In this document: piece by piece, positions 1-64,000 of the stretch | How the letters are laid out: each line of letters opens with the position of its first letter | Numbering within the stretch: the stretch's first letter is position 1 | NCBI GenBank assembly: GCA_021234155.1 | Contig: JAJEKV010000054.1 | Location: 6,964,655-7,028,654, forward strand | DNA from: Isoetes taiwanensis | Lineage: Eukaryota; Streptophyta; Lycopodiopsida; Isoetales; Isoetaceae | Reading direction: 5' to 3' | Length of the DNA: 64,000 nucleotides | Program-made: the position numbers and the translations under genes | Notes under the pieces: generated by a model | What the model saw: only the letters and a program-made list of their open reading frames with translations | What the model was told of the DNA's origin: nothing | The model's database searches: none

Positions 1-419
1 TAACATAAGTTTGCGATTCACGCGTGACGCTTCATATGCTTAATTGAAATATGCAAAAATGAAGAGCAAGTTGCTAACATAGATGAGACCAAAATTGAAG
101 AGCATTTAGATGATAATATTAGGTTTGATAATAACAGATTGCATTATTTATAGGCAATTCCTGCACTAAATTATCGATACATGACACAAATATCATACAA
201 AATATCATATATTCTAATAAAACATTAAGGGATCAATCCATGTTTTTCCACGTGATTTAACAAGGTGTGGTTCCATGTCACCGCTCTATCCAGCTCGGTA
301 TGAATCTAACACTTCACCCAATCGGCCATCCCCATAGCCAAATTATGCATGTCAGATTTAATTAAAAAGTGGGACAAATCTCAATTTTGGGACTCGGGAT
401 CAAAATGGGACAAATTTTT
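1..419. other. AT-rich flank, no gene seen
   Basis: No coding region, RNA gene or clear repeat was recognised here. The base composition is ordinary AT-rich plant intergenic DNA. Confidence 0.5.
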
Positions 420-745
420 TTACATTGAATCGTTGTTAGATCGGGGAGGGGAAGGGAAGGGGAGGTTGGGGAGAAGTTGAGAGAAGTAATGGAAGGGGAT
501 AAGTTAGAAGAAGGGGGAGGGAGGAAGTTCAAAAAGGGGTTGAGAAGAGGGGCAAGGGGAGGTGAGAGGAGGGTGCAAGAGGAAGTGAGTTCGGAAGGGG
601 CTGAGAAGAGGGGCAAGGCGAGGTGAGTTTGGAAAGGGGGTGAGAAGAGGGGTGAAAAGAGGGGCAAGGGGAGGAAGTTCTGAAGGGGGTGAGAAAGAGG
701 GCAAGTGGGAAGAGTTGGGGAAGAGGTGAAGGGGAAGGGGAGAGC
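420..745. repeat. Polypurine (GGGGARG) low-complexity block
   Basis: The plus strand is almost purely G and A for about 300 bp, built from degenerate units such as GAGAAGAGGGGCAAGGGGAG separated by short AGTT or GAGTT breaks. Proline/serine-rich frames on the other strand are by-products of composition. Such strands can form triplex or G-quadruplex structures, which is inference only. An AT-only stretch (780-860) follows before the CACTA element. Confidence 0.8.
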
Positions 746-952
746 TTAAACCAAAATAACTAAAGGGGAATACATCAAGATTAAGAAAGATAATATTAAA
801 ATATAATTAATAATTAATTTAATTAAATATAAAAATTAATTTAATTAATTTAATATACGGGAGCAAAATTTGAGGCGCGGCCCCAAAGCTTTCCGTGTCT
901 TGACTCTACTTTTGTCTCGCCTGCGCTCGTACCGGATGAGCAAAGCATCACC

Positions 953-963
953 CTACACTACAA
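953..963. repeat. CACTA left end: CTA target duplication plus TIR
   Basis: CTA (953-955) is directly followed by CACTACAA (956-963). The same trinucleotide follows the right end. Identity with the other end beyond the first 8 bp is weak. Confidence 0.85.
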
Positions 964-1462
964 GGGATAAGTCGACGCCCAACGCATCGCCGCTGACGTC
1001 GAAGAACGACGTCGCCGCTTAACATCGACGATATTAACGTTGCTTCGACGCCGTTTCAACGACGCTTTCGTGGCTGACGGTTTTGACCGCTCCCGCGCAT
1101 GGTATGGTACCGCTAAGCGCGGCGTCGCGTACATCGCGGCACAAAACGCCGCTTAACGCCGCCCTCGCGGATCCGACGTGGCACATCCGGCCGCAGGTTT
1201 GCCGACATGCCGCCGGGCACGCCACCGTGTTACGCCATCGCCGACATAACGCCGTTGAAACGCATCGGCGTGACCGGTGACCCGCGGCTTTTGCGACATG
1301 CCAGTCGGCACGCCAAAAGTGTCCTCGCCATCGTTTACATGACGCCGTTAAACGACGCTGTGAATATCCGACGCGGGCGGCAGCTTTTGCCAGCCGCGGG
1401 TCGCATCGGCCCGCCACGCCATTACAGAAGACGTAAAGCAACGCGTTGCTTAACGACTTTTT
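956..1462. repeat. Left CpG-rich subterminal repeat region of the CACTA element
   Basis: The block is far richer in CpG than its surroundings and repeats variants of GCCGTTAAACGACGC and CGCCGCTTAAC every few tens of bases. In CACTA elements, clustered subterminal motifs are binding sites for the element-encoded TNPA-type protein; that role is inferred here from position. Arginine-rich frames across it are composition artefacts. It ends in T8 and A15 homopolymers near 1460-1485. Confidence 0.7.
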
Positions 1463-1533
1463 TTTGGGGAAAAAAAAAAAAAAAAGTGCTAAAAAAATTA
1501 ATACCGACGCCGCTTATCGTCCGAGATGCCAAA

Positions 1534-1718
1534 ATTACCCTAGGGACCAAGTTACACCTGGGCCAGTTTTTGCAAAAGAAAGAAACACTTACGCCTCTAC
1601 ATTGTGCGATTCGCTGCCCACCTCTTAGGCCAATTGACTACGAGTGTGTTGCACATGAGATAGTTTGGCGCTTCTTCGAAGGGGGGGCTTCGCCACAAAA
1701 CTTGGTCCCTAGGGCAAT
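1534..1718. repeat. 20-bp inverted repeat within an array unit (first copy)
   Basis: The left arm ATTACCCTAGGGACCAAGTT (1534-1553) and right arm AACTTGGTCCCTAGGGCAAT (1699-1718) are reverse complements with one mismatch, separated by 145 bp. The pair is kept in all six units (right arms start near 2833, 3948, 5066, 6160 and 7274) although the spacer varies by small indels. Each unit could extrude or transcribe a long-armed hairpin. Confidence 0.8.
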
Positions 1719-4700
1719 GTCGACGCTTCCTGAGTCCATTGGCAGCAGATGCATCACTGCCCAGAGAGGGGAAGTTGCCCGTCCGTCGCCCGTGGCCTTC
1801 GAGAGGACTTTGGGGCAAGCCGCTCGGTGGTTTTAGGGTCCGTACTCAAGGCCAACACCCCTCTACGCCACGACACCTAGCAGGTCCTAGTCGACCGATA
1901 AGGATAGAGTTCTCCTCGCGTAAACCCTATGAGTTGCCGCCGTGTTCCCAGCTGTGGTTTGCGTTTTGGGTGCCGAAGTTTTGGTCTTTTTGCACTTGGG
2001 ACGTGGCGATCACATGCGCTTGAGAACGCCAAGCAAGGGGAACCGACGGAATGGAGTTTGACCTGTACTCCTCCGCTGTGGCGCTTAGAAGTCAAGGCCC
2101 GCTTTTGGCAAGAGAGCAAGACATTCGTAAAATTCGTAATTAATGCATAGTACGGACTTAAATTCTGATTTTTGTCAGCTAGCTTCCTAGGTCATCGCCA
2201 ACATACGTGCCAGCTTTCAAAAAATTTGATAAGGTTTAGATCAAATAGTTTGCACTAGAATGCAACCGGGCAAACATTGTTGGCAGCAGCCGAAGCCGGC
2301 ACACTTGCCCAAGTCAAACAAGCAAGGCCAGGACCTTGCAAGGCCTCCCATTAGAGGGGGGGGAGAGTCTGAACCCCGTGAGGCGAGCCCCAAAAGCTTC
2401 CCGAGGCAGCCTCTTTTCGGCAAATAAGCCCACGGGGCGACGCTAAAGACCACACTCCCGGATCTCGCCTCGTGATCCGGATCGCTGAATCCTTTGTTCC
2501 GGAACCTGGTCCGAGAAGGTCCAAAAATCCAACATCCGGCCCGGGAGAACATATCAAACCGCCAAGCGCCCCGCCCCGCTTAATACAAAGTAGAAACTAA
2601 AGTGTTTTGTCGTTCGACATTGAGGAGGTTCAAATGCCGATCCGACTTCGCCACATCGTCCGGAATGCCAAAATTACCCTAGGGACCAAGTTACCGGTCG
2701 ATTTGGCAAAAGAAAGAAACACTTACGCCTCTACATTGCGGTATTCAAAGCCCCACCCCTTAGGCCAATTGACTACGAAAGTGTTGCACATGAGATAGTT
2801 TGGCGCTTCTTCGAAGGGTGGGCTTCGCCACAAAACTTGATCCCTAGGGCAATGTCACCTTCCGAGTCCATTGGTAGAGATTGCGATCACGGTTCCTGAG
2901 AGGGGAAGTCCGGCCCGCCGCTGTGGCCTTCGAGAGGGACTTTTGGGGCAAGCCGCCCCGGGTGGTTTTAGGGTCCATGCTCAAGGCCAACACCCCCTCT
3001 ACGCCACGACATTACCCGCAAAGGTCCTAGTCGACCGACAAGGATAATAGAGCCTCCAAACGAAAACCCTATGAGTTGCCGTGTTCTAGCGTGGTTTATG
3101 CTTTGGGTGCCGAAGTTTTGGTCTTTGCACTTGGGACGGGGCTTCATCACATGCAGTTGAGAACGCTGGGCAAGGAACTGACGGAATGGAGTTTGGACCT
3201 GTACTCCTCCCGCTGTGGCGCTTAGAAGTCAAGGCCCGCTTTTGCAAAAGAGCAAGACATTCAGAATTCGTAATTAATGCATAGTAACGGACTTAAATTC
3301 TGATTTTTTGTCACCTAGCTTCCTAGGTCATCGCCAACATACGTGCCAGCTTTCAAAAATTTTGGATAAGGTTTAGATCAAATAGTTTGCAACTTAGAAC
3401 AACCCCGCAGCTCGTTGTTGGGCAAATGAAATTTTACACTTGCCCAAGTCAAACAAGGCCAGACCTTGCAAGGCCTCCTCATTAGAGGGGAGAGTCCGAA
3501 CCCCGAGGCGAGCCCCAAAAGCTTCCCGAGGCAGCTTCTTCGGCAAGCCTCACGGGCGACGCTAAAAGACCACACTCCGATCTCGGCCCTCGTGATCCCA
3601 CCGCTTGAATCCTTTGTTCCAGAACCCGTCCGAGAAGGTCCAAAAAATCCAACATCCGGCCCGGGAGAACATATCAAATCACAAGCGCCCCCCCGCGCAT
3701 TGTAGAAACCAAAGTGTTTTGTCGTTCGACATTGAGGAGGTTCGGAATGCCGATCCCACTTCGCCACATCGTCCGAATGCCAAAATTACCCTAGGGACCA
3801 AGTTACACTGGGCCGCTTTGCAAAAGAAAGAAACACTTACGCCCTACATTAAAGATTCGCCCAGCCCACCTCTTAGGCCAATTGACTCACGAGTGTGTTG
3901 CACATGAGATAGTTTGGCGCCTTTCGAAGGTGGGCTTCGCCCACAAAACTTGGTCCCTAGGGCAATGTCGACGCTCGGAGTCCATTGGCGAGATGTCACG
4001 GTTCCAAGGAGGGGAAGTTGCCCGTCCGGCGCCGTGGCCTTCGGAGAGGACTTTTGGGGCAAGCCGCCCGGTGGTTTTAGGGTCCGTGGCTCGCGTCAAC
4101 ACCCCCTCTACGCCAAGACACCGCAAGGTCCTAGTCAAATCCGGACAAGCATAGAGCCTCAAAACGTAAACCCTATGAGTTGCCGTGTTCTAGCGTGGTT
4201 TGGCGCTTTGGGTGCCGAAGTTTTGGTCTTTTGCACTTGGGACGTGGTCATCACATGCAAGTTGAGAACGCCGGCAAGGGGAACCGACGGAATGGAGTTT
4301 GGACCTGTACTCCTCCCCGCTGTGGCGCTTAGAAGTCAAGGCCCGCTTTGCAGTAGCAAGACATTCAGAAATTCGTGAATTAATGTATAGTACGGACTTA
4401 AATTCTGATTTTTGTCAGCTAGCTTCCTAGGTCATCGCCAACATACAGGCCAGCTTTCAAAAATTTTGGATAAGGTTTAGATCAAATAGTTTGCACTAGA
4501 ACAAATTGGTAGCCTTGTTGGGCAAACCGAAGGCACACTTGCCCAAGTCAAACAAGGCCAGGACCTTGCAAGGCCTCCCTCATTAGAGGGGAGAGTCCGA
4601 ACCCCCGTGAGGCGACCCCAAAAGCTTCCCCGAGGCAGCCTTTTCCTGGCAAAGACTCACGGGCGACGCTTAAAGACCACACTCCCCGATCTCGGTTCCC

Positions 4701-7430
4701 GTGATCCCAATCGCTGAATCCTTTGTTCCAGGAACCTGGTCCGAGAAGGTCCAAAAAATCCAACATCCGGCCCCGAGAACATATCAAACCGCTGCGCCCC
4801 GCTGGGCGACAAGCAGTAGAAACCAAAGTGTTTTGTCGTTCGACATTGAGGAGGTTCCGAAATGCCGATCCGACTTTGCCACATCGTCCGGAATGCCAAA
4901 ATTACCCTAGGGACCAAGTTACACCGGTCACTTTTGCAAAAGAAAGAAACACTTACGCCCTACATTGTAAAGATTCAAAGAGCCCACCTCTTAGGCCAAT
5001 TGACTACGAAAGTGTGTTGCACATGAGATAGTTTGGCTTTCTTCGAGAAGGGTGGGCTTGGCCACAAAACTTGGTCCCTAGGGCAATGTCGACGCTCGAG
5101 TCCATTGGCAGAGACAGATCACGGTTCCGAGAGGGGAACTTTACCCGCCCGCCGCCAGGGCCTTCGAGAGGACTTTGGGGCAAGCCGCCCCCGTGGTTTT
5201 AGGGTCCGTGTTCGGCGCCAACACCCCTACGCCAAGACACGCCCAAGGTCCTAGTCAAACTGACAAGCATAGAGCCCAAACGTAAACCCTATGAGTTGCC
5301 GTTCTAGCAGGTGGTTTGCGCTTTGGGTGCCGAAGTTTTGGTCTTTTGCACTTGGGACGGGCCCCATCACATGCATTGAGAACGCCAAGCAAGGGAACCG
5401 ACGGAATGGAGTTTGGACCTGTATCTCCTCGCTGTGGCGCTTAGAAGTCAAGGCCCGCTTTGCAGAGAGCAAGACATTCGTGAATTCGAATTAATGCATA
5501 GTAACGGACTTAAATTTGATTTTTTGTCGCCTAGCTTCCTAGGTCATCGCCAACATACAGCCAGCCTTTCAAAAATTTTGATAAGGTTTAGATCAAATAG
5601 TTTGCACTAGAACAACCCGGCAGCCTGTTGTTGGGCAGCCGAGCCGGCACACTTGCCCAAGTCAAACAAGGCCAGACCTTGCAAGGCCTCCTCATTAGAG
5701 GGGAGAGTCCGAACCCCGTGAGGCGAGCCCCAAAAGCTTCCCAGGCAGCCTTTCCCCGCAAGCCACGGGGCGACGCTTAAAGACCACACTCCCCATCTCC
5801 CTCCCCGTGAATCAATCGCTGAATCCTTTGTTCCGTGAACCTGGTCCGAGAAGGTCCAAAAATCCAACATCCGGCCCGGAGAACATATCAAACCGCAAGC
5901 GCCCCGGGGCGACAGTAGAAACCAAAGTGTTTTGTCGTTCGACATTGAGGAGGCTCAAATGCCGATCCGACTTTACATCGTCCGAATGCCAAAATTACCC
6001 TAGGGACCAAGTTACACTGGCCAGTTTTGCAAAAGAAAGAAACACTTACGCCTCTACATTGGTAAAGATTCAGCAGCCCACCCTTAGCCAATTGACTACG
6101 AAATGTGTTGCACATGAGATAGTTTGACGCTTCTTCTCGAAGGGGTGGGCTTCGCCACAAAACTTGGTCCCTAGGGCAATGTCGACGCTCCAGTCCATTG
6201 GCGCAGACGCATCACTTGCCCCGAGAGGGAAAGTTGCCCGCCCGTCGCCGTGGCCTTCTGAGAGGACTTTTGGGGCAAGCTACTCCGGGTGGTTTTAGGG
6301 TCCGTGGTCAAGGCCAACACCCCCTACGCCAAGACACGTGCAAGGTCCTAGTCAAATCACAAGCATAGAGTCCAAACGTAAACCCTATGAGTTGCCGTGT
6401 TCTAGCAGGTTTTTGCTTTTGGGTGCCGAAGTTTTGGTCTTTGCACTTGGGACGGGCTTCATCACATGCAGCTTGAGAACGCTGGGGCAAGGGGAACCGA
6501 TGGAATGGAGTTTGACCTGTACTCTCCCGCCAGGCGCTTAGAAGTCAAGGCCCGCTTTGCAAGAGCAAGACATTCATAAATTGTAATTAATGCATAGTAA
6601 CGGACTTAAATTCTGATTTTTTGTCATCTAGCTTCCTAGGTCATCGCCAACATACGTGCCAGCTTTCAAAAAATTTTGATAAGGTTTAGATCAAATAGTT
6701 TGCACTAGAACACCCAGGCACCGTTGTTGGGCAACCGAAATGGCACACTTTGCCCAAGTCAAACAAGGCCGGACCTTGCAAGGCCTCCTCATTAGAGGGG
6801 AGAGTCCGAACCCCGTGAGGCGAGCCCCAAAAGCTTCCCGAGGCAGCCTTTTCCCCGGCAAAAGACTCCGGGGGCGACGCTTAAAGACCACACTCCCGAT
6901 CTCGCCTCAGATCCAGATTTGAATCCTTTGTTCCGTGAACCTGGTCCGGAGAAGGTCCAAAAATCCAACATCCGGCCCCGAGAACATATCAAACCGCTGC
7001 GCGCCCCGGCGGGCTAATCTAGAAACCAAAGTGTTTTGTCGCTCGGGACATTGAGGAGGCTTCAAATGCCGATCCGACTTCACATCATCGGCCCCGAATG
7101 CCAAAATTACCCTAGGGACCAAGTTACACGGCCGGTTTTGCAAAAAGAAAGAAACACTTTTGCTCTACATTGCAAAGATTCAAAGCAGCCCACCTATTAG
7201 GCCAATTGACTACGAAAGTGTGTTGCACATGAGATAGTTTGGCGCTTCTTCGAAGGGGTGGGCTTCGCCACAAAACTTGGTCCCTAGGGCAATGTCGACG
7301 CTTCCGAGTCCATTGGCGAGACAGATCACGGTTCCGAGAGGGGAAGCGTCCGCCATTACGCCGGGGCCTTCGAGAGGACTTTTGGGGCAAGCCGCCCGTG
7401 GTTTTTAGGGTCCGTGCTCAAGCGCCAACA

Positions 7431-7545
7431 CCCCCTCTACGCCAAGACACCTGCAAGGTCCTAGTCAACCGACAAGCATAGAGCCTCCCCCTCACGCCAA
7501 GACACTCCACGCAAGGTCCTAGTCAAATCGACAAGCATAGAGCCT
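7431..7545. repeat. 58-bp local duplication in the last array unit
   Basis: A segment running from CCCCCTCTACGCCAAGACAC to CAAGCATAGAGCCT is present twice in succession here and only once in the other five units. It is a private rearrangement of the terminal copy. Confidence 0.7.
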
Positions 7546-7841
7546 CCTAAACGTAAACCCTATGAGTTGTCGTTCTAGCGGGGTTTGGCGCTTGGGGTGC
7601 CGAAGTTTTGGTCTTTTGCACTTGGGACGGGCCGACATCACATGCGCTGAGAACGCTAAAGGGGAATCGACGGAATGGAGTTTGACCTCAGACTCCCCGC
7701 TGTGGCGCTTAGAAGTCAAGGCCCGCTTTTGCAAAGAAAGCAAGACATTCGTGAATTAATTAATGCATAGTACCGGACTTAAATTCTGATTTTTGTCACC
7801 TAGCTTCCTAAGTCATCGCCAACATACAGCCAACTTTCAAA

Positions 7842-8527
7842 AGATACATTAGTTAAATAAACCCATGTATCAAGTGTACATGCATTCTATACTATAAAAA
7901 AAAAAAAAATTTTTTTGGTCGCCGTGAAAAAAAAAAAAAAAAAAAACGCCGTTAACGACGCTTTGTGTCGCCGCTTTAACGACGCCACGACGTCGTTAAA
8001 TCCATCGACACAGCGGATTTAAATCGGAAAAGGCGGCAATCCCTGCCGCTATTTTTCGAAAGCAAGCAAAGCTTATGGAGGAGCGTTTTTGAGGCGCATT
8101 TTCGGGCGCGGATCTACTTTTGGGGTCTATTCTAAGTGTAAGACAAGCTTCATAAGGTATGTGCACGGATCAACCAACCTCGTTTTTTGAATCTAAACTT
8201 GTTTTGGGTAGATTTAGGGCTTTTTGTATTTGTTGTTTGTTCTTCCTTCAACCTTCATTCTTCTTCTTCCATTCTTGCATCCTTCTTCCATATATATTCT
8301 TCCATTCCCTTTGTCATCTTCTTCTTCGATTCTTCCTCCTCTTATACTACTTCTTCCTCCTTCAGGAAATTCTTACTCTTAATCCTCCTCTTGCGCTTCA
8401 TCTTCTTAGTATTCTTCCTCCCCATTTTGGGTTCCTCCTTCTTCTTAGCCTTTTCTTCTTCTAATTCTTCCATTCTTCTTCTAATTTTTTCCCATCTAAG
8501 AAGACGCCGTTAAAAGATCTAGACCCT
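7842..8527. other. CACTA interior: CpG block and pyrimidine-rich tract
   Basis: After the array comes a run of A/T homopolymers (about 7897-7946). Then comes an 85-bp CpG block (7947-8030) carrying the same GCCGTTAACGACGCT motif as both element ends, then a CTTCTTCC-type pyrimidine-rich tract (about 8230-8510). Ser/Phe/Leu-rich frames over the last part are low-complexity artefacts. No gene was recognised. Confidence 0.6.
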
Positions 8528-8935
8528 TCTTCTTTCCAAAATTTTTTTTCCTTATTAGTTGTTTTATACTATTTCTTTCTAATCATTGAATTTTTTGTTT
8601 TGCATGTACACTCCTAGCAAAATGTGTTGTTCTTGCAAAACAAGTTGGCACCTCTTCCGTGTAAGGATTTAATTTTTCAATACGCTAATAAAATACTAAT
8701 GCTTTATTTAGGTTAAATTGTTATCCAAGAAGGGGCGCCATTGAAACCACCCCTCCCCATTGATTTTCCATATTTTTTTTTTCCTTTAAGTTGTTTATTT
8801 ATACTAATATTTTACTAATCATTGAATTTATTGTTTTGCATGTACACTCCTAGCAAATGCTTGTTTGTGCAAAACAACTTTTACCACCTTGTGTACCGGG
8901 TAAGCATTTAATTTTCAATATGCTTAATGTATTGA
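8528..8935. repeat. Direct duplication, period 236 bp
   Basis: Two degenerate copies (about 8528-8698 and 8764-8935) share TAATCATTGAATT, TGTTTTGCATGTACACTCCT and TGCAAAACAA in the same order. The DNA is AT-rich with no coding signal. It sits between the pyrimidine tract and the right subterminal region. Confidence 0.75.
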
Positions 8936-9152
8936 TTAATGTATTTAGCTTAATTTATTGATTAATGTATTTAGCTAAAAAATTGGGGGCTTCATTTATT
9001 TTTGTATTTTTTTAATATATTTAAGTTTACATCATTTAATGACGTTAAAATCTTATATTTTTTTTTATTGGTTAAATTCATTTTATAGGCTTTAAATTAA
9101 ATGTATTAACTTCATTCATAATAAATGTATTATTATTATGTTTTTCAATTTA

Positions 9153-9185
<33 letters not shown>

Positions 9186-9221
9186 AAATTTTTTTTTTTT
9201 TAAATACACGTAAGTTTAATT

Positions 9222-9584
9222 TGCCGCGACGCTATTGGCGGGCTGCCACGAACGGCGCTTCGGTAACGCCGCTGGCGCGTGGGCGTGGCTGCCGCGTGTC
9301 TGTGCGTCGTTAAGCGGCGTCAAACAAGTGGGCGCCACGCCCGGCCCGGCGCTACGCCCGAAGCGCCATCTTGGCGCCCGACGCGTGGCGACCGCGATAA
9401 GGCTTTAAAACGTCACGTCGTCGCTTTGCGCGCCTGGCATTATGGCAGCGTCAGCGTCGTTAAAGCAGCGTGCGGCGGTCGTTATAGGTGTGATTCGCCG
9501 ACATTTTGGCGTCGTTCGCCGGCGTTCAAGCGGCATGTCGGGCGTCGTAATAGGCGATAAATAACGGGGCAACTTTTTGTAGTG
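9222..9584. repeat. Right CpG-rich subterminal repeat region of the CACTA element
   Basis: The same motif family as the left end appears mostly in the opposite orientation (CGTCGTTAAGCGGCGTC, GCGTCGTTAAAGCAGCG), as expected for subterminal repeats. It is preceded by a long A tract followed by a T tract (about 9154-9201). Confidence 0.7.
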
Positions 9585-9587
9585 CTA
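9577..9587. repeat. CACTA right end: TIR plus CTA target duplication
   Basis: TTGTAGTG (9577-9584) is the reverse complement of the left CACTACAA end and is directly followed by CTA (9585-9587), giving a matched 3-bp duplication. Confidence 0.85.
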
Positions 9588-11380
9588 CACATGGAAAATC
9601 GGTATTCACCTCTTAAAAATATTCTTCATTACAAATCTCTCATTCTGAGTTTTCTTACGTGCGACTCTTCTTTTTCTCACGGATCTCTCAAGCTTCCGGC
9701 CTTTATTTCCTCCACACCTTCAAAATACAGCTCAAACTTGGGCGATGGTGCATTTGGGTTTCCACCGGAAAGCGATCTTGTCTTTTTCCTCGTTCTGCGA
9801 TAGCTTCATATTGACTCGCTTTGCTTGTCATTTTTCTTACACCGCGAACAGCCCCCTCGGCCTATACAAAAACCGTTTTTTTCTTCTCGACTAGTGAGTC
9901 GAGAATTAAAACGCTCTTGATTCTCCGCTCTTTGAGACAAACGCCGATTGCAAGGACCTCGACCTCCCATTCACTAGTTTTCCCATTTTCCCTGCATAAA
10001 TCCCCATTCATTTATTAGACGGCTTTGCCGCCTTGCGATCCAGACGATCCGTATGCCTTGTGGCTCCTTCAATATCAACATCTCTCGACACACAATAACC
10101 GTTTGGTTTGATTTTTTCATTTTTCTCGAGGCGTGAAGAAATGAAGCTCATTATCTTGAAAAAGCTATTCGATCCGAGCATCCTGTAATGAACATTATAG
10201 ATAAATCGCCCAAAGCGTCGCCGAAAGCAAAGCAACCGAAAAGAAAGCAATAGGCGCAAAAGGGTTAAGGTTGGCGTTGCCATATCGACCGGATTTCATC
10301 CAAGAAACGAAAGCAAGAACCAGCGCATTGGCAAGAATTTGTGCGTAAAGAGAGAAAATACCGGAAGAAGCGATGTGGATTTTCCTCCATCGATTTAAGG
10401 GGTTACCTATGCTTCCCTTTGGCTTTCCTTCTTACTACGTGAGTATTTAACGGTGCATTCTTGACCGTAATCTTAGATATCTCGATTCTTGACCGGATTC
10501 AACCGGAAACGAGATATTATTGTTTTAAAAAGGCCGGATTCATGCCAAGGGAATGTGAGAGAGTGTGTGAAGGGGAAAGGCCGGATTCACATAATGCGTA
10601 TTTGCGCAGAAGGGGTCAAGAACATTGATCGGCCTTTCATCATCCGGCCTTTAGATCGGTTTCTAAATCTGCTGGAGGCCTTCAAAGTCGGGTTGTTGCA
10701 TCGCATCATTTTCATTTCTTAAAGCAATCGCCATAGCCTCGCTCTTGAAGCCCCAACCGCCATATCACCGCGGTTTCATGCGTCTATTTTTGCATCTAGA
10801 TGATCATTTACGTGGAACCGCGACCATAGCCACAAAGCTCATACATAGCCTCCAAACCAGGCATACCCCCTTCCGCCCTTCTTTTTTCACGCTTCTTTGT
10901 CTAACTCTTCTTCTTGATCTTGCTTCTCATCCGTAAAATAACTCTCTCAAGAGCCACATAAAGTAAATGATATTTTGGCGGTCATGGTGGCGACCTCTTA
11001 TGAGGACGGATTTTTATTTATCGAGTTTAGATTTGGAGATGGAGACGGAATGAGGGCCATACCTTTAAAAGCTCCAAAGCCTTTAAGAAGCTCATCATTC
11101 CCTTTCGACCAGTTCGTGGTTTCTGAGATCTACGGAAACGAGTGGTTTCTCCTTTCCAAGTGCTTTCCAAGTGGTACAACAGGGATGTGCGGCACAAAGG
11201 TGTGTACCAAATTTCAAAATTCAAATATTTGGGGAAAAAAAGGGCTGGGTATAAGAAACAATTAAATTTTAAATTTTAAGTATAGGCGGGAAAAAAGGCG
11301 GGTAAACATTAATATATTAAAAGGGTAAACATTAATATAAAAAAAAAATGCCCCTGCTCGAAAATAGGAGAGGGTCCATT
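9588..11380. other. No recognisable gene; short unassigned ORFs
   Basis: The longest open frame is 10975-11265 (+, 96 codons), which matches no family I know and shows no signal peptide or motif. The hexamer-like phrase GGCCGGATTCA and variants recur between 10490 and 10660. Nothing supports a functional gene. Confidence 0.4.
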
Positions 11381-11384
11381 TGTT

Positions 11385-11800
11385 TTCTATCATTATACCT
11401 AGAAAAATACATAGCATAAGGTGTATTTTTTTCAGAGAAATACATGGGGATGGTCTATTTTTTCAGAGAAAATATATGGTGTCCATTGGAAAAAATACAT
11501 AAGATAAAACAATAAACTATAGTGTGTTAAAACAATAAACTAAGATGAGAAAAATAATAAACTATGGTGTTTTAGAACCCATATTTTCTATGTTTTAGAA
11601 CTATGGTGTTTTTGGCATTTAGAAAATACATACTGTATTTATTATACAATATATAGGATAGGATATTGTATTTATTAGAAAACGCTTGACATACTAAAAG
11701 GGGAAAAAGGCCCGGGAGGGGGGTCCTATTTTTGGTCTATGTATACATAGAAAATGCAATGTATGGTGTGCACTTAGAAAATACATAGGATATGATGTAA
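11385..11800. repeat. Degenerate AT-rich repeat around AGAAAATACATA
   Basis: AGAAAATACATA-type phrases recur irregularly (near 11397, 11438, 11490, 11620 and 11775), mixed with CTATGGTGT phrases. It reads as a decayed short-period satellite with no coding signal. Confidence 0.5.
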
Positions 11801-12003
11801 CTAATAATGATTTGCACTCTATGATATTGGAGGTAGAAAACTATTTTTTTATAGGCAAGTAGGTTAAGCCACAAAATGGCTGTTGTGTTTTCACTCTAAA
11901 TGGCCTTAGACATATATTTTTCATCTTGAGGAGCTTAAAACCGCTTTTTTTTTTTTTTTATTTTTGGAGGGCCTTAAAAAAACCGCACTTTTCACTGAAG
12001 GTT

Positions 12004-12560
12004 GCCTTTCTCACTTCATGAATCGAAAGGCCCCCTCAAACCTAGGTTTTTAAGCTTTGAGTTTTGCCTTTCTCGACTCATGAGGTCGAGAAAGGCCTCG
12101 ACCCTAAAACCTTTTTAAACTTTGTTGCCTTTCTCGACTCAGCGAGTCGAGAAAGGCCTCCACCCCCAAAACTGCGTTTTTAAGCTTTGAGTTTGCCTTT
12201 CGACTCGCGAAATCGAGAAAGTCCTTTCCCGACCCTAAAACTTGCGTTTTTTTAAACTTTGGTACGCCTTTCTTCGACTCGAAGTCAGAAAGTCCTTCCC
12301 ACCCTAAAACTTTATTTTTTTAAGCTTTGGTCTGCCTTTCTCTTCTCGCCGAGTAAATTCCTCCAAACCTAAAACTTGCGTTTTAAGCTTTGAGTACGCC
12401 TTTTCTCGGGCGAAGTCGAGAAATTCTTCCGACCCCTAAAACTTGCGTTTTAAGCTTTGAAATTTTTTCTTCATTTCGCTGAAATGAAAGGCCTTCCCAA
12501 TTGCTTTTTTCCCTCGAATGCCTTTCTGAGTCGAGAAGGCTCGGACCTGTATTTTCAAAA
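12004..12560. repeat. Hairpin minisatellite, ~60-75-bp unit, about 9 copies
   Basis: Units start with GCCTTTCTC at 12004, 12066, 12127, 12195, 12266, 12334 and 12398, with decayed copies near 12470 and 12520. Each unit has a palindrome of the form CTTTCTCGACT-N-AGTCGAGAAAG, then CCCTAAAACTTGCG and TTTAAGCTTTGAG. The best preserved copy (12127-12157) is an almost perfect 31-bp palindrome. Arms in other copies are often broken on one side only. Confidence 0.85.
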
Positions 12561-13160
12561 ATGGCCCTAAGAACCGCTGTTTCATTTTATTTTTTGCCCT
12601 GTAGCATCACTTGACTAACTTGATTTTGTCTTTTGCGGTCCTTATCTCAAACCGAGATAGTACATGCTTGGGAGCAATGAAAAGACCGGTTCATTGAAGA
12701 AAGGTCTTAGAAGAGGGTGGTGACATCAGTTGGACATACAAGCACGTGACCCATGAAGGAACTCCTCATACAAATTTCTATCGTCTGTAAGTTGCTCCGT
12801 GACTTGGAGAGAGCTCCACGCGCCCTTTACACTAGGTGGTTCGTGTGTGAAGAGGGTGTAATCATTGTGCCCATACGACCACTATGGTCTCTTCACCCAC
12901 TATACTATATATTGTAATGAGCCCATTTATAAATATAAGGTATCTCAAAACTAGTATATTTGGGTGATTAAGTAAACAATTTGCTTAATTTTTGTTGGAA
13001 TTTGTGATCTATTGTCTACCCACACTAATAGACAAAAATTCCACTTATGGCCAGTTTTGCCTTGGGTGCTTCTTTTTGTGTAAATTAACAGGGTTCCGAA
13101 AAAAAATGGGAATGGAATGAGTCCCACTTTAATTAAATACGACTTATGCATAATAGACAC
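12561..13160. other. No feature identified; likely 3' side of the minus-strand HAD gene
   Basis: The minus-strand frame of the HAD fragment runs on to about 12951, but its predicted residues after 13161 look intronic (AT-rich, hydrophobic, no family match). A terminal exon may lie here but was not recognised. Confidence 0.3.
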
Positions 13161-13665
13161 AAACTTCACCAGAAAATCATCTGTCGCAAAGTTTTTTGGA
13201 TCGTAAGATGGTGGATTCAGGGCCTGCATTTGATTGTAGAAGCATTTGAGAGCATCATCATCCACGATGATTATATCATCCTTATTCTCGATACCAAGTT
13301 CGTCCATCATGTTACTCAAGTGTTTGATGAAGATAGGCTTGCCTGTTGGATCCTTGGGATTAGTGAACTTCACACATTTGTTCTGATCCCAAAAGGTCAA
13401 CCAATGTCTATGCATTTCCCCCAATGCCTCCAAAGTATCCTTGATGTTCCTTAGTTCCATGGATGACCAAATACCAACTCAAAATAACCTGAATGCCTCA
13501 TCTAGCATCTCTTTCAAGTCATGCAAAGTGGATAGATCCACTTGGTGTTTGATTCTACCGGGTGTCCGGCGAAACCGATCTCTAGCCACTTTATTTTTCG
13601 GAAAAGTCTTGCAAAGGACTCCGTTTAGGTCGAACACCACAACCTTCTTAGAAACGCAATGGAAG
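13161..13665 (-). pseudogene. FCP1/SCP-like HAD phosphatase domain exon (HAD1)
   Basis: The frame carries the HAD signatures in order: motif I VVVFDLNGVLC (nucleophile Asp at 13631-13629), motif II VGIWSSMELRN (13475-13445), a motif III Lys in GKPIFIKHL (about 13343-13317) and motif IV DIIIVDDDALKCFYN (about 13277-13233), then ALNPPSYDP. This order is that of the NIF/FCP1 family of phosphoserine phosphatases and related plant proteins with DLNG in motif I. A TTTCAG acceptor precedes the exon (AG at 13667-13666), and a GT follows the codon for Phe at 13161. One in-frame TGA (13481-13479) falls just before motif II, so it is either a pseudogene or a 1-base consensus error. Catalytic residues are otherwise kept. 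Substrate is unknown. Confidence 0.75.
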
Positions 13666-13869
13666 CTGAAACATCAAACATGTATCCTGGTTCGCCAGAA
13701 GATAATGATAACACAAACAATACAAACGCGTAAGCGTGATTTGAGATAGTCTTAACCAAATCGCCAAATTCGGTATTGATTTTGTTTGACAACGAAAAAT
13801 AATCAAAGAACGCCAAGACTTTAATTCAAAGGTAATAATACAAATTAAATCACGCTGCGGGCGCGATTT

Positions 13870-14345
13870 AAGTGGGCAAGGCCATACCTATCATCTTCGG
13901 TTTACGCCGGGCCGCGCCATTCTCCCCTTCGCCACCCTTAATCGTCGTGGTTTTCCCCGACCGTAGAATTGTTATTTTCTATTAGTTCCGGGCCAAGGCC
14001 CTTCACAACCGACATTATTTTTTACTATTGATTTGGCAAACCCGTGAATCACTAGAGTCGCCTTTGGTTGCCTTCGGGCCAGTTACCCCGCCAATTAGTT
14101 CATTGTTAACCTGTGAATCTCCTCTATTGTTGCTTGCATCACCCTCGAAGGGAGGCAAGGATATTCCCTAAGTTCAGCCAGAATCACATTACTTTGAGCG
14201 CCCAATTTAGCGTGACTATTTGTTCATTGCTTTCCTTTTCGTTTGCGGATTACTAGTTCCCTCACCGCAACCATCGTCCACTTTTCGGAATTGGACAAGT
14301 CTACGAGACTTTTGATTGCTGATGATTTCAGGTTGCCATAAGGGC
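13870..14345 (-). pseudogene. Hydrophilic upstream exons, probably of the HAD1 gene
   Basis: The minus strand reads a polar, charged stretch (…KSSAIKSLVDLSNSEKW, then RKRKGKQ) followed after a frame change by a Ser/Gly/Asn-rich section ending near 13870. It matches no family I know. Its position directly upstream of the HAD exon, in the same orientation, suggests it encodes the N-terminal linker of that protein. The basic RKRK run could be a nuclear signal. Confidence 0.35.
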
Positions 14346-14349
14346 CTTT

Positions 14350-15085
14350 AGGAGATTTGGCAAGCACATGCGGGTTGATACAGGGTAAAGTGGGCCATTG
14401 TAGTTGTCCCCCTGCCCCCTAGAATAGTTTGAAATGTAGGTCAAGTCCCCCAAGAAGAGTTTGAAATATAGGTCAAGAAGTGGTTAGACGTAGAGGCATT
14501 AATACTAAAAAACTACCAAATTGCATTAATTAGGAAATTTGTTCTATTAGCTAGTTACTGAGCAAGAATCGTGGTAATTACTAATTCTGGTGTATGGAGG
14601 GAAATGCAAAATTGCGAGCACGGCAGGATCAGGTTGCTCGATCCAATTGCATTACCTGATCAATTGCATGTTTCCTAACATTGCATGACCTGATCAATTG
14701 TGAATCCTTCTTAACATTTGGCATTGGCGATAATTTAAATTGAATGTGTTTTCTTGAAGAAATGGAATCGGAATCGGGGGATTGAACTATTGGAATCGGA
14801 TTCGGGTCCGGACTAGCAACCTGAGAAGGCAAAAATTTCAAGAAGGAGGAAGAAAAGAACAAGAGAAGAGGAAACCGAGAGGAAAAAGACCAACGCCAGA
14901 GAAAAAAAAAAATGAAGATGCATTGGTTTCTCAGATTGTAATGCATGTTTTGGAGTAGAAAGAAGCATAGCCACCAATGCAGAGGAGAGTGGGTGTGAAT
15001 CTGGTGGAATCATTCTTGAAGCAAATCTAAGCATATGAGTGTGCAAATTAAAAAGGGATTCTAAATTACTTTATTCAAATAAGGC
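14350..15085. other. Divergent intergenic region between HAD1 (-) and RNH1 (+)
   Basis: Short, low-complexity frames (Phe/Leu/Ser-rich) occur on the minus strand at 14629-15046, with no recognisable domain. If both flanking fragments were once genes, their 5' ends meet here, so promoters could lie in this interval. No TATA box stood out. Confidence 0.3.
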
Positions 15086-15089
15086 ATTG

Positions 15090-17013
15090 GATGGAATTGT
15101 GGGAGATGATCTCGGGGGACTTAAAAGCAAAGAACCAAATGATAAGTAACATCGGGGAGTCTATTAAGACCGTGAAACAAATTTACAAATTTGATTGTTT
15201 GGCGCCAAAAGAGTTATTTGGCTATGGCGCTTGGTGGAGAAAATGAGAATTTGAGTAACAGAAAAAATTGGAAAGCTACTTGATGTTCATCCAAGAAACT
15301 AAAGAAAAACAGGGAAGAAATTGATTGCAATGGAGGAAAGTGGGTGTATTATAAAAGATCTAAAAAGGTGTGACTCTATCTCGATTCAATTATTACACTT
15401 GTACAAACATTTTGGACCTCAAACACTAGAGTTTCTCCAAATACTAAGGATGTAAAATTTAGAAGACTAGAATGAAATATTAGAGAGGAGCATGCAAAGA
15501 CATTATCCGAACAATCTCAGGTTGGTATCTCTTCTTATCTCTTCCTTTGAGATTTCTATAGTTGAGGTTTTCAATAACAGCTTTGCTATAGTGGTTGGAT
15601 TAAAAGTTTATATCGTATATCTCTTTATAGTTCTCAAGATCAATTATTGAGCTACAATGGTTTACTGCCTAGCCATAGTGGCTTGTCTTTAACTATAATT
15701 TCATTTGTGCCCTTGATCTTCAATGGTTGTTTTCCAACTATAAGTGGTTTGTTTTCAAACCGAGTGTATTCTTGGAGATATAGTGGATCTCAAACCATAT
15801 TCACACATAGTTTGAGTGCAACTATATAATGGTGGGAGTGTTTCAACATAGTTCGGGTGCAGCCATAATGGTGTGTGCTTTAAACATAGTTGGAGTGCAC
15901 TCTTGGAACTACAGTGGTAGCAGTAAGTGGAAGACTGTAGTAAGTGGTATACAGTAACAGTTATGGTTTGTAGTAGTAAGTGGTATACAGTAGTAGTTAT
16001 GGTTTGTATTCCTCTTTTGTGCTATACTTTGAGAGTTATTTTGCATGCTAACACATATATTCTTTACAGTCTGCAATTGTACCGAACGTTCAAAGAAGAA
16101 TACCACAAGCTAAGGTAGGAGCAAGATCTTTTCAAAAGTTAAAACCATGGTTTGTGGTGAAGCTAAAAGACTATAATACATGCTGTTGTATTCATCATGT
16201 TAGGCTTGGAATGCTGCTTGATGCATTCAAAACAATGAGAAGGAAGCATTCTGAACCTTGTGAATGTACTTGTAGTGTATGTGAACCTCACCATACGTGC
16301 ACTTGTAATGCTCACGCGTTAATATTCTCTTCAACACATGAGTTATGGAGGTGCATTGTTTGTCCAAAAGAAGTTGATGATGAGTTCCATAGGAAGGACG
16401 CCTTTATGGTACTTGTCGTAATTGTGGCATCTCCATGTTGCATATATGTCCTCTTTGAATTGAGTGATGCAGAAATGAATTGGGAGTATTTGGACTATGA
16501 GGGTGCAGGATTGGGCAAGAATGGGAAACCAAGGAAGATTCTCAAGCATCAATACAAGAAGACCACTTCTAAAGAATTTGTGGAGAAGTTACGGATAGAT
16601 TAAAGAGGTTTCCTTTGCATAACTTTAGGTACAAAAATGGCAAGACAAGCAATTTCGAGTCAGCCGGAAAATCTACCCTCGATGTAGTGGTCTCGGGTGG
16701 ATTTTGCCGAGAACTACACCTTCAAAGAACGTCATCAAGTGCAATCTCGATTGTGCAAAGATTCGTAACAATCCTTGTTCACATTACTTATCATGTGGAT
16801 GAAAGTGGGCAAGTCGTAAAGAAACACACTTCTATATCTCATGACAAGAAGCATGATACTCTTTTGTACAACATTATTTTAAGATGCATTTCGGTACATG
16901 GAGGCCAAGGGCTAAAACCCAAAAGGCATTGGGTCTGGTCTGATGGAGCTGCATCACAATTTAAGGCAGCTCGTCCAATGTATTTTGTTCTCCGGTACTC
17001 AGTTGAAACACAG
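15090..17013 (+). pseudogene. Transposase-like gene, HTH plus RNase-H-like motifs (RNH1)
   Basis: Three parts are visible. Exon a (to 15520) holds an HTH-like stretch KIGKLLDVHPRN and then NTRVSPNTKDVKFRRLE, ending CTCAG|GTTGG. After a TTTACAG acceptor, exon b (from 16070) reads LYRTFKEEYHKL, FQKLKPWFVVKLKD and a Cys/His cluster (CECTCSVC, HHTCTC). The next part has DFAENYTFKERHQVQS (Asp at 16700-16702), HDTLL and HWVWSDGAASQFKAARPM (Asp at 16942-16944), then a donor at 17013/17014. Two Asp-centred motifs 80 codons apart suggest an RNase-H-fold nuclease as in DDE transposases; that is inference. Frameshifts near 16112, 16600 and 16690-16745 and an in-frame TGA in exon a break the gene. The C-terminal HGK and Cys motifs of its homologue at 29.8-34.1 kb were not found here. 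Confidence 0.7.
15590..16010 (+). repeat. Degenerate repeats in the RNH1 intron
   Basis: Within the intron, phrases such as CTATAGTGGTTTG, CACATAGTTTGAGTGC and TTATGGTTTGTAG recur. The last 75 bp contain a 36-bp tandem duplication (AGTAAGTGGTATACAGTA followed by TTATGGTTTGTA, ending near 15972 and 16008). The TTATGGTTTGTAG form resembles the reverse complement of the motif repeated at 20.3-20.7 kb. Confidence 0.6.
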
Positions 17014-17264
17014 GTAAAAACTGGTTTGGACGGGCATTTTTGTAAACAAGTTACAAGTATTAATATAACTGTTTTCTTAAGTGTTTTCTTAAATGTTTTG
17101 TATAAGTTCCATAAAAGTTCTGATATAAAAGAAAGCTCTGATTCAACGTGTCTTGCATACTGTTTTGAGAATGTTCTGAACCGTGTCTTGTGGCAACCGT
17201 GTTGTGGGTCTCATGCTCATGCGTAAAAAAACATGTATTTTATTCTTTCTTTCTCTTAGTAGAC

Positions 17265-17420
17265 CAAACATCTACATGCAGCAAGTGGACAAATCTTAAA
17301 CCATGCAAATATATATAAGCCATGCAAATCTTAAACCATGTACAAATCTTAAACCATGCAAATCTTAAACCATACAAATCTTAAACCATGCAAATCTTAG
17401 CGACAATGCAAATATATATA
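17265..17420 (+). repeat. 17-bp tandem repeat (CATGCAAATCTTAAAC)
   Basis: Copies of CATGCAAATCTTAAAC and close variants lie in tandem from about 17290 to 17400, with ATATATATAAGCCATGCA phrases at each side. It lies just 3' of the last recognisable RNH1 exon. Confidence 0.75.
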
Positions 17421-17884
17421 AGCCATGCATGTAAACATGATGACATGAAGTGGGACATCCACTTGAGTAATGCAACCAAAGAAAATTTTCTCCATCCGAA
17501 ATCTGAATCAAAAATGCTAAGCATGAATGCTAGTATCTATCCAAATGAAATAACCTCCACAAACCTAAATCCTTGTCATATTTCAGAGATTACATACCTG
17601 ATATCAAATAAGAATACCAGATATCAAATACAAGAATCAAAACACAATGATATTTTAAACCATTCTTTTTGTCAACAATTCAATTATTGAATCAGAAATA
17701 TCATCCAACCAATTAGTAATAGGATGATCTCAACATAGTCTACAATGTGATTTGAGTCTCTCAAGCCCTCCAACCATGGCTTCAGGTTGGTTCAATAGAA
17801 ATGACCTATCCCTCGCTCGGATGGAAAGAGATTGGTGTGATCATAGTATGAGGGCTATTCTTATACCCTTTATATTGGTGATCA
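17421..17884. other. No gene recognised
   Basis: The open frame 17388-17690 (+) is Asn/Ser/Ile-rich with no motif and starts inside the tandem repeat. It looks non-coding. Confidence 0.4.
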
Positions 17885-18277
17885 TCAATCATCAAGGTAT
17901 TCATGTGTTATAATATCCTCCAAGCTCTTTGTCATTGTATACTTTTTTCTCGCACGCTTCAAGCTTATGTTGACTTTTCCTCGATACTTGAAACCTACCT
18001 TCATGCACTTATCAACACCCCATTCAAACACCAATTTCTTCTTCAATTTTGCAAGAAATACCTTATCGGGTGATTGACTTCAAACTTGCAACATCCAAAT
18101 CGTACCACATGGCAATGTCAAAGTGTTCACTGCAGGCTCAAAAACTCTATTGCATCCGGCCTTAAAATAACGAGCTTGCTTTTGATAGATGCCGAGGCCT
18201 TTCGTTCCTTCTTCGAATGGAAGTTGGGATCCCTCCCTTTGTCTCATACATTTTACCAAGCACTCCATTGAAATCAA
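17885..18277 (-). CDS. C-terminal exon of an unknown minus-strand protein
   Basis: The minus strand reads YFKAGCNRVFEPAVN…, one in-frame TGA near 18080, then a basic helix-like tail (LAKLKKKLVFEWGVDK, SLKRARKKYTMTKSLEDI) ending HEYLDD and TGA at 17887-17885. I do not recognise the family. It is convergent with RNH1 and could be the partner gene of that element, at the place where the HAD2 gene sits relative to RNH2. Confidence 0.4.
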
Positions 18278-18283
18278 ATATAA

Positions 18284-19324
18284 TTAGCTTTCTAACAACC
18301 CCTTTCTTTCTTTAAAGGAGGTGGAGAGATGATACACTGCTTCAGCAAGATACACTTCCCAAATTATCACTTCTGCTTAATGCAAGCATAGAAAAACACA
18401 TAAGAAAATACAAGCTTCAAATGCATTTCCCTAATAAATCATACCTTGCCTTTAAATGACATATTGTTTGCAATCTTGGTCTTCTTTGGAGTTGCATCTT
18501 CAATTCTATTTGAGGCTGCACAAACTCCACAAAATATCAAAACCATTAGGGGAGCTCAATGGTTAAATTTCTAACTTGATTGCACTCAATTAAGCATATG
18601 TTCCAAAATCAATGAAATTTAACAAGATTTAGCTAGATTAGCATACCATTGAGCATTACACCATCACACATTGATGAACTTCTCATTTCCAAACGCCGCG
18701 ACTCTTTGATCATCAAAAGTAGTCCTTCTATTAATGCACAGATGTTTGATTAGATCATGATGAAATTTCAGAATCAAGTTATTAAAACCATATTATTAGA
18801 ACTTACCTATTGACAATTCCCGATCTCCAATGGTAGCTTCTTCGATATATGGAAAGCTCTCTACTACAACTCAAAAACGTGTGTAAATAGATGCAAATAT
18901 AAAGTGTGGACTCTAGCATTGGACTCGAAATACCTTTTCGTTGTGGGGGCAAAACCTCCGATTGGTTAATTTGCTTATATATCCAAATCGATGGAGTAAT
19001 AAATGGACTCATTGGAACACCATAGTACAGTTTTACCGCCTACCATTTTTCAGTGACTATAAAGATTGCTTGTACATAAAGATACATAACACTTACTTGA
19101 GGCATATAGATCTGTTTTCATTTCTTTCCCAAGATGTTGCAGCTCTTGAACATGATTAGGGCCATGAATCTTGGTCAAGTTTCTGATCATCTCTAAATCT
19201 TACTTTGCTAAAACCAAACAAGTGTATGCATGCCTTCAAAAAAATTACCTTTTGTTTCCACCGAGAGAATTTTTACCTCCTCTTCTACATTTTCTTCATT
19301 ACCTTCCCATTAACCTTTTCTTCT
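18284..19324. other. No gene recognised, probable introns of the unknown minus-strand gene
   Basis: Only short frames of unclear meaning are present on both strands. AT content is high and no repeats stand out. Confidence 0.3.
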
Positions 19325-20100
19325 TCATAATGTGGAGATGCTTCTGCAATGTTTAATTTGCTTACATGTCCATTTGATGCAAAGAGAACATAGGTTGTTT
19401 GAAACATCATCTAACACATTAAGCAATGGATTAGTACATAAAGTTATCAAGTGCTTTTGTTGTAAATAATGTCCGTTACCATCCTTAAACATCCCGTGCA
19501 CATGTGAGGTAGATCTATCAACACCAAGTGTTTCTAACCTGTGTTTCAGATATTGCATGGTCGCAATCAACTTGGCAAAGATATATTATCATAACTAAAA
19601 CTCATAGATAACGTTAGTAATGATAGAAGCAATCATGTCAAGTTCAAAGGTCACCATACCTTATCAAGGAAACCAAACATTGTAAGTGATATTTGTGATT
19701 GCACTCCAATGTGATTGGTAAGGGTTTGCCATCAAACAACAAAACTCTTCCACAAAATGGGCAAATGTCCGATTAGCCTCAATGCATGATTTTGAAGGTA
19801 AGTTTGGCAATTGGGGATCTAATGATATCCCCTCTTCATGTTTGGTAACCCCGATTGCAACCTTTTCAAGCGGGGTTGCAAAACGCATATTCCTCAAGAT
19901 CAGTCTTTCTTGAATTTCTAAACCTAGAAGCTCATCATTTGAACATAACAAATCTGGAATTAAGCGCCATCTCTTGTTCCCTCAAATTTATAACGCCATA
20001 ACTCCAAAGACTAGCTTCTTTGTCATATCCTTCATCAAAGCAAACCATTTACGCCTCTCTTCCTCAAAAGCTTTTTTTTCTCTCATTGACTTGCATGCAT
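19325..20100 (-). CDS. Unknown helix-rich minus-strand exons
   Basis: From about 20100 downward the minus strand reads a charged stretch (KKAFEEERRKWFALMKDMTK), two in-frame stops, then a 95-codon frame (19951-19664) with RLILRNMRFATPLEKVAIG, CCLMANPYQSHWSAI and NITYNVWF. A Cys-rich frame (NNLCSLCIKWTCKQ) follows at 19570-19325. No family is recognised. Shared orientation with the exon at 17885-18277 suggests one gene of roughly 2.2 kb with introns. Confidence 0.35.
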
Positions 20101-20324
20101 TATTTAGTTCTCTCAGATCTGTCATTGGATAAACCGATCCTTGATTCTATTTTTTCAACTCAATCTTGTTGATTCCATCCATTCATGCATAATCCCAGTG
20201 TTGTACCTATCACATGCAACACATATTTATCAAAAGATACTTGGATACAAATGATACTAATTCATGACCATACTAAATGTAAGGAAAAACGGGTAACTAC
20301 AATCCACAAGACATACATGAGACA

Positions 20325-20700
20325 AAGCATATCTCAGGCTACAAACTATGAAACAACATATCTCAGGGCTACAAACTATAGCAACATACTATGAAACAAA
20401 GCATATCTCAAAGCTACAAACTATAAAACAAAGATATCTCGTGGCTACAAACTATAGCAAGATACTATGAAACAAATCATATCTCAGGCTACAAACTATA
20501 GCAACTATCTAACTATCCGCTAGACATCTTTAACTACAAACTATAAACTACACTATATACACTTTCAAGCTACATAATGTAAGACAAAGTACAACTCAAC
20601 TATACACACAATCGAAAGCCACAAACCATAATTTAGGCTACAAACCATGAACCATACATAAAACCATAATTTAGGGCTATAAATCCAACACCTCAAGAGG
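20325..20700 (-). repeat. Tandem-like array of GCTACAAACTATGAAAC units
   Basis: GCTACAAACTAT or close variants recur at about 20338, 20369, 20413, 20444, 20488 and 20532, and decayed (CCACAAACCATAA, GCTACAAACCATG) at about 20618 and 20637. Copies alternate with CATATCTCA and CATACTATGAAACAAA. The reverse complement (CATAGTTTGTAGC) resembles motifs in the RNH1 intron at 15.6-16.0 kb, so this may be one side of an inverted pair around RNH1 and its neighbour. Confidence 0.75.
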
Positions 20701-20759
20701 CATGAAAAGAACATTGAACTTAATCACCATATCAAACCATAATTTAGAGCTAAAACTAG

Positions 20760-22029
20760 CAAACATTTCATGCAATCACCACACCAAACCATACACAAAC
20801 CCCAACAAGATACAAACCAGTATAATTTATGTGGCTTTGTAATCTCACTATTCTCGTGACAATACAAATCACAAAACAACATGGAGCATACAAAATAATC
20901 TAAGACCTATTTGCTATCTAAAAATGGTGAATACCTCGGGCAACAATAACAAGCAAAGATGCTTGATCAATTTTAAAATTGAATCCAAATTATACACTTT
21001 AAGTAATTCATTGTGAAAAAATAGAGAAACATTTACTTGAAACCACGCCAATTCCAATTTGGCTATGAATTGCAAGTAAGTGTAAGATAATTAGTGGTCA
21101 GATGATCTTAAACAAACTCAAGGTAAAAGATGTGAAGAAAGGATTACCACTTTTTTTGTTGCGCACTTTTTTTCAAGATTTAGAAGTGACATTAAGTCGG
21201 GTCCCACCGATAATTGAGTGCTCGCATGATTCTTCTCTTGTAACCTATTCCGGGAAAAAGTGTCCTTCTTACTCTCTAACTTTTGTGACCTTGAATTTTC
21301 AGCAAAGATGTGCTTGAAAAGATAACTAATTTATTTGTTTCCTTCATCTCTTTGAAGAAAATAAGCAACAAAAAAAGTTTGTGGAATTAGACCTCCCTAT
21401 AAAGATTCATTGGACTTTCCTATAAAGATTCATGAACTCATTCCTCTTTGATAATTAGAGGTTCCTCAATTTGTAACAAGACTTAACCTTATCTCCCCAA
21501 AATTGGTTTATTTCATTCGATTTTATCAAACTCCTTTTCCCTTATATAGATCTCAGATATGACAATCCATCTGAGCTTAGTTCCTTTGAAGTCGCCTTTT
21601 TCACTACCACCCATGATTATTTTCTCCACCATTCACTTCTTTGGTCTACAAATCGTTGACCTACAATAATAAGTCTCGATTCCTTTCATGATCTAGAAAA
21701 GAACTAAATCTGGCTAGGGCATGAACAACTTGCTGCTTCCTTGAATTAGCCTCTCTCCTGTTATTCTTAACAAGCAACGAGATACTTTCTGTGAGCCGAG
21801 AATGTCCGAAAGCTTTTACATAACATAATTTGGAGATGTGAACTTGCCTTCCGTCCCTGTTCCGTCCCTGATTGAATGAACATGGAAGAGCTTCTCCCGA
21901 GGTGAATTTGCATCGAAACAAAAGTGGGAATTTTGAAAAATTTCAAAAAATCGTTTCTTCCCACTTTTTCCCACAATTTTCCTCAGAAGAATCCATTTTG
22001 GAGGTATCCAAAATGGAATTTCTTTCAAA
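20760..22029. other. No gene recognised
   Basis: Several frames of 66-86 codons occur on both strands (for example 21661-21921 and 21767-22028 on the minus strand). They overlap one another and show no motif. Nothing here can be supported as a gene. Confidence 0.35.
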
Positions 22030-23751
22030 GCATTAATAGCTCAGATTTCAAATTTTGAGGGCATATTTACTACAATTTTCAACTTCATTTTGTGGTTTCA
22101 AAATGCACATTTTTGTGCCACCTTTATCATGCATCAACCCATGCATGAGGAATGGTTCAAGAAAGTCTTTGGCCTCGCTCATCACCCACAAAGCAAAGAC
22201 ATCTTCTAACACCCATAAGAGCCTCTCGCAATATAACCTCCAACATGAAGCTCCAAGCAGTTGTATCAATTGGAGCAAATGCCTCGACGAGGTAAGCAGC
22301 CATAGACGGGGAAATCCATTTTTATTTAAGGGGCCTTTCTCCTTAGTTTGTAGCTCAGACTTGATTTCCCCCCCACTTAGAAGGGGTCCCATCCTCATCC
22401 TCTTCCTCGACTCATCCCGCTCGACCGATCCCGATCCGTATGATAGAATATAGTTCTTAAGTCTTGATCATCTAGAAGAAAACATTCCCATGCAATCCGC
22501 TATTGTCACCCTTGGCCTTAGCAATATCATATTCCTCGTCCGACAAAGATGGCTATCATAATAAAGATCACATGTGCCATCTTCCGCTCACTTCGCAGAC
22601 TCATTATCTTTAACATCATATATTAGGCATCCCTCCCTAATAACTTTGACGACTTTTCATGAGATCATGATATAGTGCATGCGATGTGACTCACCAAGGA
22701 CAAACGATGACAATAGTGAAGGACCTCTCGGTTTGTCAATCCTATACACCGTAAAGAAGTCGCTTGTAGTCCTTCTCCGTTCATGCCCATATCTCCTCTC
22801 CCACCCCCGGCCGCCCAACACAAAGAGTGATATATTTTTAAGGCAATCGCTTGATTCCCGCAAGAGATCTTTGTACCCAATGGAGACTGAATACCGGATG
22901 TTGTCTTCTTCTCCAAGAATCTTCTTCACAAGGGCCACTTTTCTTCTCAACTCGGCAAAGACCTTAGGGGTAGAGTCTCCTTATGTTTTGTATTTTTAGC
23001 CTTCCAATTCTTTAGGAAGTCCTTTGACCAGAATACAAACTTCTTGATGTCATCATTAATCGACCTTGTATTTGTCCAAAGAATCCAATTTCGAGATAAT
23101 GCCACATCCCCATAGCCTTTGTAACACGCCTCCTACAAACCGACTTCATTGTGCGATCGTGATATCCTTCACATGGTCGCAACACTCAACGGGACATCCT
23201 ATCCTTAGTGAAAGCACTCTTCTTATATAAGACTTCCTTCTTTAAGCACCGGTCTAAAAACCCAAATGGTCTCAGCCGCCTAGCCCCCGAAGTCTTTCTC
23301 ATCTCTATCACATTCAAGTCAAAAATGCTTACATCAGCGAGGCACCCTACCCATAGTATCCGGCAAGACTTCCCCGTGCATAAGCGTCCCTGCATTCATT
23401 CCACTTTTGCCATACCGCCTTCTTACAAAACACAATCTTATATGAGTCTGTTGGGCCTGACACGCTAGATGAGCTTTAAGAAGGATTTGCAATGTCATCA
23501 CCACCTTTTTCTTTGATTTTCTTGCGCTTTTCTTCTTCTCAGATAATTGTTCATGACAGAAGTCCGCTCTAGCAGCTTTGAAAGCCTCGGACTTTGACCA
23601 TACCGGCGGTGGGTAATGGGCAACCATATTCCACCCATCGTTGATTCGGAGTGGCGCAGCTTGTTCCATGTATGGACCGCCAAAAGTAATGCGTGCATTG
23701 AATCAAGATCGAAGACAAGAAACACGCCGGCGATTTCAATAGAAAAGATCA

Positions 23752-24010
23752 ATCTCAAAACACGCCCCGCGTGAAATGAATTAAATACCAATGCAATTCA
23801 CGCCGGGCGTTTTCAAATCGGTTGGGAATTCACGCCAGCGCGTTTTTGAATCGGTTATGCCCATGCTGTGATTTAAATGAAACCAAATCACGCCGCACGC
23901 GTGCTTTCAAATCAAATCAATTCACGCCAGCGTTTTAACATTTCACTTGAATTTGAAATCACGCCCGGGCGTGAATTGGTTTCATTTGAATGAACGCCAT
24001 GCGTGAATAT
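23752..24010. repeat. Cluster of CACGCC/GGCGTG quasi-palindromes
   Basis: About seven units with the form AATTCACGCC-n-GGCGTGAATT lie 30-40 bp apart. The best is AAATCACGCCCGGGCGTGAA near 23958. They are embedded in AT-rich text with repeated TTTCAAATCGGTT and TTTGAATGAA phrases. The same palindrome family occurs near 13720-13875, 35180-35240, 37155-37480, 38030-38120 and 39140-39235. Confidence 0.75.
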
Positions 24011-24513
24011 TAAAGTGCCAACATCCTAATGCACCAATTACCTTTTGTATAGAAATGTCTTCCCATTTCATTCAAAGTTGCACTAATCTCACCAAATCGG
24101 CAGTGAAGTATTACCATCCAAGAGACGACACCTCCTATAATGCATAGTGATTGTAGAACATGGTTTGGCCTCGCTTTGTTCACTTTGCCTCGATGAGGGC
24201 CTTTTTGTGCCTCAACGGAATGTCTGCCCGTCGATGATGACGAATTTAATATCATCATTTAATAATAGCTCCTCGACGTTCGTCCATACAACAGGCTTGT
24301 TCGAGATCATATCCCAAGGTAACACATCCGCTGGCATAGGCATTTGACCTGGATTACTAATCATGCTCTGAACAATCTCCATGGCATGTGCTGGATCATA
24401 TCTTCTGCTAACATAAATGGAGCTTGGTGAACGGATGAGGGACTTCACATGGATCGCAAAACTTTCCTTAAGGGGTAAAAGCATGCTGTGGTGTATCAAA
24501 AACGTGCATTTTG

Positions 24514-24527
24514 ACGCCACATTTTGG
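24514..24527 (+). repeat. Left 14-bp flanking direct repeat (candidate target duplication)
   Basis: ACGCCACATTTTGG occurs here and again, perfectly, at 34352-34365. It lies directly against the left terminal inverted repeat. Read on the minus strand it encodes PKCGV in the frame of the interrupted gene on both sides. Confidence 0.65.
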
Positions 24528-24543
24528 CACCACCTTTGTGGTA
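24528..24543 (+). repeat. Left 16-bp terminal inverted repeat
   Basis: CACCACCTTTGTGGTA pairs with the reverse complement of 34330-34345, with one C/T difference. The core CCACCTTTGTGG is itself nearly palindromic, which slightly weakens the orientation argument. Confidence 0.6.
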
Positions 24544-24734
24544 GAATCGGGTGGTGCATACCGAAGCGGAGATTGCGGGAGTGCGAATTAATGAGCGTCG
24601 GTTATTTTGAATTTTATGCCACGTCATTGTCTACCTTTTTGAATTAAGAAAGAATCACCTCTTCCTCTGTTTTTTTGCCGCTTCTTGCCGATTGAACCCT
24701 AATAGAGTCAGAATTAAACGCCACTGGTTACACG

Positions 24735-27700
24735 ATGAAATCTCTCCTCAAACAAGAGATTGTGCCCCACGAAGATCTAAATAAGCTTTGGGGTGACAGA
24801 GTTCCAAATAAATCTGGCTACAGGTATTTTCCCCCAAATGTTTTGTTCAAACTGCAAAAATTAAGGCATATGTTTTCTTGTACAGGTTGAAGAATCTGAG
24901 CAATGAACAATACAAAGAGTTCATGCAAATTTACAAAAGAATTACAGGGAAGCCATATACATGGGGTGGAATGGCTCCCGAACCCGGGCAAAGGGCTTAT
25001 TATCCGCATATAAAGGGGGGGTTAAATGGAAGAGCTTCTGGATTATTATAAAACTCCCGATGAGAAAGCAGAGGCCGCCTCTTCTAGACCCAAGAGAAAG
25101 CATAGGCAAATCCAACCCGACGAGGAGGAAAAATAGTAAAAGTGACAGGGATGATGAAGATGATAGGAAAAACCAAATCAGTTCCTCTAGACCACACATT
25201 CAATCCGAACTCACAATCAAAACACAAAAGCAAGAGCAATGTTCGAGACCAAAACATGCCATTGCGTGTATGTTCAATTATTAGTTGTGTTACAAATGTA
25301 AAAAAATCTCAAGCTTGATCTAGTTGTTTCTATCAACACGTAAAAGGTAACATCAAATCCACTTCAAGAATCGTATGTCTACTACCATTTTGCATCATGT
25401 TGGTCAGATTGTCATGTTGTGTCTCTATGATGCCATCTCGTGGGGCATTTCGTGCAATGGATGCCGAATGATAGATGAGGTATGTGTGGGTGGTGGTGAG
25501 TTGTTGGCATCCACCATGTCCCACACCACACCCCACGATCTCCCACCACTACACTCCCCACCATCTCCCACCGCCACACTTCCACACCACACACCACCAC
25601 CACACACCACCACCACACACCACCACCACCACCACCATCACCACCACCACCACCACACACCACCACCACCACCACACGCTTTATACCTTATCCACCACCA
25701 CCACCACACTCCACCATGTGACGGAACACCAAACTGCACCACCACCACATTCCACACCACCACCACAATTGTTTTTTGCTCCACCACCACACCACCCACC
25801 AACGCTTATCCACCACCACCACACTCCACCACCACCACACCACACCCCACCACCACACCCCATCACCACACCACCACTCCACCATGTCCCACCACACCAC
25901 CACCACCACCACCACACCCCCCCACCACCACCACCACCACCACCACCCCACCACCACCACCCCCCATCACCACCACCACCCACACCACTCCACCACCACC
26001 ACACACCCCCACCACCACCCCACCAAACCCCACCACCACCACCACCACCACGCACACACACACACCACCACCACCACCCCACACCACCACCACCACCACA
26101 AATGTTGTGGTGTGTACCGCGGCAAATATGTTGTGTGGTGTGTGGTATGTGGTGGCGTGTAGAGACTACCTTGTGTTGTGTGGTGTGTGATTGTGGTTTT
26201 CCATCGAGACGCGGGCTTACTATGTTAGGAGGCTGACATATATGTAGTGTTTTGTTTTGCGACTATGGCGCATTTGTGAAGGAATGGTTGGCCGCAACAT
26301 CAGCTAGGTTTGATAGATGCAAGCAACGATTGCAAAGCAAACGATGATAGGAAAAATGATATCAAAAAGAAAGATTGAGTTGATGGAGCATAAAGCATCG
26401 AAATTAGAGCTGATTTGCACAGATGGCAATCAATCATGACAAAGAACCGAAAGCAGCAGGGTGTTCGGGTTGTGTTTAACCTAAAGGATGAAGAGCTAAA
26501 TGGTACAAAGGTTGCCCAATGAAACAATTAAATAAGGAATTAACGTAAACTAAATTGAGCTAAAGGCATGTGAAGACTTATCGCTGAGCTGCTACCTCAA
26601 TGCAAAGATTTGAGATTTTTTCTCGAAATGTAGTGGTCATGACACTCCTTTAGATCCTGCACTTCCAATGCTTCCCGAGGCAGAAGAAGAGGGTGATGAA
26701 GGTTGTCCATTTTGTGGACGTTGTCCAAATGGGAGGGTAAAATGTTGCCGGGCCAGATAGCGAGAATGCACCACCAAGATCATATTCCATGTCTATCACA
26801 CCATTTGAGGTAAATATTATCATCTCTAACCCTCGCCTAAAGACTCTATTGATTTTGAATTTGTTTTGCGTACACTCTAGAACCTCGCCGCAGCCCCAAG
26901 CCAGGCCACATTATGATCGAGACATGGCTTTTGGCTTTTGGTGTTCGAAAGTGGTACCACAAGAACCAATAGACACAAGTAAGTCCTTTTTGATGGCTTA
27001 GTCTCTTTTGCTTGTCCTTTATTGTATCTAAAGTGCCCCCGGGATGAGATCGCCGCTCATTTTAGGGGCACTTTAGATATATATAAACAGAACATCGAAA
27101 GAGTAAAAAGCCCAGTGCGTGACCCTCTTGAATGGTTGTCAACTCACCAGCTTGATATTGTTCGCCACAAACAATATAGATTCGCATATATAAACAAGTG
27201 CCTTAACTAATGTTTATCGATGTTGTCACAGTCTACCGACTTAGTGTTTGCGAACTGCGTAAATTTGAGACCAAGGATATCCAACAGCTATCCACGCCTC
27301 GACGCTTATGAGACCGCAAGATACCTCCCGATTGTACCTAGAATTCACCCCATTTGATACTCCTAAGTCAATCCCACCGCCGACGGCGTGGAGACTCCAA
27401 AACGAATTTTGATAGTCAATCAATGCAACAGATCAAGTAAGTACCGATGCCACATACATGATTTATTTTTTGTATTTTTCTCGTGGTCTTCCTCATTTCA
27501 ATTATGTTGCGTAGATAAATGCTACCGCAACCGAAGCCATCACTTAAGAGATTCCTAGTGCATCTGATTTAGGGGGAAAATTAATTCCCTTGAGATTCAT
27601 TCCTCAGACGGGTCCTTCACCAAAAAGTTTTGGTGGTGAATATGAGCCAAATGCGGATGCGTGATGAAGTTGACAAAGAAACCCCGATCCCGGACAAGAT

Positions 27701-28361
27701 GCATCGCTCCAACGAGTCCAATATAACCTCAACCAACAAAACCAAGAGGTTAACTGAAATTCTCCTTGTTCTGGATTTTAATGGGGTTTTAGGCAAGTTT
27801 TATGACTTGAAAGAGAGGATCCTCGACGTCCGAGCTGTAAGTGACCATCCGTAAATTGAACCATCAAAAGTTCGCAGCTTCCAGCCCCGGATTTCAGGAG
27901 TTCTTAGAATGGTGTTTTTCAAAATTTGAGATTGCATTGTGGTCCAAAGATGGCTAAGAGTAATGTTGACTTGTTGATGAGAAAGTTGCCGGGGAATATA
28001 AGGGCGATTTCTTTTTATTTGGAATCGATGACTGCACCAACACAAAATTAAAAGTGGTTAATAAGCCAATTTTCCTTAAGGATCTGTCCAAAGTGTACCA
28101 GAAATTTTGGAGATACCAGGTGACAAACACATTGTTGATAGATGACAACAGATATAAGGGTTCTCGCCAACCACCAACACACAATGATATGTCCAAATAG
28201 TTTTCCACTTTCCTTTTGGAGCAACTCAAACCATGGTCGGAGGGACTTCGCTCACAAAAGTGTGCCAAACTTATGTGAAGGAACATCAAATGTGGAACAT
28301 GTGGGATTCTGAAGAGTCGCGCATCTGCATGAAAATGCTCGACAAGTATTTTCATAAATGA
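24735..28361 (+). CDS. Multi-exon gene with C-terminal FCP1/SCP-like HAD phosphatase domain (HAD2)
   Basis: Exon 1 is 24735-24823 (MKSLLKQEIVPHEDLNKLWG…), with a clean 62-bp intron (GTATTTT…TTGTACAG, 24824-24885). Exon 2 continues RLKNLSNEQYKEFMQIYKR and, after a frame change, LLDYYKTPDEKAEA and the basic KRKHRQIQPDEEEK. A large gap with (CCA)n follows, then probable small exons: CPFCGRCPNGR (about 26705), SYSMSITPFE ending at a GTAAAT (26811), DMAFGFWCSKVVPQEP ending at GTAAGT (26981), and a Pro-rich part to 27640. The HAD domain has motif I ILLVLDFNGVLG (from 27759), FLEWCFSKFEIALWSK (about 27898-27945), KPIFLKDLSKVY and motif IV NTLLIDDNRYKG (28124-28159), and ends YFHK plus TGA at 28359-28361. 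At least two frameshifts lie inside the HAD part (about 27860 and 27955). That all exons form one gene is inference from order, strand and spacing. Confidence 0.6.
25536..26100 (+). repeat. (CCA/CAC)n microsatellite inside the HAD2 gene
   Basis: About 565 bp of imperfect CAC/CCACAC repeat lies on the plus strand. It is flanked on both sides by short GTG-type phrases (GTGTGGGTGGTGGTGAG near 25485; TTGTGGTGTGTAC and GTGTGGTGTGTGG at 26103-26190), so the tract can fold back. His/Pro/Thr-rich and Gly/Val/Trp-rich frames across it are artefacts. A mirror-image tract lies at 31622-32300. Confidence 0.9.
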
Positions 28362-29750
28362 ATCTTGTAAAACTCTTTGAAAGTCAATATAAGTAAAAAA
28401 ATTTCTATGATATGTGTTGTACTTTTTCAATTTAAAATATTTGAATGGATTGTGAGCAAATGTTCTCGTGTGTGTTTAGAACTAGAGATGATAGAGCTTC
28501 GCAGTCCCCCCCGACTATCTAAAGCCAAATACACATCCGAAGTGGTGTCGAGTGGAACCCAAACCGCCGCGGATTAGCTCCAATCGACATCAAAATTTTG
28601 GAAGCCGATACGCCAGTGGTTCAATGATCAATTGATCCTCCTCTTCTCAAGGTGATACTTTCATCTGATTTGTGATCATCGATTGTGCCGATGATATGCA
28701 TATGTTTGCGTATACATGGAATACTACTTGATTCTCCAAGGAATGAGCCATCCCTTTCATTTCTTTTGACCCTCTTTTTTCACTGACATTGTCCAAGGAC
28801 ACAAATAGTTACAAAACAACAAGGAAACATGTGAATCCGATAAGTGCCAAGACATGTTTTTTGCCTGCTTGTGATGGACATCATCGACCTGTTTTCTTCG
28901 ATTGTAAGCCACGCGCGTCTCGCATGAGAGATATAAACCGTGGATATATCACTTTGATAGCTCTCGCTTGCATGGCGTAAGCGCATATATTGAGAGGTTA
29001 GTGCTTGCTCATTGCATTTTGGTCATTGTGGCACAATGACAACAAACTTTGAGTGCAAAGTTCGAATTGCGTGGACACAATAATTTCAGCTTTACAACCT
29101 CGATGTTGTGAAAATTTCCGTAACGCCTCTTCAAACCGATGGTCATTCATGTATTCCCTGCCAGATGTTCGCTTTTATGCACAAATTTGTGAGGGGGTAC
29201 TTAAAAAGGAGTGAATATATTGTTGCCCCGATCTAGTAAGTCAACTTAAATGTAAAGCAGACAAACCAAACTCGTTATTGACAAAGTGTGGTTAATCTGC
29301 AGTTGTGGACATTTCGACTGTGATCTAGTTGATGTTAGAGTGTTCATGCTTGAAGTTTTAAGATTAGAAGCAACAAAAGTCGGAACCGAGAGGAACATAT
29401 GTATTGGGAAGTATGTAGGTGCATGAGTCACCTCGCACTTAAATCATCAGATATCTTTTTTATGTACATAATTGTTATTGTAACCTCGATTCATTTCAAT
29501 GAAAATTCATATTCAATTCATCTCACAAACAAAGGAATCAAGTGTTTCAAGAATTCAAATCTTCAAAAGAAATCAAGACAAACTCATTTTCACAAAAAAG
29601 CACAAGACTTCACATGAGTTCAAAACTACGTAATGGTTTTACATTTCATCATCATCGAAAGAACTTCGGTAAATTCTCAAAAATTTTCTCCTCATCTAAA
29701 GGATCCAAAATTCTATATACAAATCTGCTTTTGACGCTTAGTTGGTGGCA
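28362..29750. other. 3'-to-3' intergenic space between HAD2 and RNH2
   Basis: No domain is recognised on either strand. Short frames at 28377-28577 and 28789-28980 (+) have no family match. Terminators or poly(A) signals for two convergent genes would be expected here but were not individually resolved. Confidence 0.35.
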
Positions 29751-31621
29751 TGTGAAGTCCGATTGCAATGATCCGTGTTGTGAATACTATGCCTAAGGCG
29801 CCTTTCATTGCAAAAGATCATAGTCGACGGTTGATCTTGCGCCCTTCTTGTAATACATACCTTCTATGACACTATCACCTACAGGTACCATGTTCCATTG
29901 AGTTGGAAGTCTTTCTCCACTATCCATTTTGGTTTTGTGCACATCAATCCAAAATTCAAACCCTCATCATTCCCTTTCTGAGCAACGACAAAGAAAAATT
30001 ATCACCAACTCTAAGTGCCTCTCGCTAACATCGTGGGATTGGAGGAGAACAAGGACTCATGGATTTACGGTCCTCAATGTCGCGATGCACATTGGAGGAT
30101 GGTACAATAACTTGAAGTTTCCAATCATCAACGTAGTGCTTGTTCACACAACTGCCCCACATGCCATCCAAGCAAGAGTCGCATGAAAGTTCCCTCGTGT
30201 GCAACCGCATGGAGATTCAGGGATTGAATGCATGTACACAATGGATCTGCCTAGTGTCCAAAAATCCTTTCTCGCACCCCATGCTTTCTTTCTATCTATA
30301 TCCTCCACCTTGACTTCCCAAAAGAACCTTTTTTATATTCTTCCTTCTTATCGGTTTCAGATGTGTTCATCCACTTGGATGTTCCACAAGTAAACATCTC
30401 TTCTAAGAACTTCTACCACTTCATGAGCATTACCCAATTTTATGTCTGTCAGATTTTAATTGCGCTTGTCTTAACCATCTCTTCAACTCAAAGAGCCTTT
30501 GCCATCGTTTCATCTTTCCCGTGGTTAGAACCAAAAAAATTCCACATCATATAGACATCGTGTGCGCTTGTGTACCTAGCCACAAAGTAAAATGGTCTAG
30601 AAGCCTTGAATTGAGATGTTGCACCATCCGAAAACACATAATGTTTGTTTAGAACCCTTCCTTTCTGCCCAGATATTTGTGGTGCTTCATGAAGTCTTTG
30701 CCCACTAACAAAGTATCGTGTTCCCTATCATCTGATACATAGTAATGTGTTTCCTTGATAATCTCATCTGCCACTGAGTCATACTGATATGTTATTTGAA
30801 CCAAAATGGTAATCTGGTTATTGACCCAGCGCATCGACTGCACCTCCTCTTGTTCCTTGAATGTATAGTTCTCTCGCAAAAATCCACTACCGAGACATGC
30901 ATCTGCCGGGAGATTCTCCGTAAGCTCCTTAAACTGCTTTTGCCCGCCATTGGTACCGAAATTATGCAAAGTTGGAAAGATTTTAGACGCTCTTTTCAGT
31001 TTATCCGAAGCTCCTTGGGTTCCTCTCATTGTACCGATGAGTCGGGCCTCCTACCGTAACTCCTCAGAGTTGTCTTTTTCATAGTCAATGTACTCCCATT
31101 TCACTTTCCTACTGCCACTTCCTTCCATGGGACAGGTCTGAAACTTCTTGATTCCACACAGCTCACAATTTCCAAGGATGCACGCTTTCTGTGAAACTCA
31201 TCTAATTCACTCTTTGGACACAATATAGATCTCCACAAGCTTCCTCAGACTTGCAATTTTATGCCGGTGTGCCCCGCATTGACCAAGTTCATGTGATCTA
31301 CAAACATCGCAGTGCAAGTGCAATTCTTCTGATGTTTGGTTCTCATCCCATTGAGTCCATCCACTAGCATTTGCATCCTCACGTCTGAATGCAACAAAGA
31401 ACTATTGAAGTCCTTCAATTTCACAACAAACCCAGGGTTTTAGCTTCTCAAAAGCTCAAGATCGAATCTTAATTTCTCGATGTTGGTCCGTAAACCTCTT
31501 GAACAATAGCATCTGCATGAAATGAACATTAAACTGTTAGGGATGTGTATACCACACCAAACCATGCACCATACCATGCCCCACACTCATCATATTCACG
31601 GGCTCGAGCACCTTAGTGTCG

Positions 31622-32300
31622 TGTATTACCACACACCACACCACACCACCACCACACCATACCATTCACCACACACCATACACCAAATGGTGGAGGTGTG
31701 GTGGTGGGGAAGGTGGTGGTGGATCAGGTGGTGGGGGTGGTGGAGTGGTGTGTGTGGTGGTGGGGAATGTGGTGGTGGGGGGGGGAGGTGGGGGGGGGGT
31801 GGTGGAGGTGTGGTGGTGGGGCATGGTGGTGGGGTGATGGTGGGGGGGTGGTGGAGTGTGGGGGTGGTGGGTGGGGGGGGGTGGTGGGTGGTGTGTGTAG
31901 TGGTGTGTGTAGTGTGGTGGGGTGTGGTGGTGGGGTGTGATGGTGGTGGTGGTGTGTGTGGTGGTGTGGGTGGGGGTGTAGTGGTGGTGGTGTGGTGTGG
32001 TGTTGTGGTGTGTGGTGGTGGTGGTGGAGTGTGGTGGTGGTGGTGGAGGGGGTGTGGCATGTGGTGGGATGTGTGTGCATGTGGTGGTAATGTGGTGAGT
32101 CATAAAGATGTGGTGGTAGTCTATGGTGGTGGGATAGATGGGGTGTGGTGGGGTGAGGGGAGAATAAATAAAATTGAATCCACACATATCATACATTAAC
32201 ATGCACACCCATATGACACCATGGACATAACGCCACCCCACACCACCACACCACACCACACCACACCACACCATCAATACACCACACATCACATCACATC
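31622..32300 (-). repeat. (TGG)n microsatellite in the RNH2 intron, with flanking (CAC) arms
   Basis: About 31622-31683 is CAC-rich, 31688-32160 is GTG/TGG-rich and 32234-32300 is CAC-rich again on the plus strand. This is a fold-back layout, and the exact mirror image of the tract at 25.48-26.19 kb. On the sense strand of RNH2 the long part is CCA. Reading frames over it are artefacts. Confidence 0.85.
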
Positions 32301-32564
32301 ACTTTTATCCTATTTCCGGGACATAAAAAATCACTGCTTTTGCTCTCATAAACACTTATAATTGCAGTACACCACGATAATAATTACATTCCTCTTCTAA
32401 TCATTAGAAAAGGATCACGGGTCCTAAATCCTGCTCCTCGCCGATTTTTCTGCGTTTCATTCCCAATTAGCCAATTGAACAAGTTCATTCCGGCAACATG
32501 GTAGGAGGGGATGTTCGTGAGATCACTACGGCTATTGTAGGGTGAGCGAGGAGGGCATTCGCAC

Positions 32565-33043
32565 ATGTTGAACGGGGCTCGGATCAATCTCCTCAAGGTG
32601 GATATGCCTAAATCCAACTTCTTTGTCGATTTCGAATCCAACCTAAAGGCATACAAATGCAATGGATCTTTGGGCCTTCAATGGCTATGCTTGGAGTCGA
32701 TTGATGGAAGAGCTCTTAGACAAGGTCCATCGACTTATGTTACATGTTGCTTTGCAAGGGCGGTACCGTATATTTGTTCTCAGGTCACTTGTCCGGGCCC
32801 GACAAAAGCGGGTTTCTATGGCGTAATTCGTGCATTACCACCACCGGGGATGCAGGAAGCACCGCAAACCTCATCCTATTAAATTGGATGACTGCAGAAA
32901 GCTTAGATGCTTTAGTACGTAAAAACAATAATTTTGATGCACCAGTTCTCGAGCTACCATACCAAAGATTTCTGTTGCTTAGGATCATGCATGTAAATTT
33001 AGTTCTCGCACAGAAGCTTTCAATGGAAAGCCAAATTTTGTAA
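32565..33043 (+). other. Unassigned ORF pair inside the RNH2 intron
   Basis: Two overlapping plus-strand frames (32565-32882 and 32744-33043) run antisense to RNH2 inside its long intron. They contain NLLKVDMPKSNFFVDFESN and TAESLDALVRKNNNFDAPVL but match no family I know. Codon usage looks protein-like rather than low-complexity, so a nested or captured gene fragment is possible. Confidence 0.25.
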
Positions 33044-34329
33044 AGCCAAATTTTGTAAGATCCTTTTTAATATATCATACTTTCCAACGAGTTGTGCTTG
33101 AATCGACAAAAATTGTCTTTATTCAACAAAAATTTGTATCTCGTGATCGCTTAGTTATAGCTCAAATATTTTTAGACCTGCACACACCCAAAGAAAGGAG
33201 TACTCAATTACGCCATGTTCTAATAATATTCCAAACATTAAATATTGCATTTCGGACTAGAGTCAACTACACACAATTCACATGTCGATATACAATACAC
33301 CACAATCACTTGTAAACACAATAACCACCACATGCACCACCACACTAAGCACCATAACTAAGAAAAACATGAATAATGTAAATAAACTAACTTGTGATTC
33401 CTCCGGATAGTGGGCAGCATGTTCTTCTCTTACATTTCTCTCCAATCTTCTAGTTCTAACATCCTTTGTGTTAGGAGACACTCGTGTTCTCAATCCAAAT
33501 TTTTGAATCTTTTTCTATATGTTCATCTGAAATTGCATGAATCTTTTAGCCCTCTTGTAAGAAACCCATTTCCCACCATTGTAATCGATCTCTTCCCTCT
33601 TTTTCTTTGCCTTTTTGCAAGTTTCTTGGGTGAATACCTAATACCTTTCCAAGATCTCGCTGGCTGATTTTGTCACTTGTTTGGGAATCATCGGCGGTAG
33701 GCTCTGACATTGCAAGGCGGCTATTCTTGGTCGCTAGGGCCATTCTTTGGTAGAGAGTTTGGCCGACCGCATGGAGTCCCAGCTCCTTATATAACGATGT
33801 TCTTGGCTTCCAAATCCTTTAATTCTTCACCTATGAATTTTTTCCAATGTTTTATCCCTCAAAAAATAAGTAAAATTTCTTTCTTATTGCTATCCTCCAT
33901 TCTTTTTTTGTCATTTATGGAAAGACGTTAGCAAATTAAGGACAATACGGGCGTTCTTTTGCACTTCTTGATGAACCGGATCCTTCCGCCAATCCCTGCA
34001 AGCTCCAATTTTCTTCTCTTCTTCTTTTCCTCGGCGTCTTTTCTTCAACATTTCTTGTTCGTTGGTTCTTCTTCGTTTTTCTCACAGCAAAATGCCGGGT
34101 TTGTGTCTACGATTACCTCATTGACATCCATATCCACAATGGATTGAGCTCGCGCAGCTGAGGAGGGAGCCAAAGAACGTGATCGGGTGCAAAAAAAACG
34201 AGGAAGGGGCCAAAGAATAGGAATTTGAATTTGAATTTTAGTTTTTGAAATTAAAATTTCCCCACGGTACCGAGCGGGACTCTATTCTTAAATACCAGAA
34301 CCGGTGGCGGTGCCATAATTATACTTCCA

Positions 34330-34345
34330 TACCACAAAAGTGGTG
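34330..34345 (-). repeat. Right 16-bp terminal inverted repeat
   Basis: TACCACAAAAGTGGTG on the plus strand is the inverted partner of 24528-24543. Six bases (GATGCA) separate it from the right copy of the 14-bp direct repeat. Confidence 0.6.
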
Positions 34346-34351
34346 GATGCA

Positions 34352-34365
34352 ACGCCACATTTTGG
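34352..34365 (+). repeat. Right 14-bp flanking direct repeat (candidate target duplication)
   Basis: ACGCCACATTTTGG is identical to 24514-24527 and in the same orientation. Confidence 0.65.
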
Positions 34366-35150
34366 GGGCCGGGGGGGACAACCGGTTGGAACACCACAGA
34401 TACTTTTTACCCTAAGACCCAATGGATAATGGTCACTATCATTCACATTGTTCATGGCCTTTAGGCTGCGCCACCCTATCCGCTTCATTCTAAAAAGCGA
34501 AGCCTCCATGCCTTCGACAACTGCCGGGTTAAACATCCTTCGAGATCTAGGACCCTCCTAGAAGCTTTCAAGTCGGCTAATTCCTAGCTTGTCGCAAATA
34601 GTGACTTGGTGTGGGCCTTAGTGAACATGCCTCCTACGAATTTGTAACCCCTTGGCAAATAGATATTGGGCGTAAGCGCTACATTATTTGGCCAACCATA
34701 CTTAAAACATGTCTCACTTAGTTCACATCCGTCTTCATGAGCGTATCCTTGTATGCGATTTCTCACATGAGGAATAAGTCCGGCGGATCTTTCTTTTTGC
34801 TTATGTGTAATCTCCAAGAGCAATTTGCGCTTGGTGTCATCCTCTTCCCTCACAAGAGATTAGGATCCCTTGTTTGGTCATCTTGTTCCGCTTCCTTTTT
34901 TTCCTCGAGAGAGAGTTAAGTCGAGCTTGCCATTTGTCTTGGCAAGGTCAACGCATTCAATTTGGCACCCTCGTCCATTTCCTCTTCAGGTGGCGGGGTC
35001 GGGTGGTTGCTATAAGAATCGGGCCCTTCATCATCTAAGGTGAGATCATATGAATGCGCATCCGGGTCGCTCTACCCTTGCTTTCTTAGCGGGAATAGAA
35101 CCTGGAATTATTAGTGGTTTCTTCCTCTTGGGCCGCAAAAAGAAGATGAA
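34352..35150 (-). pseudogene. 5' part of the interrupted minus-strand gene
   Basis: From about 35080 the minus strand reads an acidic/proline-rich stretch (DPDAHSYDLTLDDEGPDSY, PTPPPEEEMDEGAKL), LSLEEKKEAEQDD, then, with frame changes, KRKLLLEITHKQKERSAG and FKYGWPNNVALTPNIYLPRG (34853-34584). It ends NNVNDSDHYPLGLRVKSI…PPKCGV at 34352. The frame meets a stop shortly inside the 9.8-kb element. The PKCGV codons overlap the 14-bp direct repeat and continue in frame at 24527, which is why I pair it with the ParB-like 3' part. Function is unknown; the N-terminus resembles a linker rather than a catalytic domain. Confidence 0.4.
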
Positions 35151-35182
35151 CATTTTTTAGAGTACTTTTCGTAACAAGAGAT

Positions 35183-35245
35183 CACGCTTGGCGTGCATTT
35201 AAACCTAAATTAGTACAATTCACGCTTGGCGTGTTGGTAGCTCTA
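35183..35245. repeat. Two CACGC-TTGGCGTG palindromes
   Basis: ATCACGCTTGGCGTG and ATTCACGCTTGGCGTG lie about 40 bp apart, just upstream of the interrupted minus-strand gene. They belong to the same family as the cluster at 23.75-24.01 kb. Confidence 0.7.
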
Positions 35246-35249
35246 TTAT

Positions 35250-36560
35250 TGACCATGCTATATGTCGTGAATTTGAAACTAAATTAGTTTGCATCCACAT
35301 TTTAAGCTACATACCCTTTATGAATCCATATTTCACACTATTTAACCTCATTGAACATTGTTATCTCCAAGCTGCCTAACACCGCTATATTCTATAAAAA
35401 GAGCAAAATTATGTTCTACAAAATCGGACAATCGAGCATTAACTGATGGTAATACTTAAAATTCATGCAAAGCATAATAACTCAAACTCATGCAAAGCAT
35501 ATTAATTGAAGGCAAGGAAATATCTCAAATTCATGCAAGCATAATACTCTCCACACGATTAATGTATTCGTGGCAAATTAAATACCTTGAATAGGGTTAC
35601 GTGTTCTACGGTATTCTACGATCAACGTCCTCAAAACTTGAGAAGTCGCCGAAGTTTTGAGATTCCTCTTCCACCGCTTCCTGCCCCCGTCCAGCCTCGA
35701 CCTCGATTCGTTTTAGAAGACATCTCTGAATTAAGCCTAGTAGCCTGTCGGAAGGTCGCTCGGATCTGGCCTTCGGCTGCTTTCGAAGAAATAGCTTTTT
35801 CTAATGCGAGAAATAGCGTTTTTCTACTCGCACGAGAGAAATTTGAATTTCAAGAAAACACAAAATGCGTTTTGAAATATTCTTGACACATACAAATAAT
35901 AATGGCGAAGACCCGTCCGTCACTTCTTTCATTGAGTTTTTAAAACCAATCTACCCAAAATGTATCTTTCCAAATTTATCATAAAATGTAGTTAACCTAA
36001 GCTTTCTTGTAACTTCGATTTTTTTTCCATCACCAAGCGTTTTCCATAGCGCTGTGATTTTCGAGAACTTCGAATCGGCTTCTCAAGAATAGCTCTGAGA
36101 ATGCGGTAAGCATCTCATTCCTATAGCTTGTACAATAATTTCCGATAAAGGTGTACCAATAGGCAATTGTCTGCAAGTCCCAGAAAAGATGAATGTTTCA
36201 TGTTAACTACAAATCGAGAAAAGGAAGTAGGATTATGCAAGATCGACTCCATCGATCCGGTTCTGCCAACCGTCATGGAATTCCGCTCGAGGGGATAAGT
36301 ATGTCCGAATTCTGATGATTAACTTCTTTATTCTGGATGAAGCTTTACCTCATGAGACACCCAGGTGGGGAATACGGTTGGAGAAAGTGTAAAGAAACTG
36401 CTTAAAAAGGTATGTAACATGTATTACATTGTAGAAATATAAAGTAGACAAAATTTGTTGTATTCATTGGAAAAAAGTTTACAATTGTATATAATTTGGA
36501 TAAAGCCGGATAAACCGGACAAAATCCCGGACTCTTTTGTTTCAAGCCCAGTCTTGAGTA
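35250..36560. other. No gene recognised
   Basis: One 99-codon plus-strand frame (35587-35886) has a Pro-rich start and a more helical end but no recognisable motif. The remainder is AT-rich without repeats. Confidence 0.35.
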
Positions 36561-36639
36561 GCTGGGCTATCGATCTCCATTTCCATTCCTAGGGCATAGT
36601 GAATGGATCGGGGTAAAACCCCGGCAAAAACCGGGCTCT

Positions 36640-36725
36640 AGCTCCACCTCCCCGCTTTGCTCCACCTCACCTCCTGCTCCACCTCCTGCTCCATCTCTGC
36701 TCCATTGGTTGAGCCATCTCCATTG
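36640..36725 (+). repeat. Short GCTCCACCTC tandem repeat
   Basis: GCTCCACCTC and GCTCCATCTC phrases follow each other about seven times between 36652 and 36722. The minus-strand Gly/Glu-rich frame across it is a by-product. Confidence 0.65.
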
Positions 36726-37150
36726 CATCATTATCTGCTTTGTGGCGGTGGTTCGTGTTGGGGCATCCCAGGGCATAGAGGCTAACCACTAAGAAATGGC
36801 TCCCTCATTTTGAATCTCGGCCCGGATCACGAGGGTTCACTCGATCAATGCATGTAACGCATTCTCGGTGATTAGATAGGAGGGCCCGACCTCCGGGGCG
36901 ATTGCAAAGGGCCTCGAGCCCCATTTATCATTGCCTGCCTCGGGTGCCATCATCATTACTTGATCCAAATGCTTGCAAGGCCCGGTGCTCCATGGGGGGC
37001 CGGTGCTTTCTGTTAGCGGTTCAACGGACTAGAGATTGGAGCAGGGCCGGGCTGAGCCGTGTGATTCTTTGCCCAAATGTAATTCAATGAATCTTAAATG
37101 CAACCGAGGGTGATTAATGTAACTTGGCATCTATCAATAGGAAGTGGCCC
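36726..37150. other. Moderately GC-rich spacer, no gene recognised
   Basis: A 62-codon frame at 36902-37090 has no motif. Phrases such as GGGCCCGACC and GGCCGGTGC raise the GC content, but no RNA gene or TE terminus was identified. Confidence 0.35.
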
Positions 37151-37154
37151 GAAT

Positions 37155-37480
37155 GGGTATTCACGCTGGCGTGTTATATTTATTTATTTGTAAATTTAGA
37201 TACTAAGAACCGCGTGTTTAACTTAAAAAGTTGAAACTAGGGGTAGATTGTTTGCACGCCGGTGTGTAAATCGCTATATAGGAAAAACTATACACTGCGG
37301 GGCGTGCATTCAACGAGAGGGAGAAAAAAAGCATCTGAGATAGATAAGTAAATAGATAAAGGCCAGGCAGTGAGAGGGAGAAAAAAAAACTGAGATAAAA
37401 TAAGTAAAATAGATAAAGGGACGGGCGTGTATTCATATTCAAGGCTAAGGTTATGGGAACACGCTTTAGCGTGTTTCAAA
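37155..37480. repeat. CACGC/GCGTG palindromes and a ~58-bp tandem duplication
   Basis: Palindromic phrases ATTCACGCTGGCGTG (37159), CACGCCGGTGTG (about 37255), GGGCGTGCATTC (about 37300) and ACACGCTTTAGCGTGT (37459) punctuate the segment. Between 37314 and 37422 a GAGAGGGAGAAAAAAA…AGATAGATAAGTAAATAG-type unit is present twice in tandem. Confidence 0.65.
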
Positions 37481-38025
37481 TGTTATCTTTGAGATTTTCC
37501 TAATGCTTTCTACTACACTTATTCATAATAGAAACTTGCATGCAATAGCATGATTAATTGGAGAAACTCAAGGAATTTACCGAAACAAAAGAAGCGGATG
37601 AAATTTATAAAAAAACTATTACGGTTTTCATAAACATCATCCGCTTCCTCTAGAAAAAATGCAAAAGCTTGTCTTCTTGGATTAAAAAGCTGCCATTGAG
37701 ATCGACTTAAAACTAAATGAAAACCAACCTTGAGTTAGAGGCCGAAGGATTGAAGAACGGAGGACTTTGCTTTGGTTTTAATTAGAGGCTTTGGATTTGC
37801 AGACCTTAGTCCTCTGCTTTTGGTTTTAATCCTGAGCCTCCGGTGTCCTCTGCTGAGGATGCTCTGAGAACAAAAGCGAAATTTTTAGTAAGTTAGGAAT
37901 TGCTCAAAACCAAACATCTAACATTCTTTGAATATAAATCTGCTCACCAAGATTTTAGGAAGGCGATCCAACAACGCAGAAGCATAGGCAAAAATTCGAT
38001 GAATGAAGGAAAGAAAATGTAGGAA
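37481..38025. other. No gene recognised
   Basis: AT-rich DNA with a short imperfect duplication (CTTTGGTTTTAAT, near 37770 and 37818). No coding signal. Confidence 0.35.
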
Positions 38026-38122
38026 CTTTGAGGCGTGAAATGGATTTATATAGGCATAATTAGAAATAAGTTAAGCGTGAATAATTGATTGCTTGAATTA
38101 ACATGGCGTCTGCGCTCTTCCC
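38026..38122 (+). repeat. Direct repeat copy A, with TATA-like box
   Basis: TTTGAGGCGTGAA, GATTTATATAGG, TTAAGCGTGAATAATTGATT and GGCGTCTG follow in this order. The same order is seen 1.1 kb downstream (39139-39235). TTATATAGG resembles a plant TATA box, so the pair could be duplicated promoters or terminal sequences of an unrecognised element. Confidence 0.65.
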
Positions 38123-38150
38123 GAGACATATGACATGTATATGGTATATA

Positions 38151-38184
38151 TGGAGAATATTGCATTTTATGCAATACATTCTCC
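38151..38184. repeat. Hairpin GGAGAATATTGCA / TGCAATACATTCTCC
   Basis: Two arms of 13 and 15 bases pair with one bulge around a TTTTA loop, just after repeat copy A. Function is unknown; it could be a terminator-like or decayed element end. Confidence 0.5.
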
Positions 38185-38735
38185 ATGACATTTTATTCCA
38201 TTTATTGCATTCAAAAAAATAGAATTTAGAAATTTTATATAGGCTAAATTAAAATGATTTTAAAGGCAAAATTATCAAGGCTAAAAATGACTTGTAAGGT
38301 TGGGGAATTGTTTTAGGTCAGTATAGGAAAATTTGCTATGGTTCTTGTGATGAATCGAGATTTCTCATGTGGTTGATTTATAGTGTTCCCGAGACTTTGT
38401 TGAGACAAATGCAGAGACAAAATTTTAGAGAAAACAGCTTGGAGACAAAATAATTGGAGAATACGGTTTGATTTAATTCAAAAAATTTTATGTACAAAAA
38501 AACTATTTGAAGAAAACCGCTTTGAAGAAAAAGTTTATGAAGAAAACCGTTTGATTTCATTAAAAACAGTTATATGTACGGATGCCCCGGCTTGTAAGCA
38601 ATTTGCCCGGCTTTTCACAATATTGCAGAAAAAAATGCCCCAGATGGTCCAAAACTTCAGAAGAAAACAAACAAAAAATGGGCATGGGATCTGGATCACT
38701 CTTCTTCCACACCAGCAAAAAAGAAAGAAAGGTGT

Positions 38736-38872
38736 TAGAAAAAAAGAAAAAAAAAAAAAAAAAAAAAAACATGCAAACTGGTTCATCTCTCAACCACTCC
38801 AAAATTGGTCAATTGTGACCTCCTCCTCCCCTCCTCCTCCTCCTCCTCCTCCTCCCTCCTCCTCCTCCTCGG
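38736..38872 (+). repeat. A-rich tract and (TCC)n microsatellite
   Basis: A long A run (about 38746-38769) is followed by TCC/CTCC repeats at 38819-38872, with a further TCC-rich patch near 38942-38980. Lys-rich and Ser/Pro-rich frames here are artefacts. Confidence 0.8.
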
Positions 38873-39138
38873 GCTTGAGAATTCATTCTCTGCTTGGTCA
38901 AGCCAACCAACCGGCGAGGCGGGTCATGTCTCTTCGAATCCAACTCCTCCTCTTCCTCCAACTCCTCCTCTCTTCATCGGAGGAGGAATCGTGAGGAGAA
39001 CTGGGAAAAAAAATCAATGGGGGAATTGAGGTTCTTCAACCCCACGTCTCTTTGAGGGAGACCTCGGGTTCTTCATATGAAGGTCGAAAGGCTGAGGCAG
39101 CTTCATGGCGCGAAAAAAAAAAATTGGACAGAATGGAG

Positions 39139-39235
39139 GTCTTGAGGCGTGAACCAGATTTATATAGGGTTAATTAGAAATTAAGCGTGAATAATTGATT
39201 GCCTCAAATAACACGCCAGCGTCTGAAATTCCATG
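39139..39235 (+). repeat. Direct repeat copy B, with TATA-like box
   Basis: This is a close copy of 38026-38122, including CTTGAGGCGTGAA, GATTTATATAGGG and TTAAGCGTGAATAATTGATT. The distance between equivalent points is about 1.11 kb, with a TCC microsatellite and an A tract between. Confidence 0.65.
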
Positions 39236-39594
39236 ACTATATCATCTAGGGTATATTATTATGGATAATAAATTCTCACGTCTATCGATATATGTGTTTT
39301 AGAATCATATATCCAATTTTTAGATAATTAAAATTTGGATATATTTATATAAATGTCATTTCCTTGTTGTTGCCACGAAAATTCTTGTTTTAAATGATTT
39401 CGTTTACACCCATTGTTATTATTATATTACACCTATTTCCAAGGAATTTCTTGCTTTAAAAAATTTGATTTATCTCTACATATTCCATAAATGTAATGCT
39501 TTTTTATCTTATGGTGTAATAATTTTTTCCTACTCATTGACTAAAAAGGGTGCAATTTGCCTAGGTCAATGGTGCCTCTCCAACTCAAGATGGT

Positions 39595-40143
39595 GTGCAA
39601 CATATTGAAAAGAGCAATATCAATGAAAAACCAACTCCTAGCAAGAATGTTGAAGAAAAACAATTAGTCCTCTATAGTAGGGTGCAATGGAGGAACAAGA
39701 AGGTGAGAATCATGCACAAGTGCAACAAGGAAATAGTAGGCCAAGGAGTCATTGTGCTAGCAGATCCTGGTCAAGCTGTTAATGATGAAAGGCTAGGGGA
39801 AGACAATATTGGTATTGCAATTTCGATGTTGGAAGACAACTGGAAAGGTAAAGGTTTGGGTGACAAGGAATGTTTTGGTTGTGTCAAGCAATTGGAGGTT
39901 CCTTGCATCATGGCATGGCCTATAAGTAGTGTTCAATTTGTGGAGGATTATAATTGTTGTTTTGCTTATAACATGTCCATGCTATTGATGCATTCTGTGA
40001 ATTTAATTTCATTAATTTCATGCATTCGTCATATGTTCTTGTGCCCATGCCTCACGGGAACTGATAATATGATGGGTGTAATTGCAACTCTAAGAAGAAT
40101 TGTCATCATGATGTTCAATGCGAAGGATACGCATTTAGTATAA
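39595..40143 (+). pseudogene. Possible TNP1-like C-terminal domain of a CACTA ORF2 protein
   Basis: The 182-codon frame contains KQLVLYSRVQWRNKKV, GQGVIVLADPGQAVNDERLG, IGIAISMLEDN and IMAWPISSVQF. That order (hydrophobic strand, V..G.V…DP…V…LG, then WP near the end) resembles the small C-terminal domain found in plant TNP1/En-Spm ORF2 proteins. The last 60 codons (Cys/Met-rich) do not fit and may be non-coding. The match rests on pattern only. An AG just upstream (near 39562) could be a splice acceptor. Confidence 0.35.
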
Positions 40144-43039
40144 GAATGCTTGGAGCATTTTCTCAAAGGTCGACTAAAAAGTCCATCTAGGAGGAGACGC
40201 CGTGTGTCGAGAAGTTGCTAGGGGCCAACGAGGTTGGTTGAGACGACCTTGATAACGCGGTAAATCGTCAAAAGGGCGTGGGTAATAATAGTCATCATAG
40301 TGGGATTAAAACATCTTCTTGCGGCCGCTTTGGGGCGTAATCTTAGAACTTATGTTGGGATGCATAAGCATCTAAAGCATCTAAAGACGGATGATGTGAT
40401 TCATATGTTGCCTTCTTAAAAGAAGGTAGAATGATTTGACGGATCAATTATATGGTCCTAATGAGATTGATTTCATGTTACTTCAATGCAATTGTAGTCC
40501 TATAAAATCATTCTACTCTACTCTATTCTTGCATATGGTCTACGTGAATTTCATATGAAACTTCTCCTCTCGCCACCTTTTCAAGTTCAAGAGTCGCTTT
40601 GTTTTGGGAGAATTGCAGATACTCCACAACAATTATGGCTTGACAAATATCTAAGTACATGCTTCTTTTCAAGATCCAAAATTTGTAAGTTGTGACAAGA
40701 CCGTCTAACAGCCTTAAATTGTTTCGTACTTTACCCACCTTTAGACTCTACTAGCAAATGTGCAACCGTTAAGCATTAAAGTTTGGCCACACATAAATTT
40801 CGTTGCATGTTGTTCAGAGGGCACTCAATCCTATAACAACATAAGCGCTTTGTCGTGCATGAGTTGGAATGGTGTGGGCAATGAGATCAGATTGACATAT
40901 ATAGGATTCACATAGCGGGCAATGTAAGACAATTGATTCCATCGGGTGAGTCATGGCGAACTATTTATCGACAACAAATTCACATGCGGTCAATAGCAAA
41001 GGGAAATTTCATGGGTAAATACTTTGAATAGTGTATCCTTATTGTTCATGTCAAACTACCCACATAATCTTGGTGCAATGACCAATATTGAGATTATTTG
41101 ATACAAGAATTTTATCCCGGCATGCCAAGACCGCCGCTTGAACATTTCTTTTACTAACCTCAAGCCACGGTTTCGCCCCATTTCTAACTTTGATTTAACT
41201 TAAGAATTTATCATGAGAAGTTGCGATCTAGCATATAGTAAACCTTCAAAAAACATGATTATGCTCGATTTTAGTCTTGATTTAGGTTAAGAGCTAATGG
41301 TAAATTTGATATTAAGAGCTAATGGTGGAAAGTTGATAGAACGACCCAAAGATCATGATTATTTCTGATTTCTAACCTTGATTTAGGTTAAGAGATAATG
41401 GTGCAAAGTTGATAGTATGCCCGATTTAACCTTGATTTAGGTTAAGAGCTAACGACTGAGGTGTTAGGTTGCCCTTAGAACTATTTTGTAGATACCAAGA
41501 TTCATTCATGCAATTAGGTTGGACATTGATATTTATTAGAAATGGAATTGACATTGATATTTATCAAAACGGCCAGATTACTGCTTTAAGACATCCTTGA
41601 TGTCTATGTTCTCAATGCTCAAAATCAATTTAACGACAATGGAATAACTTTTCATGGAACACTGCTAATTATTAAATGTTAATTTGTAAATATAATAAAA
41701 TATAATGCTAGACAATTCGGATGTTATGACAATCAATTGTCTATGGTGTCTAGGAAAAGAGCATCCCGGACGAAAAGTATAAATAACAATTAGATATCCT
41801 TTGAATCAGATAGAGCACAATCATAGATAGATGCTCATAGAATTTTTTGAAAATCCGGGAAATCCTAATACAAACTCCGCTGTCAGCCAAATACTCCCAA
41901 CATATATTTCTCGATTTGTAGCACCCAAGAGCTATGTCGCTATTTGACAAAAATTCAATTTTGTTAAAATTTCACTCGCGGGATACAACCAACCACACCA
42001 ATGGATCCCAAATCCTCCCTTGTTGATCAATATGGTGTTGCCCCTGCCGATGTTCTTCATCACCGCTGGATGATTAGATCCTCAAAGAAGTTCCCCTGAA
42101 CGAACAACAACAGGCATCTGCACAAAAGTTTTCTCAACAAGCAACTCACTACCTGCAGACAAAAGTTTTCCCCTGAATAAGCAAATCACTACCCGCAATA
42201 AGAGCACAATCCGATCACTGAAGACCCGACCTTCTCTGTGGATCACCACATCAGGTTCATGCCGCCAAATTGAAGGCTTTACTAAGTCTCAATTCAATCA
42301 TATAACTAGCTAGTGTAATCGATATCCTCATAAGACCCACCGCTACTTCAATTGAATTCGCTTGTCCGTGGCTTTATAATGTAGCCTCGAGTTCACTCAG
42401 CAGCTTCTACAAGAAATAACCCATATCAAGCCTTTGATTCGACCAATCACGTTCTCAACCATGACCTTACTCCATTCCGATTCATACATGATTCGCTCAA
42501 TTTGTTCTTTATTATAATGTTTCTAGCCCATCCAACCCATTAACGCCATGTGTCCATATAACCACTATATTTTAATATAGCTAATCCTATTCCTTTATAT
42601 AAATGTTTCAACCCCCTAGTGCTAACACTAGTACTACTAACAATGACGAAAACAACGCTAACTATACATTAATATAAGATAGATAAGATAAGATAAGAAA
42701 TTTTACGCCTACCTGAACCCAATCCAACGTTATGGGACAACACATGCAAGGGCAAATGTTCTCATCTAAAACCCCGGGACTAGGCCCCATCACCAAAACA
42801 ACAACCAAATATTAGAAGGCTACCAAAGAATAAGATAAGAGAATGCTAATGCTAGTGGTAAATTTATGTTTCAAATTATCTAGACATAGCCAGTCCAAGG
42901 ATTGGAAGGCTATTGATCTAGAATAATTGCCGGCAGCCCCCCGCATTAATCGCCCATTTCTTTTGCAAAAGCAAGGCCCTCACCTTGCGTGTAGCTCCTC
43001 TTACTTGCTATTAATAATCAAGAGGGAGAGGTCCTCCCT
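40144..43039. other. No gene recognised; local tandem repeat
   Basis: Short unassigned frames occur (for example 40523-40738 on the minus strand, 71 codons). Between about 41260 and 41455 the phrase TTGATTTAGGTTAAGAGCTAA with AATGGTGNAAAGTTGATA recurs about four times, a degenerate minisatellite. The rest is AT-rich and featureless. Confidence 0.4.
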
Positions 43040-45246
43040 GTGATCGGTGAAACTAGTCCCTTCCTCGAGATGGTTTCCATGTTGAAGAACATAAGCGGGC
43101 AGGTTCCAAACCCAATCAAAAGATGGCGGCGACCATCGCCTTGCTGGCCTCTAATTCTAGTAGCGGAGATAACCTATCAGCTCTTTCACATGGCTGACAT
43201 AGTAAGCAAAGATCCATATATCGAAGGGTACTTTCACCTTCCGCAGAACTTCTATAATAATGCTAAGTTCAAAGTTCTAGTAACAAGATACCGAGGCAGC
43301 TCAAGCCGTTTACTAGCTCAAGATCAAGCGAATTTCGGTCCCCTTGGGATTGTGGAGATGTCCTGCACGCCCACCAACATGTTCTTTTCCAATGTCCGCG
43401 ACTGGCTTCAACAACACGGTACCTATAGATCTTGCAAGCCTTCCTCCCAAGACTAATATTATTTTGCCAATAAAGTGCCCCTAGCTTACCCATTAACCTG
43501 GGCCAGCACTATTGTCACTTATTCCCAAGATCCTCGCCACCATAGACCGACATAAATAACATGGCTCATTAATCACAACCGCTTCTAATTGCAACCAACA
43601 AGCATTCCCATGCTCATGGACGCCCCGGCCAAGGGTCCCATTCCGCTATACCCTTGGGAGCACTGTAAATTCTACCCCCTCCTTTTGGGGCACAAATTCC
43701 TCCATCTCCTAGGTGGCATCCTCGTAAGACTAGTTCTGCCCACTGAACCGATGTTCTATTGCATCCCTATTAATAAAATTTAACTCTTTTTATCCAAAAG
43801 AGACGCTCGCACATAGGGAGTTTAAGATGATCTGTGATACTTTTAAGTGACTAACCACATTAGCTGATTCAAGATAGTTTTTTTAGTCGATTTTACATGG
43901 AACATGTGATGGGTCCTTTACCTCCCGTGGTAAGTTCATCTCAGATGCTATTTCCCTATCCTTTTAGTAATCCTAAAAGTTCAAAGATACCACGAGTAAG
44001 TTTGGGCACCGACCTTAGTCAAAGGTCGCAGCGTTCATTCTAACGCAAGATAAACAACCCCTTAGGAAAACATAATCACTTTCCACATATTAAGAGATAT
44101 CACGCCTATGCTGATTACGGATCGCTCGCGTCTCCTATCTTGAGCTTTTTGGTAAAGCTTGCTTGCATTGCCTAAAGATCGCATCCATGTCATGGAGCAT
44201 ATGTACTACAACTTCGGGTTTGGAGGTACTTATGTACACCCTAAGCCCTTGGATTTCGGAATCATCATGGCTACAAAGGAGTCATCTCAATTCTCATGAT
44301 GGCTTTTCATTATTATAGGCTAATCCTAGATGCGTAGATAATCTTCCCACCTAGATTGCTTTTCGCGGACAAAGCTTCTCAAGCAACATATCCTCTAGGA
44401 TCATGTTTATGCTCTGGCTTCTGGCTTGGGTCTCATCCGGCCTCAGGATGATTTCCACTACCATGTATAATCGATCCCCTCAATCCTTTCATGATATCCT
44501 CCGTATATGCTACTGGACTGTGGTTATGAAAAATATTCACAAAGGCAAGCACTTTGTCGATTCCGGGGCTTAAGGATGAGTGGCACCACTGTGTTCCGCA
44601 ATTTCACCCTTGTGTCATACATGGCGATGGCTTTAGGATATGTTGCTCCACCCCCAAAAGTCTCCATCTATGGTGCAGGTGTTATCCAAAGTGTGCCTGT
44701 TAATGCCCTTCCACATCACTATGATCCCTTACACATCCAGATGTCCCGCCATGTTCATACGCTGAGACTCTTGAGCATTGTCTCATTGATTGGTTCCAGG
44801 TTCAAACTAGCGTGGTCCTAGCTACAAGGTTTGCTTAACAAGATTAATCGACCGCCGATGCATCCTTGGCATCTTATCCTCCCAACGCTTCCCGGTTATT
44901 CCTATGGTTCTATATGGAAGCTTCTCGGCAGACACCACATCTTTTAGGCATTAATTCATCTCAGACGCGCATATTACTTATGGCCCAAAAAAGACATTGA
45001 TTACATAAGTGTTCTGCACTTAAATCAAAAATGATGGAACGATCCGAATTCAAAGATCTTCAAATCGATCCTTATCGTTAAGCTCCTATTCTCGAGTTAA
45101 TACATTGTGCTCCAGCCCATGCCTCCTGGCATCTTTTTGGTTATTACATGTTAGATGAGACATGCAAATTTTTTGAAATGGCTATTTATCCCATTAATAA
45201 ACTTTTTTGGCTTTTCGCCCCTTCAAAAAAAAAAACAAAAAAAAAC
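43040..45246 (+). other. Series of unassigned plus-strand ORFs ending at an A-rich tail
   Basis: Plus-strand frames at 43040-43456 (138 codons), 43589-43783 and 44507-44821 (104 codons) have protein-like composition but no motif I recognise. They lie in one orientation and are followed at 45217-45246 by an A-rich run after AATAAACTTTTTTGGC, which looks like the 3' end of a polyadenylated transcript or of a LINE-type retroelement. A retro-copied or retrotransposon origin is therefore possible but unproven. Confidence 0.3.
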
Positions 45247-47660
45247 ATTGGATGAATTACGTATCTCCGACAAACATAATACCACCAATAGTGAATAATG
45301 TAACCATTAAGCCCATATATTATGCAAATAGTAATTTGATGTCTGATGATCATCTCGAATGGTAGACCATGTTGATTGTGATGAGGCCATTAAACGCCTC
45401 AAGGTGGCACAAGGAGTGTGTGTATATATCGCGGTAATGGGTGGTTTTATTTAGTGGACTATTTCGTCCCCTCTAGGTTTTTGAGTCCCATGTCACGTGT
45501 CCCTTGTATGTATCTTGATTTTTCTTAGTAATAGATTGTCAGTCCTTCAAAGAAAAAATTATGCAAGTCCCATAATATATACTCCCAAAGTTACATTAAC
45601 ACGTTAATATAACATGTGTGGGGCTATTAAAGATACACATGTGTGGCACATGTGTACTTAGTCGCATCTACCATAAATACTATATATATAGCATTCGTGA
45701 TAAAGGCTTTTACCTTTGGGACCCACTTGGTAGGGCTGGCTGAGGCCATATTGCCCAATAACATGGCTTGGCCCTAATTTTGAGGTTATTTAAGGAAGTG
45801 ACCCCAAACCCTAAAACCTTTAGGTTCTCGGGGCCCTTCGAGCTACTTCGGTGGCGCCGGTCATTTGAGCTTCGCAGCTCAAATACAACTTGCCCATATC
45901 GTGTTATTCCAACGCTTTTAGTCTTGGGTGACGCCATGTCGATCTCAGTAGTAGCCATTTTGGCTTAAGGATCGTGGTAGTCTTAGGATAGTAGGGAAGT
46001 CAATCTTAGCTTAACAAAGAGAGTTAAGCTAAAAGGCATCTACTTTTAATGTTAGATGTTCTTGGGCCACTAATCCTAAAAATAGGACCTACTAAGGAAC
46101 ACTAACCCTTGTATTTTTATTAGATGTCATATATATTAAACTCTTGTTCTATGAATATGATGATGTATGATCATGGTATGATGCTCTATTTTGCATCTCT
46201 AGAGACCAAAACCATGTTAGTATGATTCTAGCAGCTTGGACCCTCATTGATTTCTATTATATTTGGCTTTGGCATAGAGAGTCTGTCGTGGGTCAAGGGC
46301 CTTGACCGCTTAGAATAGGGGACTTGTACCAATTGTAGATGGATCCACCGGTATGGGTGTCTACCTGACATCCATGAGGCCCAATACCTTGCCACCGCGA
46401 GAGGGAAAGGTATGGGGTTGATCCCTCCAAGGTGATGCATCACCTCGGTAAGATTATGTTGAGTACAAACGAAGGCAACCTCATATCTCTTTAGATGCCC
46501 TCACTATAAAAGATGCATCTTGAAGGAGACCTTCTTTGCCTCATCCCGCCATGGGAGAGATGAAACCCGAGAGTGGCTTTTTAGGATTACGCCTACGCAT
46601 GCTATAATGAGACCTGAGGCTTTTCGATCTATCTCATAAAAGTATTTACGTGGATGGGCTGATGGAGTTTTACTTACCTTTGCCATTGTTTTATGCCGAA
46701 ACTCCATTGTTATGACTTACATCTATTGTTATCTTGAGGCCTAGACCATCAGTCATACCACACAAAAGTCCGGAGTATACGGGTTAGATCTCCATAGTGT
46801 GTATATTGATGTTTATGTCTATGATGATGTTACTGATGATGTTGGTGATGATGATGAATGCCTCGCCTGCGTGAGTATTTATTTGAGCATATGATTGATG
46901 CTTGTGCTACGCTACACCTTTCATTGATATCAACCCCTCGGGAAGATGGGACAAAGATACATCCTTTTCCACATCGATTTGGGAGCACCCGACTAGGGGA
47001 CTATAATTGTATGGACAAACTTGAATTTGCAAGGCACATGAGGGGATCTTTCAATGCTATATGATGGGGAGCATCGATAAGGGATGTCATACGAGGTACC
47101 ATGGCAATGATATTGGCACCAAGATCAAAGCACTGGCCACACACCATAGTAGGAAGAACTAACCCAACAGAACTTGAAGTTTGGGAGAAATATCAAATGA
47201 GCACCTCGAGGACTAGGGAATTTTTTTTTTCCCATAGGCTAGTTAACATCTAAATAACTTAACTAAAGTGAATAAAGTTTTCAAATTTTGATCAATTACT
47301 TCCAAGTCTTGTGAAGCTCTTTTTGAGACCTTGGAAACGCCTTCTATAAAGACTTCAAGAATAAAACCCCAATTGAGACTTTATTAAAACTAAAATTTGA
47401 TAATGAAAAGGAGCTTAAAAACATAAGTGAAGCTAGAAATATCACCTTAAAATTATGAAAAAAAGGGGATAAAAGAACATTAAAATGGGATCAAATACTC
47501 ACGAAATGCATCCATTGCCCTTTTGAAAACCTTTGAAATTGCCCTTGGCATGCTTCGAGTAAGTGTTTTCACAACATGTGTCTGAAACAACATTAATTTT
47601 AGGATCGGCATATATATTTTAGCTTAGATAACATGATTTCCTCTAAGGAAATCCAAAAGT
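45247..47660. other. No gene recognised
   Basis: A second candidate poly(A) end (CTTCAAAGAAAAAA near 45550) and short frames of 66-82 codons (45710-45968 on both strands; 46858-47064 +) are present. None has an identifiable domain. Confidence 0.35.
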
Positions 47661-47668
47661 GCCAAGCC

Positions 47669-47677
47669 TATAAATAG
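47669..47677 (+). promoter_or_regulatory. Candidate TATA box (TATAAATAG)
   Basis: This is a plant-consensus TATAAATAG, 114 bp upstream of an ATG at 47783 that opens a charged, decayed reading frame. An identical box in similar text occurs 1.8 kb downstream at 49469. Confidence 0.45.
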
Positions 47678-47782
47678 AAATTCCAATTTTCAAAATTAGG
47701 GTTTCATTTTTAGTTTTTCCTTCTCCTACAATCTGCAAGTTGATTTTAGGGCGTCAACAAGGCGATCGAGCTGTCATTTGTC

Positions 47783-48911
47783 ATGGTTCGTACCAACAAA
47801 ATTGTGAAAAACTTCGAGATGAAAGGGCAAGTGCTCAAGTCCGGTTTTAGATTGATCAAAATGCCGAGGAGGCAAAGTTGGCAAGAAGAAAGGGGGATCA
47901 AAGAAGAGAGGAGAGCTCACCATCTAGCAAGAAAAACAAGATGAATGCGAACAAGAAGGCGGAGAAGGAACAATGCAAAGAGGAGAAAGACGGAAAAGGC
48001 AAGTAACCAAAATTGGAGGAACTCCTAAGAAGAGAGAAGGACTACAGCCCCTGCCCCGGTAGCGATAGCGAGTGATCCGAATGACATGCCACCTTCACCA
48101 TCCGACACCGGTCAAATAATGATGCATACCGCATAGGGATGTTGATGCAGGTGAAGATGTGTCGTGTGCCCAAGAACCCCATTGGTCCCGATTCTTATGA
48201 AACCGATATGCCGATGAGAACGTGGTCAACACGCTTGATGAGGAGACCACGGCCATTGTAGAGCTGGTTGAGGAACTAGTAAAAGAGTTGAGGACCTCCA
48301 CAACTACCCTTATCCTAAATGGCGGTTTGGGACAAGAAGAAAGATGGTAAGAAGGCCAAAAGATGCGTATATCCTCAACGAGGACATGGTGTAAAAAGAA
48401 GAAGATGGCGTATACATGCAATATAAGAAGATGTATGATGCCTATTGCGAGCTTTATAATGCTTTCCCGAAAGGTGAAAGTTCATTGCGGGTGCAAGACC
48501 AAACAAAGGAGATGAACCTATTGAAGCCCAATAGATGAATCCGAGCCACCCAAAAGTTAGCACAACATGGAAGAAACTCCTGGTACTCCGAAAGCATTGA
48601 ATGAGACTTGTCAATACCATAGGAGTCGGCGAAGAGGCCAGTTTGCATATGCCTCGCTTCGAGAGATTTTGGCAAAAGTTTGATAAAACCAAGTGTGTCA
48701 CCAATACAATGTTGTTGGCAATCGCAAGAGGCTTCATGAGAGATGGAAGTGGTGCAAAGACTTCAAGGATATCCCGGCATGTGCCCCCATATTGGACGTA
48801 TCATATGCATGCCAAGAGACACATACATTTGGTCGATTTATCAAGTTTAAAGTAATAAATGAGCAAAATAAAATTTTTGTACTATGTATAAAAATTTTGA
48901 CCTCTGATTAA
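47783..48911 (+). pseudogene. Broken gene for a Lys/Glu-rich protein of unknown family
   Basis: After ATG at 47783 the strand reads, across several frame changes, EEAKLARRKGDQRREESSPS, KKNKMNANKKAEKEQCKEEK, ELVEELVKELRTSTTTLI, KKMYDAYCELYNAFPKGESS (about 48420-48480), and a basic/aromatic end (KRLHERWKWCKDFKDIPACA; HTFGRFIKFK) stopping at 48909-48911. No family is recognised. At least four frameshifts are needed to follow it. The Lys/Glu-rich start suggests a nuclear or nucleic-acid-associated protein, which is inference. Confidence 0.35.
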
Positions 48912-49468
48912 ACAATTTTGAAATAATATAAAGTGTCAAGTTTTGTAGCGTATGTTTGGTTAAGATACAAGTTGTTTAATAGAAAAATGTTAAAATGGTC
49001 CAAGTTCCGGAAAATACTCAAGAAGTGCACGGTAGCCTTTTCGAGTGTCAAACATCCTTTTTCCTCAGCGACGTTGAGAGTAAATGGCTTGTTCATGAAT
49101 TTAGAGACATATTTTTTTTGTGAAAATAGATATGTATCTAGGCTTAACACAAATGAGTAGAGCAGAAATATCGCGATTAATTTTTTTATGTTGGCCCCAT
49201 CTTCATTCCAAAAGAGTTAAATACTAAAGTGAACCTGGATGGCCTTTTTGAGAGCTTCAAAAACCCCTTTGGTGCACTTTGAGAGAATTCCAACTTTGTC
49301 ATGCCATAACTTTATCTAGAAAACTCCAAATGACCTGAAATTTATTCCAATAGGGTCATTAGACTATGTAGTACTTGTATATAATATCTAATTAGCTTTA
49401 AAACATCAAATATTGCCCTAAAATCCAAGTGTGCTTTAACACTAAAATCCCAAAAATTTGGGTTTGTC

Positions 49469-49477
49469 TATAAATAG
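49469..49477 (+). promoter_or_regulatory. Candidate TATA box (TATAAATAG)
   Basis: TATAAATAG lies 93 bp upstream of the ATG at 49562, which opens a 77-codon frame (to 49795) without a recognised domain. The spacing fits a plant core promoter. Confidence 0.4.
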
Positions 49478-49795
49478 AAGCATAACCCCATCACAACCTC
49501 ACAAGTTTGCTCTCAGCTTCCAAGCCATCTTTTCAAGTCTAGAGGCGCCTCAATCATCATTGTGCAGCCATCATCTAGCATTCCAGCATGGCCACTACTT
49601 GCTCATCCAATGGTACCAGCTTATGCATCCGAGGTAGATGTGAACCTAGTTTATAGTCTATGCCAAAAGGAACTTGATGTGTATTCGACCACTTTAGTCA
49701 GCAACCCTTTTTTACCGGCATTATGCTCAAGGATGTCACATAGTTTAAAAGGCGTATATACCATGCGGAGTGAAAGGGTGGGTTTTTTTTACTAA

Positions 49796-51802
49796 ACCGT
49801 ATGTATAAATACGATAGGGGCTTGGCTAGGGGTTTTTCGGGGAATCCAAAGTAATATGTATGCGGGAAGGGGCATTTAGAAGGTTGGACAAGGCGATAAC
49901 GGAGGGTTTTTTATTAACCCCATTAATTGCCGTGGCGTATCACACTTTATAGTAGGTGAAACCCACGGGATTATGCTAGAATTCTAGCAAAGATAGGTCA
50001 TAATATAATGACGGTTACCCTGTATAGGAGAATTTAGGACTCTCTCTCTCTCATAGGGAGAATTTGTACCCCAACATTGCCCGGTTTTATCTAACAAAGC
50101 CTCACATTTCGACATCACCAGTCTCCATTACATATTTGCACAACTACACCTCAATTTGAGGCAGCGTAGATGGATGGAAATAAAGGAAGAATATGATTTT
50201 GAGATATCATGAAAACCATGAAAGTTAAACATGGTTCTGCGGTGCACTTTATAACGACATCCTTTCAATGTGATTGCATTGTAATATGGTTTCAACCCTC
50301 GCTAGCTTAGTATGGGAAGCGAATAGTGGAAACATTGCCAACCGGGATAAAAATTTTATAGAAGTATGGGCAAGTGTTTCTAAAGATGCAAGAACGGATC
50401 CTCGGGAAAGGAAAACCTTCAAACATTATAAGAAGGAAGAAGGAAGGTATCGATTTCAAAGATAAGCTATATGTTTCTAAGACATCGAGAGGAGGAGTTT
50501 GATCCTTCATATGATACACATAATAGCCCATTGCCGACCCGCAGCGGTTCATGGAAACCTTCTTCAAAATTAAGAGTAGTTATCATTAGTCGAGCATGCT
50601 ATTTAATACAAACCAGAGCTAAGTTCTTATTACTAGATAACAAACCGATAGTTGTGACATCACAAGCTTACAATTCCTTTTTCTTCTAATGGTATTTTTT
50701 CACCTGCAATCACAATGCAAAATGAAGAATCAGAACCAACAAAAGGATGCAAAAGAACTATGCTCCAAACCATATCTATTGATTTTTTTTTCAATTGGGT
50801 CTATTGGTATGTACTTGTAACCCGAGGGGATCCAGATCCTCTACCTTTGCCCACCTAATCAATGTTGCTTAAGAATCACTAACTGCTTTTTTGCACAATA
50901 AATCGACCATGGTTGTTCAGTAATTGGCTTGGCAGTGCTGGTCACCTACCTTGTAGATGGAAACAACTCTGATAGTAGCCCACTGAGGGGGGAGCGGACC
51001 TTCCTATAATGCGCTGTTGAACAAGGCCGCCAGTACCGGTACTCTGGGACCGGACCTACCACTTTGCAACTCACACTTTGCATAGCATCTAGACCTAGCA
51101 CTTTCCCATTAGCAGACGTTGTAAGCCTTGGACCACATCGGCTCTGCGCGATTTCTAGTGCACCGTGCCTTCATGCGTAATGCTATTTGTGCACCCGGGA
51201 TGCGGAGCATTAGAAATATTGCACCCAATAATTACCTCATGATGTTCCCCTTCTTTAGGTTGTCTTGAATTCCCAGGTTGTCCTCCACCGAAGGCCCCTT
51301 GATGATGTGATCCGGAGGTAGAATATTTCCCTTTGATACACAACAATGTACACGGATTTCTTAGCCTTAAGGAAAGCGGCGTTATTGTCCGACCATGTGT
51401 GGGCCGCAGACGTGGTAGAGCCAATGTTTATGTTCCTTGCACTCGACATCAAACCAGGGTTACGGTTAGGAAGATTGTGGTCTCCAGGTCCTTCGAGGGC
51501 GATTTCTCCCAAAGCACTTTTCTACGCAACTATCCCGAAACCGTCGCCAATCAACTAGCCCATCCTTTGCTCTAGTGCCGGTATGCGCAAAAATACGCGA
51601 AAAGTCATCTCAGAGCATCGGGTGTAAGCTTCTCGCATGTTCATAATGCAATCGCTTGGTGAAGAGACATGCAGGGCTGCCGAATAGGGATTCAAATAGC
51701 ATATCAAGCCGGGTTATAGTAAAATGGTAGGTGGTCCGAGTCACCTCCTCATTCCTACTATCTATTCCCACCCGAAGTTCTTGACCACATGTATATCCTA
51801 TA
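49796..51802. other. No gene recognised
   Basis: Frames of 63-89 codons overlap on both strands (50274-50689; 51155-51575) with no motif. A TC repeat occurs at 50040-50051. Confidence 0.35.
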
Positions 51803-52325
51803 TGTTAGAATCAAAGCTTAGGATATGAACTCAAGTATACAAAGATAAGCTGCCTCTTCCAACCCGCCCTATCCACTTCATCCTCCGCAACCCATCCCTC
51901 CATCTATCCCCATCATCCATATATATATATGAATATTTTCTTGCCAACTGACATATCCACTTTGTCAAATCGTGCATGCCTTTCATATAGAAAGTTTTTC
52001 CAACTTGCCTAGATAATAGGATGCCCCGCTGTCCTTAAGTTCCAGTATCCGTTGACTTTGACCGCTGACCGGTCCAACCCAAAACCCTAAGTGGGACGGG
52101 GGGGGTACCAAAGCGATTTATTCGCGGGCGTAGCAACCTCAGGGTAGTACCTGCCCGCCACTTTTCAATTTGAGTTTTTCTTTCTTGCATTCATCACACT
52201 TGCTTCTCATGAATGCTTGTATGAATCCTCATTAGCCTAGGGGAGCCAAAATGTGGTCACTAATCCCCTTATGTGCTCGAATATCACATGACACACTCTT
52301 ATGCAATGACCTCATTTTTCTAACA
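51803..52325 (-). repeat. 3' LTR of the copia element
   Basis: It has the same ends as the other LTR. Differences are scattered substitutions and small indels, with an AT-repeat length change near 51931, showing the copies have drifted since insertion. Confidence 0.95.
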
Positions 52326-52335
52326 CTCCTCCTTC
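52326..52335 (-). other. Polypurine tract
   Basis: GAAGGAGGAG on the minus strand directly abuts the 3' LTR start, the position required for plus-strand priming. Confidence 0.85.
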
Positions 52336-52685
52336 ATTGCATAAGCAATTAACCTTTAACCGCTTTTTGAAAAAAGTAAACTTACTTTCTGAAGCCCTTT
52401 TGTGAAAACATCTCGCTATTTGTTTGTCGGGCCTGATATACATCATTTGGATATTGCCCTTTGCCGCTTGATCTCGATGTAATGCAAGCTTAACTCAATA
52501 TGTTTAGTTCTCTCATGTTCAACCGGATTTTTGACTATTGCAATGCAACTTTGGCTATCGAAAAGATAGTTGTAGGATTTATCCGTTTGATATCCAACTC
52601 TTCTAGAAGTCTTCGAGCCAAACTATTTCTCCGACAAAGAGATGAGGTGCATATTCAAATTTCTGTATAAGATAAGGCTATAACA

Positions 52686-52877
52686 TCAAGCTTCTTGGTT
52701 CTCCAACTTATTGTGCCTCCTCCAAGAAAAATCACATAACCCGTAGTAGACTTCCTTTCGCTTGATCACCCGCCACCGCATCCAATAGGCATACATTTCT
52801 AGATTATTATCATTGAAAGTTATCCCATAATCTTGAGTTCCTTTCAGATATTTTAATACTCTTTTGCAGCCAACCAA
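52686..52877 (-). pseudogene. Copia RNase H remnant
   Basis: RVLKYLKGTQDYGITF, the hallmark of the RT-RNase H junction in copia elements, is followed by a damaged YADADW-like segment (MYAYWMRW). It sits about 350 bp from the PPT, as expected. Confidence 0.85.
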
Positions 52878-53272
52878 AGGAACCTTCTCGATTGCCGTGA
52901 TCTTCCGCGCCGTGATATTGACGGCGATAGGTTATGTCCTACCTAGTAATCGTTGCTCAAGTACGCGAAACACCCTACTAGAGCACGATATATGGGACTC
53001 GTGTCATGTACTCCGTTCATCCGCATCAACCCTCGGAACTTACAGTTAAATGATGGCCTCGGGTACAATTGGAGTTTTGACAGCACAAGCTTGTTGCATA
53101 TTGAGCCTTTTAAGCATATTTTCTATATGCCCTTTTGTTTTAGTTTCAGCAATCTGCTTTTTCCGCTCTCTAATCACCTCAATTCCCGAAATTTTTGCAA
53201 GGGCCCTAAGTCCTCATCTTGAATGTCTTTGGCCTGTAGAATATTTTTGCAAACTTCCGAACTTGAGTGGAA

Positions 53273-53760
53273 TTAGCAAACCATGATGCGATCATCTACA
53301 TACAAGGCTATAATACAAAATTTATCTTCTATTTTGTATCTATATAAGTTACCATCATTTTGAAATTTTTCAAACCCTTGCTTTCTTAAAAAGTGTCTAT
53401 GCAAAGATACCATTCTCTTGGAGCTTGCTTCAAACCATATATTGCGCCTATTCAATTTCCAAACCAAATTGTTTCCTTTCAAAACCAGAGCCTGTTTCAA
53501 GAAGATGTCTTCCTCTAGTATAGCATTTAAAAACATTTCACATCCATGTGATGGATTTCATAGTCAAGAGCATTGGCCAAACTTAATAATACCCTTAGGC
53601 TAGTGAGCTTTACTATGGGTGAATAAGTTTCATCATAATCTTGTCCCTTTTTGAGTAAACCCCCTGAGCCACTAAACGCGTTTTTATATTTTTGTGAACC
53701 ATCCGCATTGGTTTTGATTTTAAAAATCCATTTATCGCCAACTATGTTTTGTCCAAAGAA
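53273..53760 (-). pseudogene. Copia reverse transcriptase remnant
   Basis: After a broken entry region (KTRLVAQG near 53690) the frame 53536-53273 reads FLNAILEEDIFLKQ and ends LYVDDRIMV, the YVDD active-site motif. The GLKQAPR-type motif before it is altered (NIWFEASSKR). Confidence 0.9.
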
Positions 53761-54093
53761 AGTTGCTCAACAACATCATAAGTATGAGTATCCGCAAAAG
53801 AGCTTAACTCATCATGCATAGCCTTTTTTCCATTCTTTTTCCTCGCATTAACACTTTCTAAGGCCCGGCTCAACCGTCGGGTATTTCAATATCTTCAATT
53901 ATTGCCATAATCTGCTCAATTTCATCCTCGCTTGATTTGGTTGGGCGGTTCCAATCTTCTCGCTCCCACCTAAAGGATTTCTTCCATAGACTTCTTTGTC
54001 AAATTTAATTTCATCTTGCAGTCTTTGTGCTTCGTTCTCCTCTTCGAGTCTTCTTCTCCGGTGCTTTATCCGGCTTCAAGAACTTCTTCGCTT

Positions 54094-55150
54094 TCAGCTT
54101 CGGATCTCCGAGTTTGAGGTATTTGATCTGGCAAACAATCCATCTATTTTATCCTCCTCCTCCTCTTCTTCATAATCAGTTTGATTATTTGTCATCTGTG
54201 AAGCTTGAGGAGTAGGCAATTCCTTTTGAACTTGATGTCTATGTTTGTACAAAACATCTTCACAGAATATCACATCCCTACTAATCACAATATTTTTATT
54301 TTCTGGAATAAAAATTCTATAGCCTTTCGAGTGGCTATCATAGCCTACAAGAAAACCAATCTCAGCTTTGGCATCAAGCTTTTCCCCTCGAAGTTCATCC
54401 GGTTTATGAACATAAGCCGTGCAGCCATAAACTTTAAATTTTTCATAATCAATTTCTGAACCTTCTCCATACCACATTAAATCAGGAATATTCCCTTGCA
54501 AGCTTGATGAAGGCAGCTTTATTTTGTATGGTATTGGCTGTCAATAAAGCTTCTTCCCATAAATAATTTGGTAATCCAATTGTTCTTAATCATTGACCAT
54601 TTGCATTCATAAGCCGTTCTATTTCTTCTTTCTCGCTATTCCATTTTGTTGGGGACCAGTATCTACATGTTAATTGTCTCCTCATGCCATTTGCAATACA
54701 AAAAACTCTTAAACTTAGCTGAAAGATACTCTCCCCCATCGGATCTTATGCACTTTAATTTCTTAATACCCGCTTGCCTTTTCCTCGATTCAAAAGAACA
54801 AACCTTTTGAAGGCTATCAAAGCTCGAGATTTGTTGGCTAGCAAGTAACATTTACATTTTCCTGGTATAATCATCAATGAATGTGATAAAATACCTTTTG
54901 CTTGTCCTACCTCCGACATTCAAAGGTCCACACAAAGTCGTATGAACCAATTCCAAAGTTTTCCTTACTTCTTTTCTTTTGCTTTGAGGAAAGGCAATCT
55001 ATTAATTTTGCCTAGCATGCATCCTTCACATATATGCCCTTTTTCCTCATTTTCATATTTGATGAATCCTTTCTTTGCTAATAACTTTGAGATTGTTTGC
55101 ATGAGTGTGTGCTAATCTATTGTGCCACATCTCAAATTCTCGACAAACAT
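54094..55150 (-). pseudogene. Copia integrase remnant
   Basis: A decayed pre-integrase stretch (HNRLAHTHANNLK, about 55125) leads to the catalytic core KCIRSDGGEYLSAKFKSFL (about 54760-54705), where the Asp of the D,D-35-E triad is visible. The downstream frame 54501-54094 carries the copia-type FKVYGCTAYVHKPDELRG, GFLVGYDSHSKGYRIF and VISRDVIF, then a Glu-rich linker before RT. Confidence 0.9.
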
Positions 55151-55599
55151 CAACATTTGACAAGGTAAATCATCGACATGCTCAAACCGAAATAGTTTAC
55201 CAACTCGCTTAGCATGAAACTTAATTTCATTATTCAACCATATGTTACAACCAACATCATCAAACACTACTCAGAACCCAAATCAACTAACCGGCTAATG
55301 ATATAAGATTTTGATAATTCCGTACACACAAAACATTTTTAATGTTCACTATATTTCCTTGCAAATCCCATAGCTGCAATAATCCCCTTCCTTCAATCTT
55401 TTGCAAGGGCTCCATTTCCTACTTGCACACTTTTGGCTTCTCCCTTGTTCCAAATTTTTAAGCAAATGAGCAGAGTGGACTACTGATCTTTCAAATCCAC
55501 TATCAACTACAAGAGCATGAGATAACTTGTTAGTATTGTTCTTATTTTCAACAATCCGAATTGAACAAGTTTACCTCATCTTCATCAACAATCTTTTCA

Positions 55600-56546
55600 C
55601 CTTCTTCATGTTCTTGTGCAATAAAAGCACCAGCAGATTTCTGCCTTCCCTCGACCTCTTGATGCACCTCTACCTCCTTCAAGAGTCTGCCTCTACCTCT
55701 TCAAGTTCTTTTGGAGTAGGACACTTAGATGCCAAGTGGCCTTGACCACCACATGTGTAGCAAGAAAACTCTTTTTTCTTGAGCTTAGGACAATTACTTT
55801 TGACATGACCCGGGTTCATGGCGAAAATAACATATGATTTTATCTTGTCTCTTACCGGCATACAAAATTTCAGTTTCCTCTTCAACTCCTTTTACAACCC
55901 TTTTTTTGCTCCACCTCGTTCTAATAATTGTTTCAAAATTCTCTTCCCCCGTTTCCTTGCAATGTTTCTTATGAATAAACTCACTTGATCATTATCTACA
56001 ATTGCTCTAGCAATTGCTAAAACCTGATATCTCTCGTTGAGATCTACTCCAGCCCCACTAAGATCAGCCACTATATTATCAAACTTGTTAAAAAGTCTGA
56101 AACATCATCCTCATCATGTAACTTAAGATTTCGAGCTCTTTATCCAATAAATCTATTTGTGATGAGGTTTTCTCTTCATAATGTTTTAGCATAAACATCC
56201 ATATCTCCCTAGGACTCTTGTTTCAATTTTAGCCCAATTGTAGGACTAACCTTTGAAGCAATGATCCCTTGTGCCTCTTTTCACTTTGGCCAAACTAGAT
56301 CGACCCCTAGCTCCACCGCTTTCTCCAGGTAACTTCTTCACTCTTTGGCAAGATCTCCTTCTTCCCCGCCTTTGCGTGACGGGCATTAATGGAACTTGCA
56401 AACGTGGTTTGCAACACTCTGCAAGAGGGATCCACAAGATCCCTGAGTCTTCTACTTCCAACACATGTTTCACAAAGATCCTTCCGGATCTTGGAACCAG
56501 GCCCTCCTTTGTAAACTTCAACTGTTACCAAACAATCCAGCTCCAA
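55600..56546 (-). pseudogene. Copia gag remnant with CCHC zinc knuckle
   Basis: The frame opens MELDCLVTVEVYKGGPGSKI at 56546 and is soon broken. Nearer the 3' side a knuckle CYTCGGQGHLASKC (about 55762-55721; C-x2-C-x4-H-x4-C) is intact. It follows a damaged GHVKSNCPKLKKK motif that looks like a second knuckle. Gag packages the element RNA; here it could not be made intact. Confidence 0.8.
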
Positions 56547-56572
56547 AACGGCTAGACATATCTCCCAACCTT

Positions 56573-56585
56573 GTGCTCGATACCA
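56573..56585 (-). other. Primer binding site (initiator tRNA-Met type)
   Basis: Two bases inside the 5' LTR the minus strand reads TGGTATCGAGCAC. The canonical plant copia PBS complementary to tRNA-iMet begins TGGTATCAGAGC, so this is the same site with one base lost. Confidence 0.8.
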
Positions 56586-56587
56586 AA

Positions 56588-57113
56588 TGTTAGAATCAAA
56601 GCTTAGGATATGAACTCAAGTATACAAAGATAAGGCTTCCGCCTCTTCCAACCCAAGACCTATCACTTCATCTACAACCGATCCCTCCATCTATCCCCAT
56701 CATCCCTATATATATGAATATTTTCTTGCCAACTGACATATCCACTTGTCAAATCGTTGCATGCCCTTCATATAGAAAGTTTTCCAACTTGCCTAGATAA
56801 TAGGGATGCCCTCGGCCGCCCTTAAGTTCCAAATTGCCGTTGACTTTGACCGATTGACTAAACCCAAAACCCTAAGTGGCAGGCGGGGTACCAAAAGCGA
56901 TTTCGGCGGCGCGAGGCAACCTCAGGTAGTACCTGCCCGCCACTTTTCAATTCTCGTGAGCTTTTCTTTCTTGCATTCATCGCCACGCTTCTCATGAATG
57001 CTTGTATGAATCCTCATTAGCCTAGGGGGAGCCAAACTGCGGGTCACTAATCCCCTTATGTGCCTCGAATATCACATGACACACTCTTATGCAATGACCT
57101 CATTTTTCTAACA
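56588..57113 (-). repeat. 5' LTR of the copia element
   Basis: On the plus strand it starts TGTTAGAATCAAAGCTTAGG and ends CATTTTTCTAACA. It carries short terminal inverted repeats (TGTTAGAA/TTCTAACA) and is collinear with 51803-52325. Confidence 0.95.
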
Positions 57114-57118
57114 CTATA

Positions 57119-60100
57119 GACCAATACATAGTCCATCACACTAGATCCGACTCCCTAGTTCTCCTGCCTGCAAGTGCATTTGCGGTGAGGACGACCACTG
57201 TGCCAATCCATTGTAAATTACCAGAGCAAAGATACCGCAGAGCAAAAGCAACTGCCTACCATAGCACGCGACCTTATTGTCATCTGATGCCCGTGGCCAA
57301 GCTTCTTTTGTAGGGTGCAGCTGCAACACATCATTAGTCAAGGATCAAATCTCATGGGTTGTTCCACCCCCGTGCGAGATAGATAATTGATGGAAGTTTG
57401 TGATTCAATGATCCATTCAGCGCACATGCAATGTTATATCCATTTATATGTTTGTTGTTGGTGTTGATGGAGGCAGGCTGTAAATATCTGATCATTGAAT
57501 CAGGAGCCAATATGCATATTAACAACTAGTACTAGAGAAAGTTCATTTCGGAACATAAAAGTAGTTGTTATAATGAACTGATTAATGCATCTATACGGCG
57601 AATGAAGCACTAATTATGATGGGCAATATATTGGCCTCATATTGTGATATTCTTAGGATAATTCTGAGGTCATAACTTATGTTGCTAGATGGACGAAGTT
57701 CAAAATACACAAGGTAATGAGATGCTTTTAAACATAATCTCTATCATGTTAACCACTTTAAAATGTTAGCATTTATTTCTAGAACTAGGTTGCAATGCAT
57801 GATCATAGAGTAATATCATCTCATTGATCAAGTTCAAAACTTCCGAGATTATTTACCTCAACACATGGAAAAAAGTTTAGCAAGGTAACACACAACAATC
57901 TATAATCCCCTAACTATTTATAAAGTATATTCATTTGAAAAGTTTATTTCCAAAGCATTTGCTTATAGAAGTTTAAAAGTAGCATCTATAAATAAGGAAA
58001 ATAAGTTGAGTGTGCCAAAAAAATAGATTTGATTCAAAACATGATAAATTTAAATAGAGATATATGTATTCTTCAAAAATATTTCTTGATCTCATATCAT
58101 TATCATGTAGGACATGCTCCAAAGTTTTGCAACCAATCACCTTAGACTTGACCCAGGTGAAGGCATTCAATTTCTGTGAAACCCCTAGCATGACAAAGAG
58201 GGGGGCTTCATGCGGTGTGCTTGTTCATGCATGCTTCTTCACTAAATAGTCCATCCTAGATTAACATCCAAGGAGAGAAGACCTAAGAATGATCGCACAT
58301 AGTCCCATAGGTGATCATAATTCTACTTTCAAAAAGCATATGAGCCATTGTAGATTCAAGGAAATGAATTTGGAGTGAAGCTTTTGAGCTCATGTAAGCA
58401 AGGATTTGTGTTGGATATAGCAATACAATTCCTATGTTACTAGATTGTCTAGCAAAATGAGGATCCGCACTATACCAGGGAAGGGAGAGGCCTGATTAAG
58501 AAAAAGGAAGCAAGTCCTCCTCTTTTAGGAGATGGGACCAATGAGAGAGCTAATCCATGAGCGAAGGGCTGAAGCCCGGATGTCTGCATTGCCACATCCT
58601 ATAGGATATAGGTAAGATATATGGTCGCTGTGCTTAGCAAGGTATGCATTGATTTCGTTGAGAAGGAGCTAACAAAAGACTATAATCTTATTGGCATATT
58701 GTAGTTTCCATCCCATGGATAGATGAATGGCTTCCAATTCAAGGCAAAGCCAAATAGCGCGACGCCTTCAAAAGGTGCTTATCCAAAAGCAATCAATAAA
58801 TTTTTGAGATTTGATAGCCCGCACCATTGCATTTCTTCTTGGAGAACTAAGTGCTCGGAGGACCGAGGTCTTTGGCCACTATATTCTCAAAATGCTCCTA
58901 TTTGTACCCTGTCTAAGATAGAAGGAGAGATGTCTGTCCTACCATATCATCACTTAGAAGTCCGAAATTGAGTGTGAAGCTTGGCTTGATACTATTTCTT
59001 GTACTTCTGGGGAGTGTTTGAGGCCATGCACCCCTCATCTTCATTGAGTAAGTCCTGGTGCCGGCTAGCCAAAGCAATGAAATTTCATTCAGTGGGGAGG
59101 CCTTAAAACTGTAGGATGCTTGGTTCCAGCCCGAATAATTCTGCCCATAATAAGTGTCGAGTCAAGGTAGCCGATGAGGTAAAGAAGCTATTATAAATCT
59201 TGATAAACAAAGGGCTTATAGATTCTAACACTTAAAAATGATCTACACAAAGAAATAGACAATTACTATTATCAAATAAGACATCATCGTCCAAGAAATC
59301 TTTCATCTTTTTTAAGCCTTGTTGCACAAGACCACAAAAAGAGTATCAACAATCTTATAGACTCTTATCCTTGAAACACCGCAGACTAGTTGTAATTTCT
59401 CTTCCTCTTTCAAAATTAATGATGATGAAATATTTGGAGCAATCAAAGAAAAAATATTTCTCCTCCAATCCCCAAAGCCGTGAGCCGGAAAAACATGAAC
59501 CAAGTAGAATGCAATCGGGTAACTATAATAAAAAATATGATTTTTGAAGATTCACAATATAGGTTTGTGCCATCAATCATGCCAAGGTCTTCATTGCACG
59601 GTTGTATGCTCAAGAAATTCAATAAATGCTGAATTGTTTGTTTTAGCCATATTTCCAAAACACCTTTTAACTTCGGGGACAAAAAATCATTTTGGGGGAA
59701 GAAAGAAATGCCGATTTTCCCCGAGTAATCCCTTAAAAAACACTGAAATATCATTTTTGCTCTCAAAAGAAAAAAAAGGTAAAAAAAGGAAGGGTCGCCA
59801 AAATCGTCGGGTTAAGGAAGTCGAAGCTAGGGATTAAAATTAATATGTCCAAAGATGAGCATGCAAAATGGAATGACCTTGCATAACTTTGTCTATATTT
59901 CTTATTCTAATTCTAGATCCTCTTGGAGTAATAAGAGAGAGGGAATCAATAGAACGTACTGTACTCTGAACATATTACATCTCAAACACAAATGCCAGCT
60001 TTCTAGATAATTGCTCAGTTACAAGTGATGAAGGCCTCAAATTCTTGATACAAAAGATATAATCACTACTGACCAAATCCAATTCTTCCTTTAAGATGAA

Positions 60101-60189
60101 TTGCGCCTTCTTAACAAAGACCACCTTTAATATTGATTTTGGCTACTTTTCAGACCCTAGACCTTCTGGGATATCACCAATCCATGAAT
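57119..60189. other. No gene recognised; possible LINE 5' part near the end
   Basis: Only short frames without motifs are seen (58723-58971 +; 59443-59766 -). The LINE at 60.2 kb should have an endonuclease upstream of its RT, but no AP-endonuclease motif could be identified here. Confidence 0.35.
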
Positions 60190-63100
60190 AACTTCAGCAA
60201 AAAGTTAAAAGCATGCAAGAATGGGATCACGCAGTGGTGAAATGGTTACCATAAGAAATTCCTTGCTGAGAATGCTACCCTTATAGTCTCCATGAAGAAT
60301 GTGAACACCAAAAAATTGAACTCGAAAACAAAATAAATGCTATAGAAGAAAGGAAAGCCAAAGGGATGGCCTCTCAGAGCTAAAATTAGTATTCAATAAT
60401 TTGGATCCTCAAATTCTCGCCACTTCTTCAGACCGGTCAAACCTAAGCTTTCCAATAACTCTATGATTCAAGTTCAAGATGATGGAGGAAACTGTGTAGT
60501 TGAAGAGACTAAGATTAAGAAGGTTTTTCTTCAAAACAATCAAATGCTTTTTGAGTCTAAACCTTTAACTATAGATTAAAAAATAGATCAAGGCCATATT
60601 TGCTCACGAATTGAACCTGTTAATGAGGTCATGTCCCAAGATTGCATTTAGGACCCAAATGAGAAAGAAGTTATTGACACCCTTAAATCAATGCAAAAAG
60701 GTAAAAGCCTAGGGCCAGATCATCTCCTTGCAGAATTTTGTCCACTTTTGGGAGGTTATGAAGGTAGACTTTATCAAATTTATTCAAGCACATGGTCTGC
60801 CTCTAGTTTGCATCCTGCCATTTCCCCTAGCTTCATTGCTTTAAATTCCTAAAGTTAGTAAATCCTTGAAGATAGGAGAATGGATACCAGTCTCTCTTAC
60901 CAACTGTACCAACAAGATCCATGCAAAGATCATTGCAAATAGAATTTTGGGACACTTGCAAAACAACATCAGCAGTAATCAATCAACTTTTCTCTCTAGC
61001 AGATATATCTTTGATAATTATGCTGCAGCTACTGAAGCTCTCCACTAGAATAGGTTTTCTCATTAAAATTTTCTCCTCATGAAGTTGGATTTTGAAAGAG
61101 CTTTTGACTCCATTAGATAACCTAATTGATAAGATTATGGGATTGGATAAAAATGCTTATTCTACTCTTCTAAATAATGGTGCTCCCATTGACTTCTTCT
61201 CCATTCATAGAGGGACCAGACATTGTTATCCGTTGGCACCCTGTCTATTTTTGTATGTGCTTGAAATTCTTACAAGAATATGTAGCATAATAACAGGGGG
61301 TTTTCTTTGTGTTTTTATACGCTTTTCACTAAGGTTTTTCTATGATTTCGTGATGTATTCAAATGGACGTACTAATGCGTACATCTAGAGTGCACCATTT
61401 CTGAGCCATTGATTTTAGCCTTTTTTTTCAATGGTCAACAACCAATGGCTCACAACAAAAGCCCTTTTTTTTTTGCGTGTGGTGCATAGTGGGTACGTTG
61501 AAACCAATGGCTCACAACAAAAGCCCTCATTTTGTGTGTGGTGCATATTGGGCACATGAAACCAATGGCTCACAACAAAAGCCCTCATTTTGTGTGTGCA
61601 TGGCACATGAAGGGCCATTGATTTTAGCCTTTTTTTTCCAAAGGGTCAACAACCAATGGCTCACAACAAAAGCCCTCTTTTTTGTGTGTGGTGCATAATA
61701 ATAGGCACATGAAACCAATGGCTCACAACAAAGCCCTCATTTTGTGTGTGTGGTGCATAATGGGCACATGAAGGGCTTTGAAGGGCGCATGTAGTGCGCT
61801 TCACGCCGAACACATTTCTTATCATAACTTTTGATCTAGAGCTCGTTTGAGATGATTTTTTTTGCTTGGAAAGCTCTCTCCGAGATCTTTTTGATAGTAT
61901 ATGATATGGATATGTTTGGTTAAGTTATCTATGCTAAAACAGCAATTTTCCGGCCGGGTTTGGTAGGCTTTCACATCCTACCACCTGATTCATACAGATT
62001 TTAGCTTATTGGATATTGTTTTATGGCTCATTCGAATGAAGCTTGCAAAAAATTACCATGCATTTTAGATTTTGAGGCGCTTATTAAGCAAATTCCAAGG
62101 CTAAATTCCAAGGCTTCTAGATCCTTGTGCTAACAAGCAAAAAGTTTCCCACTTTGGTTTCTCACCACAAGAATCTATGGAGGCCAAAGGCTCACAAGTA
62201 AATTCCAGTTTGAAAAATGTTTGTTGCATGGGTGTTGCAAACTTTATGATTTTCGTAATAATGGGATCAATCTGCTTATCTTTATGGTAACTTTTACTTA
62301 GGTTCTTTTGTTTTATTGTGATCAAATTCAAAAGCTACAGTGATCAATCTGCTCTATCTTTATGGTAACTTTTTACTTATGTTATATTTGTTTTATTGTG
62401 ATCAAATTCAAAAGCTACAATGATGAAAGCCTCAAAAGAATTCTAGTTTTTTTCTTTTGAATTCTAAAATTTTTGTCACACCGGGGTCAGGGTGATTTCC
62501 CTAAGGCCCCCGGAGGGGCCAAATTTTTTTTTTTTTGCAACACAAACTATTAACATCCAACATATAAAAATTAAATCCCCAACACATAACAACCATTGAC
62601 ATTAACAACCAACACATAACTACCATTGACATTAATTAACACAACCATTGGGTCCAACACATTTAAATTAAAATCCCCTTAAACCCCTTTGGTTTGGGTG
62701 CATATTCACACGGGTGACGTAGGGCAGCGAGAGCCCTCGTAATTGTATTTTACGCATTTAAATCAACACCATATAGTATTCCGCTTTGAAATCTTATAGT
62801 ATTTTGCGAACCTTGTTATACAATTATAGCAAATTTTTGTACTTGCATACCCCACAAACGAGGAACTTTACGTTATGGTGTAGATTAAGGAATAAGGTGA
62901 AGAATACCTTTCAATCTTGCAAGATGCGATGGCACCTTCATCAATTTTGGAAGCCAATGAGTAGTACATCTCCAATTTTATTACAAATTGTGTAGGACTT
63001 TGGAAAGCTTCAGGTGTCATTCTCAACCTTGAAAAATGTAGCATCCTTTATGCAGAATCGTGACCCTAATTTGAATACTCATGGCATTATGATTACTTCT

Positions 63101-64000
63101 GTTCATCAAGCAATCAGGATGTTGGATCTTCCTCTTGCTCTCAGTTTGAGAGCTAAATAGGCTTGGAATCCAATCATCAATAAAATCAACAGAAAAATTG
63201 GTTTCCTTAAAGAATACTATGTCTTTTGCAGATGTCATCCTTGCTAACTCTATTTTAGCCAAAGACTCATGTCACTTCTCCTCAGCCTTAATTGCTGATG
63301 GAAATCTTATAAGAAGCTGGAAAATATCATTAAGGAATATATCTGGGATGGCATGCATATGATGAATTGGGAAGAGATCATTCACTCAAAGAAAAAATGT
63401 GGGGTTGGCTACAAGGATCTCTTTAAGCTCAGGCTTTGGAGGCAGGAATATATGGAAACAGCCATACATGGATCTCTTTCTCCAACAATGAAGTCTATTA
63501 AATACTAGGTTCAATGCAGGAGACCCTTCAATAGTAAGACCATGAAGCATGAACTGCCCGACTCAGCCTATTCACAGCTTCAATCCCCGCCTCCCAATAC
63601 CTCTACTATCATTGGAAATCTTATGAAAACTTGGAATAAAATATCCTACGACTATATACATAAGGACAACAATGAGGATAATGAAGTGCTTGCCTTCCAC
63701 CATCCTATCCTCTATAGAACATGAACAAATGCAGGGATTGTAAAGATTAGAGATCTGTGGAAAGATATCAGTTAAAAGTCATGGAAAGAAATAAAAAACA
63801 TCATCAATGGCTCTTCTACAGATAGAATCATATATAATCACGTGTGAGCCAAACTGCACTATGTACATGAGTGTTTTGACAATTCCAATCCTTATTGGAC
63901 TCTGGATGGTTGTGATCGATATATGGTAAAAAAAAAGCCTACAAGGCTATTGCCTTGTCAAACCCCTGAAGCGTGCTCATGGACTACACAACTAGTCAAG
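60190..64000 (+). pseudogene. LINE (non-LTR) reverse transcriptase remnant, interrupted, runs off the window
   Basis: In order the strand reads INS-type linker (DDGGNCVVEETKIKKVF, about 60480), KSMQKGKSLGPDHLLAEF (about 60690-60742), GEWIPVSLTN and KIIANRILGHL (60876-60960), SNQSTFLSSRYIFDNYAAA, MKLDFERAFDSI (61079-61114; first catalytic Asp) and HRGTRHCYPLAPCLFLYVLE (about 61205-61265). The YADD block is not visible. After about 1.4 kb of foreign repeat-rich DNA it resumes SGVILNLEKCSILYAES (about 63009-63058), NPIINKINRKIGF, IKEYIWDGMHMMNWEEII (about 63329-63382) and KIRDLWKDI. This is plant L1-like ORF2 order. Multiple stops and shifts make it dead. Confidence 0.85.
61390..62780. repeat. 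Repeat-rich insertion splitting the LINE
   Basis: It contains five ~60-bp units of CCAATGGCTCACAACAAAAG-CCCTCATTTTGTGTGTGGTG (about 61440-61790), an ~85-bp tandem duplication ending TGATCAAATTCAAAAGCTACA (62265-62425), and CCATTGACATTAACAACCAA-type repeats (62545-62650). Its exact ends and any target duplication were not resolved, so it may be an insertion or local replacement. Confidence 0.6.

Follow-up and report, generated by a model that had tools for sequence, protein, structure and literature searches.

Some cut-and-paste transposons, such as Harbinger, CACTA and Mutator, depend on a second element-encoded gene. Sola elements, according to the available portions of their published descriptions, encode a DDD-transposase, generate a target site duplication (TSD) of 4 bp and are found in moss (PMC10741241); they have terminal inverted repeats (TIRs), are several kilobases long, occur in Physcomitrella, and are more common in Azolla than in Salvinia (PMC10741241, PMC9033089, PMC6786969). 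Ginger elements, as the corresponding portion of their description presents them, have a 4-bp TSD, an integrase-like core, TGTNR termini and, for Ginger1, the targets CCGG/CCGT; some Ginger1 elements carry Ulp1, and Mutator-like elements can bear an Ulp1-type protease (PMC2836005).

We analyzed a stretch of 64,000 nucleotides from the genome of Isoetes taiwanensis (the window; all positions are counted from its first letter). It contains what we consider, with a probability of about 0.8, to be a decayed autonomous cut-and-paste transposon, probably Sola-like, with an accessory gene that is not cargo. The family of this element is large and diverse in the I. taiwanensis genome. An earlier sequence-only reading had described a DNA transposon that encodes an RNase-H-like transposase and an FCP1-like HAD protein; this part of the reading is supported, and the two genes co-occur elsewhere.

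Ends of the Element and Target Site Duplication

The insertion extends from 24473 to 34412 (9,940 bp), as determined from an empty site in locus L051 and from both ends of other copies. L051 is an uninterrupted related locus, another copy of the surrounding repeat, and contains TAAG once, so that a site lacking the element, for which the sequence-only reading had advised a search, does exist; in the window, TAAG is present on both sides of the element (24469-24472 and 34413-34416). The element ends read 5'-GGGTAAAA, and the lineage-1 termini are 5'-GGGT. The left TIR (24473-24499, plus strand), 5'-GGGTAAAAGCATGCTGTGGTGTATCAA, is identical in 20/27 positions to the right TIR (34386-34412), which reads 5'-GGGTAAAAAGTATCTGTGGTGTTCCAA on the minus strand. 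A perfect 4-bp duplication was found in all 11 lineage-1 copies that were read at both ends (the window copy, nine others and L048), the TSDs being TAAG, TAAT, TTAG, CACA, AGGC, GATT, GTAC, GGTT, TTTT, AGTT and AGCT. Terminal inverted repeats are present in three lineages, beginning with GGGTAAAA, GGGTTGAT and GGGTGTAAATATG.

Transposase and Classification

The main transposase exon (29657-31524, minus strand) comprises a Cys cluster, an RNase-H-like core and a C-terminal part, and has several stops and frameshifts in the window; the N-terminal exon (33392-34131, minus strand, located by tblastn) comprises a basic region and a region that looks HTH-like by eye. GGT/CCA-rich tandem repeats (31632-32302, plus strand) probably lie within the transposase intron. 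Among 24 transposase sequences (L072 numbering), Asp220 occurs in all, and conservation of Asp305 and of Asp346 is 90% or higher, the third acidic position being either Glu344 or Asp346. None of the 24 sequences matched a Pfam transposase model at E 0.1, the N-terminal exon in L045 had no Pfam family above cutoff, and a sequence search of the transposase against PDB gave no match at E <= 1. The structure model has a pLDDT of 68.2 (an earlier model from 9 sequences had 34), and a Foldseek search with it returned nothing at E <= 0.001 in PDB or viral models. A second-look alignment, which spans mainly model residues 198-398 and barely probes the rest, matched model residues about 195-400 with integrase cores of retroviruses, at Z scores reaching 10.4, and with the IstA transposase (Z 8.9). 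Argonaute-type RNase-H folds score about level with the integrases (Z about 9), and therefore the match indicates a fold class, not a function. Thus modeled, the core with its conserved acidic residues is predicted to be RNase-H-like; its gene is on the minus strand and faces the plus-strand HAD/NIF gene, as had been described.

The element is probably Sola-like, being set beside Sola by its TSD, TIRs and transposase type. A 4-bp TSD was found in 11/11 lineage-1 copies, in a second element of the window (ATGC) and in 1/2 lineage-3 copies; TIRs were found in all three lineages, and the 24 transposase sequences have a conserved acidic triad (Asp-Asp-Asp or Asp-Asp-Glu), Asp220 being the residue present in all of them. 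Compared by published description, the likeness covers the 4-bp TSD, the TIRs, the acidic-triad transposase and the multi-kb size, whereas the conserved convergent coiled-coil/RING-like/HAD gene is absent from the available portions of the Sola descriptions (PMC10741241, PMC9033089, PMC6786969). The sequence-only reading held that the element fits no superfamily it could name; however, the 4-bp TSD and transposase type match the Sola description in its available portion (PMC10741241), and with the ends and duplication corrected, an element that had seemed “unplaceable” likely belongs to a known superfamily.

A superfamily that is not yet described, and is not Sola, appears rather unlikely. It would be consistent with the lack of a Pfam transposase match, with scans of viral and prokaryote collections, which confirmed no transposase relative using two short peptide patterns each, and with a literature search, judged mainly by titles and abstract openings, in which no HAD/FCP1/NIF or phosphatase-like partner in a DNA transposon was found; however, the 4-bp TSD, the TIRs and the acidic-triad transposase fit Sola, which is reported, in the portions of the sources available, from moss and the fern Azolla (PMC10741241, PMC9033089, PMC6786969). 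A little more room may be left for the tentative view that the elements constitute a clade of their own, possibly a superfamily, i.e., a two-gene machine composed of an integrase-fold transposase and an obligate coiled-coil/RING-like/HAD regulator with Asp-x-Asn, which would have been kept across diverged families, expanded in a lycophyte and supplemented with a SUMO-type protease in one lineage.

The target site of Kolobok and piggyBac is TTAA, and these families are ruled out, as 0/11 TSDs are TTAA. The Mutator TSD is about 9 bp, compared to 4 bp in this element, which also has a HAD partner and matched no Mutator transposase model. The likeness to Mutator-like elements with Ulp1 is in an Ulp1-type protease borne on a transposon, as given in the available portion of the source (PMC2836005). 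Ginger1 and Ginger2 share the 4-bp TSD and the integrase-like core, and some Ginger1 elements the Ulp1, according to the same portion (PMC2836005); however, Ginger is ruled out by the termini (GGGT versus 5'-TGTNR) and by the target sites, which are not CCGG/CCGT, and no integrase Pfam model was matched.

Accessory Gene

The 5' exons of the accessory gene (24735-25218, plus strand) were located by tblastn with a hand-joined query; the ATG is at 24735, and a GT-AG intron (24824-24885) was placed by eye. They are followed by a CCA-rich tandem repeat (25511-26100, plus strand) that is probably intronic, by a coiled-coil/RING-like part (26255-26810, plus strand) that is frameshifted here and open in L043, L046 and L048, and by an FCP1/NIF-type HAD domain (27741-28358, plus strand) that is frameshifted in the window copy. 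The RING-like label rests on the Cys/His pattern, because the profile match is weak (E 0.43). An Ulp1-like C48 peptidase ORF (28716-29015, plus strand) matches Pfam Peptidase_C48 in copy L046 (E=1.2e-4; 22.5 bits versus the curated cutoff of 20.7); the lineage-3 copy searched for this ORF gave no match. ORF3 (32521-32953, plus strand) is located between the transposase exons and had no Pfam match in L046. The Ulp1-like ORF, the coiled-coil/RING-like part and ORF3, together with the second element at 14372-22140, do not appear in the sequence-only reading.

The HAD/FCP1-like gene that had been recognized on the plus strand matches the Pfam NIF profile in other copies (E 3.4e-14, 53.3 bits in L044 of lineage 1; E 1.4e-18, 67.6 bits in L054 of lineage 3; cutoff 21.8). 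Its match in PDB is UBLCP1 (1.2e-8), and its nearest solved relatives are UBLCP1, CTDNEP1 and SCP1. Proteins of the NIF/FCP1-like HAD family have plant relatives; their catalytic signature is DxDx(T/V), in which the second Asp of motif I is the general acid/base. The element's protein resembles UBLCP1, SCP1 and CTDNEP1 in HAD motifs and in family, as assigned by profile, and differs in being transposon-encoded and in having Asp-x-Asn in motif I, so that DxDx(T/V) is replaced by DxN.

It had been proposed that the HAD protein may act on CTD-like or other phosphoserines. An active phosphatase for phosphoserines like those of the RNA polymerase II CTD would be in line with the assignment to NIF/FCP1, with the closest solved relatives, and with the nucleophile Asp, motif II Ser, motif III Lys and motif IV Asp-Asp, which are invariant in 6/6 aligned sequences; however, all six of these, surrounding-repeat copies included, and 10/10 copies found by pattern (five of lineage 1, two of lineage 3 and three of the surrounding repeat) carry Asn in place of the second motif I Asp, and we consider this activity unlikely. 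This replacement of the second catalytic Asp casts doubt on ordinary phosphatase activity, and because it is found in every copy read, we favor a role in recognizing phosphoproteins, or an activity that is weak or altered, over an ordinary CTD phosphatase, as judged from the protein sequences.

Gene Pairing and Selection

In lineage 1, a HAD match was listed within 5 kb of 47/150 transposase matches, compared to about 0.14 expected, and all 47 pairs are convergent; in lineage 3, a HAD match was listed nearby for 65/150 transposase matches, and all 65 pairs are convergent. Each list holds the best 150 of 5,056 to 5,745 candidates, and therefore 47 and 65 are lower bounds; among the matches listed, none was a HAD near 103 (lineage 1) and 85 (lineage 3) transposase matches, where a HAD may still exist. 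Thus, the HAD and RNase-H-like genes co-occur elsewhere, in at least these numbers, a point on which the sequence-only reading could have failed. The pairing recurs in the diverged family of L053/L054 and in the second window element (14372-22140). A lineage-3 copy is 7,481 bp long, with the TSD TGCG and a TIR of 24/25; both ends were read in two lineage-3 copies, of which one has a matching TSD and the other, C933, does not.

Between diverged copies, dN/dS was 0.15 for the transposase, 0.44 for the HAD and 0.40 for the RING-like part, with all bootstrap intervals below 1; ORF3 had 0.19 between L046 and L044, also with an interval below 1. For the N-terminal exon of the transposase, six pairs gave a median of 0.66. 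Shifted-frame controls ranged overall from 0.67 to 1.69. The HAD and RING-like parts of the accessory gene are under purifying selection, as estimated from these sequence comparisons. For the Ulp1-like ORF (dN/dS 0.41, interval 0.20-0.90), purifying selection is not established because its controls (0.78 and 0.67) fall inside the interval.

These data bear on whether the HAD/RING/Ulp1 gene was captured from the host as cargo and is a passenger with no part in transposition. Transposons do capture genes, for example Fanzor1 in Sola2 elements, as stated in the available portion of the source (PMC3627910), and the constraint on the HAD is weaker than that on the transposase (0.44 versus 0.15). 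However, the convergent order is common to lineage 1, lineage 3 and the second element, the HADs of lineages 1 and 3 being only about 30% identical, the co-located pairs among the matches listed are all convergent, and both accessory parts are under purifying selection, which makes a passenger improbable. Because the pairing recurs in distantly related copies, the partner probably aids the life of the element in its host. The transposase would bind conserved subterminal motifs and make 4-bp staggered joins, whereas the accessory protein, not being cargo, may assist the element in the host cell by acting on proteins, through ubiquitin/SUMO-type steps and through steps that bind or dephosphorylate phosphoproteins; its targets might be the transposase itself, or chromatin or transcription factors. 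As copies with open frames exist in a sequenced plant, control of transposition by HAD/RING/Ulp1 is directly testable.

Subterminal Motifs

The identical 14-bp direct repeats (24514-24527 and 34352-34365, both plus strand) and the 16-bp inverted pair (24528-24543, plus strand, and 34330-34345, minus strand; 15/16 identical) that had been noted are present; however, they are not the boundary of the element, as its true ends (24473 and 34412) are 41 and 47 bp outside the 14-bp repeats. The 14-bp motif was found at 8/8 left-end and 8/8 right-end loci, the window counted in both, with 15 exact occurrences and one right-end occurrence with one mismatch; because it is present at 16/16 end loci, the repeat is part of the element, and it is possibly a transposase-binding motif. 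With the window excluded, 35/39 scored matches of the left end and 38/39 of the right end begin right at the repeat's outer edge (query position 1), so that identity between copies, expected to stop at 24528 and 34351, extends across it. The 16-mer, CACCACCTTTGTGGTA, is subterminal, internal to the element and near-palindromic (ACCAC...GTGGT), and therefore the “inverted” pairing with its counterpart by the right end arises by nature. An element at 24528-34351 with a 14-bp target duplication, although these repeats exist, is discarded with near certainty, given the end alignments of copies, in which identity passes through the repeats, the empty site in L051, which places the ends elsewhere, and the actual TSD of 4 bp (TAAG in the window) in 11/11 copies.

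Second Element and Surrounding Repeat

A second, diverged element of 7,769 bp (14372-22140, plus strand), with the ends GGGTTGATAC and GGGTTGATGC and the TSD ATGC (14368-14371 and 22141-22144), was delimited by the L051 empty site, its ends and tblastn. By tblastn, it contains decayed transposase exons (14980-15520 and 16103-17016, plus strand) and, on the minus strand, HAD pieces (18305-17729; E 1.8e-7, 9.5e-5 and 0.006), a RING-like part (19763-19659) and an accessory N-terminus (21538-21352). A further HAD at 13146-13673 (minus strand) was ruled out as part of this element and belongs to the surrounding repeat. The gene order of the second element is that of the element at 24473-34412, and both are located inside one surrounding repeat.

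Ends and Target Duplication

The sequence-only reading placed a transposon at 24528-34351, with 16-bp terminal inverted repeats (24528-24543 / 34330-34345) and, just outside, a 14-bp target duplication (24514-24527 / 34352-34365). Both repeat pairs are present in the window sequence; in DNA searches of the whole genome (1,658,258,908 bases, 1,110 contigs) with each element end, other copies match on through the 14-bp repeat, and the proposed ends have to be given up. With the window excluded, 35 of 39 scored matches of the left-end query and 38 of 39 of the right-end query begin at query base 1, i.e., at the outer edge of the 14-bp repeat (541 and 493 first-look candidates, respectively), and each of the 16 end loci that were read, counting both ends of the window's own copy, has the 14-bp motif. 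Termini of the 5'-GGGTAAAAGCACGCTGTGGTGT type were found in the window and in nine further copies with both ends among the matches listed. All ten are flanked by a perfect duplication of 4 bp instead of 14 bp (TAAG, TAAT, TTAG, CACA, AGGC, GATT, GTAC, GGTT, TTTT and AGTT), to which the copy at locus L048 adds AGCT. The search for an empty site, suggested earlier, was successful: L051, another copy of the surrounding repeat, is without the element and has TAAG once, its positions 1341-3631 aligning to window 36712-34413 and 3628-5956 to window 24472-22140 (~85% identity). The insertion of this first element is 24473-34412 (9,940 bp).

In its left 350 bp (24473-24822), the window copy shares 94.3-98.6% identity with five other copies, whereas its right 280 bp (34130-34412) reach just 83.7-88.1% against five copies that are 94.5-98.5% identical among themselves there.

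Genes and Selection

The transposase-like and HAD-like genes are convergent, as had been proposed. Both are broken in the window copy, where the transposase main exon has stops in all three frames and a longest open frame of 133 codons. Other copies are less damaged: the same exon is open over 526 codons in L048 and lies inside a 593-codon frame in L046, a diverged copy, the first ~130 codons of that frame being repeat-derived; transposase frames of other lineages extend up to 659 codons (L071). The left gene is made up of an N-terminal exon and two ORFs, one coiled-coil/RING-like and the other HAD (Pfam NIF, 3.4e-14 in L044); downstream lies a Ulp1-like ORF that matches Peptidase_C48 (1.2e-4 in L046). 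An extra plus-strand ORF between the transposase exons (ORF3) is without a Pfam match.

We calculated dN/dS in stop-free frames between L046 and one other copy, with one pair per gene bootstrapped. The values were 0.15 (0.09-0.24; 364 codons) for the transposase, 0.44 (0.28-0.68; 213 codons) for HAD, 0.40 (0.25-0.67) for the RING-like ORF and 0.19 (0.11-0.33) for ORF3, where dS is close to saturation; frame-shifted controls over all genes gave 0.67 to 1.69. For Ulp1 (0.41, 0.20-0.90), two frame-shifted controls (0.78 and 0.67) fall inside the interval, and therefore no selection call is made. When all scored pairs are taken together, the median is 0.25 for the transposase (44 pairs), 0.43 for HAD (6), 0.41 for the RING-like ORF (9), 0.44 for Ulp1 (7), 0.39 for ORF3 (12) and 0.66 for the N-terminal transposase exon (6).

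Pairing of Transposase and HAD Genes

The co-occurrence of HAD and RNase-H-like genes elsewhere, on which the two-gene reading depended, was seen in two lineages (at least 47 and at least 65 pairs). In lineage 1, the family of the first element, 47 of 150 transposase matches have a scored HAD match within 5 kb, compared to ~0.14 expected from density; in lineage 3, a diverged family (L053 to L056), 65 of 150 are paired, and all pairs are convergent in both lineages (47/47 and 65/65). The lists hold the top-scoring 150 of 5,056 to 5,745 candidates, with 150 scored matches on the HAD side also; the remaining 103 and 85 transposase matches have no HAD partner among the matches listed. HAD proteins of the two lineages are ~30% identical. 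One lineage-3 copy (7,481 bp) has a TSD of TGCG and a TIR with 24 of 25 bases identical; in C933, the other lineage-3 copy read, a matching TSD is absent.

Transposase Core

None of 24 transposase sequences, drawn from several lineages and down to 32% identical to the first, matches Pfam transposase models at E 0.1. In their alignment, Asp220 is kept in 24/24, and both Asp305 and Asp346 in 90% or more; Glu344 falls just under 90%. A structure model from the 24 sequences had a mean pLDDT of 68.2 and a pTM of 0.51 (an attempt with nine sequences was unsuccessful), and Foldseek returned nothing for it at E <= 0.001. With a second-look aligner, retroviral integrase cores scored best (Z 10.4, rmsd 3.2, 151 aligned), and the IstA transposase was among the matches too (Z 8.9, rmsd 3.8, 155 aligned), both aligning to the part of the model with the acidic residues (residues about 195-400); Argonaute-type RNase-H folds nearly equal the integrase scores (Z about 9). 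The model thus supports, short of proof, a putative DDE/D recombinase core. The motifs DFAENY, SDG..(S/A)QFK and HGKG..DG may resemble those of uncharacterised animal transposase-like proteins.

Many transposase lineages are found at L059-L080 (46-85% identity to the transposase of the second element, described below), and in several of them the frame stays open over 490-674 codons; therefore, the family is large and partly recent.

Accessory Protein and Placement

A pattern search recovered ten copies of the HAD, and motif I is Asp-x-Asn in all of them; five belong to lineage 1, two to lineage 3 and three to the surrounding repeat, other copies being too broken for the pattern. The remaining motifs do not vary among six aligned sequences, of which two come from the surrounding repeat. 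The nearest solved relatives are UBLCP1 (1.2e-8), CTDNEP1 and SCP1. The accessory protein would act on proteins, and phosphoprotein binding or altered catalysis is more likely than an ordinary phosphatase activity.

A review (PMC10741241) describes Sola transposons as having a DDD-transposase, variable ends, mostly 2-9 kb and a 4-bp TSD, the last common to the first element, and as present in Physcomitrella. Sola2 elements of amoebozoa combine 4-bp TSDs with a second, captured gene (PMC3627910). The first element probably works like a Sola transposon: the firmly tested features agree, the likeness being to the published description and not to the transposase sequence. Ginger1 and Mutator transposases are known to be accompanied by Ulp1-type proteases, for which a role in transposition has been suggested (PMC2836005), and the first element's family has the Peptidase_C48 ORF of L046.

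Other Insertions in the Surrounding Repeat

Comparison to L051 delimits a second, diverged element of the same kind at window 14372-22140 (7,769 bp; TSD ATGC; ends GGGTTGATAC / GGGTTGATGC). Decayed transposase exons lie on its plus strand, and HAD (E 1.8e-7, 9.5e-5 and 0.006), RING-like (E 8.3e-8) and accessory N-terminal pieces on its minus strand. Its genes are ordered as in the first element, with transposase and accessory gene each beginning near one end and converging.

A third insertion occupies window 351-13143 (12,793 bp; ends GTCAGATTTAATTAAAAAGTGGGAC / GTCGTATTTAATTAAAGTGGGAC), between 8-bp duplications TTATGCAT at 343-350 / 13144-13151, and L051 is an empty site for it also. The surrounding repeat has its own NIF-type HAD (window 13146-13673, minus strand; L051 6659-7300), which in L051 matches Pfam at 2.9e-15 and also has Asp-x-Asn; among the 150 that were scored out of 4,723 candidates, many show 95-98% identity and have open frames. 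A rearranged copy of this HAD segment at L052 2400-4300 lies beside a hairpin-like GCCCAGCAACGCTGGGC and a tRNA-like 3' piece, an arrangement that, by eye, is suggestive of capture by another mobile element. A minus-strand ORF at window 54094-54540 resembles, by eye, a Copia-type polyprotein fragment.
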